Positions 1 to 64,000 are shown, counted from the first letter of the stretch. The stretch is DNA of 64,000 nucleotides from Duganella sp. Leaf126 (GCF_001423125.1 NZ_LMNW01000031.1:567714-631713); one strand, 5' to 3'. Made by a program: numbers and translations. The notes: generated by a model from the sequence alone, not told the origin.

Positions 1-1
1 C

Positions 2-163
2 ATGAACGCCATCAAAAACTTCATCAACGACGAATCCGGTGTCACCGCTATCGAATACGCCATGATCGCCGCCCTGGTCGCCGTCGTCGGCCTGACCGCT
101 GTGAAAACCCTGGGCACCCAGATCCAGACGCTGTTCGGCAAGGTCGTCACCGCCACCGCCTAA
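2..163 (+). CDS. flp: Flp/Fap-type major pilin (Tad pilus)
   Basis: Encodes the structural subunit of the Tad (tight adherence, type IVb) pilus. The 53-residue product has the class III prepilin layout. A short leader ends at Gly13, Glu18 and Tyr19 sit at positions +5 and +6 of the mature pilin, and one hydrophobic segment follows (about residues 20-34). In this family CpaA cleaves after the Gly, leaving a mature pilin of about 40 residues that is assembled by CpaF/TadB/TadC. The ATG is at the second base of the window, so the ribosome binding site and promoter lie outside. A strong terminator follows directly, which separates the pilin transcript from the assembly genes. Identity is clear from the motif and from the complete Tad gene set that follows. 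Confidence 0.93.
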   Translation: MNAIKNFINDESGVTAIEYAMIAALVAVVGLTAVKTLGTQIQTLFGKVVTATA

Positions 164-180
164 GCAGTTGCTGTACCAGG

Positions 181-218
181 AATGTCCGGCACGGTGCACA
201 CCGGCCGGGCATTTTTTT
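181..218 (+). terminator. Rho-independent terminator between flp and cpaA
   Basis: A 10-bp stem (181-190 with 204-213, one G-T wobble) contains a second inner stem (192-195 with 200-203). A run of seven T follows at 212-218. It lies 18 nt after the flp stop. Readthrough would give high pilin but low machinery transcript, a common arrangement for Tad loci; that regulatory role is inferred. Confidence 0.85.
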
Positions 219-244
219 ATTCCCCTTCGAAACGAGACCTGGCC

Positions 245-820
245 ATGACATACCTGCCCTTCATCGTAGTGTCGCTGTTGCTCGCTGGCGCTGTCTGGCA
301 GGACGTGCACAGCCGCCGCATCCCCAACCAGCTGGTGCTGGCCGGCCTGGTTCTCGCTTTTGCCCTGCAGATCGTGCTGCCGTCCGGTGACGGTCTGTTC
401 GTCAAGCCGTTCGGCAGCATCGGCCTGCTGTGGTCGCTGGCCGGCTTCGGCATGGGCCTGGCGCTGCTGCTGCCCATGTATGCGCTGCGCGCACTGGGCG
501 CGGGCGACGTCAAGCTGCTGGCCATGCTCGGCGCCTTTGTCGGTCCGGGCGCGGTGGTCGGCATTGCCGCCTGCACGCTGGTGGCCGGCGGCGTGCTGGC
601 GCTGGTGGTGTCGCTTTACCTGGGCACACTCAAGCGCATGCTCGGCAACTCCGTGCACCTGGTCGCCCACAGCGTGTTCGGCGCCCTCAACGGCCAGTCG
701 GCCGCCATCGCGGCGCCGGCCGCGCCCAGCGGCAAGCTGCCGTACGCGATCGCCATCGCTGCCGGCGCTGCGCCCTACTTCGTGTATGCCGCGCTGCACG
801 GCGCGAGCCTGTTCGCGTGA
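245..820 (+). CDS. cpaA: Tad prepilin peptidase CpaA/TadV (A24 family)
   Basis: Inner-membrane aspartic peptidase that removes the Flp leader. The 191-residue product is strongly hydrophobic. The two catalytic aspartates expected of A24 peptidases are visible: one in WQDVHSRRIPN (about residue 20) and one in the family motif GAGDVKL (about residue 89). The ATG at 245 is preferred over an in-frame ATG at 182, because the latter lies inside the terminator hairpin and would add 21 non-hydrophobic residues. The stop overlaps the GTG of the next gene (GTGA), so the two are probably translationally coupled. It is the first assembly gene after the pilin. Confidence 0.9.
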   Translation: MTYLPFIVVSLLLAGAVWQDVHSRRIPNQLVLAGLVLAFALQIVLPSGDGLFVKPFGSIGLLWSLAGFGMGLALLLPMYALRALGAGDVKLLAMLGAFVGPGAVVGIAACTLVAGGVLALVVSLYLGTLKRMLGNSVHLVAHSVFGALNGQSAAIAAPAAPSGKLPYAIAIAAGAAPYFVYAALHGASLFA

Positions 821-2268
821 GCGCGCAGCACCCCGGCGCCACCGCTGCAGCGGCGACAGCGGCACCCGCTGTCATGCGCGCGCCGCGCACGGTGGAAGAC
901 ACTGGCCTGCCGTTCTTGTTCCTGGTCGAGCTGCTGGTCAAGGTGCTGGCGCGGCGCGGCCAGCTCAAGCTGCCCGAACTGGCCGGCCACCTGAAGCTGG
1001 CGGTCGGCGTGATCGATCCGCTGATCGCCTTCATGCGCACGGAAAAACTGTGCGAAGTCACGCGCCGCGGCGGCAGCGGCACCGACGCCGACCTGGCCTA
1101 TCACCTGACCGAACTCGGACACGAGCGCGCGCGCCAGTGCATGGCGCGCAATGCCTATGTCGGCCCAGCGCCGGTGACGCTGGCCGACTACCGGCGCCAG
1201 GTGGCGCTGCAGAGCGTGGCCGACCTGCATGTCACGCGTGCCGATGTCACGCGCGTGTTCGACGACATCGTGGTCAACCAGCAGGTGCTCGACCAGCTGG
1301 GCGCCGCCATGAACTCGGGTCGTGCGATCTTCATCCACGGCCTGGCCGGCAGCGGCAAGACCTACCTGGCCGAACGCCTGCGCGGCCTGCTGCACGGCGA
1401 CATCGCCGTGCCCTACGCCATCATGATCGACGGTGAAGTGGTGCCGTTCTACGATCCGGCCCAGCACCGCATCCGCGCCGACAGCGACGCAGCCGCGCCG
1501 GACTCGGCCGGCGCGGACTCGATCGACAAGCTGCGCAGCTTCGACCTGCGCTGGGTGCGCGGCGTGCAGCGTCCGGCCACGCTGACCGGCGGCGAACTGA
1601 CGCTGGAAATGCTGGACCTGCGCTTCGATCCCGACACGCGGCTCTACCAGGCGCCTCCCCATTTGAAAGCCAACAACGGCATCTTCATCATCGATGACCT
1701 GGGGCGCCAGCGCTGCTCGCCGCTGGAACTGATGAACCGCTGGATCGTGCCGATGGATCGCGGAATCGACTATCTTTCGTTGCATACAGGCCACGTTTTC
1801 GAAGTTCCGTTTGATGTAGTCGTGGTATTCTCATCGAACTTCTTACCAGAGCGCTTGTCCGATGGCGCTTTCCTGCGCCGCCTCGGTTACAAGATCGAAG
1901 TGCCGCCGCAAACCGAGGCTGAATATGAACGTATCTTCCGTCAAGTTTGTCAGCACGCCGGCCTCGCCTTCGAGCCCGACGCCTACCGCTACCTGCTCCA
2001 GGAAAAACACTGTCGCGAAGATGTGCCGCTGCTCGCCTGCTATCCGCGCGATTTGATCCGGCAACTACTGGACCTGGCCCGCTACGAAGCGGAACCGGCG
2101 CGGATGACCCGCGCCGCACTCGACTGGGCCTGGCATAACTACTTCGCCGGCGCCGGCGTGCGCCGCATGGCCGCCAGCCTGCAACAGCAGCGCAGCGCGG
2201 GCGGCGAGGTCGAACGGGAGCGCCGCGACAGCGGCGCGGCATTCCATCCGATGAAAGCAAACTCATGA
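817..2268 (+). CDS. AAA family ATPase in the Tad locus
   Basis: A soluble ATPase of 483 residues from a GTG that overlaps the cpaA stop; an alternative ATG lies at 874 (464 residues). The N-terminal part (about 25-110) looks like a winged-helix fold, with alternating short helices and a basic wing. An AAA+ core follows: Walker A GLAGSGKT (about residues 175-182), then Walker B IFIIDDLG (about 289-296). The C-terminal lid region reads through a PRDLIRQLLDLARYE segment. It is not CpaE or CpaF, which are present separately. Similar ATPases occur in some Tad loci, but I know of no assigned biochemical role. It overlaps cpaB by 4 nt (ATGA), which supports co-expression with the pilus genes. Confidence 0.75.
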   Translation: MSAQHPGATAAAATAAPAVMRAPRTVEDTGLPFLFLVELLVKVLARRGQLKLPELAGHLKLAVGVIDPLIAFMRTEKLCEVTRRGGSGTDADLAYHLTELGHERARQCMARNAYVGPAPVTLADYRRQVALQSVADLHVTRADVTRVFDDIVVNQQVLDQLGAAMNSGRAIFIHGLAGSGKTYLAERLRGLLHGDIAVPYAIMIDGEVVPFYDPAQHRIRADSDAAAPDSAGADSIDKLRSFDLRWVRGVQRPATLTGGELTLEMLDLRFDPDTRLYQAPPHLKANNGIFIIDDLGRQRCSPLELMNRWIVPMDRGIDYLSLHTGHVFEVPFDVVVVFSSNFLPERLSDGAFLRRLGYKIEVPPQTEAEYERIFRQVCQHAGLAFEPDAYRYLLQEKHCREDVPLLACYPRDLIRQLLDLARYEAEPARMTRAALDWAWHNYFAGAGVRRMAASLQQQRSAGGEVERERRDSGAAFHPMKANS

Positions 2269-3170
2269 GAAATACACGGGCCCTGGTAATGATCGCCGTT
2301 GCGCTGGTACTGGCGCTGGTGGCGGTGGTGGTGGCGGCGCACTGGATCAACGACCAGGGTGCGGCCAGCAACAAGAAGGTGGCCGTGGCGCTGGTCGATA
2401 TCCCGATGGGCGCGCGCATCACGCCCGAGATGCTGAACCAGATCGAGTGGCCCAGCAACGCCCTGCCGCCGGGTGCAATCACCGACCTCAAGCAGCTCGA
2501 CAACCGCGTCTCGCGCACGGCCATCGAACACGGCGAACCCATCATGGAAAGCAAGCTGGCGCCGGCCGGCACCACCGGCGGCCTGTCGGCCGTGGTGGCG
2601 CAGGGCAAGCGCGCCATGACGGTGCGCGTGAACGACGTGGTCGGCGTGGCCGGCTTCGCCCTGCCCGGCAATTTCGTCGACATCCTGGTCAACACCCAGG
2701 AAGAGGCCCGCAACGACCTCGGCAACAACCGCGAACGCGACCAGGCCATCTCCAAGATCGTGCTGGAACGGATCCTGGTGCTGGCGGTCGCGCAGGAATC
2801 GAACCGCGACGATACCAAGCCCAAGGTGGTCAACGCCGTGACGCTGGAACTGACGCCGGAGCAGGTGGAAAAGCTGGACCTGGCGCGCAGCGTGGGCACG
2901 CTGTCGCTGGTGCTGCGCAACCAGATCGACCCGAAGACCGCCGACACCGCCGGCGCCACCAAGGACACCCTGCTCGACCCTGACGGCGCGCGCGCCGCGC
3001 TGCTGGGCCGCAACCGCGCGCAGCAACCGGCGATGCCGCCGGCCGCCAGGCCGCTGACGGCCGCGCCACCGCCGGCGCAGGCACCGGCGCCAGCGCCAGC
3101 GCCGTCGGCACCGCGCGGCGACAAGGTCGAAGTGATCAAGGGCCTCGACCGCAGCACCCAGCAATTCTGA
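2265..3170 (+). CDS. cpaB: Flp pilus assembly protein CpaB/RcpC
   Basis: Periplasmic, inner-membrane-anchored component thought to connect the secretin with the assembly platform. The 301-residue protein has an N-terminal membrane segment (about residues 6-26), then a SAF-type domain in which GARITPEMLNQIEWP is typical. The conserved CpaB region with VNDVVGVAGFALPGNFVDI follows. The C-terminal 60 residues are rich in Pro and Ala and probably disordered. The ATG overlaps the preceding stop (ATGA). It is followed by the secretin gene after 46 nt, the usual cpaB-cpaC order. Confidence 0.9.
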   Translation: MRNTRALVMIAVALVLALVAVVVAAHWINDQGAASNKKVAVALVDIPMGARITPEMLNQIEWPSNALPPGAITDLKQLDNRVSRTAIEHGEPIMESKLAPAGTTGGLSAVVAQGKRAMTVRVNDVVGVAGFALPGNFVDILVNTQEEARNDLGNNRERDQAISKIVLERILVLAVAQESNRDDTKPKVVNAVTLELTPEQVEKLDLARSVGTLSLVLRNQIDPKTADTAGATKDTLLDPDGARAALLGRNRAQQPAMPPAARPLTAAPPPAQAPAPAPAPSAPRGDKVEVIKGLDRSTQQF

Positions 3171-3216
3171 GATTCGGGTTCCGCTTAACCATGCACCACG
3201 CACAAGGATGCCATCG

Positions 3217-4818
3217 ATGACCGTATTTCGCAGGAACGCCCAGGCGGCGCCCGTCCGACTGACCACGCTGGCCGCGCTGACCGCCCTGGTGCCGCTGACC
3301 CTGTCCGCGCCGCTGGCCCACGCAGCGGACAAGGCCAGGCCCGTGCCGGCTGCCGCTGCCGCGTCGGCGGCCCCCGCCGGGGCCAAGCCGATGGCCAGCA
3401 CCGGCAGCGTGCAGGCGGCGCAGCAGATCGAGCTGGCCGAAGGCAAATCGACGCTGATGCACCTGCCCTCCCCGGTCACGCGGCTGGCGGTGGGCGATGC
3501 ACGCGTGGCCGATGTCATCCTGATCAATCCCAGCGAGGTCTATATGCTGGGCAAGGCCACCGGCACCACCAACCTGATCCTGTGGAACAAGGCCAGCCAG
3601 GCCACCATCATCGACATCAGCGTGGGCATCGACGCCGCGCCGCTGCGCCAGCAGCTAACCGAGCTGTTTCCGAACGAGCACGACATCGTGGTCACCGTCT
3701 CGGGCAATGTACTGATCCTGTCGGGCAGCGTGGCCGACACCATCCGCGCCGGCCAGGTGGTGGCCGTGGCCACCGCCTACCTGCAGCGCGGCGCGCGCGG
3801 CGCCATCAGCCAGGCCCCGGCGCAGACGGGCGCCACGGCCGGCCAGGCCGGCGCCGGCAACGCCGGCCTGGCCAGCGGGCTGGCTGCGCCGCTGACCGCC
3901 GTCGATTCCGGCGCCAGCCTGCTGGCCGGCGGCACCGCCGTGGGCAGCGCCGCCAGCCGCGTGGTCAACATGCTGTCGGTGTCGGCGCCGCAGCAGGTGA
4001 TGCTGGAAGTGAAAATCGCCGAGGTCTCGAAAAGCCTGGTCGATCAGCTCGGCGCCAACATCGGGCTGACCGGCACCGCCGGCAACTGGACCTACACCCT
4101 GCTGTCGAATCTGCTGACCGGCAATGCCGGCAAGCTCGATGCCTTCAACGGCAAGAACGGCAACTTCGCCACGCTCGACGCCCAGAAACGCGACGGCCTG
4201 GTCAAGATCCTGGCCGAACCGACGGTGATGGCGATCAGCGGCCAGGAGGCCAGCTTCCTCGCTGGCGGCAAGCTCTACATTCCGGTGGCGCAGGACGGCA
4301 CCAACGGCGCGTCGCGCGTGACGCTCGAGGAAAAGGAATACGGCGTGGCCGTCAAGTTTACGCCGACCGTGCTCGAGAACGGCCGCATCAACCTGCGGGT
4401 GGCGCCCGAGGTGTCCGAGCTGAACCGCGAAGGTATCGGCATCAGCGCCACCGGCGCCACGGCCACCGCCATCCTGCCCGCCTTCACCACGCGCCGCGCC
4501 AGCACCACGGTGCAGCTGTTCGACGGCCAGAGCTTTGCCATCGGCGGGCTGATCAAGAACAACGTCACCACCAGCATCAAGGCCTTCCCCGGCCTGGGCG
4601 AAATTCCGATCCTCGGCGCGCTGTTCCGCAGCAGCGATTTCCAGAGCGACCGCACCGAGCTGGTGTTCATCGTCACGCCGCACCTGGCGCGCCCGCTGGC
4701 GCCCAATCCCAAGTTGCCGACCGACGACTACGTGCCGCCGAACCGTTTCGATTTCTTTGGCATGGGCAAGATGGAAGGCCGTGCGCCCCAACCCGCTGCC
4801 AGCGGCGACACCCAATAG
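3217..4818 (+). CDS. cpaC: Tad outer-membrane secretin CpaC/RcpA
   Basis: Forms the outer-membrane channel for the Flp pilus. The 533-residue protein has a signal peptide ending near AHA (about residues 28-30). The pilus-secretin N-terminal domain follows (about 70-140, with the LPSPVTRLAVGD segment), then a BON-like domain (VTVSGNVLILSGSV). The secretin core runs over the C-terminal half, including LAEPTVMAISGQEASFLAGG and VAPEVSELN. I chose the ATG at 3217 over one at 3208. An AAGGA Shine-Dalgarno at 3204-3208 is spaced correctly for 3217 and overlaps the other start. A run of Gly/Ala between the N-terminal and core domains looks like a flexible linker. Confidence 0.91.
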   Translation: MTVFRRNAQAAPVRLTTLAALTALVPLTLSAPLAHAADKARPVPAAAAASAAPAGAKPMASTGSVQAAQQIELAEGKSTLMHLPSPVTRLAVGDARVADVILINPSEVYMLGKATGTTNLILWNKASQATIIDISVGIDAAPLRQQLTELFPNEHDIVVTVSGNVLILSGSVADTIRAGQVVAVATAYLQRGARGAISQAPAQTGATAGQAGAGNAGLASGLAAPLTAVDSGASLLAGGTAVGSAASRVVNMLSVSAPQQVMLEVKIAEVSKSLVDQLGANIGLTGTAGNWTYTLLSNLLTGNAGKLDAFNGKNGNFATLDAQKRDGLVKILAEPTVMAISGQEASFLAGGKLYIPVAQDGTNGASRVTLEEKEYGVAVKFTPTVLENGRINLRVAPEVSELNREGIGISATGATATAILPAFTTRRASTTVQLFDGQSFAIGGLIKNNVTTSIKAFPGLGEIPILGALFRSSDFQSDRTELVFIVTPHLARPLAPNPKLPTDDYVPPNRFDFFGMGKMEGRAPQPAASGDTQ

Positions 4819-4826
4819 GAGACCGC

Positions 4827-5117
4827 ATGGCCCGCTTACCGATTTCCGTCACCCTGACCATGCTGGCCGCCGCGCTGGCGCTGGCCGGCTGCGCGCAGAC
4901 GCCCCGGCTGGACCGCCAGTTCGGCACCAGCGTGCAGCAGGCGCTGGCGCAGCAAACGCTGCAGCCGGAGGCCGGCAACAACCGTTCGCCGGTCAACGGC
5001 ATCGACGGCAAGGCTGCCGAGTCCGTGTATGAAAACTATCAGAAGTCGTTCCGCGCGCCGGAAGCCCAGGGCAGTTCGCTGACCACGGGCGTGAGCGCCG
5101 CGACCGGCACGCGCTGA
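4827..5117 (+). CDS. Small Tad-locus lipoprotein
   Basis: A 96-residue lipoprotein. The N-terminus has a basic start, a hydrophobic stretch and a lipobox LAGC with the lipidated Cys at residue 22. The mature part is Gln- and Ala-rich (VQQALAQQTLQPEAG) and ends in a Tyr-containing tail, with no recognised domain. It sits 8 nt after the secretin gene with GGAG at the proper distance, and 21 nt before cpaE. A lipoprotein next to a secretin often acts as a pilotin or stabiliser. That role is inferred from position and lipidation only; the sequence does not show it. Confidence 0.75.
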   Translation: MARLPISVTLTMLAAALALAGCAQTPRLDRQFGTSVQQALAQQTLQPEAGNNRSPVNGIDGKAAESVYENYQKSFRAPEAQGSSLTTGVSAATGTR

Positions 5118-5138
5118 ACCCAACGCCGAGGACACCCA

Positions 5139-6308
5139 TTGAAAATCGCCGTCATTTCCAAGGATGAACGCCACCTGCTCGATCTGGGACGCCTGCTGCG
5201 CGCGCGCCCGACCGGCGACGAGGTGGACCTGCTGTCGGGCGGCCTGATACGGCTGGCCGGCATGGCCGACGAGCAATTGCCCGACGTGCTGATCATCGAC
5301 CAGCCGTCGATCGAGGATGGCGACCTGGTGCAGGTCGAACGCCTGAGCGGCCTGCATCCGGCCATGGCCTTTATCGCGCTGACCGGCGAGAGCTCATCGA
5401 CCTTCCTGCTGCAGGCCATGCGCGCCGGCGTGCGCGAGGTGCTGCCCACGCCGGTCACGTCCGCCGCGCTGTACCCGGTGCTCGACCGCATCGCCGAGAA
5501 ACTGGGCCGCCGCCACCACGCCAGCGGCAAGGTGCTGGCCTTTATCTCGTGCAAGGGCGGTAGCGGCGCCACCTTCCTGGCCACCAACCTCGGTTACGCG
5601 CTGGCCGCCAGCGGCGCCAAGCGGGTGGCACTGATCGACATGAATCTGCAGTTCGGCGACGCCTCGCTGTTCGTCTCCGACCACAAGCCGCTGGCCACCC
5701 TGTCCGACGTGGCCAGCCAGATCCACCGGCTCGATCCGTCGTTCCTGGCCTCGAGCATGCTCAGCATCCTGCCCAACTACGGCGTGCTGGCCGCACCGTC
5801 CGATCCGGCCCACACCAGCGACGTCAAGCCCGACCACATCGACGCCATCATCAAGCTGGCACGCCAGCAGTACGACTTCATCATCCTCGACGTGGGCCGC
5901 AGCCTGGACGCGGTGACCATCCGCGCGCTCGACCACGCCGACCTGATCTTCCCCATCCTGCAGACGACGCTGCCGTACATCCGCGACGGCAAGCGCCTGC
6001 TGACCGTGTTCCGTTCGCTGGAATACCCGAAGGAGAAGATCCAGCTGATCGTCAACCGCCACGACAAGGGCGGCGAAATCCGTCTGAAGGACCTCGAAGC
6101 GGCCTTCGACACCGACCAGATGCAGACCATACCGAACCACTACGATGCCGCAGCACAGTCGGTCAACCAGGGCGTGCCGGTGATGAAGCTGGCGCCGGCC
6201 AGTCCGCTCAGCAAGGCGCTCGACGAGTTCGGGCGCAGCCTGAGCGGCGAAGTCGCCAGCGTCAAGCCGGCCAGCTGGATCGACAAGCTGCGCGGCCGCA
6301 AGGACTGA
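5139..6308 (+). CDS. cpaE: Pilus localisation ATPase CpaE/TadZ
   Basis: ParA/MinD-superfamily ATPase that directs the Tad machine to its cellular site. The 389-residue protein has an N-terminal receiver-like domain (about 1-115) and then a P-loop ATPase with the deviant Walker A CKGGSGATFLATNLG (Lys at about residue 139). FIILDVGRS is the second ATP-site strand. The start is TTG at 5139, preceded by GAGGA; no ATG or GTG at this end gives the intact receiver-like domain. The classical active-site Asp pattern of response regulators is not obvious, as is common in TadZ. It lies between the lipoprotein gene and cpaF. Confidence 0.9.
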   Translation: MKIAVISKDERHLLDLGRLLRARPTGDEVDLLSGGLIRLAGMADEQLPDVLIIDQPSIEDGDLVQVERLSGLHPAMAFIALTGESSSTFLLQAMRAGVREVLPTPVTSAALYPVLDRIAEKLGRRHHASGKVLAFISCKGGSGATFLATNLGYALAASGAKRVALIDMNLQFGDASLFVSDHKPLATLSDVASQIHRLDPSFLASSMLSILPNYGVLAAPSDPAHTSDVKPDHIDAIIKLARQQYDFIILDVGRSLDAVTIRALDHADLIFPILQTTLPYIRDGKRLLTVFRSLEYPKEKIQLIVNRHDKGGEIRLKDLEAAFDTDQMQTIPNHYDAAAQSVNQGVPVMKLAPASPLSKALDEFGRSLSGEVASVKPASWIDKLRGRKD

Positions 6309-6320
6309 CGAGGACCACAC

Positions 6321-7664
6321 ATGAACAGCCCCATATCGCTGCGCGAGCGGCTTGAAACCGGCGCCACCCGCGTGGTGGCCCAGCGCGTGACCGGCATCGA
6401 CAACCGCGCCTACCAGGACCTCAAGCACCGGCTGCACCAGACCCTGCTCGACCGGGTCGACCTCGAAAGCATCCAGCGCCTGTCGCAGGACCAGATCCGG
6501 CTCGAACTGCGCACGCTGGTCGAGCGCCTGCTGGAAGAAGAATCGGTGGTGATCAACGACGCCGAGCGCAAGAACCTCACGCGCGACATTCAGAACGAGA
6601 TGCTGGGCTTCGGTCCGCTCGAACCGCTGCTGGAAGACCCTACCGTCTCCGACATCCTGGTCAACACCCACCGCCAGATCTATGTCGAGCGGCGCGGCAA
6701 GCTGGAGCTGACCGACGTCACCTTCACCGACAGCGCCCACCTGATGAAGATCATCGACAAGATCGTCTCGCGCGTGGGCCGCCGCATCGACGAATCGAGC
6801 CCGATGGTCGATGCGCGCCTGCCTGACGGCTCGCGCGTGAACGCCATCATCCCGCCGCTGGCCATCGACGGCCCGATCGTCTCGATCCGGCGCTTCTCGG
6901 CCGACCCGCTGCGCCTGGCCGACCTGGTGGCCTACGGCTCGATGACGGCCGACATGGCCGAGGTGCTGCAAGGCCTGGGCCGCGCCAAGGTCAACATCCT
7001 GATCTCGGGCGGTACCGGCTCCGGCAAGACCACCATGCTCAACGTGATTTCCGGCTTCATCGGCCAGACCGAGCGCATCGTCACGGTGGAAGACGCGGCC
7101 GAACTGCAGCTGCAGCAGCCGCACGTGGTGCGGCTGGAAACCCGGCCGCCGAACATCGAGGGCAAGGGCGAAGTGAGCCAGCGCGCGCTGGTGCGCAATG
7201 CGCTGCGCATGCGGCCCGACCGCATCATCCTGGGCGAGGTGCGCGGCGCCGAGGCGCTCGACATGCTGGGCGCCATGAACACCGGCCACGAAGGCTCGAT
7301 GGCGACCATCCACGCCAACACCCCGCGCGACGCACTGACGCGCCTGGAGAACATGATCAGCATGGCTGCCGCCAGCCTGCCCACCAAGGCCATGCGCCAG
7401 CAGATCAGTTCTGCCGTGGGCGTGGTGGTGCAGGTCTCGCGCCTGCCCGACGGCAAGCGCAAGGTGATGTCGATCCAGGAAGTGACGGGCATGGAGGGCG
7501 AGATGATCACCATGCAGGAGATCTTCAGCTACAAGCAGACCGGCCTGGGCGACGACGGCACCGTGCACGGCCACCACAGCCCGAGCGGCATCCGCCCGCG
7601 CTTCATCGAGCGCCTGCGCAATTTCGGCGTGACGGTGCCGAACACCATGTTCGAGCCGAACTAA
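6321..7664 (+). CDS. cpaF: Tad pilus assembly ATPase CpaF/TadA
   Basis: Hexameric secretion ATPase of the PulE/VirB11 superfamily that powers Flp pilus assembly at the inner membrane. The 447-residue protein has an N-terminal helical region (about 1-100) and the N-terminal ATPase-associated domain with [19 protein letters not shown]. The core shows Walker [10 protein letters not shown] (about 230-238), an Asp box around VEDAAELQL, Walker [16 protein letters not shown], and the His box [17 protein letters not shown]. All catalytic motifs appear intact. It follows cpaE by 12 nt and precedes tadB by 8 nt. Confidence 0.95.
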
Positions 7665-7672
7665 GGACCAGC

Positions 7673-8647
7673 ATGGACTACCGACTGATCGTCTTCGGCC
7701 TGTGCGTGTTCGGCGCGGTGGCGCTGCTGGTATGGGGCATCTACAGCAGCGTGCACAATGTGCAGGGCGAACAGGCCAGGCGCGTGGCGCGGCGCCTGCG
7801 CAACGCCATCGGCGACGAAGGCGCCGAGCTGGCCGTCTCGATCACCAAGGACCGGGTGCTGAGCCGCGATCCCGATACCCACCGCCTGCTCTTGCGCGTG
7901 CCCGGCATCCTGCTGCTCGACCAGTTGCTGCTGCAGTCGGGCCGCAGCTGGACCGCTGCGCGCCTGCTGGCCATCATCGCCATGGGGGCGGCGGCCGGCG
8001 TGGTGCTGGCCATGGTGCTGGGCCTGCCCGCCAGCGGGTGGCTGGTGCTGGGCCTGTGCAGCGCCTGCCTGCCGTGGTGGGAACTGAACCGCGCCAAGCG
8101 GCGCCGCATCACCCGCATCGAACTGCTGCTGCCCGAAGCGCTGGACATGATGAGCCGCGCCATGAAGGCCGGTCACGCGTTTCCGACCGCGCTCAAGATG
8201 GTGGCCGACGAGATGCCGATGCCGCTGTCGGGCGAATTCCGCGCCGTGTTCGACGAAGTCAATTTCGGCGTCGGCATGGGCGATGCGCTGATGGGCATGG
8301 CGCAGCGCGTGCCCAGCGCCGACCTGCGCTACTTCGTGGTCGCGGTGCTGATCCAGCGCGAGACGGGCGGCAACCTGACCGAGCTGCTGGCCTCGATCAG
8401 CGCCATCATCCGCGACCGCCTGCGCCTGCTGGCGCAGGTACGCGTGATGTCGGCCGAAGGCAAGATGTCGGCCTGGGTGCTGGGCCTGCTGCCGTTCGGC
8501 GTGGGCGGCATCATGTTCGCATTGAACCGCGAATTCCTCACCGTGCTGTTCGTCGATCCGCAGGGCCAGCGCATGCTGATGGGCGCAGCCGGCATGATGG
8601 CGGTCGGCTTCCTGGTGATCCGCAAGATCACCAAGATCAGGATCTGA
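7673..8647 (+). CDS. tadB: Tad inner-membrane platform protein TadB
   Basis: One of the two GspF-like platform proteins of the Tad machine. The 324-residue protein has an N-terminal membrane segment (about 5-25), paired hydrophobic segments near 98-135, and a GspF-type domain with LLLPEALDMMSRAMKAGHAF in the middle. Two C-terminal membrane segments follow (about 260-320). The GspF domain is cytoplasmic in this family and contacts the ATPase CpaF. An AAGGA ribosome binding site precedes the ATG. tadC follows after 4 nt, so the pair is presumably co-translated. Confidence 0.92.
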   Translation: MDYRLIVFGLCVFGAVALLVWGIYSSVHNVQGEQARRVARRLRNAIGDEGAELAVSITKDRVLSRDPDTHRLLLRVPGILLLDQLLLQSGRSWTAARLLAIIAMGAAAGVVLAMVLGLPASGWLVLGLCSACLPWWELNRAKRRRITRIELLLPEALDMMSRAMKAGHAFPTALKMVADEMPMPLSGEFRAVFDEVNFGVGMGDALMGMAQRVPSADLRYFVVAVLIQRETGGNLTELLASISAIIRDRLRLLAQVRVMSAEGKMSAWVLGLLPFGVGGIMFALNREFLTVLFVDPQGQRMLMGAAGMMAVGFLVIRKITKIRI

Positions 8648-8651
8648 CACC

Positions 8652-9581
8652 ATGACAGCGATCCAACTGATTTTTCTGGCCGTGGTCTTTGTCGGCGTCT
8701 TCGGCGCCGCGCTGGTCGCGGCCCGCCTGCTGACCAACACCGCCGTGCGCGACCGGCTCGAAGCACTGTCCGAGCCGACCGATTCGCGCTTCGACAAGGG
8801 CCGCTGGCTGCAGCAGCTGGTCAACCTGGCCTCGCCGCTGGCCAAGCTGTCGGTGCCGGCGGAAGGCTGGGAAACCTCGGCCGTGCGGCGCCGCTTCATC
8901 AACGCCGGCTGGCGCACGCCGGCCGCGCCGGGCCTGTTCTACGCCGCCAAGACCGGGCTGTCCCTGCTGCTGCCGCTGCTGGTGTTCCTGTACCTGAGCA
9001 GCACCGGCAGCCAGGCCGAAGGCATGACCAAGCTCAGTTATCTGCTGGTGGCGGCCGCCATCGGTTACTACGTCCCGGGACTGGTGCTCAACGAGGTGAT
9101 CAAGCGGCGCCAGCGCGACATCTTCGAGAGTTTTCCCGATGCGCTGGACCTGATGACGGTCTGCGTGGAAGCAGGCCTGGCGATGGATGCGGCGCTGGCG
9201 CGCGTGGCCCAGGAGATCGGCCTGAAAAGCGTGATCCTGGCCGAGGAACTGCAACTGGTGACGCTGGAACTGCGCGCCGGCAGTCCCAAGGAAAAGGCGC
9301 TGCGCAACCTGTCGCTGCGCACCGGCGTGGAAGATGTCGATGCGCTGGTGACGATGCTGATCCAGGCCGACCGCTTCGGCACCAGCGTGGCCGATTCGCT
9401 GCGCGTGCAGTCGGAACTGCTGCGCACCAAGCGCCGCCAGCGCGCCGAGGAGCAGGCCGCCAAGATCGCGCTCAAGCTGCTGTTCCCGCTGATTTTCTTC
9501 ATCTTCCCCAGCCTGCTCGTGGTGCTGCTGGGACCGGCGCTCTTGCAGCTCTACCAGAGCCTCGGCGCCGCCACCCAATAA
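8652..9581 (+). CDS. tadC: Tad inner-membrane platform protein TadC
   Basis: Second GspF-like platform component. The 309-residue protein has an N-terminal membrane anchor (about 3-25), central hydrophobic segments (about 95-150), and the type II secretion F domain containing FPDALDLMTVCVEAGLAMDA. A C-terminal membrane segment with KLLFPLIFFIFPSLLVVLLG ends the protein. TadB and TadC are paralogs and usually work as a pair. No tadD, tadE, tadF or tadG gene follows. Those parts must lie upstream of the window, lie elsewhere, or be absent. The stop codon overlaps an ATG (TAATG) leading into the next reading frame. Confidence 0.92.
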   Translation: MTAIQLIFLAVVFVGVFGAALVAARLLTNTAVRDRLEALSEPTDSRFDKGRWLQQLVNLASPLAKLSVPAEGWETSAVRRRFINAGWRTPAAPGLFYAAKTGLSLLLPLLVFLYLSSTGSQAEGMTKLSYLLVAAAIGYYVPGLVLNEVIKRRQRDIFESFPDALDLMTVCVEAGLAMDAALARVAQEIGLKSVILAEELQLVTLELRAGSPKEKALRNLSLRTGVEDVDALVTMLIQADRFGTSVADSLRVQSELLRTKRRQRAEEQAAKIALKLLFPLIFFIFPSLLVVLLGPALLQLYQSLGAATQ

Positions 9582-9634
9582 TGCACACCATGTTGCCCAT
9601 GCCAGTACCGCCCCGTTTTCAACCAGGAGTCTTC

Positions 9635-11887
9635 ATGAAACCAACCACGTCCGGCCAGCGTCATCCCGGCTATCTGCTGCAGGTCTTCCTGGCGGCCATC
9701 CTGGCCGTCATGCTGTCCGCCTGCGGCGGTGGCGGCAGCAGCGGCGACAAGGGCTGCAGCACGCTCGATCCCAACCGCGATCCCAGCCTGCCCGGGTGCA
9801 CCACCGCCACGACCGCGCCCCGCATGACGGTGGCGCTGACCGACAGCAGCAACGCGCCGATCACCAGCATCAGCAACGACCGCCCCGGCACCCTGGTGGC
9901 GGTACTGCGCAACGGCGCCAATGCCGCCGTGGCCAACACCGTGGTCACCTTCACCACCACCGACAGCACGGGCGTGTTCGTGCCGGCGGCCGGCACGGCG
10001 GTCACCGACACCAGCGGCACCGCGCGCGTGACCCTGCCGGTGGGCACCACCGCCGGCGCCTTCACGGCCACGGCCAGCGCCAGCGTCGACGGCAAGACCG
10101 CCAGCGCCAGCGTCAATTACACGGTCGACTACTCGGCAGTGACGCTGGGCGCGCTGTCGGTCGCCCCTACTACCCTCGCTGCCGGCGGCACTGCCGGGGT
10201 CCAGGTCACGGTCATGAGCGGCAGCACCCCGTACGCGCCGCCGCTGTCGGTCGCGTTCAGTTCGCCCTGCGTGGCGGCCGGCAAGGCGCGCCTGATCACA
10301 CCGGTCAATACCGTCAACGGCATCGCCAGCAGTTCGTACACCGACCTCGGTTGCGGCACCACCGACGTCATCACCGCCACGGCCGTCGTCAGCGGCGCCA
10401 CCGTGACCCGCAGCACCAACCTGACGGTCAACGCCGCCAGTGCGGGCCAGCTGACCTTCGTTTCGGCGCTGCCGCAAAACATCGCCCTCAAGGGTACCGG
10501 CGGCGCCGGCCGCCAGGAAACCGCCACCGTCACCTTCAAGGTGCTCAACAGCGTCGGCCAGCCGCTGGCCGGCCAGGTCGTCAACTTTGCACTCAACACC
10601 AGCGTCGGCGGGCTGACCGTCAACCCGGCCAGCGCCACCACCGGCAGCGACGGCACGGTGGCCACCGTCGTCACCTCGGGCACCATCAATACCCCGGTGC
10701 GGGTCTCGGCCACCTTGCCGTCGGGCGCCGCCGGCGCCGGCATCAGCACCGTCTCCGACCAGCTGGTGGTCTCCACCGGCGTGCCGGAGCAGGCCAGCTT
10801 CTCGCTTGCCGCAGTCGTGCGCAACGTCGAAGGCGGGTCGTTCAACGGCTGCCCGGCGCCCAACGGCACCACGCTGACCGCGCGCCTGGCCGACCGCTTC
10901 CACAATCCGGCGCCGGACGGCACCGCCGTCAGCTTCACGGCCGAAGGCGGCACCGTCGATGCCTCGTGCCTGACCGGCGAAACGGCCACCACGCTCACCG
11001 ACGGCACAGTGATCAAGCAAAAGGGCACGCCCGGCGAATGCACGGTGCGCTTCTGCGCCGCCAGTCCGCGTCCGGCCGACGGCCGCGTGACGGTGCTGGC
11101 CTATGCGCTGGGCGAAGAGAGTTTTGTCGATGCCAACGGCAACAACCGCTATGACGCCGGCGAAGTATTTACGGACCTGGGCGACCCGTTCCGCAACGAC
11201 CGCGCCGTCACCGACGCCAACGCCGCCGGTATCGACGACGCCTACACCAGCGGCAACGCGGTGCGGGCCTCGGGCGAGCCGTTCTTCAGCGCCAGCGGCA
11301 ACAGCACCTGGAGCGCCAGCGGCAACGGCCTGTATAACGGCGTGCTGCGCGCACCCGGCGTCGGCAGCGGCGATACCGTGTACCTGCGGCAGTCGATGGT
11401 GATGGTGCTGTCGAACAGCACGGCCAACGTCTCGCTGCTCGACCAGTCGGTCGGCGGCGCGCCCACCGTCGGCACGCTGGCGCTGAGCCAGTGCGTCACG
11501 GGCACGCCGTTCGTCAACCAGACCCGCACGTTCCGGTTCGCCATCCGCGACAACAACCCGACCGTGTTTGCCACCAACCGCCTGGCGGCCCACCCGAACG
11601 ACAGCAGCTGGCTGTTCGACCTGCCCGGCAATCCCCTGCCGGCCGGCACCCGGATCGACTTCAGCACGTCCAACGGACGTCTGCTGTCGGCCGCCAGCAC
11701 CGTGGTGCCGAACACGATACAGCCGGACTCGAGCGGCTGGATCTACAACGTGCAGATGGTCAGCGATGCGTCCGTCCCGGCCGGCACCACGGTCTGCTCG
11801 AACGACGTCACCAGCGGCGCCCTGACCATCACCGTCACCACGCCGGGCGGCGTAGTGAGCACCTTCTCCTACCCGGTCACGGACTGA
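9635..11887 (+). CDS. Ig-like (Big_1-type) repeat lipoprotein
   Basis: Large predicted surface or periplasmic lipoprotein of 750 residues. Hydrophobic signal residues end in lipobox LSAC (Cys30), followed by GGGGSSG. At least three to four Ig-like modules of the intimin/invasin Big_1 kind follow (about 50-420), recognised by repeats such as GTARVTLPVGTTAG and SDGTVATVVTSGT. Near residue 505 an EF-hand-like loop, DANGNNRYDAGE, suggests calcium binding. I chose the ATG at 9635 because AGGAG stands 5 nt upstream; an in-frame ATG at 9581 overlaps the tadC stop but would spoil the signal peptide. Its place at the end of the Tad operon suggests a pilus-associated adhesin or scaffold. The function is not shown by the sequence. 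Confidence 0.8.
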   Translation: MKPTTSGQRHPGYLLQVFLAAILAVMLSACGGGGSSGDKGCSTLDPNRDPSLPGCTTATTAPRMTVALTDSSNAPITSISNDRPGTLVAVLRNGANAAVANTVVTFTTTDSTGVFVPAAGTAVTDTSGTARVTLPVGTTAGAFTATASASVDGKTASASVNYTVDYSAVTLGALSVAPTTLAAGGTAGVQVTVMSGSTPYAPPLSVAFSSPCVAAGKARLITPVNTVNGIASSSYTDLGCGTTDVITATAVVSGATVTRSTNLTVNAASAGQLTFVSALPQNIALKGTGGAGRQETATVTFKVLNSVGQPLAGQVVNFALNTSVGGLTVNPASATTGSDGTVATVVTSGTINTPVRVSATLPSGAAGAGISTVSDQLVVSTGVPEQASFSLAAVVRNVEGGSFNGCPAPNGTTLTARLADRFHNPAPDGTAVSFTAEGGTVDASCLTGETATTLTDGTVIKQKGTPGECTVRFCAASPRPADGRVTVLAYALGEESFVDANGNNRYDAGEVFTDLGDPFRNDRAVTDANAAGIDDAYTSGNAVRASGEPFFSASGNSTWSASGNGLYNGVLRAPGVGSGDTVYLRQSMVMVLSNSTANVSLLDQSVGGAPTVGTLALSQCVTGTPFVNQTRTFRFAIRDNNPTVFATNRLAAHPNDSSWLFDLPGNPLPAGTRIDFSTSNGRLLSAASTVVPNTIQPDSSGWIYNVQMVSDASVPAGTTVCSNDVTSGALTITVTTPGGVVSTFSYPVTD

Positions 11888-13122
11888 GGCGGCGCCGTCA
11901 GGCACAAGCCGGCCAGCATGAACAGCGTGAGCGCATAGAACACGCTGCTGTGGATGGTCCAGAAGATCACTTCGGTCAGGCCGAAGCCGGCATAACAGAC
12001 CACCAGCAGCATGCCGGCCAGCGCCGGCGCCGCCAGGTCGCGCTGCGCGCTGCGTCCCCGGTGCAGCTGGCGGCGGAAAAACAGGAACGGCAGCAGCAGC
12101 GTGCCGGCCCAGGCCAGCAGACCGGCCACGCCGCCAAACACGGTGGCGTGCAGTGCGTCGTTGTGGAAGTGGTCGAACTGCAGGATGTAGGCCGGCGCCG
12201 CGCCGCTGTCGACCAGCGCCCGTTTGGCGCGCGCCACGGCCGCCATGCTGCCGTGGCCGAGCCACGGACGGTCGGCAATCAGCACGGTGGCGGTATGCCA
12301 CAGTTCGAGTCGAACGCCGACATTGGTGTAGGTCTCGCCACCGGCTAGATATTGCTGCACATCGGCCACGCCCTGCAGCGCGCGTTCGCGCACCCCCGTC
12401 TGCGGCAGCAGACAACACAGCGACAGCAGCGCCGGCACCAGCAGCGCCACGGCGATGCGGCTGCGGCGTCCCGCTACTGCTTGGTAACGCAGCAGCAGCA
12501 CGGCGGCCGGCACGGCCGCCACCCAGCCGCCACGGGTGCCGGTAGCGATCAGGCCCAGCAGGCCGGCCAGCGCCCCCAGCAACGGCCACAGCACGGCGCG
12601 GCCGGGGAAATCGCCCATCACCGCCAGACACATCAGGCCCATGCACAGCGACAGGTCGCCGAAGGTGATGGCGTTGATCAGACCGCCCGGACGTTCGATG
12701 CCCAGTACCCAGCGCTCGGTGCCGACCAGCACCGCGCCGGCGACGGCGCCGGCGATCAGCCCCCACCACAGGCAGCGGCGCGACGGTCGCCAGGCCAGCA
12801 CCACCAGCAGCGCGGCGGCAGCACCGAGCGCGCGCACCGGGCGCTCCAGTTCGCGCAGCTTCATGCCGGAGTCGAACACGTAGTCGGCCAGCGCCAGCAG
12901 CAGGGGAACCATGAAGGCCAGCAGCAGCGGCGCACACGTGCGCCAGTGCGGCGCCATGGCGGTGCGGACCGCGCGCCAGCCGACGATGGCGGCCAGTACA
13001 TAGACCAGGCTGCACAAGCCAGTGCCGCCGCGCGCGGTCAAAAACAGGAATGGGGGCGCAAACAACAGGCTGTTGAAAAAGACAGTGCCGGCGGACTTTT
13101 GCGATAGGTTATGATTCATCAT
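11869..13122 (-). CDS. O-antigen ligase family protein
   Basis: Polytopic membrane protein of 417 residues of the WaaL/Wzy_C type. It has about ten to twelve hydrophobic segments. The long periplasmic loop characteristic of these enzymes follows the LIATGTRGGWVAAVPA segment and contains a conserved Arg and a WLGHG motif. Members join O-antigen or other polymers to an acceptor lipid, or polymerise repeat units. Which applies here cannot be told from sequence. The gene converges on the Ig-like lipoprotein gene and overlaps its 3' end by 19 nt. It is divergent from the four GT2 genes, 47 nt away, so it probably shares their promoter region. A second ATG at 13119 is an equally good start. Confidence 0.83.
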   Translation of the reverse strand: MMNHNLSQKSAGTVFFNSLLFAPPFLFLTARGGTGLCSLVYVLAAIVGWRAVRTAMAPHWRTCAPLLLAFMVPLLLALADYVFDSGMKLRELERPVRALGAAAALLVVLAWRPSRRCLWWGLIAGAVAGAVLVGTERWVLGIERPGGLINAITFGDLSLCMGLMCLAVMGDFPGRAVLWPLLGALAGLLGLIATGTRGGWVAAVPAAVLLLRYQAVAGRRSRIAVALLVPALLSLCCLLPQTGVRERALQGVADVQQYLAGGETYTNVGVRLELWHTATVLIADRPWLGHGSMAAVARAKRALVDSGAAPAYILQFDHFHNDALHATVFGGVAGLLAWAGTLLLPFLFFRRQLHRGRSAQRDLAAPALAGMLLVVCYAGFGLTEVIFWTIHSSVFYALTLFMLAGLCLTAPPQSVTG

Positions 13123-13169
13123 TCTTCTAGTAGTTCCATACGCGAGAAGTCACACTGCCGTCTCCATTC

Positions 13170-13985
13170 ATGCAACAAACAGTCAACATTTCAGTCGTCA
13201 TCGCGACCTACAACCGCCCCGACGCGCTGCGTGCGGTGATCGAAGCATTCTTCCTCCAGGACGAGCAACAGTTCGAAGTTATTGTCGCCGATGATGGTTC
13301 GACCGACAACACGCGCGCCTGCGTGGCCGAGCTGCAAGCCCGCGCGCCCTTCCCGCTGCGCCACATCTGGCAGGAAGACTGCGGTTTCCGCCTGGCGCGG
13401 GCGCGCAATCTCGGCATCGCGGCCGCGCAAGGCGACTACCTGATCTTTCTCGACGGCGACTGCATTCCGCAACCCAGCTTCATCCGCCAGCACCGCAAGC
13501 TGGCCGAGCCGGGCTACATGGTAACCGGCAGTCGCGTGCTGCTCAGCGAAGCGCTGACCGCGCAGGTGCTGGCCGGCGCCATCGATCCGCTGCGCACGTC
13601 GGCCTGGGGACAGCTGAAACTGCGCCTGAGCGGTGGATTGAACAAATTGTTACAACTTTGGTGCCATCTTCCCGACCTCCGGCGCAAGTCGGACCGCTTC
13701 AGCTGGCGCCGCATCAAGGGCTGCAACATGGCCGCGTGGCGCAGCGACATCGAACGCATCAACGGTTTCGACGAAAGTTTTACCGGCTGGGGCCACGAGG
13801 ATGCCGACTTCGTGCTGCGCCTGTTCAATGCCGGCGTGCTGCGCAAGGATGGCGCGTTCGCCACCGAGGTGCTGCACCTGTGGCACCGCGAAGCCGTGCG
13901 CGACCAGGCCAGCAGCAACCAGGCGCGGGTGGCGGCGCGGATGCAGGACAAGACCGTGCGCGCCACGCTGGGACTGGCAAAATGA
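13170..13985 (+). CDS. Family 2 glycosyltransferase with C-terminal galactosyltransferase-like domain
   Basis: Cytoplasmic sugar transferase of 271 residues. The GT-A fold begins with ISVVIATYNRPDALRAVIEA. The nucleotide-sugar Asp is in VIVADDGSTDNT and the metal-binding motif is LIFLDGDC (about residues 91-98). The C-terminal part shows INGFDESFTGWGHEDADF, the acidic motif of the Glyco_transf_7C domain, so this gene differs from the three paralogs that follow. It overlaps the next gene by 4 nt (ATGA). Donor and acceptor sugars cannot be assigned. It is probably part of surface-glycan synthesis, given the divergent ligase gene. Confidence 0.88.
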   Translation: MQQTVNISVVIATYNRPDALRAVIEAFFLQDEQQFEVIVADDGSTDNTRACVAELQARAPFPLRHIWQEDCGFRLARARNLGIAAAQGDYLIFLDGDCIPQPSFIRQHRKLAEPGYMVTGSRVLLSEALTAQVLAGAIDPLRTSAWGQLKLRLSGGLNKLLQLWCHLPDLRRKSDRFSWRRIKGCNMAAWRSDIERINGFDESFTGWGHEDADFVLRLFNAGVLRKDGAFATEVLHLWHREAVRDQASSNQARVAARMQDKTVRATLGLAK

Positions 13986-15082
13986 GCACGGCGCCGCGCC
14001 TCAGCATCGTGGTGCCAGCCTACAATGTTCAGGACTTCATTGCCGACACGCTGGACTGCATCCTGCCGCAAATGCGCGACGGCCACGAGCTGGTGCTGAT
14101 CGACGACGGCTCCACCGACGCCACCGTGGAACGCGCGCGGGCTGCGTTCAGCGCGTGGCCGCGCTGTGCGGTGCGCGTGGTGCAGCAGGCCAACGCCGGC
14201 GTGGCGGACGCCCGCAACAACGGCGTGGCGCAGGCGCGCGGCGACTACATCCTGTTCGTCGACAGCGACGACCTGCTGCAGCCCGGCGCGCTGGACGGCA
14301 TCGACGCCGCCATTGCCGCCCATGCGCCGGACGTGATCGCCACCGACTTCCGCATCTGGTATCCGGGGCGCACTGCCCGGCCGCTGGAGGACCACCACCT
14401 CAGCTATCGGCCCCACGTCGTGGTGCAGGGCCAGGAAGCGATCCTGGCGACCTATTTCGCCGACCGCCACATGTATGTGTGGTGCAAGATCATCCGGCGC
14501 GACATCTACCTGCAACTGGGCTTGCCGCTGTTTCCGTCCGGCCGGCTGTTCGAGGACATGGCCGTCGTGCCGCGCCTGCTGGCCGCGTGCCGCACGCTGG
14601 TCTATGTGCCGCTGGTGCTGCTGCACTACCGCCAGCACCCGGTCAGCATCACGCGCGTGATCACGCCGCGCTGGTGCACCGATTTCGTGCTGGCGCTGGC
14701 CTCGGCCAGGCCGTACCTGGAAAGCGCGGGCGCCGGCGACAGTGCGGCCGTGCGCGCCGAGTTCGACGGTGCAGCCACGCTGTTCTACCTGTGTGCGATC
14801 AAGACCTCGTTCGGCTTGCCGGCATCGGCCAACCCGGCGCAGGTGCGCGCGGCCGTGCGCGAGATTTACCTGGGCAGCCTGTTCGGCTCGGTGGAGCAGA
14901 CGCTCGACAGGCTCGAACGGGGCGCGCTGGCGTCGGTCACGCTGCGCAACGGCCGCCGCTGCGCGCGCCAGGTGCGCCAGGCGCTGGCCGGCAGCAAATG
15001 GTTCGAGCTGCGCCAGACCGTCAACCGCGCCTATAAAACCTGGCAGATGTCGCGGCAACAACGCCTCAGCAACGCCGGGTGA
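13982..15082 (+). CDS. Family 2 glycosyltransferase, tandem paralog 1
   Basis: 366-residue GT2 enzyme. It opens with LSIVVPAYNVQDFIADTL, has VLIDDGSTDATVERAR for nucleotide-sugar binding, and has ILFVDSDDLLQPG as the metal-binding DXD region (about residues 92-104). A conserved C-terminal helical region follows, with GRLFEDMAVVPRLLAACR and LHYRQHPVSI. The ATG overlaps the stop of the preceding gene. The 3' end is almost identical to that of the next gene, although the 5' part is more divergent. The three tandem copies probably transfer related sugars to one glycan, which is inferred. Confidence 0.88.
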   Translation: MSTAPRLSIVVPAYNVQDFIADTLDCILPQMRDGHELVLIDDGSTDATVERARAAFSAWPRCAVRVVQQANAGVADARNNGVAQARGDYILFVDSDDLLQPGALDGIDAAIAAHAPDVIATDFRIWYPGRTARPLEDHHLSYRPHVVVQGQEAILATYFADRHMYVWCKIIRRDIYLQLGLPLFPSGRLFEDMAVVPRLLAACRTLVYVPLVLLHYRQHPVSITRVITPRWCTDFVLALASARPYLESAGAGDSAAVRAEFDGAATLFYLCAIKTSFGLPASANPAQVRAAVREIYLGSLFGSVEQTLDRLERGALASVTLRNGRRCARQVRQALAGSKWFELRQTVNRAYKTWQMSRQQRLSNAG

Positions 15083-16179
15083 CCATGACTGCTTCGTTTT
15101 CCATCAGCATCATCGTGCCTGCCTACAACGCTGCCGGCTTCATCGACGATTGCCTGGCCCATATCGTCCAACAGATGGGACCGGCGCACGAACTGATCGT
15201 GATCGACGACGGCTCGCGCGACGACACCGCCGCCCGCGTGCAGGCGCAGGCCGCCGCTGCGCCGCACTGCGCGCTGCGCCTGATACGGCAAGCCAACCAG
15301 GGCGTGGCCGAGGTGCGCAACGTCGGCCTGCAGCAGGCGCGCGGCAACTACATCCTGTTCATCGACAGCGACGACCTGCTGCAGCCCGGTGTGCTGGACC
15401 GCATCGACGCGGCCATCGACACCCACGCGCCCGACGTGATCACCACCGATTTCTGTTTCTGGCATCCGTACCGTGCCGACCAGCCGCTCGAAGCCACGCA
15501 ACTGAGCTATCCCGCCAACGTCGTCCTGCACGGCCAGGATGCCATCCTGGCGCCCTATTTCGCCGACCGCCGCATGTATGCCTGGAGCAAAATCGTGCGG
15601 CGCCAGATCTACCTCGACCTGGGCCTGCCGCTGTTTCCGTCCGGCCGGCTGTTCGAGGACATGGCCGCGCTGCCGCGCGTGCTGGCCGCCTGCAGCACGC
15701 TGGTGTACCTGCCGCTGGTGCTGCTGCATTACCGCCAGCACGCCCTGAGCATCACGCATATGACCTCGCCGCGCTGGTGCACCGACTACGTGCTGGCGCT
15801 GGCCTCGGCCAAGCCACACCTCGCGCGGGCCGGTGTCAGCGCGCGCGTGCGCACCGAGTTCGACGGCGCCGCCTGCCTGTTCTACCTGTGCGCGATCAAG
15901 ACCTCGTTCGGCATGCCGGCCTCGGATGAAACGCGCCAGCTGCGCGCCGCCTTGCATGCGATTTTTCTCGACGGCCTGTTCGGCACGCTCGACCAGGCGC
16001 TGCACAACCTGGAAGCGGGAAAGATCACGTCTCTCCGGCTGCGCGACAGCCGGCGCATTGCTCACCAGGTACGCCAGGCACTGGCCGGCAGCAAATGGTT
16101 CGAGCTGCGCCAGACCGTCAACCGCGCCTATAAAACCTGGCAACTGACCAGGCAACAACGTCTCCACCAAGCAAATTAA
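15079..16179 (+). CDS. Family 2 glycosyltransferase, tandem paralog 2 (mosaic)
   Basis: 366-residue GT2 enzyme with the same layout as its neighbours: ISIIVPAYNAAGFIDDCLA, VIDDGSRDDTAARVQA and ILFIDSDDLLQPG. The N-terminal 110 or so residues are nearly identical to the next gene (paralog 3). From roughly residue 115 on, the protein follows paralog 1, including GLPLFPSGRLFEDMA, LHYRQHALSI and the closing SKWFELRQTVNRAYKTW. This suggests recombination between the copies. The start is GTG at 15079 overlapping the upstream stop (GTGA); an ATG two codons later (15085) is possible. Substrate unknown. Confidence 0.88.
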   Translation: MTMTASFSISIIVPAYNAAGFIDDCLAHIVQQMGPAHELIVIDDGSRDDTAARVQAQAAAAPHCALRLIRQANQGVAEVRNVGLQQARGNYILFIDSDDLLQPGVLDRIDAAIDTHAPDVITTDFCFWHPYRADQPLEATQLSYPANVVLHGQDAILAPYFADRRMYAWSKIVRRQIYLDLGLPLFPSGRLFEDMAALPRVLAACSTLVYLPLVLLHYRQHALSITHMTSPRWCTDYVLALASAKPHLARAGVSARVRTEFDGAACLFYLCAIKTSFGMPASDETRQLRAALHAIFLDGLFGTLDQALHNLEAGKITSLRLRDSRRIAHQVRQALAGSKWFELRQTVNRAYKTWQLTRQQRLHQAN

Positions 16180-16180
16180 C

Positions 16181-17275
16181 ATGTCCGCCCCGCTCACGAT
16201 CAGCATCATCGTTCCCGCCTATAACGCCGCCGGCTTCATCGACGACTGCCTGGCCCGCATCGTGCCGCAGATGACGGCCGCGCACGAACTGATCGTCATC
16301 GACGACGGCTCGCGCGACGACACCGCCGCCCGCGTGCAGGCGCACGCAGCGGCCGCCCCGCAGTGCGCGCTGCGCCTGATCCGGCAGGCCAACCAGGGCC
16401 TGGCCCAGGTGCGCAACGTCGGCCTGCAGCAGGCGCGCGGCGACTACATCCTGTTCATCGACAGCGACGACCTGCTGCAGCCGGGCATCCTGGCCCGGCT
16501 CGACACCGTGATCGCCGCCCACCAGCCGGACGCCATCGCGCTCGATTTTTCGATGTGGCACCCGGACCGGCCCGACAAGAACCGCGTGGTGCGCATGGGC
16601 TATGCGCCCGCGACGCTGATCACCGATGCCGACACCATCCTCGACGTGTTCTTTGCCGACCGCCACCTGTACGCGTGGGCGCGCGTGATCCGGCGCGCGA
16701 TCTATGCCGGCTTCGCGCAGCCGCTGTATCCGACCCACCGCCTGTTCGAGGACGTGGCGGTGACGCCGCGCCTGCTGGCGCGTTGCCGCTCGCTGTACTA
16801 CCTGCCAGAGCAGCTGCTGGCCTACCGCCAGCACCCGGTCAGCATCACCAAGTCGGTCAGCGCCGATTACTGCCGCGATTTCACGGCCGCGCTGGGCCTG
16901 AGCCGGCCGGCGCTGGAGCAGGCCGGCGTCAGCGCCAGCGTGCGCGACCACTACGATGCGGTGGTCAGTTATTTTTATATCGGCGCCGTGAAGAATTCCT
17001 ACCAGTTGCCCGCTGCGACCGGGCGCGCGCTGCGGCGCGAACTCAAGGAGATCTACCGCGCCACGCTGTTCGGCACGCCGGACCATGTGCTGACCAGGAT
17101 GGAGCAAGGCAGCCTGCGCTCGACCAGCCGCCGCGACGACCTGCGCGCGGCGCGCCAGGTGCGGCAGGCGCTGGCCGACAGCCTGGTGTTCCGCCTCAAG
17201 CAGACGGTGAGCCGCAAGGTCAAGCTGTGGCAGCGCCAGGCCAGGGTGCGGGCGCTGCACAAGTCTGCCCGCTGA
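16181..17275 (+). CDS. Family 2 glycosyltransferase, tandem paralog 3
   Basis: 364-residue GT2 enzyme. The N-terminal catalytic part matches paralog 2 closely (ISIIVPAYNAAGFIDDCLA, ILFIDSDDLLQPG). The C-terminal half diverges from both other copies, though it keeps the framework FADRHLYAWARVIRR, HRLFEDVAVTPRLLARC and AYRQHPVSI. The C-terminus is strongly basic, as in membrane-associated glycan transferases. It starts one base after the preceding stop and ends the GT2 cluster. No terminator with a U-tract was found in the 107 nt before the next gene. Confidence 0.88.
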   Translation: MSAPLTISIIVPAYNAAGFIDDCLARIVPQMTAAHELIVIDDGSRDDTAARVQAHAAAAPQCALRLIRQANQGLAQVRNVGLQQARGDYILFIDSDDLLQPGILARLDTVIAAHQPDAIALDFSMWHPDRPDKNRVVRMGYAPATLITDADTILDVFFADRHLYAWARVIRRAIYAGFAQPLYPTHRLFEDVAVTPRLLARCRSLYYLPEQLLAYRQHPVSITKSVSADYCRDFTAALGLSRPALEQAGVSASVRDHYDAVVSYFYIGAVKNSYQLPAATGRALRRELKEIYRATLFGTPDHVLTRMEQGSLRSTSRRDDLRAARQVRQALADSLVFRLKQTVSRKVKLWQRQARVRALHKSAR

Positions 17276-17382
17276 AGCAAGCGTCATTTCCCCACTGCAT
17301 TGCGCAGCAGCGTCGGTCTTTAGGCGGACGCGCCCGCCGCTGAAAATCCGCTACCATGGGCTTTTGCCAAAGGAGAAACCCC

Positions 17383-17616
17383 ATGCGTGTAGACATCTAT
17401 TATCGTGACGAAGCGGCAGGCAAGCACACCTACCTGGCCGTCCCCGAAGGTCAGGCCATCCCGGAAGAAGCGACCAGCACCGACTGGCACGTAGAAGCGG
17501 AAAAGGTCGAAATCGACGACAGCAAGGGCGACCTGTCGCGCTACCACATCGCCGACCCGGTGGCGCAGATCGGCGCCAAGGGTTACGCCATCACCAGCGT
17601 GGCCGAACAGCTGTAA
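17383..17616 (+). CDS. Small conserved protein, possibly DUF6139 family
   Basis: 77-residue soluble protein starting MRVDIYYRDEAAGKH, with a Tyr- and acid-rich middle and no membrane segment or metal motif. The ATG at 17383 has AGGAGAA 6 nt upstream. An in-frame ATG at 17356 lacks this site and adds residues unlike the rest. The opening and the LAVPEGQAIPEEA segment resemble a small family found in Burkholderiales that I recall as DUF6139; I could not check this. Function unknown. It stands alone between the glycosyltransferase cluster and the convergent dnaE. Confidence 0.7.
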   Translation: MRVDIYYRDEAAGKHTYLAVPEGQAIPEEATSTDWHVEAEKVEIDDSKGDLSRYHIADPVAQIGAKGYAITSVAEQL

Positions 17617-17635
17617 CGGTCCCCGCCAGCACCGC

Positions 17636-17670
17636 GGACGGCGCACCGCCGTCCCGCGCCGCAGCGGCGC
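17636..17670. terminator. Two adjacent GC hairpins between convergent genes
   Basis: An 8-bp perfect stem with a 3-nt loop (17636-17643 with 17647-17654) is followed at once by a second inverted repeat (17656-17660 with 17666-17670). They lie between the convergent 3' ends of the small gene and dnaE. There is no T-run on either strand, so a terminator role is only suggested by position. Confidence 0.4.
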
Positions 17671-17679
17671 ACGTCGCGC

Positions 17680-21252
<3,573 letters not shown>

Positions 21253-21342
21253 ATGCTGCTCGGTGCTGGTTCAATAACCTGCTATTTTACCGCGCAACGC
21301 CGCGCCCCGGGCGGCGCCATCCTTGTTGCGCGGCATTTTGCG

Positions 21343-21348
21343 TATAAT
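21343..21348 (+). promoter_or_regulatory. -10 box upstream of trhO
   Basis: A perfect TATAAT stands 32 nt before the trhO ATG in the dnaE/trhO divergent region. No good -35 hexamer is found at 16-18 nt, so the assignment rests on the -10 and position. Confidence 0.45.
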
Positions 21349-21380
21349 GTCGGCTTCCCCTTTTTCGATCCCCAACCACC

Positions 21381-22280
21381 ATGTCCGCTAATACCGCTTT
21401 ACAAGCTGAAGCGCATGCTGGCGCTGCTGTCGCCGCTGCTGCTGTTGCTCCTGCCCACGTCAATATCGCTGCCTACAAATTCGTCACCTTCGACGATACC
21501 GAGGCCATGCGGCCGCTATACCAGGAGATCTGCACGCGCCTGGGCCTCAAGGGCACCATCCTCCTGACCCCGGAAGGCATCAATATGTTCCTCTCCGGTC
21601 CGCGCGCGCAGATCGACGAGTTCCTGGCCTGGGTGCGCAGCGACGCCCGTTTTGCCGACCTGGAAGTCAAGGAAAGCCTGTCGTCCGAGCAGTCGCACAA
21701 GCGCATGCTGGTCAAGATCAAAAAAGAGATCATCACCATGCGCATGCCGCTGATCAAGCCGGAAGAAGGCCGCGCGCCGTTCGTCGAGGCGCACACGCTC
21801 AAGCGCTGGCTCGACAACGGTGTCGATGACAACGGCAAGCCGGTGGTGATGGTCGATACGCGCAACGATTTCGAGGTGGACGTGGGCACGTTCGACAACA
21901 CGGTCGATTACCGCATCAAGAAATTCACCGAGTTCCCGGAAGTGATCGCCGCCCACAAGGACGATTTCGAAGGCAAGACCGTGGTCACCTTCTGCACCGG
22001 CGGCATCCGCTGCGAAAAAGCCGCGATCCACATGCAGAACATCGGCTACGACAACGTCTACCAGCTCGAAGGCGGCATCCTCAAATACTTCGAGGAAGTG
22101 GGCGGCGCCCATTACACGGGCGACTGCTTCGTCTTCGACTACCGCACCGCGCTCAACCCCAGGCTGGAACCGACCGAAACCGTGCAGTGCTTCGTCTGCC
22201 GCGCCGTGGTCACCCCGCGCCAGCAACTGTCGCCCGAATACGTCTACGAAAAGTCCTGCCCGGCCTGCTACCAGGCCTGA
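21381..22280 (+). CDS. trhO: tRNA uridine(34) hydroxylase TrhO (rhodanese-type, YceA family)
   Basis: Rhodanese-domain protein of the family that hydroxylates uridine 34 of certain tRNAs using oxygen. The 299-residue protein has an Ala-rich leader of about 27 residues, then an acylphosphatase-like N-terminal domain (ITRL-like region with [19 protein letters not shown]). The rhodanese domain carries the active-site loop [11 protein letters not shown] with Cys205. The C-terminus has two CxxC-type pairs (CFVC and CPAC), which are typical for the family and may bind metal. The Ala-rich leader is unusual and may be a lineage feature or a start-site error. No downstream in-frame Met is better placed. 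Confidence 0.88.
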
Positions 22281-22286
22281 GCATCG

Positions 22287-22931
22287 TCAGGGTTCGTTTT
22301 CAAGCATGCTGATGCGGACCAGGTCGGCGACGTTGTCGACGCCGAGCTTGGCCATCAGGCGGGCCTTGTGGACTTCGACCGTGCGCACACTGATGCCGAG
22401 CGCCGGGCCGATCTCGCGGTTGTGGCGGCCCAGCACCACCAGGTCCATCACTTCGCGTTCGCGCGGGGTCAGTTCGCCCAGCAGGCTGGCGTGGCGGCTG
22501 CGGCGTTGCTGCTCGCTTTGCTCCGAGCGGGCGCGCAGCAGCGCTTCGTCGATGGCGGCGATCAGCTTGGTGTCGTCGAACGGTTTTTCCAGGAAGTCGA
22601 TCGCATCGGCCTTGAAGGCGGCGCGGGCCGTGCCGACGTCGCCGTGGCCGCTCATGATGATGAACGGGATGCGGCAGCCCTGCCGCGCCAGTTCCTGCTG
22701 CAGGGCCAGGCCGTCGATGCCCGACATGCGGATGTCGAGCAGCAGGCAGCCGCGCCAGGATGGCCGCCATGCCTGCAGAAAGGCTTCGCCGCTGGCAAAC
22801 ACGGCGGTGCGGTAGCCGCGCACGCCCAGCAACAGGCCCAGTGCGTCGCGCACGGACGGGTCGTCGTCGACGATGTAGACGGTCAGGTTGTGGGCGCCCT
22901 GGTCGGGCGCGTCCGGATTATGCAGCAACAT
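22287..22931 (-). CDS. FixJ/TodT-family response regulator
   Basis: 214-residue two-component regulator. The receiver domain (about residues 15-130) has the acidic pair in YIVDDDPSVRDAL, phospho-acceptor Asp66 in CLLLDIRMSG, and the conserved Lys in FLEKPFDD. The C-terminal LuxR-type helix-turn-helix includes LTPREREVMDLVV and GISVRTVEVHKARLMAKLGV. The ATG at 22931 lies inside the end of the kinase gene (14-nt overlap), so expression with the kinase is near certain. It ends 6 nt from the convergent trhO stop. Targets are not evident. Confidence 0.92.
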   Translation of the reverse strand: MLLHNPDAPDQGAHNLTVYIVDDDPSVRDALGLLLGVRGYRTAVFASGEAFLQAWRPSWRGCLLLDIRMSGIDGLALQQELARQGCRIPFIIMSGHGDVGTARAAFKADAIDFLEKPFDDTKLIAAIDEALLRARSEQSEQQRRSRHASLLGELTPREREVMDLVVLGRHNREIGPALGISVRTVEVHKARLMAKLGVDNVADLVRISMLENEP

Positions 22932-24573
22932 GATGCTCTGGCTCCTCGGCGCGTGCCAGCGGCAGCGCCATTTTAAAAATTCCCTTGTCGCCGACCTCGG
23001 CCCACAAGGCGCCGCCATGGGCTTCCATGATGGCGCGGCTCAGCACCAGGCCCAGGCCCAGGCCGCTGGCCTTGGACGAGACGAACGGTTCGAACAGGCG
23101 CGCAGCCAGTGCCTGCGACACGCCCTTGCCGCTGTCCTCGATCGCCAGGTGCAGGCAGTCGCGCCGCTCCGCCGCCTGCCGCCCCCTGGCGCCGCGCCCG
23201 ACCTTGCCGGCCACCGCGTCCACCCTGGTCCCCGACACCGTGATGCGGCGCGCGCCGGGCGGCTGCTCCTGGACCGCCTCGACGGCGTTGGCCAGCAGGT
23301 TGCGCAGCACCAGTTCGACCTGCAGGCGGTCCACCAGCACCGACATGGCCGGCACCGCCTCGATATTCAGCTGCACCTCGCGCTCGCGCAGCTGCGCCAT
23401 GAACTGCTGGCTGACCCCGGCCACCAGGTGGCGCGCATCGATCGCCTCGAGCTTCATGGCGCCGGTGCGGAAGAAGTCGCGCAGGCGGCGCACCACTTCG
23501 GCCGCGCGGCCCGATTCGGCAATCATGCGCTGCACCACGTTCTTGAGCATGGCGCCGCTCTCGCCGCGCTCGAGCAGGAATTCGCAGGCCTTGCCATAGG
23601 TGCCCAGCGCCGTCAGCGGCTGGTTCAGCTCGTGCGCCAGGGCAGCGGCCATCTCGCCGGCTGCCGCCAGCCGTAGCGACTGCTTCAGGTCGCTCGATAC
23701 CTGGCGCAGCTCGTCGACCACGATGCCGATCGAAAAACCGACCAGCGCCAGCATCGCGTCGAGCATCTGCAGCTCGTGCACGGCAATGTCGCCCGCGTGG
23801 TTGAGCTTGACCAGGGCACCGATACCGCCCTGCAGCACGAACACCATCAGCGCCGTTCCATACAAACCCTGGCGCGAGGCGGCCCAGACCACCGGCAGGA
23901 ACAGGAAATAGAAATCCTTGAATTCCGACGTCGCAATGCTGCCGAACACCAGGTACAGCACGCCGATGGCCAGCGCCAGGTAGCCCAGGGTTTCGGCCCG
24001 CCACACGGTGTCGCGCAGGCGCTGCCGGGTCTGCGCATTGGCCAGCATCCAGATCAGCGGCATCGACACCACCACGCCCACCATGTCGCCGATGCCGAAC
24101 CGCAGCACCGCCGTGCTCCAGCTACCGGCCGGAACCAGGCCGACCGACGACAGCAGGCTGATATACACCAGATCGTTGAACAGCACGCCCACGGTCACGA
24201 TGGCGACCCACTGGAACAGGCGCAGGCGGCTGTCGAACAGGCCGTCGCTGCCGAAGGTGCGGCGCAGCGCCTCGCCCACCAAGCCGTAGCCGACCGTCAG
24301 CCACAGCGAGAACAGCAGCGTCAGCGGCAGGCCGGCCGGCATGCCGCGCACCAGGATTTCACCGAGCGCCAGCGCGATCCACCACGGCAGCGCCGCGCGC
24401 CAGCCATGGCGCAACCAGAACACCAGGCCCAGCGACGGATCGGGATTCCAGGGAGTGATGTTGAGGCCGTACAGCGGGTCGATATAGGTGACCCAGTCGA
24501 ACAGCAGGTACAGCGCAATGAACGCGGCGAACTGCACATCAGTGACGGAAAAACGGAGCCGCGGCAAGGACAT
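22918..24573 (-). CDS. MASE1-domain sensor histidine kinase
   Basis: 551-residue membrane sensor kinase. The N-terminal half (about 1-280) is a MASE1-like module of about eight membrane segments. The dimerisation/phosphoacceptor motif ALAHELNQPLTALGTYGKA follows with His314. The HATPase domain shows the N box RNLLANAVEAV, the G1 box IEDSGKGV and the G2 box ASGLGLGLVLSRAIMEAHGG. There is no separate PAS or haem domain, so the ligand is unknown. The HELNQPL form of the H box is typical for kinases paired with FixJ-type regulators, and such a regulator is encoded immediately downstream. Confidence 0.9.
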   Translation of the reverse strand: MSLPRLRFSVTDVQFAAFIALYLLFDWVTYIDPLYGLNITPWNPDPSLGLVFWLRHGWRAALPWWIALALGEILVRGMPAGLPLTLLFSLWLTVGYGLVGEALRRTFGSDGLFDSRLRLFQWVAIVTVGVLFNDLVYISLLSSVGLVPAGSWSTAVLRFGIGDMVGVVVSMPLIWMLANAQTRQRLRDTVWRAETLGYLALAIGVLYLVFGSIATSEFKDFYFLFLPVVWAASRQGLYGTALMVFVLQGGIGALVKLNHAGDIAVHELQMLDAMLALVGFSIGIVVDELRQVSSDLKQSLRLAAAGEMAAALAHELNQPLTALGTYGKACEFLLERGESGAMLKNVVQRMIAESGRAAEVVRRLRDFFRTGAMKLEAIDARHLVAGVSQQFMAQLREREVQLNIEAVPAMSVLVDRLQVELVLRNLLANAVEAVQEQPPGARRITVSGTRVDAVAGKVGRGARGRQAAERRDCLHLAIEDSGKGVSQALAARLFEPFVSSKASGLGLGLVLSRAIMEAHGGALWAEVGDKGIFKMALPLARAEEPEHHVAA

Positions 24574-24594
24574 GGGTGGAAAGATTTGTATCGT

Positions 24595-24624
24595 ATTGTA
24601 GCATTATGCCTTGCCGCCCATCAA
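24595..24624 (-). promoter_or_regulatory. Candidate sigma-70 promoter of the kinase/regulator operon
   Basis: On the minus strand TTGATG (24619-24624) and TACAAT (24595-24600) are separated by 18 nt. The -10 lies 21 nt before the kinase ATG. The fit is good for a housekeeping promoter but unproven. Confidence 0.45.
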
Positions 24625-24812
24625 AACGCACCCTTTTTACAACTAAGGGTTTTACGTAGCAACACCGCGATCCGCCCGGCAAAGCGTCGTTTACCGGCGA
24701 CAACAATATGCGGGACTTCCCTTACGCACCGGCCCCAATTGCCAGTGCCGGGGGGCAGGCCTACCATCGCGTCCTTGCGGTATGTCCACCGCTGATACCA
24801 CAAGGAAACATG

Positions 24813-25787
24813 ATGTCGATTACACTGCATTCGGGTACCGTCGGTCTGACCGGACTGCGCCGCTTGCGCGAAACCATCAAATTGTCGGCCCGCGCCATGC
24901 TGCACCGCCAGGCCGCCGATGGCTGGTTTGCATTGCTCAATTCGTCGCCATTGTTTATCGACCTGGTGGCGGACCATCCACGCATGATCTACAAGATTTT
25001 CCGTCCCTATTTCAGCAACACCATGGGCTACGACGCCCGCGTGGCCCTGCTGACCGAACACTACCGCTTCATCCTGCGCCAGGGCCTGGGTCCGCTGACG
25101 GCGCTGGCCTCGAAGGACCGCGTGGTGCTGGCCCGCGTGACCGGCAAGACCGGTCTGCCCTACCATATCCAGTTGGCGGCGGTCGAACCGATGGAGCGCG
25201 AAGGCGAACTGGTACTGCAACTGGTGCAGGGCGACGAGGTCGTCTACAACTGCGCATTCTCGTTCCACCAGGGCGAGCGCGGCATGGTGATGGGCGTGGG
25301 CTGCATGCAGGGTCCGCGCGGCGAGCAGGGGCTGCAGGTGATCAAGGACGCGACCCGCGAGCTGCACGGCCTGCGCCCGAAAAACATGATGGTCAAGCTG
25401 CTGACCCAGATCGGCTACACGCTCGGCTGCAGCGAGCTGCGCCTGGTCGGCAACGACAACCGCACGGTCTGCCGCTCGGTGCGCCAGGGCAAGGTGCACG
25501 CCGACTACGACGCGCTGTGGCAGGAGCTCGATGCCACGCCGCGCGCCGACGGCGATTACCGCCTGCCGTGCGAGGCGCTGGCCGAACCGGACCTGGCGGC
25601 GATCGCCTCCAAGAAGCGGTCGGAGGCGCGCAAGCGCCACGAGACGCTGACCGCGCTGGCCGACGGCATCAGCGCCAGCCTGCGCGCAGCGCGCCAGCCC
25701 ATGGCGGGCAGCAAGAACGGAACGCCGTCGCCGGTGGTGCAGGAACCGCTGCACGACTCCGCACACGACGGCTACGCGCTGGCCTGA
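24813..25787 (+). CDS. VirK/YbjX family protein (DUF535)
   Basis: 324-residue soluble protein of the DUF535 family. Family features are the N-terminal FIDLVADHPRMIYKIFRPY segment, RVALLTEHYRFILRQG, the central beta-rich region with VYNCAFSFHQGERG, and the DATRELHGLRPKNMMV segment. VirK/YbjX members have been linked to envelope stress and virulence in enterobacteria, but their biochemistry is not defined. Two ATGs stand in tandem (24810 and 24813). I chose 24813 because AAGGA at 24802-24806 is then 6 nt away. A strong terminator follows the gene. The last 30 residues are Pro/Ala-rich and probably disordered. Confidence 0.85.
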   Translation: MSITLHSGTVGLTGLRRLRETIKLSARAMLHRQAADGWFALLNSSPLFIDLVADHPRMIYKIFRPYFSNTMGYDARVALLTEHYRFILRQGLGPLTALASKDRVVLARVTGKTGLPYHIQLAAVEPMEREGELVLQLVQGDEVVYNCAFSFHQGERGMVMGVGCMQGPRGEQGLQVIKDATRELHGLRPKNMMVKLLTQIGYTLGCSELRLVGNDNRTVCRSVRQGKVHADYDALWQELDATPRADGDYRLPCEALAEPDLAAIASKKRSEARKRHETLTALADGISASLRAARQPMAGSKNGTPSPVVQEPLHDSAHDGYALA

Positions 25788-25808
25788 TCCTGTCCAGCCG
25801 TGACACAA

Positions 25809-25842
25809 AGAGGGGCGGTCTGCGCAAGGCGACCGCCCCTCT
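25809..25842. terminator. Bidirectional terminator between DUF535 gene and tolC
   Basis: A perfect 12-bp stem (25809-25820 with 25831-25842) has a 10-nt loop. T-rich sequence follows on the plus strand, and A-rich sequence precedes the stem, giving T-rich sequence on the minus strand. It lies between convergent genes and can serve both. Confidence 0.85.
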
Positions 25843-25878
25843 TGTCTTCTCCCGCCGCGGTGAAATGACCGGTCGCGG

Positions 25879-27207
25879 TCAGCGGAAATACGCGGCCACG
25901 TCGCGCAGCGCATCGACATCGAGCGTGCCGGCAGCCGCGCGCAGTTTCAGCATCGCCAGCAGGTAGCCGTAGCGCGCCTGCGCCTGGTCGCGCCGGCTCG
26001 TGTAGAGCTGCTGGCGTGCGTTGAGCAGGTCGAGGTTGATGCGCACGCCCCCCTTGATGCTTTGCTCGGTGGCTGTCACCAGCAGCGTGCCCGAGGCCAC
26101 GGCCTTGTCCAGCGCGCGCAGCCGCGCCATGCTCGACACCACCACCGCGTGCTGCTTGCGCAATTCCACCAGCACCTTGTCGGTCGTGGCCTGCTGGTCG
26201 GCGCGCGCCTTTTCGCTGCCCGCCACCGCCTGCCGCGTGGCCGCGCTGACCGCGCCGCCCGCGTACAGCGGCACGTTGATCTGGAACCCGATCGACTTCT
26301 GGGTCGAATCCTGGTTCAGCGTATTGAGCGTGTCCGAATTGTTTTTCGCATAGCTGGCCACCAGGTCCACCCGCGGCGTGTGGCCCGCGCGCGCCTTGCT
26401 GATTTCCTCGCGCGAGGACGCCACCGCGTACTGCATGGCGATGATGTCGGGATTCTGGCGCAGCGCGATGTCGCGCCATTCGTCGAACCGCAGCGCAGCG
26501 TCGGGCGCCAGCCGGAAGTCGGCCGCCACGTCGTCGACCGCCGTCACTTCCTGGCCGACGATGACCGACAGCGCCGCCAGCGTGGTCTGCACATTGTCCC
26601 GTGCTTCGAGCACCTGGGCTTCGGCCAGGTCGAGCCGGGCCTCGGTTTCCAGCATGTCGGTTTTGGTGCCCTCGCCTTTTTCGAACAGGCGGTTGTTGAC
26701 CGCGCGCTGCTCGATGAAGACGTCGCGCTGCACCTCGGCCAGGCGCAGCTGGGTGTTGGCGAACAGCGCCTCGGTATAGGCGCCGGCCAGGCGCAGGATC
26801 AGCTCCTGCTTGCGCGAGGCAAATACGGCCGCCGCATAACTGCTCTGCGACAGGCCCTGGTGGTAGCGCGCGATCGCCTCCAGGCTGAACACGGGCTGGC
26901 GTACCTGCACCACGGCCGACTTGCTGCGGTATTCGAGCGCGCGCGACGGCGACTCGACGCCGCCGGTGATGTACACCACGTCGGCATCGACCCGGCTGCT
27001 CGAATAGCTGGCCGATACATTGGGCAGCAGCGCCGAGCGGCCCAGCACCTCGTTCTCGATGCCGGATGCGTATTCCTGGCCGGCCGCGCGGTAGGCGGGA
27101 TCGTTTTGCAGCGCCGACTGGTAGGCCTGCATCAGGCTGATGGCGCGGGCGCCGCCGGCGTGGCAAGCCAGGGCCAGCGCCAGCATGACGGGAACGACTG
27201 GCTTCAC
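25879..27207 (-). CDS. TolC-family outer-membrane channel of a type I secretion system
   Basis: 442-residue outer-membrane efflux protein. A signal peptide ends near GGARA (about residue 22). Two repeated OEP domains with long heptad-like helices follow (ISLMQAYQSALQNDPAYRAA; the second half near LRFDEWRDIALRQNPDI). The start is GTG and overlaps the hlyD-type stop by one base (TAGTG), so the two are translationally coupled. It is the last gene of the ABC-HlyD-TolC operon and ends near a strong terminator. In this arrangement the protein forms the outer-membrane duct for the dedicated exporter. Confidence 0.9.
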   Translation of the reverse strand: MKPVVPVMLALALACHAGGARAISLMQAYQSALQNDPAYRAAGQEYASGIENEVLGRSALLPNVSASYSSSRVDADVVYITGGVESPSRALEYRSKSAVVQVRQPVFSLEAIARYHQGLSQSSYAAAVFASRKQELILRLAGAYTEALFANTQLRLAEVQRDVFIEQRAVNNRLFEKGEGTKTDMLETEARLDLAEAQVLEARDNVQTTLAALSVIVGQEVTAVDDVAADFRLAPDAALRFDEWRDIALRQNPDIIAMQYAVASSREEISKARAGHTPRVDLVASYAKNNSDTLNTLNQDSTQKSIGFQINVPLYAGGAVSAATRQAVAGSEKARADQQATTDKVLVELRKQHAVVVSSMARLRALDKAVASGTLLVTATEQSIKGGVRINLDLLNARQQLYTSRRDQAQARYGYLLAMLKLRAAAGTLDVDALRDVAAYFR

Positions 27208-28568
27208 TATTCCTCCGACAGCGACGTTTTGGCGCGGTCCATCACCGGCTTGAGCAGGTAGTTCATCATGGTGCGCTCGCCGGTTTTGACGAACACCTCG
27301 ACCGGCATGCCGGGGCGCACATCCATGTGCTGCTGGGCGATCTTGCGGGTGCCGGCCGGCGTCACGCGCACGCGCACCTTGTAGGTCGCCGCGCCGGTAC
27401 GCTCATCGACCGTGCGGTCGGCCGCCACCTGCTCGACCACGCCCTCGATATGGGGCGTGCGGTTGGCATTGAACGCCGAGAAGATCAGTTCCACCGGCAG
27501 CCCGGTGTGGACGCGGTCGATCAGGTTCACCGGCAGCAGGCCTTCCACCACCAGGCCGTCGTCGGCCGGCACGATGTCGAGCAGGCGCGCGCCCGGGGCT
27601 ACCACGCCGCCGCGGGTAAACACGTTCAGGCCCACCACGATGCCGCCCACCGGCGCCCGGATCTCGGCATTGGCCAGGTCGTAGTCGAGCGCCAGCATGC
27701 GGCCGGACAGCGATTCGGCTTCCTTCTGGGCGTCGTACAGCGCCGAGCGCACGTCCTTCTGGTATTCCTGGTTGCGCTGCACGCGGCGCAGCGACAGTTC
27801 CAGCACCTGGCGCTGGCCGCGAATGATGTTGCCGGTGTCTTCGGCAATGGCGCCGCTGACCTGGGCGTAGGTACGCTCCGTTTCCAGCAGGCGCGAGCGG
27901 GCGATATAGCCTTCCCTGGCCAGGTCGCGCATGTTCTCGACCTGCTCCTTGAGGAAGGCCAGCTGCTGCACCTTGGCTTCGCGCGACGCCTCCAGACCGC
28001 GGGTCTGGGCGCGCAGGCCGGCGATGTTTTCATCGACTGCCGCCAGCTCGTTGTTGAGCGCCGACTCGCGTGCGCTTTTGAGCTGCTGCTGAACCTCGAA
28101 CACCTCGGCCGTGCGCGGGTCGTTCCTGTAGGCCTGCAGCGCGGCGGGAAACACGATGGCCTTGCCGTCGCGTTCTGCCACCAGGCGCGCCTCGGCCGCG
28201 CGCGCGGCCAGGTACTGGGCGCGCGCCACTTCCACCTGCGACTTCGGCGCCACGTCGCTCATGCGCACCAGCAGCTGGCCGGCCTTGACCGTATCGCCAT
28301 CCTGCACCAGGATCTCGTTGATGATGCCGCCGTTCTGGTGCTGGATGGTCTTGCGGTTGCCCTCCTTGGCCACCGTGCCCTGCATCGGCACGCCCTTGTC
28401 GAGCGGCGCCAGCATGGCCCACAGCAGGAAGCCGCCCACGCCCAGCAGCACCACCAGCCAGCCCAGGCGGCCGTAGCCGCTGGCATCGGTATGGACGGAC
28501 AGCGGCGCGACATCGTGGCTGACCACGTCGGACGCCAGCGTTTTCGATTCGGCTTTCATCAGTTTCAT
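27207..28568 (-). CDS. HlyD/PrtE-family type I secretion adaptor
   Basis: 453-residue membrane fusion protein. A short cytoplasmic N-terminus (about 1-35) is followed by one membrane segment (about 36-57). The lipoyl-like half motif is [20 protein letters not shown], then a long alpha-helical hairpin region runs from about 120 to 290. The beta-barrel and HlyD signature follow, with [20 protein letters not shown] and the C-terminal [14 protein letters not shown]. The ATG overlaps the stop of the ABC transporter gene (ATGA). It bridges the inner-membrane ABC protein and the TolC channel encoded on either side. Confidence 0.92.
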
Positions 28569-30346
28569 GCTGGCTCCCTGGCCGGCGCCGGCGCGGACGA
28601 GGCCGGCGGCTGCGGTGATGCCGGTGACGTTGGCTGGGCCTGCGCCGGCATCTGCTTCTGGCTTTTCTCCTGCAACGCCTGCAGCACCTGCTTGGTCGGA
28701 CCGAACAGTTCCACGGCGCCGTCGCGCAGCAACAGCAGCTTGTTGGTGATGCCGATGGCGCTGGTGCGGTGGGTAATCAGCACGATGGTCTTGCCGCGTG
28801 CGCGCAGGTCGTTGACGGCCGCCAGCAAGGCGTGCTCGCCGGCGTCGTCGAGGTTGGAATTCGGTTCGTCCAGCACCAGCACGGCCGGGTCGCCGTACAT
28901 CGCGCGCGCCAGGCCCAGGCGCTGTTTCTGGCCGCCGGACAGGCCGGCGCCGCCGTCGCCGAGCGGCGTGTCGTAGCCCTGCGGCAGGCGCAGGATGATG
29001 TCGTGCACGCCGGCGCGCTGGGCGGCCAGCACCACCTTGTCGGCCGCCACTTCGCCGAAGCGGGCGATGTTCTCGCCCACCGTGCCGGCAAACAGTTCGA
29101 TATCCTGCGGCAGGTAGCCGAGGTGCGGCCCCAGCTCGGCCTTGTTCCACTGGTAGATGTCGGCGCCGTCCAGGCGCACCTTGCCGATCGCGGCCGGCCA
29201 CACGCCCACCAGCAGCCGCGCCAGCGTGGTCTTGCCCGAACCGCTGGGGCCGATCACGCCGACCACGTCGCCCGGCTGCAGACCGAACGACACATTGCGC
29301 AGCAAGGTCGTCTGGCCGCCCGGCGCCACCGCGCTCACGCCCTCCACCGTCAACACGCCGGCGGGCTTGGGCAGCGGCATGCCGGCCTGGCGCGCCGGGT
29401 TATTTCCGAGCAGCTCGATCAGGCGGCCGTAGGCGCTGCGCGCGCCGGCAAACGATTTCCAGACGCCGATCACCTGCTGCACCGGCGCCAGCGCGCGGCC
29501 CAGCAGGATCGAGGCGGCAATCATCATGCCCGGCGTGATCTTGTTTTCCAGCACCAGCAGGGCGCCGAAACCGAGCACCAGCGACTGCAGTGCAATCTGC
29601 ACGAACTTGGTGACGGCCGCCACCAGCCCGGACTTTTCGCTGGCCTCGCCCTGCAGGTGCAGGAACTTGCCGTGCAGCTTGAACCAGCGGCCCATCAGGT
29701 TGGGCAGCATGCCCATCGCTTCGATCACCTCGGCATTGCGCAGGTTGTTGGTGGCCAGCGAGGCCGAGGCGATCGACAGCGTATTGGCTTCGGCCAGCGG
29801 CTTTTTCGACACGCGCTCGTTGAGAAACGCCAGCGCCACCAGGATCACCGTGCCGCACAGCGCAAACACGCCGAGGCCCGGCTCGAAGATGAAGATCACC
29901 ACCAGGTAGATCGGAAACCACGGCGCGTCGAAGAAGGCGAACAGCGCGCTGCCGGTCAGGAACTGGCGGATATTGGTCAGGTCGCTCAGGGCCTGGCCGG
30001 CATTGCCGCCGGCGCGCCGCAGGTTCTGCTCGAAGGCGGCCGTGTACACGCGCTTGTTGAGCTCCATGTCGAAGCGCGCGCCGACCCGCACCAGGATGAA
30101 GCTGCGCACCAGCTCGAGCACGCTGATCATCAGGTAGGCACCCAGGATCATCACGGTCAGCATCAGCAAGGTGGTTTCGTTGCGGCTGGTGAGCACCCGG
30201 TCATACACCTGCAGCATGTACAGCGACGGCGCCAGCATCAGCAGGTTGGTGATGGCGCTGAACGCGCCCACCGTGAAAAAAGCGCGCTTGAGCGTGGAAA
30301 GAACGTCGGTGATCTCGTTGCGCGGCGGGGAAACGGTGTTTTTCAT
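28565..30346 (-). CDS. PrtD/HasD-type type I secretion ABC transporter
   Basis: 593-residue fused permease/ATPase. The N-terminal half has about six membrane segments (about 20-310, including [18 protein letters not shown], typical of the PrtD group). The ATPase half has Walker [16 protein letters not shown], signature [14 protein letters not shown], Walker [15 protein letters not shown] and the switch His in [10 protein letters not shown]. There is no C39 peptidase domain, so it is not a double-glycine leader exporter. Members export RTX proteases, lipases, S-layer proteins or haemophores with C-terminal signals. No such substrate gene lies next to it. The C-terminal 40 residues are Pro/Ala/Gln-rich. 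Confidence 0.93.
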
Positions 30347-30548
30347 AGGTCCATGTTGTGGCGAATCAACTTTACCGTGATGGCGGGGCCATTATCGCCT
30401 ACAAAAATCCACAGAAATTCACCATTTCCCACGATCGCGCCCGCAGCGGTGCGCAGCCGCTATTTACGTGTGGCATCTGTTGGAATTTGGCACAAATTGG
30501 CCGCAGCAGCTTGCCGGACAGCCAAGATAAAACTGCAATTGTCTGGGA

Positions 30549-30554
30549 TATAAT
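30549..30554 (+). promoter_or_regulatory. -10 box ahead of the polysaccharide operon
   Basis: A perfect TATAAT lies in the AT-rich part of the 293-nt divergent region between the type I secretion operon and the Wzm gene (30347-30639). It is 85 nt before the Wzm ATG. No convincing -35 was found. The rest of this gap holds no other gene that I can support. Confidence 0.4.
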
Positions 30555-30580
30555 TATTCGATCGTTATTGCAGGATACCC

Positions 30581-30643
30581 ATGCTTGCCATTCCTTTATC
30601 GCTGCCGTTGTGGTCGATCCGCGCCGGCGCCGCGCGGCCATGA
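30581..30643 (+). CDS. Possible 20-codon leader peptide upstream of wzm
   Basis: A short frame of 20 codons starts with ATG at 30581 after a GGA element and runs into TGA at 30641-30643. The TGA overlaps the Wzm ATG at 30640 (ATGA). The Wzm start has no Shine-Dalgarno of its own, so translation of the leader could deliver ribosomes to it. The product (hydrophobic, ending in GAARP) has no recognised domain. It could equally be chance. Confidence 0.3.
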   Translation: MLAIPLSLPLWSIRAGAARP

Positions 30644-31461
30644 GCGCCATGCTGCGCGCGCTATGGCACAGCCGTGGTTTCGTCCGCAGCAGCGTACGGC
30701 GCGAGTTCGAGGCCCGCTATCGCAACACCATGCTCGGCGCCGCCTGGTCCGTGCTCCATCCGCTGGCGATGATACTGGTCTACACGGTGATCTTTTCGCA
30801 GGTCATGCACGGCAAGCTGGCCGGCGACAGCCGGGATCCCGGCACGCTCGGCGAGCTCGGCCGCTACAGCTACAGCATCTACCTGTGCGCCGGCATCCTG
30901 TGCTGGGGCCTGTTCGCCGAGATCGTCACGCGCGCCCAGAACATGTTCATCGAGAACGCCAACCTGCTCAAGAAGGCCAGCTTTCCGCGCATCTGCCTGC
31001 CGGTCATCGTGGCCGGCAATGCGCTGCTGAACTTTGCCATCATCTTCGGCCTGTTTACCGTGTTCCTGCTGGGGTGCGGCCGGTTCCCGGGACCCGTATT
31101 CGCGCTGCTGCTGCCGCTGCTGCTGCTGGAGGTGGCGCTGGCGCTGGGCCTGGGCCTGGTGCTGGGCGTGCTCAATGTGTTTTTCCGCGACGTCGGCCAG
31201 TTCTGCCAGATCTTCATCCAGTTCTGGTTCTGGCTCACGCCCATCGTGTACCCGGCCGCGATCCTGCCGCCGGCGCTGCGCGCGCTGCTGGTATTCAATC
31301 CGATGGCGGCAGTGACGGGCGGCTTCCAGGACGTGCTGTTGCATGGCCGCGCGCCGGACTGGGCCAGCCTGCTGCCGGCTGCGCTGTGCGCGCTGGCGCT
31401 CGGTGCGCTGGGCCTGCGCCTGCTGCGCCGGCGCGGCGGCGACATGGGGGACGAGTTATGA
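30640..31461 (+). CDS. wzm: Polysaccharide ABC exporter permease (Wzm type)
   Basis: 273-residue inner-membrane permease of the ABC-2 family. It has a short cytoplasmic N-terminus with VRREFEARYRNTMLGAAW, the amphipathic region typical of Wzm/KpsM/TagG, then six membrane segments. The C-terminal hydrophobic pair follows WFWLTPIVYPAAILP. With Wzt it moves an undecaprenyl-linked glycan across the inner membrane. The ATG at 30640 gives the standard family N-terminus; longer in-frame forms add an unrelated hydrophilic stretch. It overlaps the Wzt gene by 4 nt (ATGA). It begins an operon running to about 42944. Confidence 0.92.
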   Translation: MSAMLRALWHSRGFVRSSVRREFEARYRNTMLGAAWSVLHPLAMILVYTVIFSQVMHGKLAGDSRDPGTLGELGRYSYSIYLCAGILCWGLFAEIVTRAQNMFIENANLLKKASFPRICLPVIVAGNALLNFAIIFGLFTVFLLGCGRFPGPVFALLLPLLLLEVALALGLGLVLGVLNVFFRDVGQFCQIFIQFWFWLTPIVYPAAILPPALRALLVFNPMAAVTGGFQDVLLHGRAPDWASLLPAALCALALGALGLRLLRRRGGDMGDEL

Positions 31462-32930
31462 CCGATCCCGTGCAGGACGCCATCACCGTCAGCGGCGTGG
31501 GCAAGGCGTTCAAGCGCTACCCCACGCGCTGGGCGCGCCTGGCCGAGTGGCTGCTGCCGTGGCGCGGGGCGCGCCACCAGCAGCACTGGGTGTTGCAGGA
31601 CATCGATTTCCGCATCGCCGCCGGCGAGGCGGTGGCGCTGATCGGCGTCAACGGCGCCGGCAAGAGCACGCTCCTGAAACTGATCACCGGCACCACGCTG
31701 CCCACGGTCGGCAGCGTGACCGCGCACGGGCGGGTGGCGGCCCTGCTGGAACTGGGCCTGGGCTTTCACCCGGACTTCACCGGCCGCCAGAACGTGCTGA
31801 TGGCCGGTCAGCTGATGGGGCTGGAGGCCGGCCGCCTTGCCGCGCTGCTGCCCGCGATCGTGGCCTTTGCCGGCATCGGCGACTACCTCGACCAGCCGGT
31901 GCGCCTGTATTCGAGCGGCATGCAGATGCGCCTGGCCTTCAGCGTGGCCACCTGCGAGCGGCCCGACATCCTGATCGTCGATGAAGCGCTGGCGGTCGGC
32001 GACGTCTTCTTCCAGCAACAATGCTTCGACCGCATCCGCCGCTACACGGCCGCCGGCACCACCCTGCTGTTCGTCTCGCACAGCATGGGCACGGTGATGG
32101 ACATCTGCGACCGCGCGCTGTATATCCGCCAGGGCCGGCTGGCCTTCGACGGCGCCCCCCGCACGGCGGTCGACCGCTACCAGGCCGAGCTGCTGGGCCA
32201 TGCCCCGGCCGATACCCGCCTTGCGCCCGCTACGCACACCACGCCCGACCGGTCCGCTGCAGATTTCCCTGCCGATGCCGCAGTCGGCGCCGCGCCGGCC
32301 GGTACTGCGCTGGCCGGCGATGCGGTGGCAGGTGACATGTCGGCCAGCGCCGCAGTGACCGGTAACGCACCGGCTGCGGCGGCGGATCCGCTGCACCAGC
32401 TGGCCGACGCAGCGGGGCTGACCGGCAGCGCCGGCAGCATCGCCAGCGCCGATGTCGCCTGCCTGCGCGCGGCGTTCGTGGACGCTGCCGGCACGCCGCT
32501 GGCCACCATCGTGGCCGATCAGCAGGTCACGCTGCGCATCGATTACCGCGTACAGCGCGCGTTCGACGATCCGCACATCGGCTTCAAGATCCGCAACCGC
32601 CATGGCGTGGTGCTGTTCGAAACCAACTCGTACTGCATGCACCAGTGTCCGGGCCCGGTGGCTGCCGGCCAGGTGCTGTCGGCCAGGTTCAGCTTCGCCC
32701 TGACGCTGGCACCGGACGATTACACGCTCACGGTGGGATTTAGCAATGGCGGGTATGATCAGGGCAGTTTTCGCGAAGTGCTCAATTACCTGCACGAGGT
32801 CAGCGCCTTCACGATACTGCCCGACACCGCAGGCATCCGCTGGGCCGGCATGACCAATCTGGCGCCACGGTTTGCCTGCGTTACGCTGTCCCCTTTCCCG
32901 CCATGCGCACCGGAGGCTGCATGCCGCTGA
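31458..32930 (+). CDS. wzt: Polysaccharide ABC exporter ATPase with carbohydrate-binding C-terminus (Wzt type)
   Basis: 490-residue ATPase. The N-terminal domain (about 1-250) has Walker A IGVNGAGKSTLLKLI, signature YSSGMQMRLAF, Walker B ILIVDEALAVGD and the switch His in LFVSHSMGT. An Ala-rich, low-complexity linker (about 255-325) leads to a beta-sandwich C-terminal domain (about 330-475) of the Wzt_C type, with VTLRIDYRVQRAFDDPHIGF and LAPDDYTLTVGFS. In studied systems this domain binds the modified non-reducing end of the glycan and so licenses export. The linker is longer and more repetitive than in model Wzt proteins. It overlaps the next gene by 10 nt. Confidence 0.92.
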   Translation: MTDPVQDAITVSGVGKAFKRYPTRWARLAEWLLPWRGARHQQHWVLQDIDFRIAAGEAVALIGVNGAGKSTLLKLITGTTLPTVGSVTAHGRVAALLELGLGFHPDFTGRQNVLMAGQLMGLEAGRLAALLPAIVAFAGIGDYLDQPVRLYSSGMQMRLAFSVATCERPDILIVDEALAVGDVFFQQQCFDRIRRYTAAGTTLLFVSHSMGTVMDICDRALYIRQGRLAFDGAPRTAVDRYQAELLGHAPADTRLAPATHTTPDRSAADFPADAAVGAAPAGTALAGDAVAGDMSASAAVTGNAPAAAADPLHQLADAAGLTGSAGSIASADVACLRAAFVDAAGTPLATIVADQQVTLRIDYRVQRAFDDPHIGFKIRNRHGVVLFETNSYCMHQCPGPVAAGQVLSARFSFALTLAPDDYTLTVGFSNGGYDQGSFREVLNYLHEVSAFTILPDTAGIRWAGMTNLAPRFACVTLSPFPPCAPEAACR

Positions 32931-34084
32931 TCTCGTACGCACAGAATGCCGAAGACGTGCTGCTGTGGCGCGCGCTGCGCACCGTGCAGGACGGCTTTTA
33001 CATCGATGTCGGCGCCAACGATCCGCAGCACGATTCGATGACCAGGCTGTTTTACGACGCCGGCTGGCATGGCATCAATATCGAGCCGATGCCGTCGTAC
33101 CGCGCAATCTTGCAGCGCGCCCGTCCACGCGACATCAACCTGGCGCTGGCCTGCGGCGCCGCCGACGGCCGCATCACGCTGTTCGATACGCCCGACGTCA
33201 ACGGCTGGGCCTCCACCGACGCCGCCACCGCGCAGGCCCACCGCGCGGCCGGCATTGCGGTGGTCGAGATCGAGGTGCCGGTGCGGACCCTGGCCGGCAT
33301 CTGCGCCGAGCACGCGCCGGCCACGATCCACTTCCTCAAGATCGATGTCGAAGGTTTCGAGGGCGAGGTATTGCGCGGCATGGACCTGCGCCGCTGGCGC
33401 CCGTGGATACTGGTGATCGAAGCGACCGTCCCCAACAGCACCGTCGCCAGCCACGCAGACTGGGAACCGCTGGTGCTGGCCGGCGATTACCGCTTTGCCT
33501 ACTTCGATGGCCTGAACCGCTACTACGTGGCTGCCGAACAGGCACAGCTGCTGCCGCTGCTGGCAGTGCCGCCCAATGTGTTCGACGGCTACATCAGCTA
33601 CCACCTGGACCACGCCTGGCGCACCATCGACGACCTGACCGGCCGGCTGGCACAGCTGCAGAAGCTGCAACAGGCGGCCCTGCAACAGCAAGCCGAGGCT
33701 GCCGCGCAGGCGGCACAGCTGCAGGCCCATCTCGACGCCATCCACGCCAGCACCTCGTGGCGCGTGACGCGGCCGCTGCGCGCGGCGGGACGCCTGATCC
33801 AGTCCGGCGCCGTGCGCACCGTTCCCGCCACCGTGCTGCGCGCGGCGCTGCGACGCACCCTGGTCACGCTGGCGCAATGGACGCCGCTGCGGCGCGTGAC
33901 CTTCGCGCTGCTGCGCCGCGCGCCGGCACTGCAGCGGCGCTGCCTGGCCTGGTATGCCGCGGTCCGGGGCGCCAGCAGCGAGATCGTGCCGCCCGGTGTG
34001 CCGCCGGCGCTGGCGCACCTGCCGCAATCGGCGCGCCGCGTGCTGGCCGACCTCGAACGCCCCCCTCAACCTGACGACCGTTAG
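32921..34084 (+). CDS. FkbM-family methyltransferase
   Basis: 387-residue protein. The N-terminal 210 residues form an FkbM-type SAM-dependent methyltransferase: ISYAQNAEDVLLWRAL, the SAM-binding GFYIDVGANDPQHD, and IHFLKIDVEGFEGEVLRGMD. A Gln/Ala-rich coiled-coil stretch follows (about 245-285), then a basic helical C-terminus of unknown role. The ATG at 32921 has GGAGG 4 nt upstream; an ATG at 32903 lacks such a site. It overlaps the Wzt stop. Given the Wzt carbohydrate-binding domain, it could methylate the end of the glycan as a chain terminator, as WbdD does in E. coli O9a. That role is inferred. Confidence 0.88.
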   Translation: MPLISYAQNAEDVLLWRALRTVQDGFYIDVGANDPQHDSMTRLFYDAGWHGINIEPMPSYRAILQRARPRDINLALACGAADGRITLFDTPDVNGWASTDAATAQAHRAAGIAVVEIEVPVRTLAGICAEHAPATIHFLKIDVEGFEGEVLRGMDLRRWRPWILVIEATVPNSTVASHADWEPLVLAGDYRFAYFDGLNRYYVAAEQAQLLPLLAVPPNVFDGYISYHLDHAWRTIDDLTGRLAQLQKLQQAALQQQAEAAAQAAQLQAHLDAIHASTSWRVTRPLRAAGRLIQSGAVRTVPATVLRAALRRTLVTLAQWTPLRRVTFALLRRAPALQRRCLAWYAAVRGASSEIVPPGVPPALAHLPQSARRVLADLERPPQPDDR

Positions 34085-34095
34085 ACCTTTCACGC

Positions 34096-37000
34096 ATGCG
34101 ACTCGCGATCGACCTCCAGGCGTGCCAGCACGGCGCCGCCGCCGACCCCGAAGCCACCGTGGCGCTGGTGCGCGCGCTGGTCACCGCAGCGCAGGCGGCC
34201 GGCCACACCGTGCTGCTGATGCTGTACCACGCCTGGCCCGCGCAGGCCGACGACCTGCGCCGCGCACCCGGCTGGCCGTCAGCGACAGCACCGGCCATAC
34301 CGTCGGCCGCTGCCGCGCCGGGCCAGGTGCAGCTGCACGTGCTCGCTACCACGCGCGGCGGCGACGACTGGCGCCGTGGCGCCGCCGACCTGCTGCGCGC
34401 CACCGTGCTGCAGGACTGGCGCGCCGACCTGGTCTGGACCCCGGGATTGTTCGAGCGCGACAGCCCTCACGCGGTCACCGGAACAGGAACGGTGCCGGCC
34501 ATCTACAGCTTGGGCAGCATGAGCAGCTTGCGCGGCATGGGCAGCATGGGCAGCATGGGCCGCCCGGACAGCGTGTCCGGCCCGGCCGCCAGGAACATGG
34601 CGCTGGCAGCATCCGAACGGCAGCACCAGGCGCTGGCCCGGGCCCGCCTGCTGACCGGGGCCGACGCCGCCACCGTCGCCGCCCTGCGGCTGGCGGCGCC
34701 GGGCGTCGAGGTGGTACAGGCGGCAAGCGGCGAGGCGATGCTGGCGGCGCTGACGGGGCTGATGGCTGCCGGCGGCAAGTCGGCTGTTGCCGCTCATATG
34801 GCGACTGTCGCTACCGTGCCTGCTGACAGCACAAACGCTTCCAGCGATATAGCGACTGCAACCGGCGCGGGAGCCGTGGGCGCCGGCGCTGCAGCAGTTG
34901 CCGCTGATACCGTGAGTGCTGGCGGTACGGCGTCTGCAACCAGTGCGGGAGCTGGCGGCGCTGGCGCTGCCGTCGATCGCGCAGCTGCGCGCGATGCAGC
35001 AACTGCCGCCGATACCGTGGCTACAGGCGGTGCGGCGTCTGCCACCGGTGCGGGCGCTGGCGGCGCCGGAGCTGCCGTCGATCCCGCGGCTGCTGGCGGT
35101 GCGGCGTCTGCCGCTGCAGGGCGTGCAGTCACCACAGCGGCCACGCACGTGCCGATCGCAGCGCGGCCCGCCCGGCCGTCGATGGCCTTCCTGTCGCCGC
35201 TGCCGCCGCAGCACTCGGGCATTGCCGACTACAGCGTCGAATTGCTGGCCCAGCTCGAACGGTACTATGACATCGAACTGATTGCCGATGATCCGGTCGA
35301 TCCCGGCCTCGCCCGGCGCTACCCGGTGCGCGACTGCGCCTGGTTCGACCGCCATGCGGGCCGCTACGCGCGCGTGCTCTACCACTTCGGCAACCACAGC
35401 GTGCACCAGCACATGTTCGCGCTGCTGCGCCGCCATCCCGGCATCGTGGTGCTGCACGATTTTTTCCTCAGCGGTGCGCTCGACCAGATGGAGCGCAGCG
35501 GCCAGCCCCAGGTCTTTCTCGACGCGCTGTATGCATCGCACGGCCATACCGGCCTGCTGGCCCACCAGCGCCACGGGCGCCACGCGGCGATCTGGACCTA
35601 CCCGTGCAACAGGCAGGTGCTCGAGCATGCCAGCGGCGTGATCGTCCACGCCGACTTTTCGCGGCGCCTGGCGCAGCAGTGGTATGGCGGCGACAGCGCA
35701 CAGCTGTGGCAAACCGTGCCTCTGATCCGTGGTCTGCCGGCAGGACATGACGCCGACAGCGCCCGTGCCACGGCGCGCGCCGCGCTGGGCGTGGCCGACG
35801 ATGTCTTCCTGGTATGCAGCTTCGGCATGATGGGTGTCACCAAGCGCAACGAGCTGCTGCTTGCAGCGTTTCTCGCCAGTCCGCTGGCGGCCGATCCGCG
35901 CTGCCAGCTGGTGTTTGTCGGTGCGCCCGATCCCGGCGACTACGGCCGCAGCATCGCGCAGGCGATCGCCGCAGCCGGGTCAGACACCGGTGCGCGCATC
36001 CGCATCACCGGCTTCGTCGCAGGCGACCAATACGCCCGATGGCTGGCAGCCGCCGACGCTGCCGTACAGCTGCGCAGCCGCACGCGCGGCGAGACCTCGG
36101 CCTCGGTGCTCGACTGCCTGCTGCATGGCGTGCCCACCGTGGTCAACGCCCACGGCGCCAATGCCGACCTGCCGGCCGACGTGCTGCTGCGATTGCCTGA
36201 CGACTGCGATGCGGCGGCGCTGGCCGGTGCGCTGGCACAGCTGCACGGCCCGTCCGGCGCGGCCCTGCGCGCCGGCCTGGCAACGCGCGCGCGCGCCTAC
36301 ATGGCCGCCCACCATGCGCCGTCCCGGGTCGGGCCGCGCTTTCGCGACGCCATCGAGACCGCGACCGCATACAGCCCGGCCGTCCATTACGCGGCGCTGC
36401 TGGCCGCGCTGCAGGCACTGGGCCCGGCGCCGGCCGGCGCGCTGATGGAAACGGCCGAAGCGATCGCCGCCAACCGCCTGCCGCTGGCGCCGCGCCAGTT
36501 GTTCGTCGATATCTCGGCGCTGGTCGAGGCCGATCTGAAGACCGGCATCCAGCGCGTGGTGCGCGCCATCGTGCTGCGCCTGGTCGAGGCGCCGCCGCCC
36601 GGCTACCGGGTGGAGCCTGTGTACTGCAACGGCGGCAACCGTCCGTATCGCTACGCCCGGTCCTTCACCTTGCGCATGCTGGGCTGCCCGACCATGGCGC
36701 TCGAAGATGCGCCGCTCGAGGTGCGCGCCGGCGACCGCTTTCTCGGTCTCGACCTGTACACCAACGGCACCGCGCAAAACCGCGAGCGCCTGCAGGACAT
36801 GCGCCGGCGCGGCGTGGACATCTATTTCGTCGTGTACGATCTGCTGCCGCTGCTCAAGCCGCAAGTGTTCCCGGTGGGGACCGACACTTATTTCTCCGCC
36901 TATCTCGACACCATCGCAGCCGTGGCCGATGGCGTGCTGTGCATCTCGCGCGCCGTGGCCGACGAGCTGCACGACTGGCTGGCAACGCGTCCCGGCCGCA

Positions 37001-37707
37001 GCCGCCGCGAGCCTTTGCCGCTCGGCTATTTCCACCTGGGCGCCGACCTCGACGCCAGCGCACCGACCACCGGCCTGCCCGCCAACGCCGGCGACCTGCT
37101 GGATGCCGTCGCAGCGCGGCCCAGCATGCTGCTGGTCGGCACACTGGAGCCGCGCAAGTGCCAGGACCAGGCGCTGGCCGCGGCCGAGTTGCTGTGGCGC
37201 CAGGGCGTGGACCTGAACCTGGTCATCGTGGGCAAGCAGGGCTGGATGGTGGACAAGCTGGTGCAGCAGCTGCAGAACCACGTTGAACGGGACCGCCGGC
37301 TGTTCTGGCTGACCGGGGCGTCCGACGACATGCTGAACCGGCTGTACCAGTCCTGCTCGGCGCTGCTGGCGCCATCGATCGGCGAGGGCTTCGGCCTGCC
37401 GCTGATCGAGGCCGCCCGGCACGGGTTGCCGATCATCGCGCGCGACCTGCCGGTGTTCCGCGAGGTCGGCGGCGCGCATGCGTATTACTTCAGCGGTACC
37501 GCTGCATCCGACCTGGCGGCAGCGCTGCAGCACTGGCTGACCCTGCACGCGGCCGGCGCCGCGCCACCGTCGTCGGCGCTGCCCTGGCTGAGCTGGCAAG
37601 CCAGCACCGAACAGCTGCTGCGCGTGCTCGACGGCGGGCACTGGTACCGCACCCTGGTCCCCGCCGCTGCGCGGGAACCGTCCACCTTGACGACAGGCGC
37701 CGCATGA
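34096..37707 (+). CDS. Giant multidomain glycosyltransferase (two GT4 domains plus degenerate N-terminal domain)
   Basis: 1203-residue cytoplasmic enzyme. The N-terminal region (1-220) starts MRLAIDLQACQ, as in multidomain GT4 proteins, but the usual sugar-binding segment after it is missing. Residues about 223-358 are low-complexity Ala/Gly with imperfect internal repeats. The first clear GT4 domain (about 360-770) has SPLPPQHSGIADYSVELLA and a GETSASVLDCLLHGVPTVVN motif. The second (about 795-1195) has FVDISALVEADLKTGIQRVV, LLVGTLEPRKCQDQAL and the acidic motif EGFGLPLIEAARHGLP. Such enzymes can build whole polymer backbones, as WbdA does. The next gene overlaps by 4 nt. Linkage and sugars cannot be predicted. 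Confidence 0.87.
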   Translation: MRLAIDLQACQHGAAADPEATVALVRALVTAAQAAGHTVLLMLYHAWPAQADDLRRAPGWPSATAPAIPSAAAAPGQVQLHVLATTRGGDDWRRGAADLLRATVLQDWRADLVWTPGLFERDSPHAVTGTGTVPAIYSLGSMSSLRGMGSMGSMGRPDSVSGPAARNMALAASERQHQALARARLLTGADAATVAALRLAAPGVEVVQAASGEAMLAALTGLMAAGGKSAVAAHMATVATVPADSTNASSDIATATGAGAVGAGAAAVAADTVSAGGTASATSAGAGGAGAAVDRAAARDAATAADTVATGGAASATGAGAGGAGAAVDPAAAGGAASAAAGRAVTTAATHVPIAARPARPSMAFLSPLPPQHSGIADYSVELLAQLERYYDIELIADDPVDPGLARRYPVRDCAWFDRHAGRYARVLYHFGNHSVHQHMFALLRRHPGIVVLHDFFLSGALDQMERSGQPQVFLDALYASHGHTGLLAHQRHGRHAAIWTYPCNRQVLEHASGVIVHADFSRRLAQQWYGGDSAQLWQTVPLIRGLPAGHDADSARATARAALGVADDVFLVCSFGMMGVTKRNELLLAAFLASPLAADPRCQLVFVGAPDPGDYGRSIAQAIAAAGSDTGARIRITGFVAGDQYARWLAAADAAVQLRSRTRGETSASVLDCLLHGVPTVVNAHGANADLPADVLLRLPDDCDAAALAGALAQLHGPSGAALRAGLATRARAYMAAHHAPSRVGPRFRDAIETATAYSPAVHYAALLAALQALGPAPAGALMETAEAIAANRLPLAPRQLFVDISALVEADLKTGIQRVVRAIVLRLVEAPPPGYRVEPVYCNGGNRPYRYARSFTLRMLGCPTMALEDAPLEVRAGDRFLGLDLYTNGTAQNRERLQDMRRRGVDIYFVVYDLLPLLKPQVFPVGTDTYFSAYLDTIAAVADGVLCISRAVADELHDWLATRPGRSRREPLPLGYFHLGADLDASAPTTGLPANAGDLLDAVAARPSMLLVGTLEPRKCQDQALAAAELLWRQGVDLNLVIVGKQGWMVDKLVQQLQNHVERDRRLFWLTGASDDMLNRLYQSCSALLAPSIGEGFGLPLIEAARHGLPIIARDLPVFREVGGAHAYYFSGTAASDLAAALQHWLTLHAAGAAPPSSALPWLSWQASTEQLLRVLDGGHWYRTLVPAAAREPSTLTTGAA

Positions 37708-38705
37708 ATCCGCTTCCCGTTCCCTGCGCCGACGCCGACCGGATCGCGGTCGTGATTCCCTGCTACCGCGTGCGTCGCCACATCCTCGGCGTGCTGGCCG
37801 CGATCGGTCCCGAAGTGGCGCGCATCTACGTGGTCGACGATGCCTGCCCCGAACAGTCGGGCGCGCTGGTGCAGACCGCGTGCCACGACCGCCGCGTGGT
37901 GGTGCTGCACCACGCCGAGAACCGCGGTGTCGGTGGTGCCGTGCTCAGCGGCTACCGCGCGGCGCTGGCCGACGGCATGCGCATCCTGGTCAAGATCGAC
38001 GGCGACGGCCAGATGGACCCGGCCCTGCTGCCGCATTTCGTGGCGCCCATCCTGAGCGGCGAAGCCGACTACACCAAGGGCAACCGCTTCTTCGACCTCG
38101 AGAAGATCCGCCGCATGCCGACCGTGCGCCTGTTCGGCAACGCGGTGCTGTCGCTGCTGACCAAGCTGTCGTCCGGCTACTGGGACGTGTTCGATCCCAC
38201 CAACGGTTACACCGCGCTGCACGCGGACGCCGCCCGCCACCTGCCGTTCGACCGCATCAGCACCCGGTATTTTTTCGAATCGGACATGCTGTTTCGCCTC
38301 AACACGATCCAGGCAGTGGTGGTGGACGTGCCGATGGACGCGAGCTATGGCGACGAGGTGAGCAACCTGAAGGTCTCCACCATCGCCACCGAGTTCCTGC
38401 GCAAGCACGTGCGCAACCTCGGCAAGCGCCTGTTCTACAACTACTACCTGCGCAATATGTCGCTGGCGTCGCTGCAGCTGCCGCTGGGCGCCGTGCTGCT
38501 GCTGTTCGGCAGCGCCTACGGCGCCTGGCACTGGGTCCGCGCGGCGGAACAGGGTGTGGCGACGCCGGCCGGCACGGTGATGGTGTCGGCGCTGCCGGTC
38601 CTGATGGGCATGCAGCTGATCCTGGCGTTCCTGGCGTACGATATCGCCTCGGTGCCGCGCCGGGTACTCCACAAGCGGTCGCTGGCGCCGCTGCGCCATG
38701 ACTAG
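37704..38705 (+). CDS. DPM1/GtrB-like polyprenyl-phosphate glycosyltransferase (GT2)
   Basis: 333-residue GT2 enzyme of the dolichol-phosphate-mannose synthase type. The GT-A domain has IAVVIPCYRVRRHILGVL, YVVDDACPEQSG, ILVKIDGDGQMDPALLPHFV with the metal site, and FDPTNGYTALH. Two C-terminal hydrophobic segments (about 253-275 and 293-315) anchor it in the inner membrane, as in GtrB. It would load a sugar onto undecaprenyl phosphate on the cytoplasmic face. It overlaps the upstream gene by 4 nt and the following GtrA gene by 8 nt, which strongly supports a Gtr-type partnership. Confidence 0.9.
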   Translation: MNPLPVPCADADRIAVVIPCYRVRRHILGVLAAIGPEVARIYVVDDACPEQSGALVQTACHDRRVVVLHHAENRGVGGAVLSGYRAALADGMRILVKIDGDGQMDPALLPHFVAPILSGEADYTKGNRFFDLEKIRRMPTVRLFGNAVLSLLTKLSSGYWDVFDPTNGYTALHADAARHLPFDRISTRYFFESDMLFRLNTIQAVVVDVPMDASYGDEVSNLKVSTIATEFLRKHVRNLGKRLFYNYYLRNMSLASLQLPLGAVLLLFGSAYGAWHWVRAAEQGVATPAGTVMVSALPVLMGMQLILAFLAYDIASVPRRVLHKRSLAPLRHD

Positions 38706-39156
38706 CCGGACCGACCCGGCGCGCGCGTCCCCTCGGCGCCAGTTCCTGCTGTTCGTGGGCGGCGGCCTGCTGTGCGCCGCGCTCGACATCGGCGTGATGC
38801 AGGGCCTGCTGTCGGCCGGCCCCGGCGTGAGCGTAACGGCCGCCACCAGCGCCGGATTTGCGGCAGGATTGCTGCTCAATTATGCTTTTCATGCGCGCAT
38901 TACCTTTGGCAGCGTGCCCAGCATGGGCCGCTTCCTGCGTTTTTTGTGCGTGGTCGTGCTCAACTACCTGCTCACCCTCGCGTGCGTGGGCGGCGCGCTG
39001 GCGCTCTACCACGCCGGCCTCGGTGCCGGTCTCCATGCCGGTCTCGGATCGGGCGCCGCCAGCGTTGCCACGGCAGCGCTGGCAGGCAAGCTGGTGGCGC
39101 TGCCGCTGGTGGCGTGCAACGGTTTTTTGCTCAGCAAATACTGGATCTTCCGATGA
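38698..39156 (+). CDS. GtrA-family membrane protein
   Basis: 152-residue protein with four hydrophobic segments, typical of GtrA (PF04138 type). RRQFLLFVGGGLLCAALDIG starts the first and ends with a conserved small-residue run; FAAGLLLNYAFHARITF is the second. The last segment ends with CNGFLLSKYWIF, the usual family C-terminus. GtrA proteins are thought to flip the lipid-linked sugar made by GtrB to the periplasm. It overlaps both neighbours (8 nt upstream, 4 nt downstream). Confidence 0.9.
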   Translation: MTSRTDPARASPRRQFLLFVGGGLLCAALDIGVMQGLLSAGPGVSVTAATSAGFAAGLLLNYAFHARITFGSVPSMGRFLRFLCVVVLNYLLTLACVGGALALYHAGLGAGLHAGLGSGAASVATAALAGKLVALPLVACNGFLLSKYWIFR

Positions 39157-40040
39157 CCACTTTCCTGCCGATCCGTACCGACGACGACGCCCTGGCCGGG
39201 TATGCGCGCCTGCTCGCGGCGTGTTTTCCGGGCACCCGAAAATTTACCGGCCCCTACCTGCAATGGCTGTACCGCGACAACCCGGACGGCGCCGCACTCG
39301 GGTTCGACGCCTGGGATGGCGACCAGCTGGCGGCGCACTACGTGTGCATCGCCGCGCGCGCCGTGATCGACGGCGCCGCAGTGCCGGTGCCGGTCCTGCT
39401 GTCGCTCAATACCGCCACCCACCCGGCGTACCAGGGCCGCGGCCTGTTTACCAGGCTTGCGGCGCTGACCTACGCGGCCGGGGCCGGCCGCGGCTGTCAC
39501 GGCGTGTACGGCGTGGCCAATGCCCACAGCACGCCCGGCTTTGTGCGCAAGCTCGGCTTCCAGCTGGTGCGCCCGCTCGAAGCGCGCATCGGCTGCGGCC
39601 GCCTGCCGCCGCGCGCGCCTGGCGCGCTGTCGTTCGTCCGGCACTGGGACCAGGCCAGCCTGGCCTGGCGCGCCGCCTGTCCCGGCAAGCCGCTGGACGT
39701 GCGCCGTTGTGGCCCCGTGTGGCAATTCCGGGCGCCGGCCCTGCCGCTGGTGCATGCATATGCCGAACTGGCCGCCAGCCCGGAACCGGACTGGTCGTTG
39801 CCCGGGGTCGGCGGCGCGCGGTGGGGAGCAGCGCCGCTGCGGCTGTTCCTGGGCTTGCGCCCCGCCGCCGGCAGCGGCGGTGCGGTCGGCGTCCATGGCG
39901 TCTACGGCGCCTACCTGCGTATTCCGCAGCGGCTGCGGCCTTCGCCGCTGAACCTGATCTATCTGCCGCTGGCCGAGGGCTCAGTCCGGCTGGCGCCCGA
40001 AGCGATCGATTTTTCCTTTCTCGACTTCGATGCCTACTGA
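39153..40040 (+). CDS. GNAT-family N-acetyltransferase in the glycan operon
   Basis: 295-residue protein. The GNAT fold is in the first 150 residues. It shows the acyl-CoA-binding motif A as THPAYQGRGLFTRLAALTY, preceded by a beta-strand pair LLSLNTA, and a later YGVANAHSTPGFVRKLGFQ typical of motif B. The C-terminal half (about 160-295) does not match a domain I recognise. In a surface-glycan operon an acyltransferase would most simply acylate an amino sugar; the substrate is inferred. The ATG overlaps the GtrA stop (ATGA). Its end overlaps the deacetylase gene by 11 nt. Confidence 0.82.
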   Translation: MTTFLPIRTDDDALAGYARLLAACFPGTRKFTGPYLQWLYRDNPDGAALGFDAWDGDQLAAHYVCIAARAVIDGAAVPVPVLLSLNTATHPAYQGRGLFTRLAALTYAAGAGRGCHGVYGVANAHSTPGFVRKLGFQLVRPLEARIGCGRLPPRAPGALSFVRHWDQASLAWRAACPGKPLDVRRCGPVWQFRAPALPLVHAYAELAASPEPDWSLPGVGGARWGAAPLRLFLGLRPAAGSGGAVGVHGVYGAYLRIPQRLRPSPLNLIYLPLAEGSVRLAPEAIDFSFLDFDAY

Positions 40041-40860
40041 AACCACCGAGGCGGCGGACGCCGCCCTGTTCCTGTTCGCCCATCCCGACGACGAATTCGG
40101 CGTCTGGCAAACCATGCTCGACTGCATGGCGCGCGGGCTGCGCGTGCGCTGCGCCTATTTCACCACCAGCGCCACGGCCAGCCTGTCGGCGCGCCGCGCG
40201 GCCGAATCGCGCCGCGTGCTGGGCGCGCTGGGCGTGGCGCCCGACGACATCGTATTCCCCGGCGCCGAGCTGGCCATCCTCGACGCCAGCCTGCCGCACC
40301 GGCTGGCGCCGGCCGCAGCCTGGCTGGCGCAGTGGTGCCGCCAGGCCGGCACGCCACGGCTGTTGTGCGTGCCGGCGTGGGAAGGCGGCCACCAGGACCA
40401 CGACGCGCTGCATGCGCTGGCTGTCGAGACGGCGCACGCCGCCGGCCTGCTGGCCTGCGTGCGCCAGTATGCGCTGTACCACAGCGCAGGCTTGCCGCCG
40501 CCGCTGTTCCGGGTGCTGCGGCCGCTGGCTGCCAACGGCGCGGTCGAACGCACGCGCATCCCGTGGCGCAACCGCCTGCGCTTTTGCCGTTACTGCGTGG
40601 CATACCCGTCGCAGCTGATGACCTGGATCGGCCTGTTTCCGTGCGTGCTGTGGCACTACCTGCGGCGCGGCGAGCAGACACTGCAAGCGGTCAGCATCGC
40701 GCGCACGCTGGAGCGTCCGCATGCCGGCGCGCTGTATTACGAACAGCGCAAATTCTTTACCTGGCCGCAGATGCAGCAGCTGCTGGCCAGCTGGCGCGCA
40801 AGCCGGCCTGGTGACGTTGAACGGCGCGACCATCCACCCGCCCCCCGGCCACCTCGATAA
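40030..40860 (+). CDS. PIG-L family deacetylase
   Basis: 276-residue LmbE/PIG-L-type zinc-dependent amidohydrolase. The hallmark metal motif HPDDE is at residues 18-22 (FLFAHPDDEFGVW). Further conserved residues appear in WEGGHQDHDALHALA, where the HxxH-like pair supplies the third ligand. These enzymes remove N-acetyl groups from sugars such as GlcNAc in lipid-linked intermediates. Here it neighbours a GNAT acyltransferase, which suggests an acyl exchange on an amino sugar; this is inference. It overlaps the previous gene by 11 nt and stands 11 nt before the GT-C gene. Confidence 0.88.
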   Translation: MPTETTEAADAALFLFAHPDDEFGVWQTMLDCMARGLRVRCAYFTTSATASLSARRAAESRRVLGALGVAPDDIVFPGAELAILDASLPHRLAPAAAWLAQWCRQAGTPRLLCVPAWEGGHQDHDALHALAVETAHAAGLLACVRQYALYHSAGLPPPLFRVLRPLAANGAVERTRIPWRNRLRFCRYCVAYPSQLMTWIGLFPCVLWHYLRRGEQTLQAVSIARTLERPHAGALYYEQRKFFTWPQMQQLLASWRASRPGDVERRDHPPAPRPPR

Positions 40861-40871
40861 CGGCGACAGCC

Positions 40872-42944
40872 ATGACCGCAAACATTTGTCCCACACGGCC
40901 CCTGCTGCGCTACGCCTTTCCCGCTGCGGTGGCGCTGATCCTGCTGTTGCTGCTGGTACGCAACCATGGCCTCTACCCGGTGGTATTCCTCGACGAGTGG
41001 AGCTACAGCCGTTATGCGCGGCTGGCGCCGCTGTCCGAGGCGATCGTGCCGTCGTATCTGTACCTGGCCCTGTTTGGCGCCACCAATGCCTGCGGCACGG
41101 CCTTCCTCGAGTGCGCCCGGGTCGGCAACGCCGTGCTGTACGTGCTGGCCGCACCGTTCCTGTACCGCGTGGCCCTGCCGGTGACCGGCCGCCCGGCCGC
41201 CATCGTCGTGACGCTGACCGCGCTGCTCGGCGGCAGCAATACCTACACGGCCTACTTCATGCCCGAGGCCACGTATTTTCTCGGCTTCTGGGTGCTGAGC
41301 TGGATCATGCTGTCGGAGGTGGGCGGCACCGGCGTGCGCAGTGCCGTACTGGCCGGCGTCGTGCTGGGACTTATGAGTCTGGTAAAAGTGCATGCACTGT
41401 TCCTGCTGCCGGCCATCATGCTGTACGCGCTGTGGCGCAGCTGGCGCACCGGCCGGCCGGCGACCGGCGTGCTGGCGGCAGCAGCGATGGCCGCGACGAC
41501 GCTGGTGCTGAAACTGGCGCTGGGCTGGCTGCTGGCCGGTGCGGCCGGGCTCGACCTGCTGGGCAGCATGTACGGCGGCCAGGCCCGGCAAAGCGCCGGC
41601 GGCGTGCTGGCGCGCCTGCTGCAGCCGGCGCTGTGGAACGCCTACGGTCATCTGATGGCGCTGGTGCTGCTGTGCGCCGTGCCGCTGCTGGCGCTGCTGA
41701 CTGCGGCCGCCAGCGCGCAGGCGCGCGCCGCCGCCGGCCAGCCGGGCCGCAATGCGCTCGTGTACACGGTGCTCACGCTGGGCGCCACGCTGGGGTTGAC
41801 CGTGCTGTACACGGCGTCGATCGCGCATGCCGGGCCGAACGAAGGCGCGCGCCTGCACCTGCGCTACTACGATTTCGTGTTTCCGCTGCTGGCCATGCTG
41901 GCCGCCTCGCCGCTGCTGGGCCATCGCGGCGACTGGCGCGTGCGCGCGGCGCTGGTGCTGCTGCTGGCGGCGCTGATCGTGGTGTCTGCGCTGACGCTGC
42001 GCCCCGCGTTCGTGTTGTCGTTCGTCGACGGCCCCGAGCTGGTCAACCTGGCCGAGCACAAGTCCCGTTTCCACCAGCTGGTGCTGCTGCAATTGCTGGT
42101 CATCGCTGCCTGGTGCTGGCGCCCGGCGCTGGGCCGGCTCGGCTTCGTCTGGCTGCTGCTGCCGGTCATGGCGCTGAACGCCAGCGTCATGTCCTACCGC
42201 ACCTTGCAACTGGCTGCCGGCCCGGCCCAGCTGGCCGACCGCGTGGGCCGCGCCCTGCATGCACAGCTGAGCGACGCCGAGCGCGATCGCCTGCTGCTGA
42301 TCGGCGACGATGCAGTGGCGCTGTTCCGGGCCCAGTTCCACGTCGACCGCCACGCCAGCCAGACCTTGTTGCTGGCGCCGGGCGAGGCAATCGATGCGGC
42401 CATGGTGCCGCCGGGGGTCGGGACGGTGGTGGTACTGGGCGACCACGCCTTGCCGCCGGAACTGGCGGCCCAGGTGGTCACCAGCGACTACCAGCTGACG
42501 CGGATCGGGCAAGCGCCCGCGCCGGCCCGGATCGTGGCCCGCACCCGCTTCGATGTGGCAGGGCGGACCGCTGCGCTAACGCGGGTGCAGGGACTGGCCG
42601 CTGCCGAGCCGTGGGGCGCCTGGTCCGATGGCGGCCAGGTCGTGCTGGAGTTTGCCCGCCCCTTCCCGCGCAAGATGATCTTGCATCTGACCGCGCAGGC
42701 GTACGGGCCCAATATCGGCGCGCCGTTCGTGCTGGCGGTGGGCGAGGTGCGGCGCACCATCACGCTGGCGGGCAGCGCGCGCGAACGCCTGGTGCAGTTC
42801 GATACCGACGGTCGCCAGCGCACCCTGACCATCGCCGTGCCGCACCCGGCCAGGCCGGCTGAAATCGACAACCGCAGCACGGACCTGCGCGCCCTGGGCA
42901 TCGGCCTGATCGCCATCGGCATCGGCGAACCGACCGCGCCATAA
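40872..42944 (+). CDS. GT-C-like polytopic membrane protein (PMT/ArnT type)
   Basis: 690-residue protein with about ten to twelve hydrophobic segments over residues 12-450 and a soluble, mainly beta C-terminal domain (about 470-690). The first periplasmic loop carries VVFLDEWSYSRYARLAP. Its Asp-Glu pair stands where lipid-phosphate-dependent GT-C enzymes have their catalytic acid. This fits the third component of a Gtr-type module, transferring a flipped undecaprenyl-phosphate sugar to a surface glycan or lipid A. It ends the operon. The acceptor cannot be deduced. It could also be an uncharacterised membrane protein without transferase activity. Confidence 0.7.
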   Translation: MTANICPTRPLLRYAFPAAVALILLLLLVRNHGLYPVVFLDEWSYSRYARLAPLSEAIVPSYLYLALFGATNACGTAFLECARVGNAVLYVLAAPFLYRVALPVTGRPAAIVVTLTALLGGSNTYTAYFMPEATYFLGFWVLSWIMLSEVGGTGVRSAVLAGVVLGLMSLVKVHALFLLPAIMLYALWRSWRTGRPATGVLAAAAMAATTLVLKLALGWLLAGAAGLDLLGSMYGGQARQSAGGVLARLLQPALWNAYGHLMALVLLCAVPLLALLTAAASAQARAAAGQPGRNALVYTVLTLGATLGLTVLYTASIAHAGPNEGARLHLRYYDFVFPLLAMLAASPLLGHRGDWRVRAALVLLLAALIVVSALTLRPAFVLSFVDGPELVNLAEHKSRFHQLVLLQLLVIAAWCWRPALGRLGFVWLLLPVMALNASVMSYRTLQLAAGPAQLADRVGRALHAQLSDAERDRLLLIGDDAVALFRAQFHVDRHASQTLLLAPGEAIDAAMVPPGVGTVVVLGDHALPPELAAQVVTSDYQLTRIGQAPAPARIVARTRFDVAGRTAALTRVQGLAAAEPWGAWSDGGQVVLEFARPFPRKMILHLTAQAYGPNIGAPFVLAVGEVRRTITLAGSARERLVQFDTDGRQRTLTIAVPHPARPAEIDNRSTDLRALGIGLIAIGIGEPTAP

Positions 42945-43040
42945 GGCCGGCGGCGACGCCGGTGCGCGCCGGTTGCCCGGCTTGACTGCCAGAGCTGACC
43001 GCGCGGCAGTACAGCCGCAGGCTGCCGGTGCGGGCCACCG

Positions 43041-43170
43041 GAGTGGACTACGAGTGCGGGCTGTGAGTCAGGACTATGAGCGAGGACTACGAGTGAGGAC
43101 TATGAGCGAGGACTATAGGTGCGGGCTATGAGTGCGGGCGGTGAGTGCCAGCGACGACTGCGCGCTATGA
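43041..43170 (+). repeat. 13-bp tandem repeat, about ten copies
   Basis: Ten consecutive degenerate 13-nt units, close to GTGMGGACTATGA, fill 43041-43170 within the 287-nt gap between the glycan operon and the helicase gene. The period is exact over all ten units; the copies differ mainly by single substitutions. There are no spacers. Apart from this array the gap holds no gene or clear terminator. Confidence 0.85.
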
Positions 43171-43231
43171 CCTGCCGACAGGACATTGCGGGACAGCTGC
43201 CGTGACAACTGCCCGGTAGAGCCCCCGCATC

Positions 43232-44866
43232 TTACTTGGGCGTACCGCCGAGCAGGAACGCCAGTTTCTGCTTGGGCTTGCTGTTGCCGGGGGCGCCGGC
43301 AGTGGCGGTGGACGCTGGCGGCAGCGTGCTCTTGGCCGGTTCGTAGGGCTTGAGGAACCATGGATCGACCTTGTCGCGACGCGGCGCCATGCCCATGCTG
43401 CGCGGTGCGCGTTCGCCGGGGCGGCTGGCCGGGCCGCGGCTGCTGTCGTCGGGGCGGCGCGGACGGCGCTCGCCGCGCTCGCTGCGATCGTCGCTGCCCG
43501 CCGCAGCGTAGCCGGGGTTGAAGCCCTGAAGCTCGCCGCGCTTGATGGTTTGCTTGATCAGCTTTTCGATGTCGGCCAGCAGGCGCTCGTCCTTGTCGGA
43601 ATAGATCGAGATGGCGTCGCCGGAAGCGCCGGCGCGGCCCGTGCGGCCGATGCGGTGGACATAGTCTTCGGCGTTGTACGGCAGGTCGTAGTTGATCACG
43701 CACGGCAGGTCGGAAATGTCGAGACCGCGGGCGGCCACGTCGGTGGCGACCAGGATGTCGGTCTCGCCCTTCTTGAACGCTTCGAGCGCGGCCATGCGTT
43801 CCTGCTGGGTCTTGTCGCCGTGGATGGCGACCGCCTTCATGCCTTCGCGCTCGAGTTCGCGCGCCAGGCGCGACGCGCCGATCTTGGTGTTGGAGAAAAT
43901 GATGACCTGCTTGAGCTCGCGCTGGCGCAGGAGGTGGGCCGTCAACGCGTGCTTCTGGTTCTCCGCCACCTTGTACACGACCTGGGTCACCTTGTCGGCG
44001 GTCTGGTTGCTGCGCGCCACTTCGATGGTGATCGGGTTGCTCAGGAAGGTGTTGGCCAGCTTCTTGATTTCTGCCGAGAACGTGGCCGAGAACATCAGGT
44101 TCTGGCGCTGCTTGGGCAGCAGGTTGATGATGCGCTGCAAGTCAGGCAGGAAACCCATGTCCAGCATGCGGTCGGCCTCGTCCATGACCAGCATCTGCAC
44201 CTGCGACAGGCTGATGTTTTTCTGTTCGATATGGTCGAGCAGGCGGCCCGGGGTGGCGATGACGATTTCCACGCCCGCCTTGAGCAGCGCCGTCTGCGGC
44301 TTCATGTCCATGCCGCCAAAGACCACGGTGGAACGCAGCGGCGTGTGTTTGGCGTACGCCTTGATGTTGTCGGCCACCTGCACCGCCAGCTCGCGCGTGG
44401 GGGTGAGGATCAGCGCGCGCACCGGGTGACGCGCCGGCGAGGTGCTGTGGCTGGCGTGGGCCAGCAGCATCTGGATGATGGGCAGCGAGAAGCTGGCGGT
44501 CTTGCCGGTGCCGGTCTGGGCCGCGCCCATGACATCGCGTCCCTGCAGCAGCACGGGAATGGCCTCGGCCTGGATCGGCGTCGGATGCGCATACCCCTGC
44601 TCGTCGAGCGCGCGCTGGATCAGCGGCGACAGGCCGAAGTCGGCAAAACGCACGCGCGCAGCCGGCGCGGCGCCAGGTGCGGGCGCTGCAGCAACCGCGC
44701 TTGCCGCGGCCGGCGCAGCGGGCACCGGCGACGGCGCCTCGGCAGCAGCGGCAGGCACGGCAAGTGCGGCCGGTGCAGCAGCGACGGCAGGAACGGCAAC
44801 GGGAGCAGGTGCGGCAGGTGCGGACTGGGCGTCAACGGACGGGGTAGTAATCTCGGATTCGGACAT
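43232..44866 (-). CDS. DEAD-box RNA helicase (RhlE type)
   Basis: 544-residue ATP-dependent RNA helicase. An Ala/Pro-rich N-terminal extension (about 12-75) precedes the core. The Q motif is in FADFGLSPLIQRALDEQGY with TPIQ, motif I is AQTGTGKT, motif II is VMDEADRMLDMGF, motif III is SATF, and motif VI is HRIGRTGRAG. The C-terminus is basic and Arg/Gly-rich, as in RNA-binding tails of RhlE. The ATG at 44866 was preferred; a longer in-frame form to 44980 adds Cys- and Pro-rich residues that do not fit. The Ala-rich leader is unusually long for this family. Confidence 0.93.
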   Translation of the reverse strand: MSESEITTPSVDAQSAPAAPAPVAVPAVAAAPAALAVPAAAAEAPSPVPAAPAAASAVAAAPAPGAAPAARVRFADFGLSPLIQRALDEQGYAHPTPIQAEAIPVLLQGRDVMGAAQTGTGKTASFSLPIIQMLLAHASHSTSPARHPVRALILTPTRELAVQVADNIKAYAKHTPLRSTVVFGGMDMKPQTALLKAGVEIVIATPGRLLDHIEQKNISLSQVQMLVMDEADRMLDMGFLPDLQRIINLLPKQRQNLMFSATFSAEIKKLANTFLSNPITIEVARSNQTADKVTQVVYKVAENQKHALTAHLLRQRELKQVIIFSNTKIGASRLARELEREGMKAVAIHGDKTQQERMAALEAFKKGETDILVATDVAARGLDISDLPCVINYDLPYNAEDYVHRIGRTGRAGASGDAISIYSDKDERLLADIEKLIKQTIKRGELQGFNPGYAAAGSDDRSERGERRPRRPDDSSRGPASRPGERAPRSMGMAPRRDKVDPWFLKPYEPAKSTLPPASTATAGAPGNSKPKQKLAFLLGGTPK

Positions 44867-45057
44867 AGTGTGTGGGCCGGCCCCGGAGGGACAAGCAGCT
44901 TTCTTCAATAAACAACAGAATCCGCACCGGGGAAAAGGGACGGGTGCGGGGGCGGCGCTCTCAACCACGGCAGGCAGCACCGTAAACTATACCCTAAAAA
45001 GCGACAATCGCGCCAAAGCAGCGGCTATTATCCCGAAACCATTGCCTCAATGACTAG

Positions 45058-45063
45058 TATAAT
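45058..45063 (+). promoter_or_regulatory. -10 box ahead of the propeller diguanylate cyclase
   Basis: TATAAT lies 84 nt upstream of the ATG in the 280-nt divergent region 44867-45146. No good -35 hexamer was found at the right distance. The remaining gap shows nothing else I can support. Confidence 0.35.
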
Positions 45064-45146
45064 GGCGGCCAAGCTATAAAAATGATAACCCAGCCTCGCG
45101 CTGGACCCTGCCGGACGGCGTTGACCGGCACACTGGAAAATCCACC

Positions 45147-48100
45147 ATGTCCGCGCATTTATCGTCCGCGCTGCGCCCGTTCGCGGCGCTGCTGAACAGT
45201 CTCGTTGTGTCCCCGCTTTTGTCCTTCCTGCTGCGTCCGCTGATGTGCGCGCTGCTGTGCACGGCACCGGGTGTCGTCACGGTGGTGGCCGCTGCCTGGC
45301 CCGGCGCTGCCGAGGCGGCCACGCCGTCGCTGCGTTTCAAGAAGCTGGGCCCGCTGGGCGGCGACGAACCGTCGATGCTGGCGCTGATGCAGGACCGCAA
45401 AGGCTATGTCTGGGTCGGCACCCACACCAACGGCCTGTACCGCTACAACGGCTACCAGGCCGTGCGCTACGCCCACAACCCGGCCGACCCGCGCAGCCTG
45501 CCGCACGACCGCGTGGCCGCCATCTACGAAGATACCAAGGGCCGTATCTGGGCCGGCACCCAGAACGGCCTGGCGCGCTTCAACCCCGACACCAACGACT
45601 TCACCGTGATGGCGCCGGCCAGCGGCCCCAACAATCGCCGCATCATCAAGCGCATCGTTGCCGACGGCCGCAGCGGCATGTGGATCGCCAGCTGGGGCGG
45701 CTTGCAGCACTACGACCCGGACAGCGGCAAGTTCACCGTGTACGCCCACGACGACAAGGATCGCACCAGCCTGGCCAGCAACGACCTCAACGCGCTGGCG
45801 CTGGACGCGCGCGGCGGCGTCTGGGCCGCCACCTGGCCGGGCGGCCTCGATTACCTGGCGCCCGGCGCCACCGGCTTCGTCCACCACCAGGTCGATCCGT
45901 CGCCGCGCGCCGATGCGCGCGTCAACATCGTGCGGGCGCTGCAGTTCGACCGCGACGGCGCGCTGTGGATCGGCACCGAAACCGGCGTGGTGCGCTGGGA
46001 CGGCCACAGCGACTGGAACACCCGCGTGGCCGTGCCCTCGCCCGCCAGCCGGATCACCGACTTCAACCTCGACAACAAGGGCGCGTTGTGGGCCACGACC
46101 CTGTCGGCCGGCCTGCTGCGCTGGGACCCGGCGCGCAATGCCTTCGACCAGTTCGTCCACGCGGCCGACGATCCGTACAGCCTGCCCGGCAACAACCTGC
46201 GCGCCGTGATGCAGGACCGGGGCGGCATGTTGTGGATCGCGTCGTTTACCGACGGCATCGCGCTCGCCAATCTCAGCAGCGAAGGGTTTACGCGTCATGT
46301 GCCGTTCCGCATCGACCAGCGCACGGCGCCGGCCAGCAATGCGCTGCTGAGCCTGGCGCCAGCGCCGAACGGCCAGCTCTGGATCGGCGGCAATTCCGGC
46401 ATGAGCTTGTACGACCCCGGCGCCAGCGCCGTGGTCAGGACCTACCGCGCCGACGACCGCACGCCGGGCAAGCTGAGTCACTCGATCGTCTACACCATGT
46501 ACCAGCAGGACGATGGCAAGGGCCCGTTGTGGCTGGGCACGTCGAACGGCCTCAATCGCCTCGACCGCGCGGACGGCAGCTTCCGGGCCATCCACTTCGG
46601 CAATACCGCCAGCGATTACATCAATTACATCGCGCCCGGCGCCGGCGGCGTGCTGTGGCTGGCCACCGGCAACAGTCTGATCCGGTACGATCCGCGCACC
46701 GACGCCCGCAAGATTTACTACAACGACCCGCACGACAGCCGCAGCCGCAGCGTCAACGGCGCCTCCACCGTGCTCGAGGACAGCAGCGGGCGGGTGTGGG
46801 TCGGCTCGGAATGGAATGGCGGCGGCCTGGACTGGCTCGATCCCGCCAGCGGCACCTTCCGTCATTTCCGCCACGACCAGGCCGACCGCGCCAGCATCAG
46901 CGACGACAACATCGTCAGCCTGCACCAGGACCCCAAGGGCCGGGTATGGATCGGCACCAGCAAAGGCCTGGACCTGGCCGTGTTCGAGGCCGACGGCAAG
47001 GTCCGCTTCGTGTCGTACGCGGCCGCCATGCGGGCCCAGAAAATCCTCGCCATCGAACACGACCGTGACGGCAGGATCTGGTGCAGCACGCTGGCCGGCC
47101 TGTTCCGCCTCGATCCCGACACCGGCAAGGTGGCGCTGTTTACCGCAGCCGACGGCCTGACCGAAGGTTTTACCGTCAATTCATCCGCGCGCGGCGCCGA
47201 TGGCGTGCTGTATTTCGGCGGCGTGCATGGCATGACGGCGGTCGATCCGTCGCGCGTGCGCAGCCAGTCGGTGCCGCCGCAGGTGGCAATTACCGACATC
47301 ACCGTGTTCAACCACTCGCTGCAAAACGGCAAGCCGCGCGCCGACGTGCGGGCCGAGGGACCGGTCACCGCGCCCACCGCGCTCACGCTGTCGTCGCAGG
47401 CCTCGGTCTTCTCGATCGAGTTCGCCGCGCTCCACTACACCGATCCGGCCCGCAACCGCTACGCCTACCAGCTGCAGGGGTTCGACCGCGACTGGGTGCA
47501 GACCGACGCCGCCCACCGCAGCGCCAGCTATACCAACCTCAATCCCGGCAACTACGTGTTCCGGGTCAAGGCGGCCAACCACCTGGGCGTGTGGAACGAG
47601 GAGCCGGCCACGCTGCGCATCACCATCACGCCGCCGTTCTGGAAGCGCTGGTGGTTCCGCATGGCGGTGGTCGGACTGGTGGTGTTTACGCTGGCGCTGC
47701 TGTACCGGATCCGCATCGACCGCCTGACGCGCCACCAGTCACAGCTGGAAAAACTGGTGGCGGCGCGCACGGCCGAGCTGGAGGCGTCGAACCGCAAGCT
47801 GGCAGCGCTGAGCACGACCGACGGCCTGACCGGCGTGGTCAACCGGCGCGGCTTCGACCTGGCGCTGGCGGCCGAATGGCGCCGCGCAGCACGCACCGGG
47901 CAGCCGGTCGCGCTGTCGATGCTGGACGTGGACTTCTTCAAGAAATACAACGACCATTACGGCCACCAGGCCGGCGACGCCGCCCTGCGCGCCGTGGCCG
48001 ACCTGATCACCAGCCACGGCCGCCGCGCCACCGACATCGTGGCGCGCTACGGCGGCGAGGAATTCGCGCTGCTGGCGGCGGACACCGATGCCGGCAACGC

Positions 48101-48341
48101 CATCGACGCCGCGCAATCGATGTGCACGGCGCTGGCGCGGCGCCGGCTGCCGCACGAGCAGTCGCCGTTCGGCATGCTGACCATCAGCATCGGGGTGGCG
48201 GTGCTGGTGCCGGGCGACGACAACTCGCCCGAACTGCTGCTGGAAATGGCGGACCGGGCCTTGTACAAGGCCAAGGAACAGGGCCGCAACATGGCCGTGC
48301 TGGCCAGCGTGCCGCAGCCCGCGCTTACAGAGCGATCTTGA
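45147..48341 (+). CDS. Two-component-propeller sensor diguanylate cyclase
   Basis: 1064-residue membrane sensor that would make c-di-GMP. A signal/anchor region (about 1-55) precedes two seven-bladed periplasmic propellers (about 60-730), seen as repeated blades such as GYVWVGTHTNGLYRYN and GRIWAGTQNGLARFN. A Y_Y_Y domain (about 755-830) and one membrane segment (about 835-855) follow, then a short coiled coil. The C-terminal GGDEF domain has an active GGEEF motif (about residue 969) and an inhibitory-site RATD exactly five residues before it. The periplasmic ligand is unknown; related sensors bind glycans. It converges on a TonB receptor gene and overlaps it by 17 nt. Confidence 0.93.
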   Translation: MSAHLSSALRPFAALLNSLVVSPLLSFLLRPLMCALLCTAPGVVTVVAAAWPGAAEAATPSLRFKKLGPLGGDEPSMLALMQDRKGYVWVGTHTNGLYRYNGYQAVRYAHNPADPRSLPHDRVAAIYEDTKGRIWAGTQNGLARFNPDTNDFTVMAPASGPNNRRIIKRIVADGRSGMWIASWGGLQHYDPDSGKFTVYAHDDKDRTSLASNDLNALALDARGGVWAATWPGGLDYLAPGATGFVHHQVDPSPRADARVNIVRALQFDRDGALWIGTETGVVRWDGHSDWNTRVAVPSPASRITDFNLDNKGALWATTLSAGLLRWDPARNAFDQFVHAADDPYSLPGNNLRAVMQDRGGMLWIASFTDGIALANLSSEGFTRHVPFRIDQRTAPASNALLSLAPAPNGQLWIGGNSGMSLYDPGASAVVRTYRADDRTPGKLSHSIVYTMYQQDDGKGPLWLGTSNGLNRLDRADGSFRAIHFGNTASDYINYIAPGAGGVLWLATGNSLIRYDPRTDARKIYYNDPHDSRSRSVNGASTVLEDSSGRVWVGSEWNGGGLDWLDPASGTFRHFRHDQADRASISDDNIVSLHQDPKGRVWIGTSKGLDLAVFEADGKVRFVSYAAAMRAQKILAIEHDRDGRIWCSTLAGLFRLDPDTGKVALFTAADGLTEGFTVNSSARGADGVLYFGGVHGMTAVDPSRVRSQSVPPQVAITDITVFNHSLQNGKPRADVRAEGPVTAPTALTLSSQASVFSIEFAALHYTDPARNRYAYQLQGFDRDWVQTDAAHRSASYTNLNPGNYVFRVKAANHLGVWNEEPATLRITITPPFWKRWWFRMAVVGLVVFTLALLYRIRIDRLTRHQSQLEKLVAARTAELEASNRKLAALSTTDGLTGVVNRRGFDLALAAEWRRAARTGQPVALSMLDVDFFKKYNDHYGHQAGDAALRAVADLITSHGRRATDIVARYGGEEFALLAADTDAGNAIDAAQSMCTALARRRLPHEQSPFGMLTISIGVAVLVPGDDNSPELLLEMADRALYKAKEQGRNMAVLASVPQPALTERS

Positions 48342-50400
48342 GCCTGGCGGCGATGCTGCGCTCGGCGCCGGGGATCACGTACAGGTTGGCCCACGACGCC
48401 GTGTAGTACGTGCGGTTGAACACGTTGTGCACGTCGAGCGAGAGCCTGAGGTGCTGGTTCAGCTGCCAGTAGCCGAGCAGGCGCGCCACCGTGTACGACG
48501 GCAGCGCATAGGTGTCGGCCGTATTGCCCGAGCGTTCGCCGACATGGTTGACGCCGGCGCCGACGCCGTAGCGGCTGCCGTCCGGCAGGCTGTCTTCGCG
48601 GATCGCCAGCAGGCCGGCGCTCACTTTCGGCACGTTCATCAGGCGCGTGCCGGCCGCCAGCGTGCGGTCGCGGGTCACGCGCGCATCGTCGTACGAGGCA
48701 TTGCCGCTCAGGCGCCAGTGGCGGCCGATCTGCCCGGTCACGTCCGCCTCGACACCGCTGCTTTTCACTTCGCCAGCCGCCACCGAGAAGCCCGGCACGT
48801 CGCTGGCGGTCAGCACATTGGTCTTGGTGATGTCGTACACGGCCAGCGTGGCGCCCAGGCGCTGGTCGGCGCTCTGCAGTTTCCAGCCCGCTTCGTACGC
48901 GCGCGACTGCTGCGGATCGAAGGCATTGCCGTTGACATCGGTGCCGGTATTGCCGCGGAATGATTTTCCGGCCGACACGTACAGCGCACTCCAGCTGTTG
49001 GGCAGATAGGTGGCGCCAACGCGCGGCGACACGGCGCTCTGCTGGCGCGCCAGCGCGTTGCCGGCCACGCGGTTGACCAGGTCCTGGCTGTACTGGTCCC
49101 AGCGCACGCCGGCCAGCAGCTTCCACTGCTCCGACAGGCTGATCTGGTCCTGCGCGAACACGGCTTTGACGCGCTGGCGTTCGTCCGAGCTCGAGGTGCG
49201 CGCGATCAGCGGTCCCGGCGCGCTGCCATACACGGGCGCATAGATGTCGATCGGGGTGTTGGCCGAGCGCAGGATTTCCGTGTTCATCCACAGGCGCGAC
49301 GCTTCGGCGCCGACCAGCAGCGTGTGTGCCACGGCGCTGGTGGCGAACTTGCCCTCGATCTCGCCGTTGGCCGAAACATCGCGCGACGGCAGCGTGCGCC
49401 AGGTGGCCTGGCGGTTCAGCGTGCGGTTGTCGGCCGCCAGCGACGTCGCTTCCGTGTACTCGCCCTCGAACGTGCTTTCCTTGTAGCTCGCGCCCAGGCG
49501 CGCGCGCCAGCCGGCGGCCAGCTCGCGGTCCAGCGTCAGCTGCTGGGTCTTGCTCGACAGGTGCATATTCCTGTCGGTCGGTTCGTTGAGGATGCGGTCG
49601 CGCGGCAGCAGGCCGAGCCGGCCGCGCACATTGATCACGCCGCGATCGAGCGGGGTGTCCGCCTTCAGGATTTCCGCTTCGTAGTTGAGCGTGGTGTGCG
49701 GGTCGATCAGCCAGGTCAGCGCCGGCGCCACCAGCATGCGCTTGTTGTGCAGCAGCGACGAGCGCGGATCGCCCTCTTCCGTCATCAGGTTCAGGCGGTA
49801 GGCCACCGTTGCACCGAGCGGACCGGTGGTATCGACCGTGGCGCGGCGCAGGCCGCGGTCGTTGACGCCCACCTCGGCCACGTGGCGCGCCGTGAATTTC
49901 GGCTTCTTGGTGACGATGTTGATGGTGCCGCCCGGCTCGCTGCTGCCATAGACCGCGCCGGCCGGTCCCTTGAGGAACTCGAAGCGCTCGACCGTGGCCG
50001 TGTCGCGCGGCGGGTTGTAGCCGCGCGCACCGGGAAAGCCGTTGACCAGGAAACCCATGTCGGTGCTGGAAAAACCGCGGATGCCGAAGTTGTCCCAGGT
50101 GCCGCCGAAATCGTTGAGGCGGGAAATGCCGCTGACGAAATCGACGGTGTCGGCCAGCCGCGTGGCGCCCAGGTCCTCGAGCTGCTCCTGGTTCATCACG
50201 CGCACCGACTGCGGCACTTCGCGGATCGGCGTATCGGTGCGGGTGGCGCCGCTGCTATGGCCGGGGTTGTATGCGGGACTGCGCTCGGCCACCACGTTGA
50301 CCTGCTGCAGCGCGACTGCAGCATCGGTTTCCTGGGCGGTGGCAAAGGAGGAAGCGGACAGGAGGCCGAGGGCCAACCAGGGACTGACGGGACGTGACAT
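48325..50400 (-). CDS. TonB-dependent siderophore receptor
   Basis: 691-residue outer-membrane receptor of the FhuA/FpvA group. A signal peptide ends near ATA (about residue 22). A TonB-box-like VVAERSPAY region and a plug domain follow, with REVPQSVRVMNQEQLEDLGA, DNFGIRGFSSTDMGFLVNGF and KGPAGAVYGSSEPGGTINIV. A 22-strand barrel ends in an aromatic-poor RLKIAL tail. The ATG at 50400 gives the best signal peptide. A Fur box lies 40 nt upstream, so iron-dependent repression is likely. It imports a ferric siderophore; the ligand cannot be predicted. The 3' end overlaps the cyclase gene. Confidence 0.92.
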   Translation of the reverse strand: MSRPVSPWLALGLLSASSFATAQETDAAVALQQVNVVAERSPAYNPGHSSGATRTDTPIREVPQSVRVMNQEQLEDLGATRLADTVDFVSGISRLNDFGGTWDNFGIRGFSSTDMGFLVNGFPGARGYNPPRDTATVERFEFLKGPAGAVYGSSEPGGTINIVTKKPKFTARHVAEVGVNDRGLRRATVDTTGPLGATVAYRLNLMTEEGDPRSSLLHNKRMLVAPALTWLIDPHTTLNYEAEILKADTPLDRGVINVRGRLGLLPRDRILNEPTDRNMHLSSKTQQLTLDRELAAGWRARLGASYKESTFEGEYTEATSLAADNRTLNRQATWRTLPSRDVSANGEIEGKFATSAVAHTLLVGAEASRLWMNTEILRSANTPIDIYAPVYGSAPGPLIARTSSSDERQRVKAVFAQDQISLSEQWKLLAGVRWDQYSQDLVNRVAGNALARQQSAVSPRVGATYLPNSWSALYVSAGKSFRGNTGTDVNGNAFDPQQSRAYEAGWKLQSADQRLGATLAVYDITKTNVLTASDVPGFSVAAGEVKSSGVEADVTGQIGRHWRLSGNASYDDARVTRDRTLAAGTRLMNVPKVSAGLLAIREDSLPDGSRYGVGAGVNHVGERSGNTADTYALPSYTVARLLGYWQLNQHLRLSLDVHNVFNRTYYTASWANLYVIPGAERSIAARLKIAL

Positions 50401-50439
50401 GGTAATCCATAGTATTTTGATAGTTGCAGGATTATAATC

Positions 50440-50458
50440 GAGAATGATTATCATTTGC
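50440..50458 (-). promoter_or_regulatory. Fur box upstream of the siderophore receptor
   Basis: GAGAATGATTATCATTTGC matches the classic 19-bp Fur consensus at 15 of 19 positions, with the palindromic core AATGATTATCATT intact. It lies 40-58 nt upstream of the receptor ATG, where promoter overlap is expected. Confidence 0.85.
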
Positions 50459-50506
50459 AATCAATCGCCATGGATGACCGCTGGTCACGGCCGCTTGCTT
50501 ACTGCG

Positions 50507-52222
50507 TCAGAACGCCTCCCATTCGTCGCCTGCCACCGTTTGCTTTAATGGCGCGGGCCGGGCGGCCGGCCGCGCTGCAGGCGCCCGCGCTGCCGCCGCC
50601 AGGCGTGGCGCCGCAGCCTTTATTGCAGCTTTTATTGCAGCCGGGGCCGCCCTTGGCGCCGGGGTTGGCACGGACGCGTGGATCTTGAACAGGCTGATCA
50701 CCTCGCTCAGCTGGGCCGCCTGCTCCTGCATCGACTCGGCCGCAGCAGCCGATTGCTCGACCAGCGCGGCGTTTTGCTGGGTGACCTCGTCCATCTGGGT
50801 AATGGCCTGGTTGACCTGTTCGATGCCGTCGCTCTGCTCGCTGCTGGCGGACGAGATCTCGGCCATGATGTCGGTCACGCGGGTGATGCTGGCGACGATG
50901 TCGTTCATCGTGGCGCCAGCCTGGTTGACCAGCTGCGACCCGGTTTCCACGTTCTGCACCGAGTCGGCAATCAGCTGCTTGATGTCCTTGGCGGCAGCCG
51001 CCGAACGATGCGCGAGGTTGCGCACCTCGCCTGCCACCACGGCAAAACCGCGCCCCTGCTCGCCGGCCCGCGCCGCTTCCACGGCAGCGTTCAGGGCCAG
51101 GATATTGGTCTGGAAAGCGATGCCGTCGATCACCGAAATGATGTCTTCGATCTTGCGCGACGATTCGTTGATCGAGGCCATGGTGCCCACCACCTGCCCC
51201 ACCACGTCGCCGCCGCGGCTGGCGATGCCGGAGGCCGACTGCGCCAGCTGGTTGGCCTGGCGCGCATTGTCGGCATTCTGCCGGACCGTGCTGGTCAGCT
51301 CTTCCATCGACGACGCGGTTTCTTCGAGCGAGCTGGCCTGCTGCTCGGTGCGCGACGACAGGTCCTGGTTGCCGGTGGCAATTTCCGCCGACGCGGTGGC
51401 GATCAGGTCGGTGCCGCTGCGCACCTGCGCCACCAGGCTTTGCAGGTTGGCCGTCATGGTCTTGAGCGCCTGCATCAGCTGGCCCGTCTCGCAGGCCGAG
51501 TTGACGGCGATCTCGCGCGTGAGGTCGCCTTCGGCCACGGCGTTGGCCGCCACCAGCGCGTCCTGAAGCGGCGCCGAGACGATGCGCGCCACCCAGCTCG
51601 CCAGCGCCAGCCCGATGCCGATCGCCAGCACCAGCAGCGTGATCGACGTGGTGCGCGCGGTCTCGTAGGTGGCGCTGGCCACCGTGCTGGCGAGGTCGCC
51701 GCCATCGATATTGAGCTTGACCAGTTTTTCCAGCGTGGCCAGCAGTGCAGTCAGGTTTTGCGTCGATGAACCGCGCGACAGGGCCAGCGCCTCGTCCTTG
51801 CGCCCGCCCGAGGACAGCGCCACCATCTTGTCGTGGTCGGCCAGGAACGCGCGCCAGCTCTGGTCGTAGGCGTTGACCAGCGCCTGCTCCTCGGGACTGC
51901 TGATCAGTTTTTCGTAGGCCTGGCGGTGTCCCCTGGACTTGTCCAGGGTCTTGGCCATGCGCTGTTCGTAATCGGCGTGACCGGCAGCATCGCTGGCCAG
52001 CATGTGGGCCAGTTCCCAGCGCCGCATTTCATTGACGTCGCCGCGCAGCTCCATGGCCATACGCACGCTGGGCATCCAGTTGTCGGCCAGCTCGTTGGAA
52101 GCCTGGTTCACCTGCGCGGTCGAATGGATCGCGCTCACGCCCATGATCAGGGTCAGCAGCAGGACCGCACCGAACGACACCCGCAGCTTGGTGGCGATTT
52201 TCAAATCATAAAACCATTTCAC
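50507..52222 (-). CDS. Methyl-accepting chemotaxis protein
   Basis: 571-residue chemoreceptor. Membrane segment 1 (about 13-32) is followed by a four-helix-bundle periplasmic domain (about 35-185) with LADNWMPSVRMAMELRGDVN, and then membrane segment 2 (about 188-210). A HAMP domain follows. The long cytoplasmic signalling domain has the hairpin tip FQTNILALNAAVEAARAGEQ and methylation helices on each side. The C-terminus is Ala/Pro-rich and ends EWEAF, a CheR/CheB-docking pentapeptide of the xWxxF kind. It is therefore probably a full-function receptor that can recruit the adaptation enzymes. Ligand unknown. Confidence 0.94.
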   Translation of the reverse strand: MKWFYDLKIATKLRVSFGAVLLLTLIMGVSAIHSTAQVNQASNELADNWMPSVRMAMELRGDVNEMRRWELAHMLASDAAGHADYEQRMAKTLDKSRGHRQAYEKLISSPEEQALVNAYDQSWRAFLADHDKMVALSSGGRKDEALALSRGSSTQNLTALLATLEKLVKLNIDGGDLASTVASATYETARTTSITLLVLAIGIGLALASWVARIVSAPLQDALVAANAVAEGDLTREIAVNSACETGQLMQALKTMTANLQSLVAQVRSGTDLIATASAEIATGNQDLSSRTEQQASSLEETASSMEELTSTVRQNADNARQANQLAQSASGIASRGGDVVGQVVGTMASINESSRKIEDIISVIDGIAFQTNILALNAAVEAARAGEQGRGFAVVAGEVRNLAHRSAAAAKDIKQLIADSVQNVETGSQLVNQAGATMNDIVASITRVTDIMAEISSASSEQSDGIEQVNQAITQMDEVTQQNAALVEQSAAAAESMQEQAAQLSEVISLFKIHASVPTPAPRAAPAAIKAAIKAAAPRLAAAARAPAARPAARPAPLKQTVAGDEWEAF

Positions 52223-52365
52223 AGCACACTCCCCGGAACACGCAATGGGAACACAGTATGCAGTGCGCCCAGCTTGCTATCCACCTTCTTCCAGCGAGTG
52301 TAGCCGGCCGGCAACAGCAATCATGCCATCGGATAAATGTTGCGCGCGGCTGGCCGGCTGATTCC

Positions 52366-54630
52366 TTACAGTTTGCCGCTCAAGGTCACGAACACCTGGC
52401 GCGGCGCGCCCGTGAGCAGGGTCTGCGCGGTGCCGTTCGGATCGCGGGCCTGGAAGCCGTTGGTGCCGACAGTGCTGATGTACTGCTTGTCGAACAGGTT
52501 GCTGACATTCACTTGCAGCGACAGGTCCTGCAGGCCGCCCAGCGACTTGAGCCGGTAGCCGGCCGCCAGGCTGCCGATCCAGAACGCATCGACGCTGGCG
52601 TCGTTGGTGTAGGTGTAGTAGCGCTTGCCCGTGTACTTGCCGCCCAGGCGCGCGAACCAGGCGCCGCTGTCATACGACACCTCGGTGCTGAACAGGGTCT
52701 TCGGCGCGCCGGCTACCTGCTTGCCGTTGACCTGCACCAGCGTGGTGCCGTCGGTGTAGTCGGACTTGTACCGGGAATCGTTGTAGGTGGCCGAGTTGAA
52801 CCAGCTGATCTCGCGGCTGAGCTTCCACACGGCGATCGCTTCCGCGCCCCGGGTATCGACCTTGCCGACGTTGACGAAAGTGGACGGGCAGCCGACGATG
52901 CCGGCGCAGGTGGCCACACTGAGCTGGCGGTCGTCGAAGCGGGCGCCGTACACGGCCAGCGAGCCCTGCACCGCGTCGCGCTTGAAGCGGTAGCCGAGAT
53001 CGATATTGGTCGAGGTTTCCGGCTTCAGGTTAGCGACGCCGGCGTCGTACGCGGCCTGGGTTTGCGAGAACGGTCCGCCGACGCCGGGCTGGTGCGCGCG
53101 CATGTTCTTCGCCGCCGAGGCGAACAGCTCGTCGTCGGCCGACAGCGCATAGTTGGCGCCGACCTGCGGCAGGAAATGCTTCTCGGCATTCAGCTGGCCG
53201 GCAGCGCGGTTGCCGATGATGTTGCGGGCCGCGATATCGACGCTCATGCTCTTGAAGCCGGCATTGAGTTTCAGCTTGCCGTCCATCAGCGCCAGGCTGT
53301 CCTGCAGGTAGAACTGCGACGTGGTGGTGATGAAATTCTGCTGCCAGTCGATGCGGAACGGGTTCGACAGGAAGTACATGGTGTCAGCCGGGCCGGTGGC
53401 CGCGTAGTAGGCGCGGGTGCCGGTGTGGTCCGAGCGCTCGCCCCAGGCGCCGAAGGTCAGCGTGTGCTGGCCCAGGTCCAGCGTGGCGTCGGCCATGATG
53501 CCGTTGCGGCTGATCTGGTACTCGGTGGTGCGGATCGACAGCGGGTTGGCCGCGTCGGTGGGCACGTACGGCGTGTACCAGTGGCCCTGCCCGTCGTTGT
53601 CGTGGTGGTAGCCGGTGGTCTTGAGGTTGAATGCCGGGGTCAGGTTCAGGTCCAGGATCAGGCCGCTCAGATTATCCTTGCGCAGGCCGCCGGCCGAGTA
53701 GTACGCGTCGTCGAGGCTGGTGACATTGCCGCTGAACTGGCCACGGGCGGCGTTCAGTGCGCGCTGCCAGTCGGGCTGGTAATTGTCCCAGTCATAGCCG
53801 AGGCGGCCCAGCATTTCCTTGGACATGTCCTGGTAATCGACTTCCTTGCGGTTCGAATGGTTGAAGAAGCCGGTCAGGCTGTTGCTCTGGCCGAAGTTGA
53901 ACACGAAGCGCGCATTGACCTGGTCCTGGTCCTGGCCGCCCTCGCCCTTGGTCTTGTCGGTGCGCTGGCGGGTGCCGCTGAGGAAGGCTTTCATGGCGCC
54001 GCCGATCAGGCCGCTATCGACGCGCACGAAGGTGCGCGACGTCGAATCGCTGCCCACGGTCTGCGCCACGGTCGCGCCGCGCTCGTCGGTCGGCGCCAGC
54101 GTGAAGAACTGTACCGTGCCGCCCAGGTTGCTGGTGGAAGCCGTGCCGAGCGCGCCGGCGCCCTGCGACACCTGCACCCGGCCGATGTTTTCCGCCGAGA
54201 CGGCGCGGCTGATGTGCAGGCCGTTGTTGTTGGCGTAGCTCATGTCGCCAAGCGGGATGCCGTCCAGCGTGAAGCCGAGCTGGTTCTGGCTGAAGCCGCG
54301 CAGGCTGAACGAGGTGGACCATTCGTACGCGCCGAACGGATCGGCCGACTGGAAGTTCACGCCAGGCAGCTTGTCGAGCACCTTGAGCGGGCTGGTGCCG
54401 GGCAGCGCTTCGGCCAGGTCGGTCTTGTTGATGTTCTGCACCTGGCGCGACTGGCCGCGCCCCGTGATTTCCACGGACTGCACCGGACCGGCCATGGCGG
54501 CCACGGTGGCGCTGTCGGCAGCCTCCGCCACGTCGGCTGCATCGGCCGGATCGGCTGCGGCATGGGCGTGGATGGCCAGCGCCTGCAGCACGATTAGGCA
54601 CACGGGTTTCAGGGGAAAGCGCTGGGACAT
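52366..54630 (-). CDS. TonB-dependent receptor
   Basis: 754-residue outer-membrane receptor. A signal peptide ends near AIHAHA (about residue 24), then an Ala/Asp-rich linker and a TonB-box-like QSVEITGRG follow. The plug domain has LPGTSPLKVLDKLPGVNFQS, STSFSLRGFSQNQLGFTLDG and GALGTASTSNLGGTV. The barrel ends in LRQVFVTLSGKL-type strands. The ATG at 54630 is chosen because it starts the signal peptide. No Fur box was found in the 110 nt upstream, so its substrate may not be iron. The plug differs clearly from the siderophore receptor at 48325. Confidence 0.9.
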   Translation of the reverse strand: MSQRFPLKPVCLIVLQALAIHAHAAADPADAADVAEAADSATVAAMAGPVQSVEITGRGQSRQVQNINKTDLAEALPGTSPLKVLDKLPGVNFQSADPFGAYEWSTSFSLRGFSQNQLGFTLDGIPLGDMSYANNNGLHISRAVSAENIGRVQVSQGAGALGTASTSNLGGTVQFFTLAPTDERGATVAQTVGSDSTSRTFVRVDSGLIGGAMKAFLSGTRQRTDKTKGEGGQDQDQVNARFVFNFGQSNSLTGFFNHSNRKEVDYQDMSKEMLGRLGYDWDNYQPDWQRALNAARGQFSGNVTSLDDAYYSAGGLRKDNLSGLILDLNLTPAFNLKTTGYHHDNDGQGHWYTPYVPTDAANPLSIRTTEYQISRNGIMADATLDLGQHTLTFGAWGERSDHTGTRAYYAATGPADTMYFLSNPFRIDWQQNFITTTSQFYLQDSLALMDGKLKLNAGFKSMSVDIAARNIIGNRAAGQLNAEKHFLPQVGANYALSADDELFASAAKNMRAHQPGVGGPFSQTQAAYDAGVANLKPETSTNIDLGYRFKRDAVQGSLAVYGARFDDRQLSVATCAGIVGCPSTFVNVGKVDTRGAEAIAVWKLSREISWFNSATYNDSRYKSDYTDGTTLVQVNGKQVAGAPKTLFSTEVSYDSGAWFARLGGKYTGKRYYTYTNDASVDAFWIGSLAAGYRLKSLGGLQDLSLQVNVSNLFDKQYISTVGTNGFQARDPNGTAQTLLTGAPRQVFVTLSGKL

Positions 54631-54740
54631 GGCGGTTCTCTTTCTTGCTGGTGAGGGTATCAATCAGCAAGATTGTAAGAACGGCATGTGACCTTGCGAT
54701 GACGTGACGATGACAGTTGCATGACATCGCCACGCCTCGG

Positions 54741-57038
54741 CTACACGGGCGCGTCGCTCGTGATCAGCGCGAATGCGTCCAGCGCTTCCGGCGCCAGCGG
54801 CCGCGCGATGTGGTAACCCTGCAGGTAATGGCAGCCCATGCGCTCGAGAATGGCAGCCTGGCCCGCCGTCTCCACGCCCTCGGCCACCAGCTTCAGGCCC
54901 AGCGAGTGGCCCATGGCGATGATGGCGTGCACCAGGCTGTTGCTGCGGTCGCTGTGCTCGATGTCCATCACGAATGCGCGGTCGATCTTGAGCGTGTTCA
55001 GCTGGAACCGGGTCAGGTAGCTGAGCGACGAGTAGCCGGTGCCGAAGTCGTCGAGCGACACGCTCACCCCCAGCGCGCGCAGGCGGTCGAGCACACCGAG
55101 CACGTGGCCGCCGTCGTCGATCAGCACGCGCTCGGTCAGTTCCAGTTCCAGCTGCCGCGCCGGTAGGCCGTGGTGCGCCAGCGTCTGCGCCACCAGCGTC
55201 ACAAACGACGGATCGGCCAGCTGCCAGGCCGAGACGTTGATGCTGGTGGTCACCGCCTCCAGCGGACCGCCGCGCCACGCCGCCATCTGCCGACACGCCT
55301 GCTCCAGCACCCAGGCACCGATCGCCACCACCATGCCGCTGTCTTCGGCCACGGGAATGAAGCGGTCGGGCGGCACATTGCCCAGGTGCGCGTTGTGCCA
55401 GCGGAGCAGCGCCTCGACCTTGGTCAGCGCCCCGGTGCGGGCATCGACGATGGGCTGGTACACCAGGCGGAACTCGTCGTGCTCGATGGCGCCGCGCAGC
55501 GCACCGTCGATTGCCAGCGCATTCTTGGCGGCCGCGTTCATCGACTCGTGGAAGAAGCGCAGCGCGCCGCGCCCGGACTTCTTGGCTTCGTACATGGCGA
55601 TGTCGGCATTGCGTATCAACATGTCGCCATTGCTGCCGTGGGCCGGGAAACAGGCGGCGCCGATGCTGGCCGATACCCCGATCGCATGGTGCAGCAGCAG
55701 GAACCGCGAGGACAGCGCCGCCAGGATGTGCTCGGCGCAGCGGCGCGCGACCTGCTCGGCGCTGTCGGGCGCCAGGTCGGGCAGCACGATGATGAATTCG
55801 TCGCCGCCGAAGCGCGCCAGCAGGTCATGCGGTCCCAGCACGCCGAACAGGCGCTGGGCGGTCTGGCACAGCAGGTCGTCGCCGGTGTCGTGGCCGAAGG
55901 AGTCGTTGACGCGCTTGAACTTGTCGAGATCGAGGAACAGCACCACGCACGCGCGGTCCGCCTCCAGGCAACGCGCCACTTCTGCCGCCAGCGCCTCGGA
56001 CAGCGCGTGGCGGTTGTAGAAGCCGGTAACGGGATCGATGCGCGCCGCCTTCTTGAGCAGGTCATCCTTTTTCTGGCGCTCGCTGATGTCGAGCAGCTGC
56101 ACCAGGCAGTACAGGCGACCGCGCTCGATATATGGCGAACCGGCCATTTCCAGCGGCAGCCGGCTGCCCGTGTGCAGCGTCACCACGGCCGTTTCGGTCA
56201 TCGGATATTGCACGCCCGGCGCTTCGAACCGCCGGAAATACTCGTCCACCATGGCTGGCGTGAGCCGGGGCAGGATCTCGCTCAGGTGCCGGCCCACCAG
56301 GTCGGACGCCTTCTCGAACCCCAGCAGGCGCGCGCCGCGCTCGTTGGCCACGTGGATATGGCCGCGCCGGTCGCGGATCAAAAAGCCGTGGCTGAGGCTA
56401 TCGATGGTGCGCGCATAGCGCTGCTGGATTTCATCCTGCACCGCGTAGATCAGGCCCATCATCGACAACGCTTTCAGCAGCGAGGTGCCGGCAAACCACA
56501 GCAGGTACCATTCCGGCGTCAGGGTGGCCGCGCTGACCAGGTTGAATACGCCTCGCCCGATCAGGGTGCAGCCGAGCAAGCGGTAGCGGCGCTCGGCGCG
56601 GTACAGGCGCATCCCCATCCAGACCATGACCAGCCCCAACGCGGCAGCGCTGCCGGGCGGCACCCAGGGCGCATGCCATTCCCACAAGGCATAGAAAGCG
56701 GCAGTGGCGACCGCGACGGCCGCCCCGATGGCGCGCCAGTGACGGCGGCGCAAATCGCCGAGAAAGTATCGGGTGCCCGCATAATAGCCGGCCATCCCGC
56801 ATACCAGCATCAGCGCACACAAAAACAGCCGTACCGACGGCGACAAAACGCCGGCCCCGGCAAACCAGGTCAAGCCGCCCGTCATCACGGCCGCCTGGCC
56901 TGCGCCCCATAACACCGCATGTTTTTCCTGGCGGTGCATCAGCCATAAAAACACCAGCAATAAGGTCAGAATGGCGTCCACGGCAAAAGATGAGGTCATC
57001 AATGCCAGGCTCACATATTGTTCCGGATGGGTATTCAT
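54741..57038 (-). CDS. Membrane PAS-GGDEF-EAL protein
   Basis: 765-residue c-di-GMP enzyme. Seven hydrophobic segments (about 10-205) are followed by a PAS domain (about 210-325). The GGDEF domain (about 335-500) has an intact GGDEF motif but lacks the Arg of the inhibitory site (the position reads GPHD). The EAL domain (about 510-760) keeps the expected catalytic residues: EALLRW, NVSAWQL, ELTERVL, DDFGTGYSSL, LKIDRAFV, EGVE and QGYHIARPL. It may act as a cyclase, a phosphodiesterase or both. The fully conserved EAL set favours phosphodiesterase activity. It stands alone, 110 nt upstream of the second TonB receptor gene. Confidence 0.93.
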   Translation of the reverse strand: MNTHPEQYVSLALMTSSFAVDAILTLLLVFLWLMHRQEKHAVLWGAGQAAVMTGGLTWFAGAGVLSPSVRLFLCALMLVCGMAGYYAGTRYFLGDLRRRHWRAIGAAVAVATAAFYALWEWHAPWVPPGSAAALGLVMVWMGMRLYRAERRYRLLGCTLIGRGVFNLVSAATLTPEWYLLWFAGTSLLKALSMMGLIYAVQDEIQQRYARTIDSLSHGFLIRDRRGHIHVANERGARLLGFEKASDLVGRHLSEILPRLTPAMVDEYFRRFEAPGVQYPMTETAVVTLHTGSRLPLEMAGSPYIERGRLYCLVQLLDISERQKKDDLLKKAARIDPVTGFYNRHALSEALAAEVARCLEADRACVVLFLDLDKFKRVNDSFGHDTGDDLLCQTAQRLFGVLGPHDLLARFGGDEFIIVLPDLAPDSAEQVARRCAEHILAALSSRFLLLHHAIGVSASIGAACFPAHGSNGDMLIRNADIAMYEAKKSGRGALRFFHESMNAAAKNALAIDGALRGAIEHDEFRLVYQPIVDARTGALTKVEALLRWHNAHLGNVPPDRFIPVAEDSGMVVAIGAWVLEQACRQMAAWRGGPLEAVTTSINVSAWQLADPSFVTLVAQTLAHHGLPARQLELELTERVLIDDGGHVLGVLDRLRALGVSVSLDDFGTGYSSLSYLTRFQLNTLKIDRAFVMDIEHSDRSNSLVHAIIAMGHSLGLKLVAEGVETAGQAAILERMGCHYLQGYHIARPLAPEALDAFALITSDAPV

Positions 57039-57307
57039 CGAATCGCGCAGTCAGCGTGCATTTAATTTCCTCTTTGCACCTATTGTATGCCAACCGATCC
57101 CCGCAACCAGTACGCGCGCTTAAATTCTCCGCTTTCCGATTTTTAATTACGTTAATATCAATGTTTATTTTATCGTCAATTTTTCCAGCAAGAGTGCGGA
57201 ACCCGCCGACGCTGCAACATGCCAGAACACGGCACGATACCGCCAAATTTTAGCTTTATTACCTCGGTAGAATACGCGCTGCCGGACTGTCTGCGTCAGC
57301 GACCGCT
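57039..57307. other. AT-rich gap between the GGDEF-EAL gene and lysE/argO
   Basis: This 269-nt stretch is far richer in A and T than the rest of the window, most of all around 57115-57185. It is the upstream region of the GGDEF-EAL gene. I see no gene or clear terminator in it. Confidence 0.6.
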
Positions 57308-57913
57308 TCACCGGAACAGCGACACCGCCAGCAGCCACATCAACATCGCGATCAAGCCGTCGAGAATACGCCAGGCCACCGGGCGTTTAAATACCGGTAT
57401 TAAATACTGCGCACCGAGACCGAGGCCGATAAACCAGATTACCGACGCCAGCATTGCGCCGGCGGCGAAATACCATGGCCCGTGACCGGGCTGCTGCCCG
57501 CCCACGGAGCCCAGCAATACCACGGTGTCGAGATAAACATGGGGATTTAACAGGCTGAATGCGAGCATCGCGGCAATCACCTGGCTTTTATTGGCGGCAG
57601 TATCTTTTTTATCGAGCGTAAAACTGGTGGATTGCCATGCAGCCTTTGCAGCGCGCACGCCATACCAGAATAAAAACGCTGCGCCAGTGACTTTTATCCA
57701 GAATAACAGCACCGGCAGGCGATTGATGATTTCTCCCATGCCGGCCACGCCGGCGCCAATCAGCATCACGTCGCAGGCAATGCAGATGGCGATACAGGTA
57801 TAGACATATTCGCGCTTCAGCGCCTGACGCAACAGGTACGCGTTCTGCGAGCCGATGGCGACGATCAGGCCGCCGCCGAGCCCCATTCCCTTCAACAAGG
57901 CACCCAGTTCCAT
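57308..57913 (-). CDS. LysE/ArgO-family amino acid exporter
   Basis: 201-residue inner-membrane exporter with six hydrophobic segments. The family N-terminus GLIVAIGSQNAYLLRQALKR is clear, with the conserved GxQN-type motif, and SLLNPHVYLDTVVLLGSVG is the second family signature. Its substrate is probably arginine or lysine. The ATG at 57913 has GGAG 6 nt upstream. It is divergent from a LysR-type gene of the ArgP kind, 86 nt away, the standard arrangement in which ArgP activates the exporter when basic amino acids accumulate. Confidence 0.92.
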   Translation of the reverse strand: MELGALLKGMGLGGGLIVAIGSQNAYLLRQALKREYVYTCIAICIACDVMLIGAGVAGMGEIINRLPVLLFWIKVTGAAFLFWYGVRAAKAAWQSTSFTLDKKDTAANKSQVIAAMLAFSLLNPHVYLDTVVLLGSVGGQQPGHGPWYFAAGAMLASVIWFIGLGLGAQYLIPVFKRPVAWRILDGLIAMLMWLLAVSLFR

Positions 57914-57999
57914 ACAGATCTCCTGCAAAAAAACCACAGCGTAGCGGCGCGCCGGATATAAGTATAATTAATAATAATCACCAAATATCAGGAAAGCTA
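57914..57999. promoter_or_regulatory. Divergent lysE/argP control region
   Basis: The 86-nt region is AT-rich at 57957-57990 and holds a TATAAT at 57963-57968 for the plus strand. The overlapping minus-strand TATACT-type sequence could serve the exporter. A binding site for the ArgP protein is expected here but no precise operator was identified. Confidence 0.45.
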
Positions 58000-58902
58000 A
58001 TGAGTCGCATCGATTACCGCGGGCTGGCCGCGCTCGACGCCGTGGTCGACCATGGCAGTTTCGACAAGGCCGCCGTCGCCCTTTCGATCACCCAGTCGGC
58101 CGTGTCGCAACGCTTGCGCATGCTGGAAACCCAGGCCGGCGAACTGCTGCTGATGCGCAGTCAGCCGCCGCAAGCCACCGAGGCCGGCCAGCGCCTGATC
58201 GCCCACTACCGCCAGGTGAGGCTGCTGGAGTCCGCCCTCGATGGCGCCGAGCGTTACGGCGCCGGCCGCCCGGAGCTGGCGATCGCGGTCAACGCCGACA
58301 GCGCGGCCACCTGGCTGCAGGAAGCGGTCACCCCGCTGATGGCCGGCGGCGACTGCATGCTGCACATCGCCATGGACGACCAGGACCACACGCTGGCCCT
58401 GCTGCGCGAGGGACGCGTGTTCGGCTGCGTCACCAGCGACACGGCCCACGTGGCCGGCACCACCGCCACGCCGCTCGGCCGGATGCGCTACCACTGCCTG
58501 GCCAGCCAGGACTTTGCCGCGCGCTGGTTTGCCGGCGGCTTGACGGCGGACGCCATCGCGACCGCGCCTGCCCTCGATTTCAACCGCAAGGATGCGCTGC
58601 TGTCGCGCTTTATCGCCCGCACCACCGGCTACCAGGGCCGCTACCGCCACCATTCGTATGCCTCGTCCGAAGGATTCGTGCGCTTTCTGGAAGCAGGATT
58701 TGCCTACGGCATGGCGCCGCACCTGCAATGCGCGGCCCAGCTGGCAGCCGGCACGCTGGTGGACCTGGCGCCGGGACAGGTGCTCGACGTGCCGCTGACC
58801 TGGTACCGCTGGGATATCCAGACGCCGCTGACACAAGCGCTGTCGGACCAGGTGATCGCCACGGCGCGGCGCTGGCTGTTGCAGGCCGACAGCGCCAGCT
58901 AG
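58000..58902 (+). CDS. argP: LysR-type regulator of the ArgP/IciA family
   Basis: 300-residue transcription factor. The N-terminal winged helix-turn-helix (about 1-60) reads RGLAALDAVVDHGSFDKAA and SITQSAVSQRLRMLE, which is highly typical of ArgP/LysG. A coiled linker follows, then a periplasmic-binding-protein-like effector domain (about 90-295). The divergent LysE/ArgO gene makes control of amino acid export the likely main function. GGAAAG is placed 5 nt before the ATG. It ends close to the duplicated segment described next to the SRAP gene. Confidence 0.92.
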   Translation: MSRIDYRGLAALDAVVDHGSFDKAAVALSITQSAVSQRLRMLETQAGELLLMRSQPPQATEAGQRLIAHYRQVRLLESALDGAERYGAGRPELAIAVNADSAATWLQEAVTPLMAGGDCMLHIAMDDQDHTLALLREGRVFGCVTSDTAHVAGTTATPLGRMRYHCLASQDFAARWFAGGLTADAIATAPALDFNRKDALLSRFIARTTGYQGRYRHHSYASSEGFVRFLEAGFAYGMAPHLQCAAQLAAGTLVDLAPGQVLDVPLTWYRWDIQTPLTQALSDQVIATARRWLLQADSAS

Positions 58903-58930
58903 CCGGCCCCTTGCGCAGCAACGCAGGCGA

Positions 58931-59147
58931 CAGGCTGACACCTGGGCGCATGCTGCCCGGTAGCACTGGCGCGGCCTGGTTCGCGTGGACTGCCGGACGT
59001 AAGGTCAAAACTGGCCGATCTGCCGTGCATGCTCCGGCAGCGCAGCGGACGCCAGGCACACCTGGCGCGTGCTGCCCGGTAGCGCTGGCGCCGCCTGGTT
59101 CGCGCGGACTGGCGGGCGTCAGGTCAAAACAGGTCGATCTGCCGCGC
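58931..59147. repeat. Imperfect direct duplication (two copies) beside the SRAP gene
   Basis: Two copies, 58931-59028 and 59053-59147, are offset by about 119-122 nt and share long runs such as GCTGCCCGGTAGC, GCCTGGTTCGCG and AGGTCAAAAC. The second copy includes the last codons and stop of the SRAP gene. On the minus strand the first copy therefore carries a relic of that same coding end (RQIGQF-stop against RQIDLF-stop). Small indels and scattered substitutions show that the duplication is not very recent. Confidence 0.85.
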
Positions 59148-59813
59148 GTCGGCGGGCGGTGCCGGCTTTTTCTTGCGCGGCGGTGGCGGATCGAACCAGG
59201 CGCGCATCAGTTCGGGGGGGAAGGACTGGAAATAGCTGCGGGCGCGTTCGGGATCGCGGCAGCGCAGCCAGTCGTCGTATTCGTCGGCGGCAATCACGAT
59301 CAGCGAACGCTTTTCGTCGCCGGGCTTGTGGAAGCGCCGCATCAGCGGATGGTCGTCGGCGTTGATGGTCAGCTGCGTGAACGAGTATTCGGGACCGTGT
59401 TCGCCGGGCCACTCGCGCCAGATGCCGGCCACCGCGAACGGCGCGCCGTCGGCGCGGCCGATCTGCCAGCGCTGGGCTGCGCCCGACTCGTAGTTGGGTT
59501 CGAAGAAGCCGGTCATCGGCACCAGGCACAGCTGCCCGTCGCACCAGCATTTTGCGTACGAGCGCAACTGCCCGACCGTTTCGCTGCGCGCATTCATGGT
59601 GTCCCAGGGCTTGACGCCGGGCGGAATCTGCCGCCGTGGCACCAGGCCGTAGGTGGCGGTGGTGCACACCAGCTGGCCCTGCGCGTTGTAGCGGATGATC
59701 GGCGCCGGATAATCCTTCCAGCTTTCCTGCGGCCAGTCATCGCCCTCGAACAGGGTCAGCTGGAACAGCTCGGCCAGCAATTCGCGCGACGTGGGCCGGT
59801 AGTTGGTGCACAT
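59124..59813 (-). CDS. SOS response-associated peptidase (SRAP, YedK/HMCES family)
   Basis: 229-residue protein that caps abasic sites in single-stranded DNA through a covalent bond to Cys2. The N-terminus MCTNYRP places Cys2 next to the initiator Met, as the mechanism requires. Other family regions are NARSETVGQLRSYA, CLVPMTGFFEPNY with the catalytic Glu, and the conserved His in HPLMRRFHKP. The Lys/Pro-rich C-terminal tail (PPPPRKKKPAPP) is an extension. The end of the gene lies in the second copy of a small duplicated segment. It is followed at once by the DUF5710 gene on the same strand. Confidence 0.93.
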   Translation of the reverse strand: MCTNYRPTSRELLAELFQLTLFEGDDWPQESWKDYPAPIIRYNAQGQLVCTTATYGLVPRRQIPPGVKPWDTMNARSETVGQLRSYAKCWCDGQLCLVPMTGFFEPNYESGAAQRWQIGRADGAPFAVAGIWREWPGEHGPEYSFTQLTINADDHPLMRRFHKPGDEKRSLIVIAADEYDDWLRCRDPERARSYFQSFPPELMRAWFDPPPPRKKKPAPPADARQIDLF

Positions 59814-59825
59814 GGAAGGGAAACC

Positions 59826-60188
59826 CTAGCCGCGCAGCCCGACCAGCAACTGGGCCACGCTGTCGTGGGTGGCGGTCCAGCCCGACGTGGCCAGCCTGGG
59901 CGCGCACACCGGGCAGGCCACGAACGGGTCGCAGTCGTGGCCGAGGTCAATGAACAGCTTGCCCATCACCGGCTTGCCGGCATAGGAATCGACGGTGACC
60001 GGGCGGTTTTTCAGCGAAGGGGCAGCAACGGCCGGCACGAAATCGGCGCCACCGGGCGGTAGCCAGCGCGCGAACGCCTCGGTCGGCTTACCGTCGGGCA
60101 CGTACCACGACTTGCGCTCGCCGTTCCAGCGCGCACCGAGCGCCTTGGCCTCGTCTTTTTCCGCGAACGGAACTTTAAGAAACATCAT
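59826..60188 (-). CDS. DUF5710-domain protein
   Basis: 120-residue protein. The N-terminal 45 residues match the DUF5710 pattern LKVPFAEKDEAKALGARWNG followed by KSWYVPDG, a module also found next to DNA primase or helicase domains and thought to bind nucleic acid. The C-terminal half contains CPVC, with a possible partner Cys earlier in DCDPFVAC, so a small metal site is possible. The ATG at 60188 has GGAG 8 nt upstream. It stands 12 nt from the SRAP gene on the same strand and is probably co-transcribed with it. Confidence 0.78.
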   Translation of the reverse strand: MMFLKVPFAEKDEAKALGARWNGERKSWYVPDGKPTEAFARWLPPGGADFVPAVAAPSLKNRPVTVDSYAGKPVMGKLFIDLGHDCDPFVACPVCAPRLATSGWTATHDSVAQLLVGLRG

Positions 60189-60272
60189 GCGGCATACTCC
60201 GTGGCGAATGGTGACAAAGCCGGTATTTTACGCGCCTGTGCGAAAATGCGTGTCTGTTACCCGGAGACACCG

Positions 60273-60947
60273 ATGCCCCTGATCGAACCACTGACACTGA
60301 CACTGCCCGAACTGGCCGAGCGCTGGCACATGACGCCGCAAGACATGCTGGCCGGTGCGGTACCGCAAGTGCTGCCGATGTATTTCTATTTCGACGGCCT
60401 GGTGTTCAGCTTTGGCGACAAGTGGCTGCGCGCCCACGGCGACGCCGCCATCACGCAAGACCTGGACACGCACCAGGCGCGCGCGGCGTCGATCGAGATC
60501 GACCTGCAGCGCCAGGCGCTGCACAAGCGCGGCCTGCTGAAACTGACGCAGTGGGAAGACGCGCTGAGCGACGCGGCGCTGGCCGAGCTGCAGGCCGAAT
60601 CGGACCGCCTGAATGGCGAGATCGTGCGCCTGACGGCGCTACTCAAGCAGCGCCACGAAGACCGTCAACAGCACGTGCGCAACGGCCTGCTGCGCGCAGC
60701 GCCGCGCACCCTGTCCGAGATCGCGCTGCACGGTAAAACCCGCTTTCCGCAATTCGCCTTCATGCCCAACACGGCGCCCGGCGCCGACAGCCCGGAACGC
60801 GTGCCCCCCGGCGCCGTGGTGGCAATGGAAGACGGCTTTCCGCTCAAGCAAGTGCTGACCGCCGCCGACCTGGTGATCGCCATGCTCGACATCAAGCTGG
60901 CAGAGCAGGCGGGGCTGCATCAGCAGTCGGGCCAGTCCGGCCCATGA
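60273..60947 (+). CDS. Uncharacterised protein with helical middle
   Basis: 224-residue soluble protein of unknown function. The N-terminal 70 residues, starting MPLIEPLTLTLPELAERWHM, resemble a small DNA-binding or helix-turn-helix module of the kind that begins with TLPELAERW. Residues about 75-150 are a strongly charged helical segment likely to form a coiled coil (ALAELQAESDRLNGEIVRLT). The C-terminal part has a short PNTAPGADSPERVPPG loop. GGAGA lies 5 nt before the ATG at 60273, so an in-frame ATG at 60201 is not preferred. It is divergent from DUF5710. Confidence 0.65.
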   Translation: MPLIEPLTLTLPELAERWHMTPQDMLAGAVPQVLPMYFYFDGLVFSFGDKWLRAHGDAAITQDLDTHQARAASIEIDLQRQALHKRGLLKLTQWEDALSDAALAELQAESDRLNGEIVRLTALLKQRHEDRQQHVRNGLLRAAPRTLSEIALHGKTRFPQFAFMPNTAPGADSPERVPPGAVVAMEDGFPLKQVLTAADLVIAMLDIKLAEQAGLHQQSGQSGP

Positions 60948-60957
60948 TGCAGGCACC

Positions 60958-60982
60958 GCAGCAGGAGCGGCGCCCCTGCTGC
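60958..60982. terminator. Hairpin between convergent genes
   Basis: An 8-bp stem (60958-60965 with 60975-60982) with a 9-nt loop lies between the convergent uncharacterised gene and the oxidoreductase gene. No T-run follows, so a terminator role is only weakly supported. Confidence 0.3.
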
Positions 60983-61015
60983 CCTGTCGCCGGCTGACCC
61001 GACGTCAGGCGCCGC

Positions 61016-62116
61016 TCATTTCAAGGCGATGCGTTTCTGCTCGCGCGCCGAGCGGTACACGGCCTCGATGATGCGGATATCGCGCAAGCCTTCTTCGCCG
61101 GGCACGATCGGCGTGCGGTCCTGCAGCACGCACTGGGCCATGTGGTCGAGCTGGCCGGCGAACTGGTTGGCCGACGCATTCGGCGGCGCCGTGATCTCGT
61201 TCTTGCGGCCGTCGCCGACCCATAATTTGTGCCCCTGGTAGGCGGTGGCCGGCTCCATCTCGATGCGGCCCTTGTCGCCCATCAGCAGGAACTGGTTGCG
61301 GTTGGCCGAGTACATCGACATGCACGAGCCGATCACGCCGGACGGGAATTCGAGCTCGAACTCGATCAGGTCTTCCACCTCGCGGAAGCGCGGGTCGGAG
61401 CGATCGGTGGTTTCCTTGGCATACACCGACACCGGTTCCTCGCCGGTCATGTAGCGCGCCGCCTGCAGTGCATAGATGCCGATGTCCATCAGCGAGCCGC
61501 CGCCCGACATCGCTTTTTTGACGCGCCAGTTATTGCCGCCCGTGGTGTAACCATGCTCGGAACGGAAATAGCGCAGCTTGCCGATCGTGCCGGCACGCGC
61601 CAGCCGCCGCGCCTCGAGGTTGAACGGCTCGAAGTGGCAGCGGTAGCCGATCATCAGTTTCTTGCCCGCCTGCTTGCAGGCGGCGATCATCGACTCGCAC
61701 TCGGCCGACGACAGCGCCATCGGCTTTTCGCACAGCACGTGCTTGCCCGCCTTGGCGCCGCGGATCGTGTACTCGGCGTGCATCGATACCGGCAGGCAGA
61801 TGTAGACGATGTCGATCTCGGGATTGTCCTTGATGCGATCGAAGTTCTTGTAATCGTAGATATTCGATTCCGGCACGCCGTATTCGCCGGCCACCTTTTT
61901 CGCCTTGACCGGGTCGCCGCTGACCAGCGCCACGAGCTTGCTGTGCTGGCAGTATTTGAATTGCGGGATGATGATGCCCAGGCCATACCCGCCCAGTCCC
62001 ACGATCGCGTAACCGAGCTTGCGGTCGGGATTGGCCCAGACGGGACCGGCCACCGCGGACGCCACCAGCACGCCGCCGGCGGTCATGACCAGATTACGCC
62101 GAGTAAAATTCATCAT
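61016..62116 (-). CDS. Tat-exported Gfo/Idh/MocA-family oxidoreductase
   Basis: 366-residue NAD(P)-dependent sugar oxidoreductase. The N-terminus has a twin-arginine signal (FTRRNLVMTAGGVLVASAVA), so it is probably exported folded with its cofactor. The Rossmann domain shows YAIVGLGGYGLGIIIPQF and the hallmark GKHVLCEKPMALS with the catalytic Lys. The C-terminal domain includes GGGSLMDIGIYALQAARYM with the conserved Asp. It resembles the periplasmic glucose-fructose oxidoreductase group. AAGGAG is 7 nt before the ATG. Substrate is not predictable, and no sugar-metabolism gene stands next to it. Confidence 0.9.
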   Translation of the reverse strand: MMNFTRRNLVMTAGGVLVASAVAGPVWANPDRKLGYAIVGLGGYGLGIIIPQFKYCQHSKLVALVSGDPVKAKKVAGEYGVPESNIYDYKNFDRIKDNPEIDIVYICLPVSMHAEYTIRGAKAGKHVLCEKPMALSSAECESMIAACKQAGKKLMIGYRCHFEPFNLEARRLARAGTIGKLRYFRSEHGYTTGGNNWRVKKAMSGGGSLMDIGIYALQAARYMTGEEPVSVYAKETTDRSDPRFREVEDLIEFELEFPSGVIGSCMSMYSANRNQFLLMGDKGRIEMEPATAYQGHKLWVGDGRKNEITAPPNASANQFAGQLDHMAQCVLQDRTPIVPGEEGLRDIRIIEAVYRSAREQKRIALK

Positions 62117-62279
62117 CCTCTATCTCCTTGTGGTCGTTTATATTTCTACTCCGGCAATTTTAGTACACATGCAAGCGCAGCGGCGCGTGGGCCGCATGCC
62201 GCGCGGCATAAATTTTGGCAGGGCCGCATCGCCGCGATCCGCGCTACCATGGGCAATTGCTTACACATGGAGCGCTGCC

Positions 62280-62912
62280 ATGAACGATCCGCACGCAACA
62301 CCCGAACGTCTGCCGATCGGTACCATCGACGGTGTCGCATTCGACGTCGCCGCCTGGAAACCGGCGCAAGCCGATGTCGATGTCAGCGTCGCCTGCATGT
62401 TCGAACACGAACTGGACGGCGCTGCCGTGGCCGGCGGCCTGCTCGGGCTCGACACGGCGCTGGGCGGCCAGCTGACCGCGCTGCGCGCCAGCGGCGCCTT
62501 CCAGGCGCAGGCGATGGAAACCATCCTGATCAGCCTGCCCCCAACCACGGTGCCCGCGCGCGCCGTGCTGGTGATCGGCCTGGGCGCCCCGGAAACCCTG
62601 GACGGCGACCGCCTGCGCCGCGCCGCCCGCGTGGCCATGCGCGAAGCGATCCGCCACGGCGCCCGCTCGCTGGCTTTCGCGCCCAGCGTGCTCGATGGCG
62701 GCGTGGGCGTCCACACCGACAATGCCAGCCTCGACATGCCAAGCAGGATGATGGACGGCATGCTCAGCGCCCTGCAGGCCGAACACGCACTGGCCCGGGC
62801 CGGCCTGGCGCCGCCGCCGTCGCTCCAACGCTGCACGTTCGACGTCGGCGCGCCGCGCCTGCACAGCGCGCACGCAGGCTTCCTCGCCGCTTTCAACGCG
62901 TTTTCACAGTGA
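62280..62912 (+). CDS. M17 peptidase N-terminal-domain-only protein
   Basis: 210-residue protein whose whole length matches the N-terminal, non-catalytic macro-like domain of M17 leucyl aminopeptidases. Examples are DVDVSVACMFEHELDGAAV, LTALRASGAFQAQAMETILI, and ARAVLVIGLGAPETLDGDRL. The metal-binding C-terminal peptidase domain is absent, and the gene ends with an ordinary stop, so peptidase activity is not expected. GGAG lies 7 nt before the ATG at 62280; longer in-frame starts run through noncoding sequence. The role is unknown. A ligand-binding or regulatory function is possible. Confidence 0.72.
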   Translation: MNDPHATPERLPIGTIDGVAFDVAAWKPAQADVDVSVACMFEHELDGAAVAGGLLGLDTALGGQLTALRASGAFQAQAMETILISLPPTTVPARAVLVIGLGAPETLDGDRLRRAARVAMREAIRHGARSLAFAPSVLDGGVGVHTDNASLDMPSRMMDGMLSALQAEHALARAGLAPPPSLQRCTFDVGAPRLHSAHAGFLAAFNAFSQ

Positions 62913-62969
62913 CGCCAGCAATAACGGTATATTGAACGCTTCTCCACACCCGTCAGCGAGGGAGCTGTC

Positions 62970-63446
62970 ATGCACCGATCGATCCGTCCCGCCATCGCAG
63001 TCCTGTTCGGCCTGGCAGCCGGCAGCGCCATGGCCACCGTTACCGTCACCTACGTCGACCCGCAGAAGATGACCGACGTGCCGCGCTTCGAAGCCGACCG
63101 CACCGCGATGGAAGCCGACTTCCGCAGCTACCTCGAAGAACTGGGCAAGCAGCTGCCCGCAGGACAGGACCTGAAGGTGGACATCCTCGACATCGACCTG
63201 GCCGGCGACGTCTTCCCACGCGTGCCGGTCCGCGACATCCGCGTCACCAAAGGCACTTACGACTTCCCCCGCATCCACCTGCGCTACCGCATCGAACAGG
63301 ACGGCAAGGTGCTGCGCAGCGGCGAGCGCGAACTGGCCGACCGCAATTACCAGCTGAACGGCGACATCAATCGCACCGAGCTCTATGGTTACGAGAAGCG
63401 GATGTTGGGCGAGTGGTTCAAAAAAGAACTGTTGGCGAGCAGGTAG
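62970..63446 (+). CDS. DUF3016-family secreted protein
   Basis: 158-residue protein with a signal peptide ending near SAMA (about residue 22), so it is probably periplasmic. The mature domain fits DUF3016: VTVTYVDPQKMTDVPRFE at the start, an LEELGKQLPAGQDLKVDIL strand-helix unit, and GDVFPRVPVRDIRVTKGT. No function is established for the family. GGGAG precedes the ATG by 5 nt. It stands 57 nt after the M17-like gene on the same strand. Confidence 0.85.
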   Translation: MHRSIRPAIAVLFGLAAGSAMATVTVTYVDPQKMTDVPRFEADRTAMEADFRSYLEELGKQLPAGQDLKVDILDIDLAGDVFPRVPVRDIRVTKGTYDFPRIHLRYRIEQDGKVLRSGERELADRNYQLNGDINRTELYGYEKRMLGEWFKKELLASR

Positions 63447-63717
63447 GCGCCCGCACCAAGCACGCCCCCGTCGGCTTCGGCAGCATCACGTCCGCACGCG
63501 TGCTGTGTCATCCAAGGCCATGGCTGCGCGGGGCCTGCGTACGATTGAGTAACCCGGCCGCATGAGGGTCTGCGGGCGCGCGAGACGACTCCCCCGCCCC
63601 GCCCAAAACGGCTTTTACCCGGAGAAGTCTTACTTGTCACAAATCGGAACGCGCACTCGGCAACTGCACCCGCACTTTCATCCCTATCATTGCTTCATGC
63701 GTCAATGGAGGGAGCTA
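63447..63717. other. Gap before the final gene
   Basis: 271 nt between the DUF3016 gene and the YidD-like gene. I see no supported gene or clear terminator here. An in-frame TTG at 63634 and an ATG at 63697 extend the final reading frame upstream but lack a convincing family match. Confidence 0.5.
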
Positions 63718-64000
63718 GTGAAAGGGCTAGCCCTTGCCACCATCAAGTTCTACCAGCGGAACATCTCGCCACACAAAGGCTTTCGTTGTGCATATGCGGC
63801 GTACACGAGCGATGCCAGCTGCTCGACCTTCGGCTACCGCGCCATCCGACGCTTCGGGTTGTGGGATGGACTTTTCATTCTGAACCGCCGACTGTCGCGC
63901 TGCGGCACGGCACATCGCATCGCGAACGGGGCGCAGCCGCGACCGATCCCCATGCCGAAGCGCCGGCAATCCGGCCATATCGACTGTGGTGGGTGCGCCA
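63718..64000 (+). CDS. YidD-like membrane protein insertion efficiency factor (partial)
   Basis: The frame is open to the end of the window, so the C-terminus is missing. The visible 94 residues start MKGLALATIKFYQRNISPHK, and IKFYQRNISP closely fits the YidD opening. The following Cys-containing region (FRCAYAAYTSDASCSTFGYR) and AIRRFGLWDGL also fit, but the segment between the two Cys is longer than the compact CRFxPSCS of typical YidD. I chose the GTG at 63718 because GGAGGGAG lies 4 nt upstream. Standard yidD sits between rnpA and yidC; neither is visible here, so this may be a separate paralog. Confidence 0.65.
   Translation, partial: MKGLALATIKFYQRNISPHKGFRCAYAAYTSDASCSTFGYRAIRRFGLWDGLFILNRRLSRCGTAHRIANGAQPRPIPMPKRRQSGHIDCGGCA

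Follow-up and report, generated by a model that had tools for sequence, protein, structure and literature searches.

Results

Gene Content and Genomic Context of the Locus

The stretch of DNA analyzed here (the window) comprises 64,000 nucleotides of the Duganella sp. Leaf126 genome. Five codirectional genes span 37704-42944 on the plus strand, encoding a GtrB/DPM1-like GT2 enzyme, GtrA, a GNAT acyltransferase, a PIG-L deacetylase, and a GT-C protein, and four further genes in the same direction lie upstream:

30358-31461, plus strand: Wzm-type ABC exporter permease (PF01061, 1.5e-25)
31461-32930, plus strand: Wzt-type ABC ATPase with a Wzt_C carbohydrate-binding domain (PF00005, 2.5e-19; PF14524, 1.8e-24); the start is approximate and the stop is taken from the ORF at 30585-32930
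32903-34084, plus strand: FkbM methyltransferase, likely a chain terminator or modifier (PF05050, 3.5e-30)
34096-37707, plus strand: large two-domain GT4 glycosyltransferase (PF13692, 7.5e-28, two stretches)
37704-38705, plus strand: GtrB/DPM1-like GT2, 333 aa, a predicted polyprenyl-phosphate HexNAc synthase with C-terminal membrane helices (PF00535, 2.6e-15)
38698-39156, plus strand: GtrA, 152 aa, a predicted flippase for lipid-linked sugar (PF04138, 7.5e-12)
39153-40040, plus strand: GNAT N-acyltransferase, 295 aa, with an Eis/AAC(2')-like fold (PF13527, 8.6e-08)
40030-40860, plus strand: PIG-L de-N-acetylase, 276 aa (PF02585, 2.7e-11)
40872-42944, plus strand: GT-C glycosyltransferase, 690 aa, with a C-terminal DUF7024 beta domain (7.2e-30), a predicted periplasmic transfer enzyme

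The initial annotation had recognized a GT2-GtrA-GT-C set together with GNAT and PIG-L, and this observation is confirmed. It had also placed the latter two between GtrA and GT-C with overlapping stops and starts; their position and the 4-base (GtrA/GNAT) and 11-base (GNAT/PIG-L) overlaps are as described, but the last junction is an 11-base gap between PIG-L and the GT-C start. GtrB and GtrA overlap by 8 bases, and the stop of the GT4 gene overlaps the GtrB start by 4. Since the Wzm/Wzt exporter, FkbM, and GT4 genes all run in the same direction upstream, the cassette closes a gene cluster for an ABC-exported polysaccharide. The gene beyond GT-C encodes a DEAD-box helicase and lies on the opposite strand. 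Between the two (43045-43170), a 13-base unit (GGACTATGAGTGA-like) is repeated approximately 7 to 9 times. A second repeat, 105 bases in 2.2 tandem copies with 82% match (34886-35141), lies within the GT4 gene and encodes an Ala/Gly-rich linker joining both GT4 halves. The first part of the window (2265-9581) carries Tad/Flp pilus genes, including those for RcpC/CpaB, a secretin, ATPases, and two T2SSF proteins.

GtrB, GtrA, and GT-C Resemble a Three-Component Glycosylation System

In Gtr-type base cassettes, it is established that one sugar is loaded onto undecaprenyl phosphate, flipped, and attached outside the membrane (PMC8035078). The window encodes a GT2 enzyme with a DxD motif and C-terminal membrane helices (read from sequence), an adjoining small membrane protein of the GtrA family, and a GT-C fold protein with acidic residues in its first periplasmic loop. 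By analogy, this cassette would take a sugar from undecaprenyl phosphate and attach it to a polymer outside the cytoplasm. GtrB matched dolichol-P-mannose synthase in the Protein Data Bank (5mlz, 1.8e-10), its closest curated models, AglJ and PpgS, were weak matches far below cut-off, and its DGDGQ motif was invariant across 15 homologs except for one near-invariant glycine.

The GT-C protein matched PMT_2 (Pfam) only below cut-off. Its AlphaFold (AF2) model (pLDDT 83.5) was nearest to EmbB (2.0e-06) and the Cupriavidus ArnT (3.0e-06) in Foldseek, with AftD and AglB behind, and D41-E42 in the first periplasmic loop, where the catalytic acid is expected, was invariant in 20/20 homologs. These fold matches and the invariant D-E pair led us to reject a broken or unrelated membrane protein; all three Gtr-type assignments in the initial annotation stand, with genes, coordinates, motifs, and the GT-C fold verified. 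Searching the Protein Data Bank by sequence returned no relative of either GT-C or GNAT, and the fold matches of their models point to enzyme class rather than to substrates. GT-C was also the most variable partner of the cassette. Only Oxalobacteraceae loci contained full-length relatives of the window-type GT-C; in other loci its position was taken by proteins without a Pfam match or by a YfhO-like protein, the type of GT-C that Bacillus and Staphylococcus employ for GlcNAc (PMC8035078).

GNAT and PIG-L Retain Their Catalytic Motifs

The GNAT structure model (pLDDT 91.8) has the GNAT fold with a Q/RxxGxG/A acyl-CoA loop (QGRGLF), in which G95 and G97 were invariant in 44/44 sequences. Its nearest Foldseek matches were Eis-family acetyltransferases, and AAC(2')-Ia was also matched; Eis and AAC(2')-Ia are enzymes that acetylate aminoglycoside amino groups. 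In PIG-L, the HxDDE and GGHxDHD motifs, the former and the HxDH within the latter being those of the metal site, were invariant in 39/39 sequences, and the predicted activity is removal of N-acetyl from a hexosamine. PIG-L was the only Pfam family matched, placing the protein outside the families of ArnD (polysaccharide deacetylase) and NaxD (YdjC), and its match to the BshB1 model was weak (2.7e-07, far below cut-off). A hydrophobic membrane patch (YPSQxxTWxGLFPFVxLHYL) was conserved in the PIG-L subfamily, in a comparison for which extraction of control sequences was poor; the patch was therefore set aside and supports no argument here. Inspection by eye revealed no secretion signal or signal peptide in either protein. 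Judged from their sequences, the catalytic parts of both appear intact.

GNAT and PIG-L Form One Evolutionary Unit

The window-type PIG-L was carried by 37 and the window-type GNAT by 35 of 394 relatives from the taxonomic family, and all 35 GNAT genomes also had PIG-L; two weaker GNAT matches (E 2e-26 and 9e-21, half the profile) were counted as other GNATs. The order GtrB-GtrA-GNAT-PIG-L-GT-C, the object of a neighborhood search proposed in the initial annotation, was recovered in 20 of 36 family relatives, with one more cut by a contig end. A scan of public genomes with the GNAT alignment (one genome per species, 84,980 species), which has some genomes in common with the family search, gave 57 loci across Burkholderiales, Lysobacteraceae, Rhodanobacteraceae, Pseudomonas, Insolitispirillum, and several MAGs. 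PIG-L lay directly downstream of GNAT in 55 of these, the exceptions being L103, truncated at the end of its contig, and L125, in which the order is reversed, and the overlap was the same 11 bases in 33 of 38 measured pairs. GtrA directly preceded GNAT in 43/57 loci, and in 51/57 GtrB lay no more than 10 kb away. Distances of GNAT and PIG-L were correlated (0.93), and remained so after removing GtrB and GtrA (0.69). GNAT and PIG-L are therefore one evolutionary unit, and the conserved order and 11-base overlap reject a chance juxtaposition of genes.

The placement of the two genes is constant relative to each other, but the block is present or absent and sometimes lies elsewhere. Of the two findings that the initial annotation had named as refuting it, variable placement of these genes and a GT-C protein lacking its catalytic acid, neither was observed as worded. 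In L062 and L065 the pair was located kilobases away from GtrB, and in L114 and L115 it stood alone; in the L115 genome, no relative of the window-type GtrB was found and GtrA was present elsewhere. In a Rhodanobacter locus (L119:11674-12840), a UDP-GlcNAc 2-epimerase (Pfam) directly follows PIG-L, and the same ORF cluster occurs in L120; this arrangement may point to a HexNAc donor.

The Pair Is an Optional Insert with a Substitutable Acyltransferase

Window-type GtrB occurred in 79/394 genomes overall vs. 35/37 PIG-L genomes (Fisher p = 1e-25), a comparison that ignores phylogeny and on which no conclusion is made to rest by itself. Twenty sampled relatives had the same GtrB without GNAT and PIG-L, mostly as GtrB-GtrA-GT-C. 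The base cassette is complete without the pair, since the same GT-C family was found nearby in 16 of these 20 loci; in L133, the order FkbM-GT4-GtrB-GtrA-GT-C is that of the window minus two genes. In a tree of 75 GtrB sequences, pair presence changed approximately 16 times, at least 8 of these changes being forced by well-supported branches, and it was unclustered (16 changes vs. a shuffled mean of 17.7). Hence, GNAT and PIG-L are an optional insert, present or absent as a block. A fixed five-gene system was rejected: GT-C and the pair are not bound to each other, and the pair switches between presence and absence across the GtrB tree. The initial annotation, which saw the pair as a built-in part of a full Gtr set, was too rigid.

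PIG-L occurred without the window-type GNAT in two of the 37 genomes (L048 and L049), both with an Acyl_transf_3 membrane acyltransferase just upstream of PIG-L. In L048 (9512-14595), the order GT-C(DUF6311)-GT2-GtrA-Acyl_transf_3-PIG-L places a nonorthologous acyltransferase in the GNAT slot, while in L049 the acyltransferase and PIG-L occur with no Gtr set (open frames read by eye).

Discussion

A Proposed Pathway for N-Acyl Exchange

We consider the chances about even that the five genes constitute a three-component GT2-GtrA-GT-C periplasmic glycosylation cassette with a two-gene N-acyl-exchange insert. Exchange of the N-acyl group on the carried sugar is the simplest explanation, because the deacetylase and the acyltransferase are jointly present or absent downstream of GtrA while GtrB is largely unchanged. 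In the pathway that we propose, whose sugar, acyl group, and acceptor we infer along with the sequence of its steps and the stage on the lipid, GtrB would transfer an N-acetylhexosamine from a UDP donor to undecaprenyl phosphate at the cytoplasmic face. PIG-L would strip the N-acetyl group from the lipid-linked sugar, and the Eis/AAC(2')-like GNAT would then move an acyl group from acyl-CoA to the freed amine. GtrA would flip the product, and GT-C would link the sugar to the polysaccharide exported by the adjoining Wzm/Wzt transporter. PIG-L deacetylates GlcNAc-PI in GPI synthesis; this precedent, the gene order, and a topology without a visible secretion signal suggest that deacylation takes place on the undecaprenyl-linked sugar. 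Because putting plain acetate back would achieve nothing, the model requires that the transferred acyl group differ from acetyl or that the exchange be regulated.

Relation to Known Systems

The single steps have precedents in ArnC/D/T, NaxD, Lgm, and PpgS, but the combination of a deacetylase and a GNAT in a Gtr cassette is not described in the open-licence papers searched. The initial annotation knew of no Gtr cassette with such a pair, and our search of that literature found none either; a qualification is due, as the deacetylation half is well precedented and Mig-14-type GNAT and PIG-L genes occur together in Pseudomonas LPS-core clusters. The ArnC-ArnD-ArnE/F-ArnT, FlmF2-NaxD-FlmK (Francisella), and LgmA-C (Bordetella) systems similarly combine a GT2, a deformylase or deacetylase acting on a lipid-linked sugar, and GT-C transfer; unlike the window cassette, they are not known to include an acyltransferase, and they target lipid A. 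Their deacylases belong to other families, of the polysaccharide-deacetylase or YdjC type. In all three of these systems, lipid-linked sugars are known to be deacylated before the GT-C step (documented in part by PMC4688374, PMC8149597, and PMC4993483). CsbB-GtcA-YfhO-type systems share the GT2, GtrA flippase, and GT-C components, with HexNAc transfer known for CsbB/YfhO; the window adds two putative acyl-exchange genes, and the review text contains neither a deacetylase nor an acetyltransferase (PMC8035078). Mycobacterial PpgS-Rv3632-Rv3779 likewise comprises a polyprenyl-P-GalNAc synthase, a small membrane partner, and a GT-C, and yields galactosamine on arabinogalactan, but the parts of the source consulted describe no linked PIG-L and GNAT pair (PMC3485146).

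Two further systems pair the enzymes outside a Gtr context. In Caulobacter, the deacetylase HfsH and the GNAT HfsK are proposed to modify a single surface polysaccharide one after the other; unlike the window GNAT, HfsK is a FemX-like tandem GNAT, and the pathway uses a lipid-linked oligomer rather than a Gtr set (PMC5362036). In Pseudomonas, PA5003-PA5002 (Mig-14 and DnpA) is a GNAT followed by a PIG-L in an LPS-core gene cluster (PMC8005017), and DnpA affects antibiotic persistence (PMC6048251). That pair differs in its Mig-14/Acetyltransf_6 GNAT, the N-terminal membrane segment of its PIG-L, and its lack of a Gtr set. The window pair has neither the Mig-14-type GNAT nor the membrane-anchored PIG-L, the two GNATs belong to different Pfam families, and BLASTP between the window pair and PA5003-PA5002-type pairs found no similarity; homology was therefore rejected. 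A Pseudomonas alcaligenes genome carries both a PA5003-PA5002-type arrangement (L157:68-2367), with a Mig-14 GNAT and then a membrane-anchored PIG-L, and a window-type cassette (L105).

Weighing the Alternatives

That a carried amino sugar loses and perhaps regains an N-acyl group, as the initial annotation suggested, is the best-supported reading of the pair, because GNAT and PIG-L are inseparable, 35 of 37 PIG-L genomes have the window-type GtrB, and an unrelated acyltransferase fills the GNAT slot of another full Gtr set in L048. Further support may come from the modeled GNAT fold, nearest to acetyltransferases of aminoglycoside amino groups, and from the YfhO-like GT-C of some relatives. 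The stand-alone pairs in L114 and L115 argue against it and keep it conditional, as do the Pseudomonas core-cluster pairs, which work without a Gtr set. These same observations, the latter involving another PIG-L and GNAT type (PMC8005017), and the distance of the pair from GtrB in L062 and L065 favor an explanation in which the pair alters the N-acyl group on a sugar other than the Gtr-carried one (e.g., a nucleotide sugar or a main-polysaccharide or LPS-core residue made in the cytoplasm) and surface-glycan clusters merely collect such genes. We find this somewhat doubtful given how often GtrA lies directly upstream and GtrB within 10 kb, and given an independent acyltransferase with PIG-L behind GtrA in L048.

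The free amine could instead be the product. PIG-L would then leave the lipid carrier loaded with a free amino sugar, as for ArnD, NaxD, and Lgm, and this sugar would be added as a cationic free amine, while GNAT acts elsewhere or tunes the free-amine share. Deacetylation ahead of GT-C transfer is precedented chemistry: Francisella lipid A galactosamine depends on flmF2/flmK (PMC4688374), and Bordetella GlcN requires lgmA-C (PMC4993483). Yet the acyl step looks obligatory, since GNAT is never apart from PIG-L and their overlap is conserved, which makes a free-amine end product unlikely. We regard as very improbable that the pair acts on a small-molecule glycoside unrelated to surface glycans, as MshB/MshD or Bsh enzymes do. 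The weak BshB1 match and the existence of stand-alone pairs are in its favor, but no other thiol-pathway gene was seen near the pair, which is consistently located in surface-polysaccharide clusters.

Returning to N-acyl exchange at the level of the carrier, its full form is one that we put forward tentatively: HexNAc would be loaded onto undecaprenyl phosphate, its acetyl group swapped for a different acyl group on the lipid, and the exported polysaccharide decorated, with GNAT and PIG-L translationally coupled and gained or lost as a block, thereby diversifying surface antigens. If true, changing the N-acyl group while the sugar sits on its lipid carrier would provide extra surface-polysaccharide variation without new nucleotide-sugar pathways. 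It would give a widespread, little-studied GNAT-PIG-L pair a testable job, and may serve as a model for the unexplained PIG-L/GNAT pair of Pseudomonas LPS-core clusters, in which the PIG-L is DnpA.
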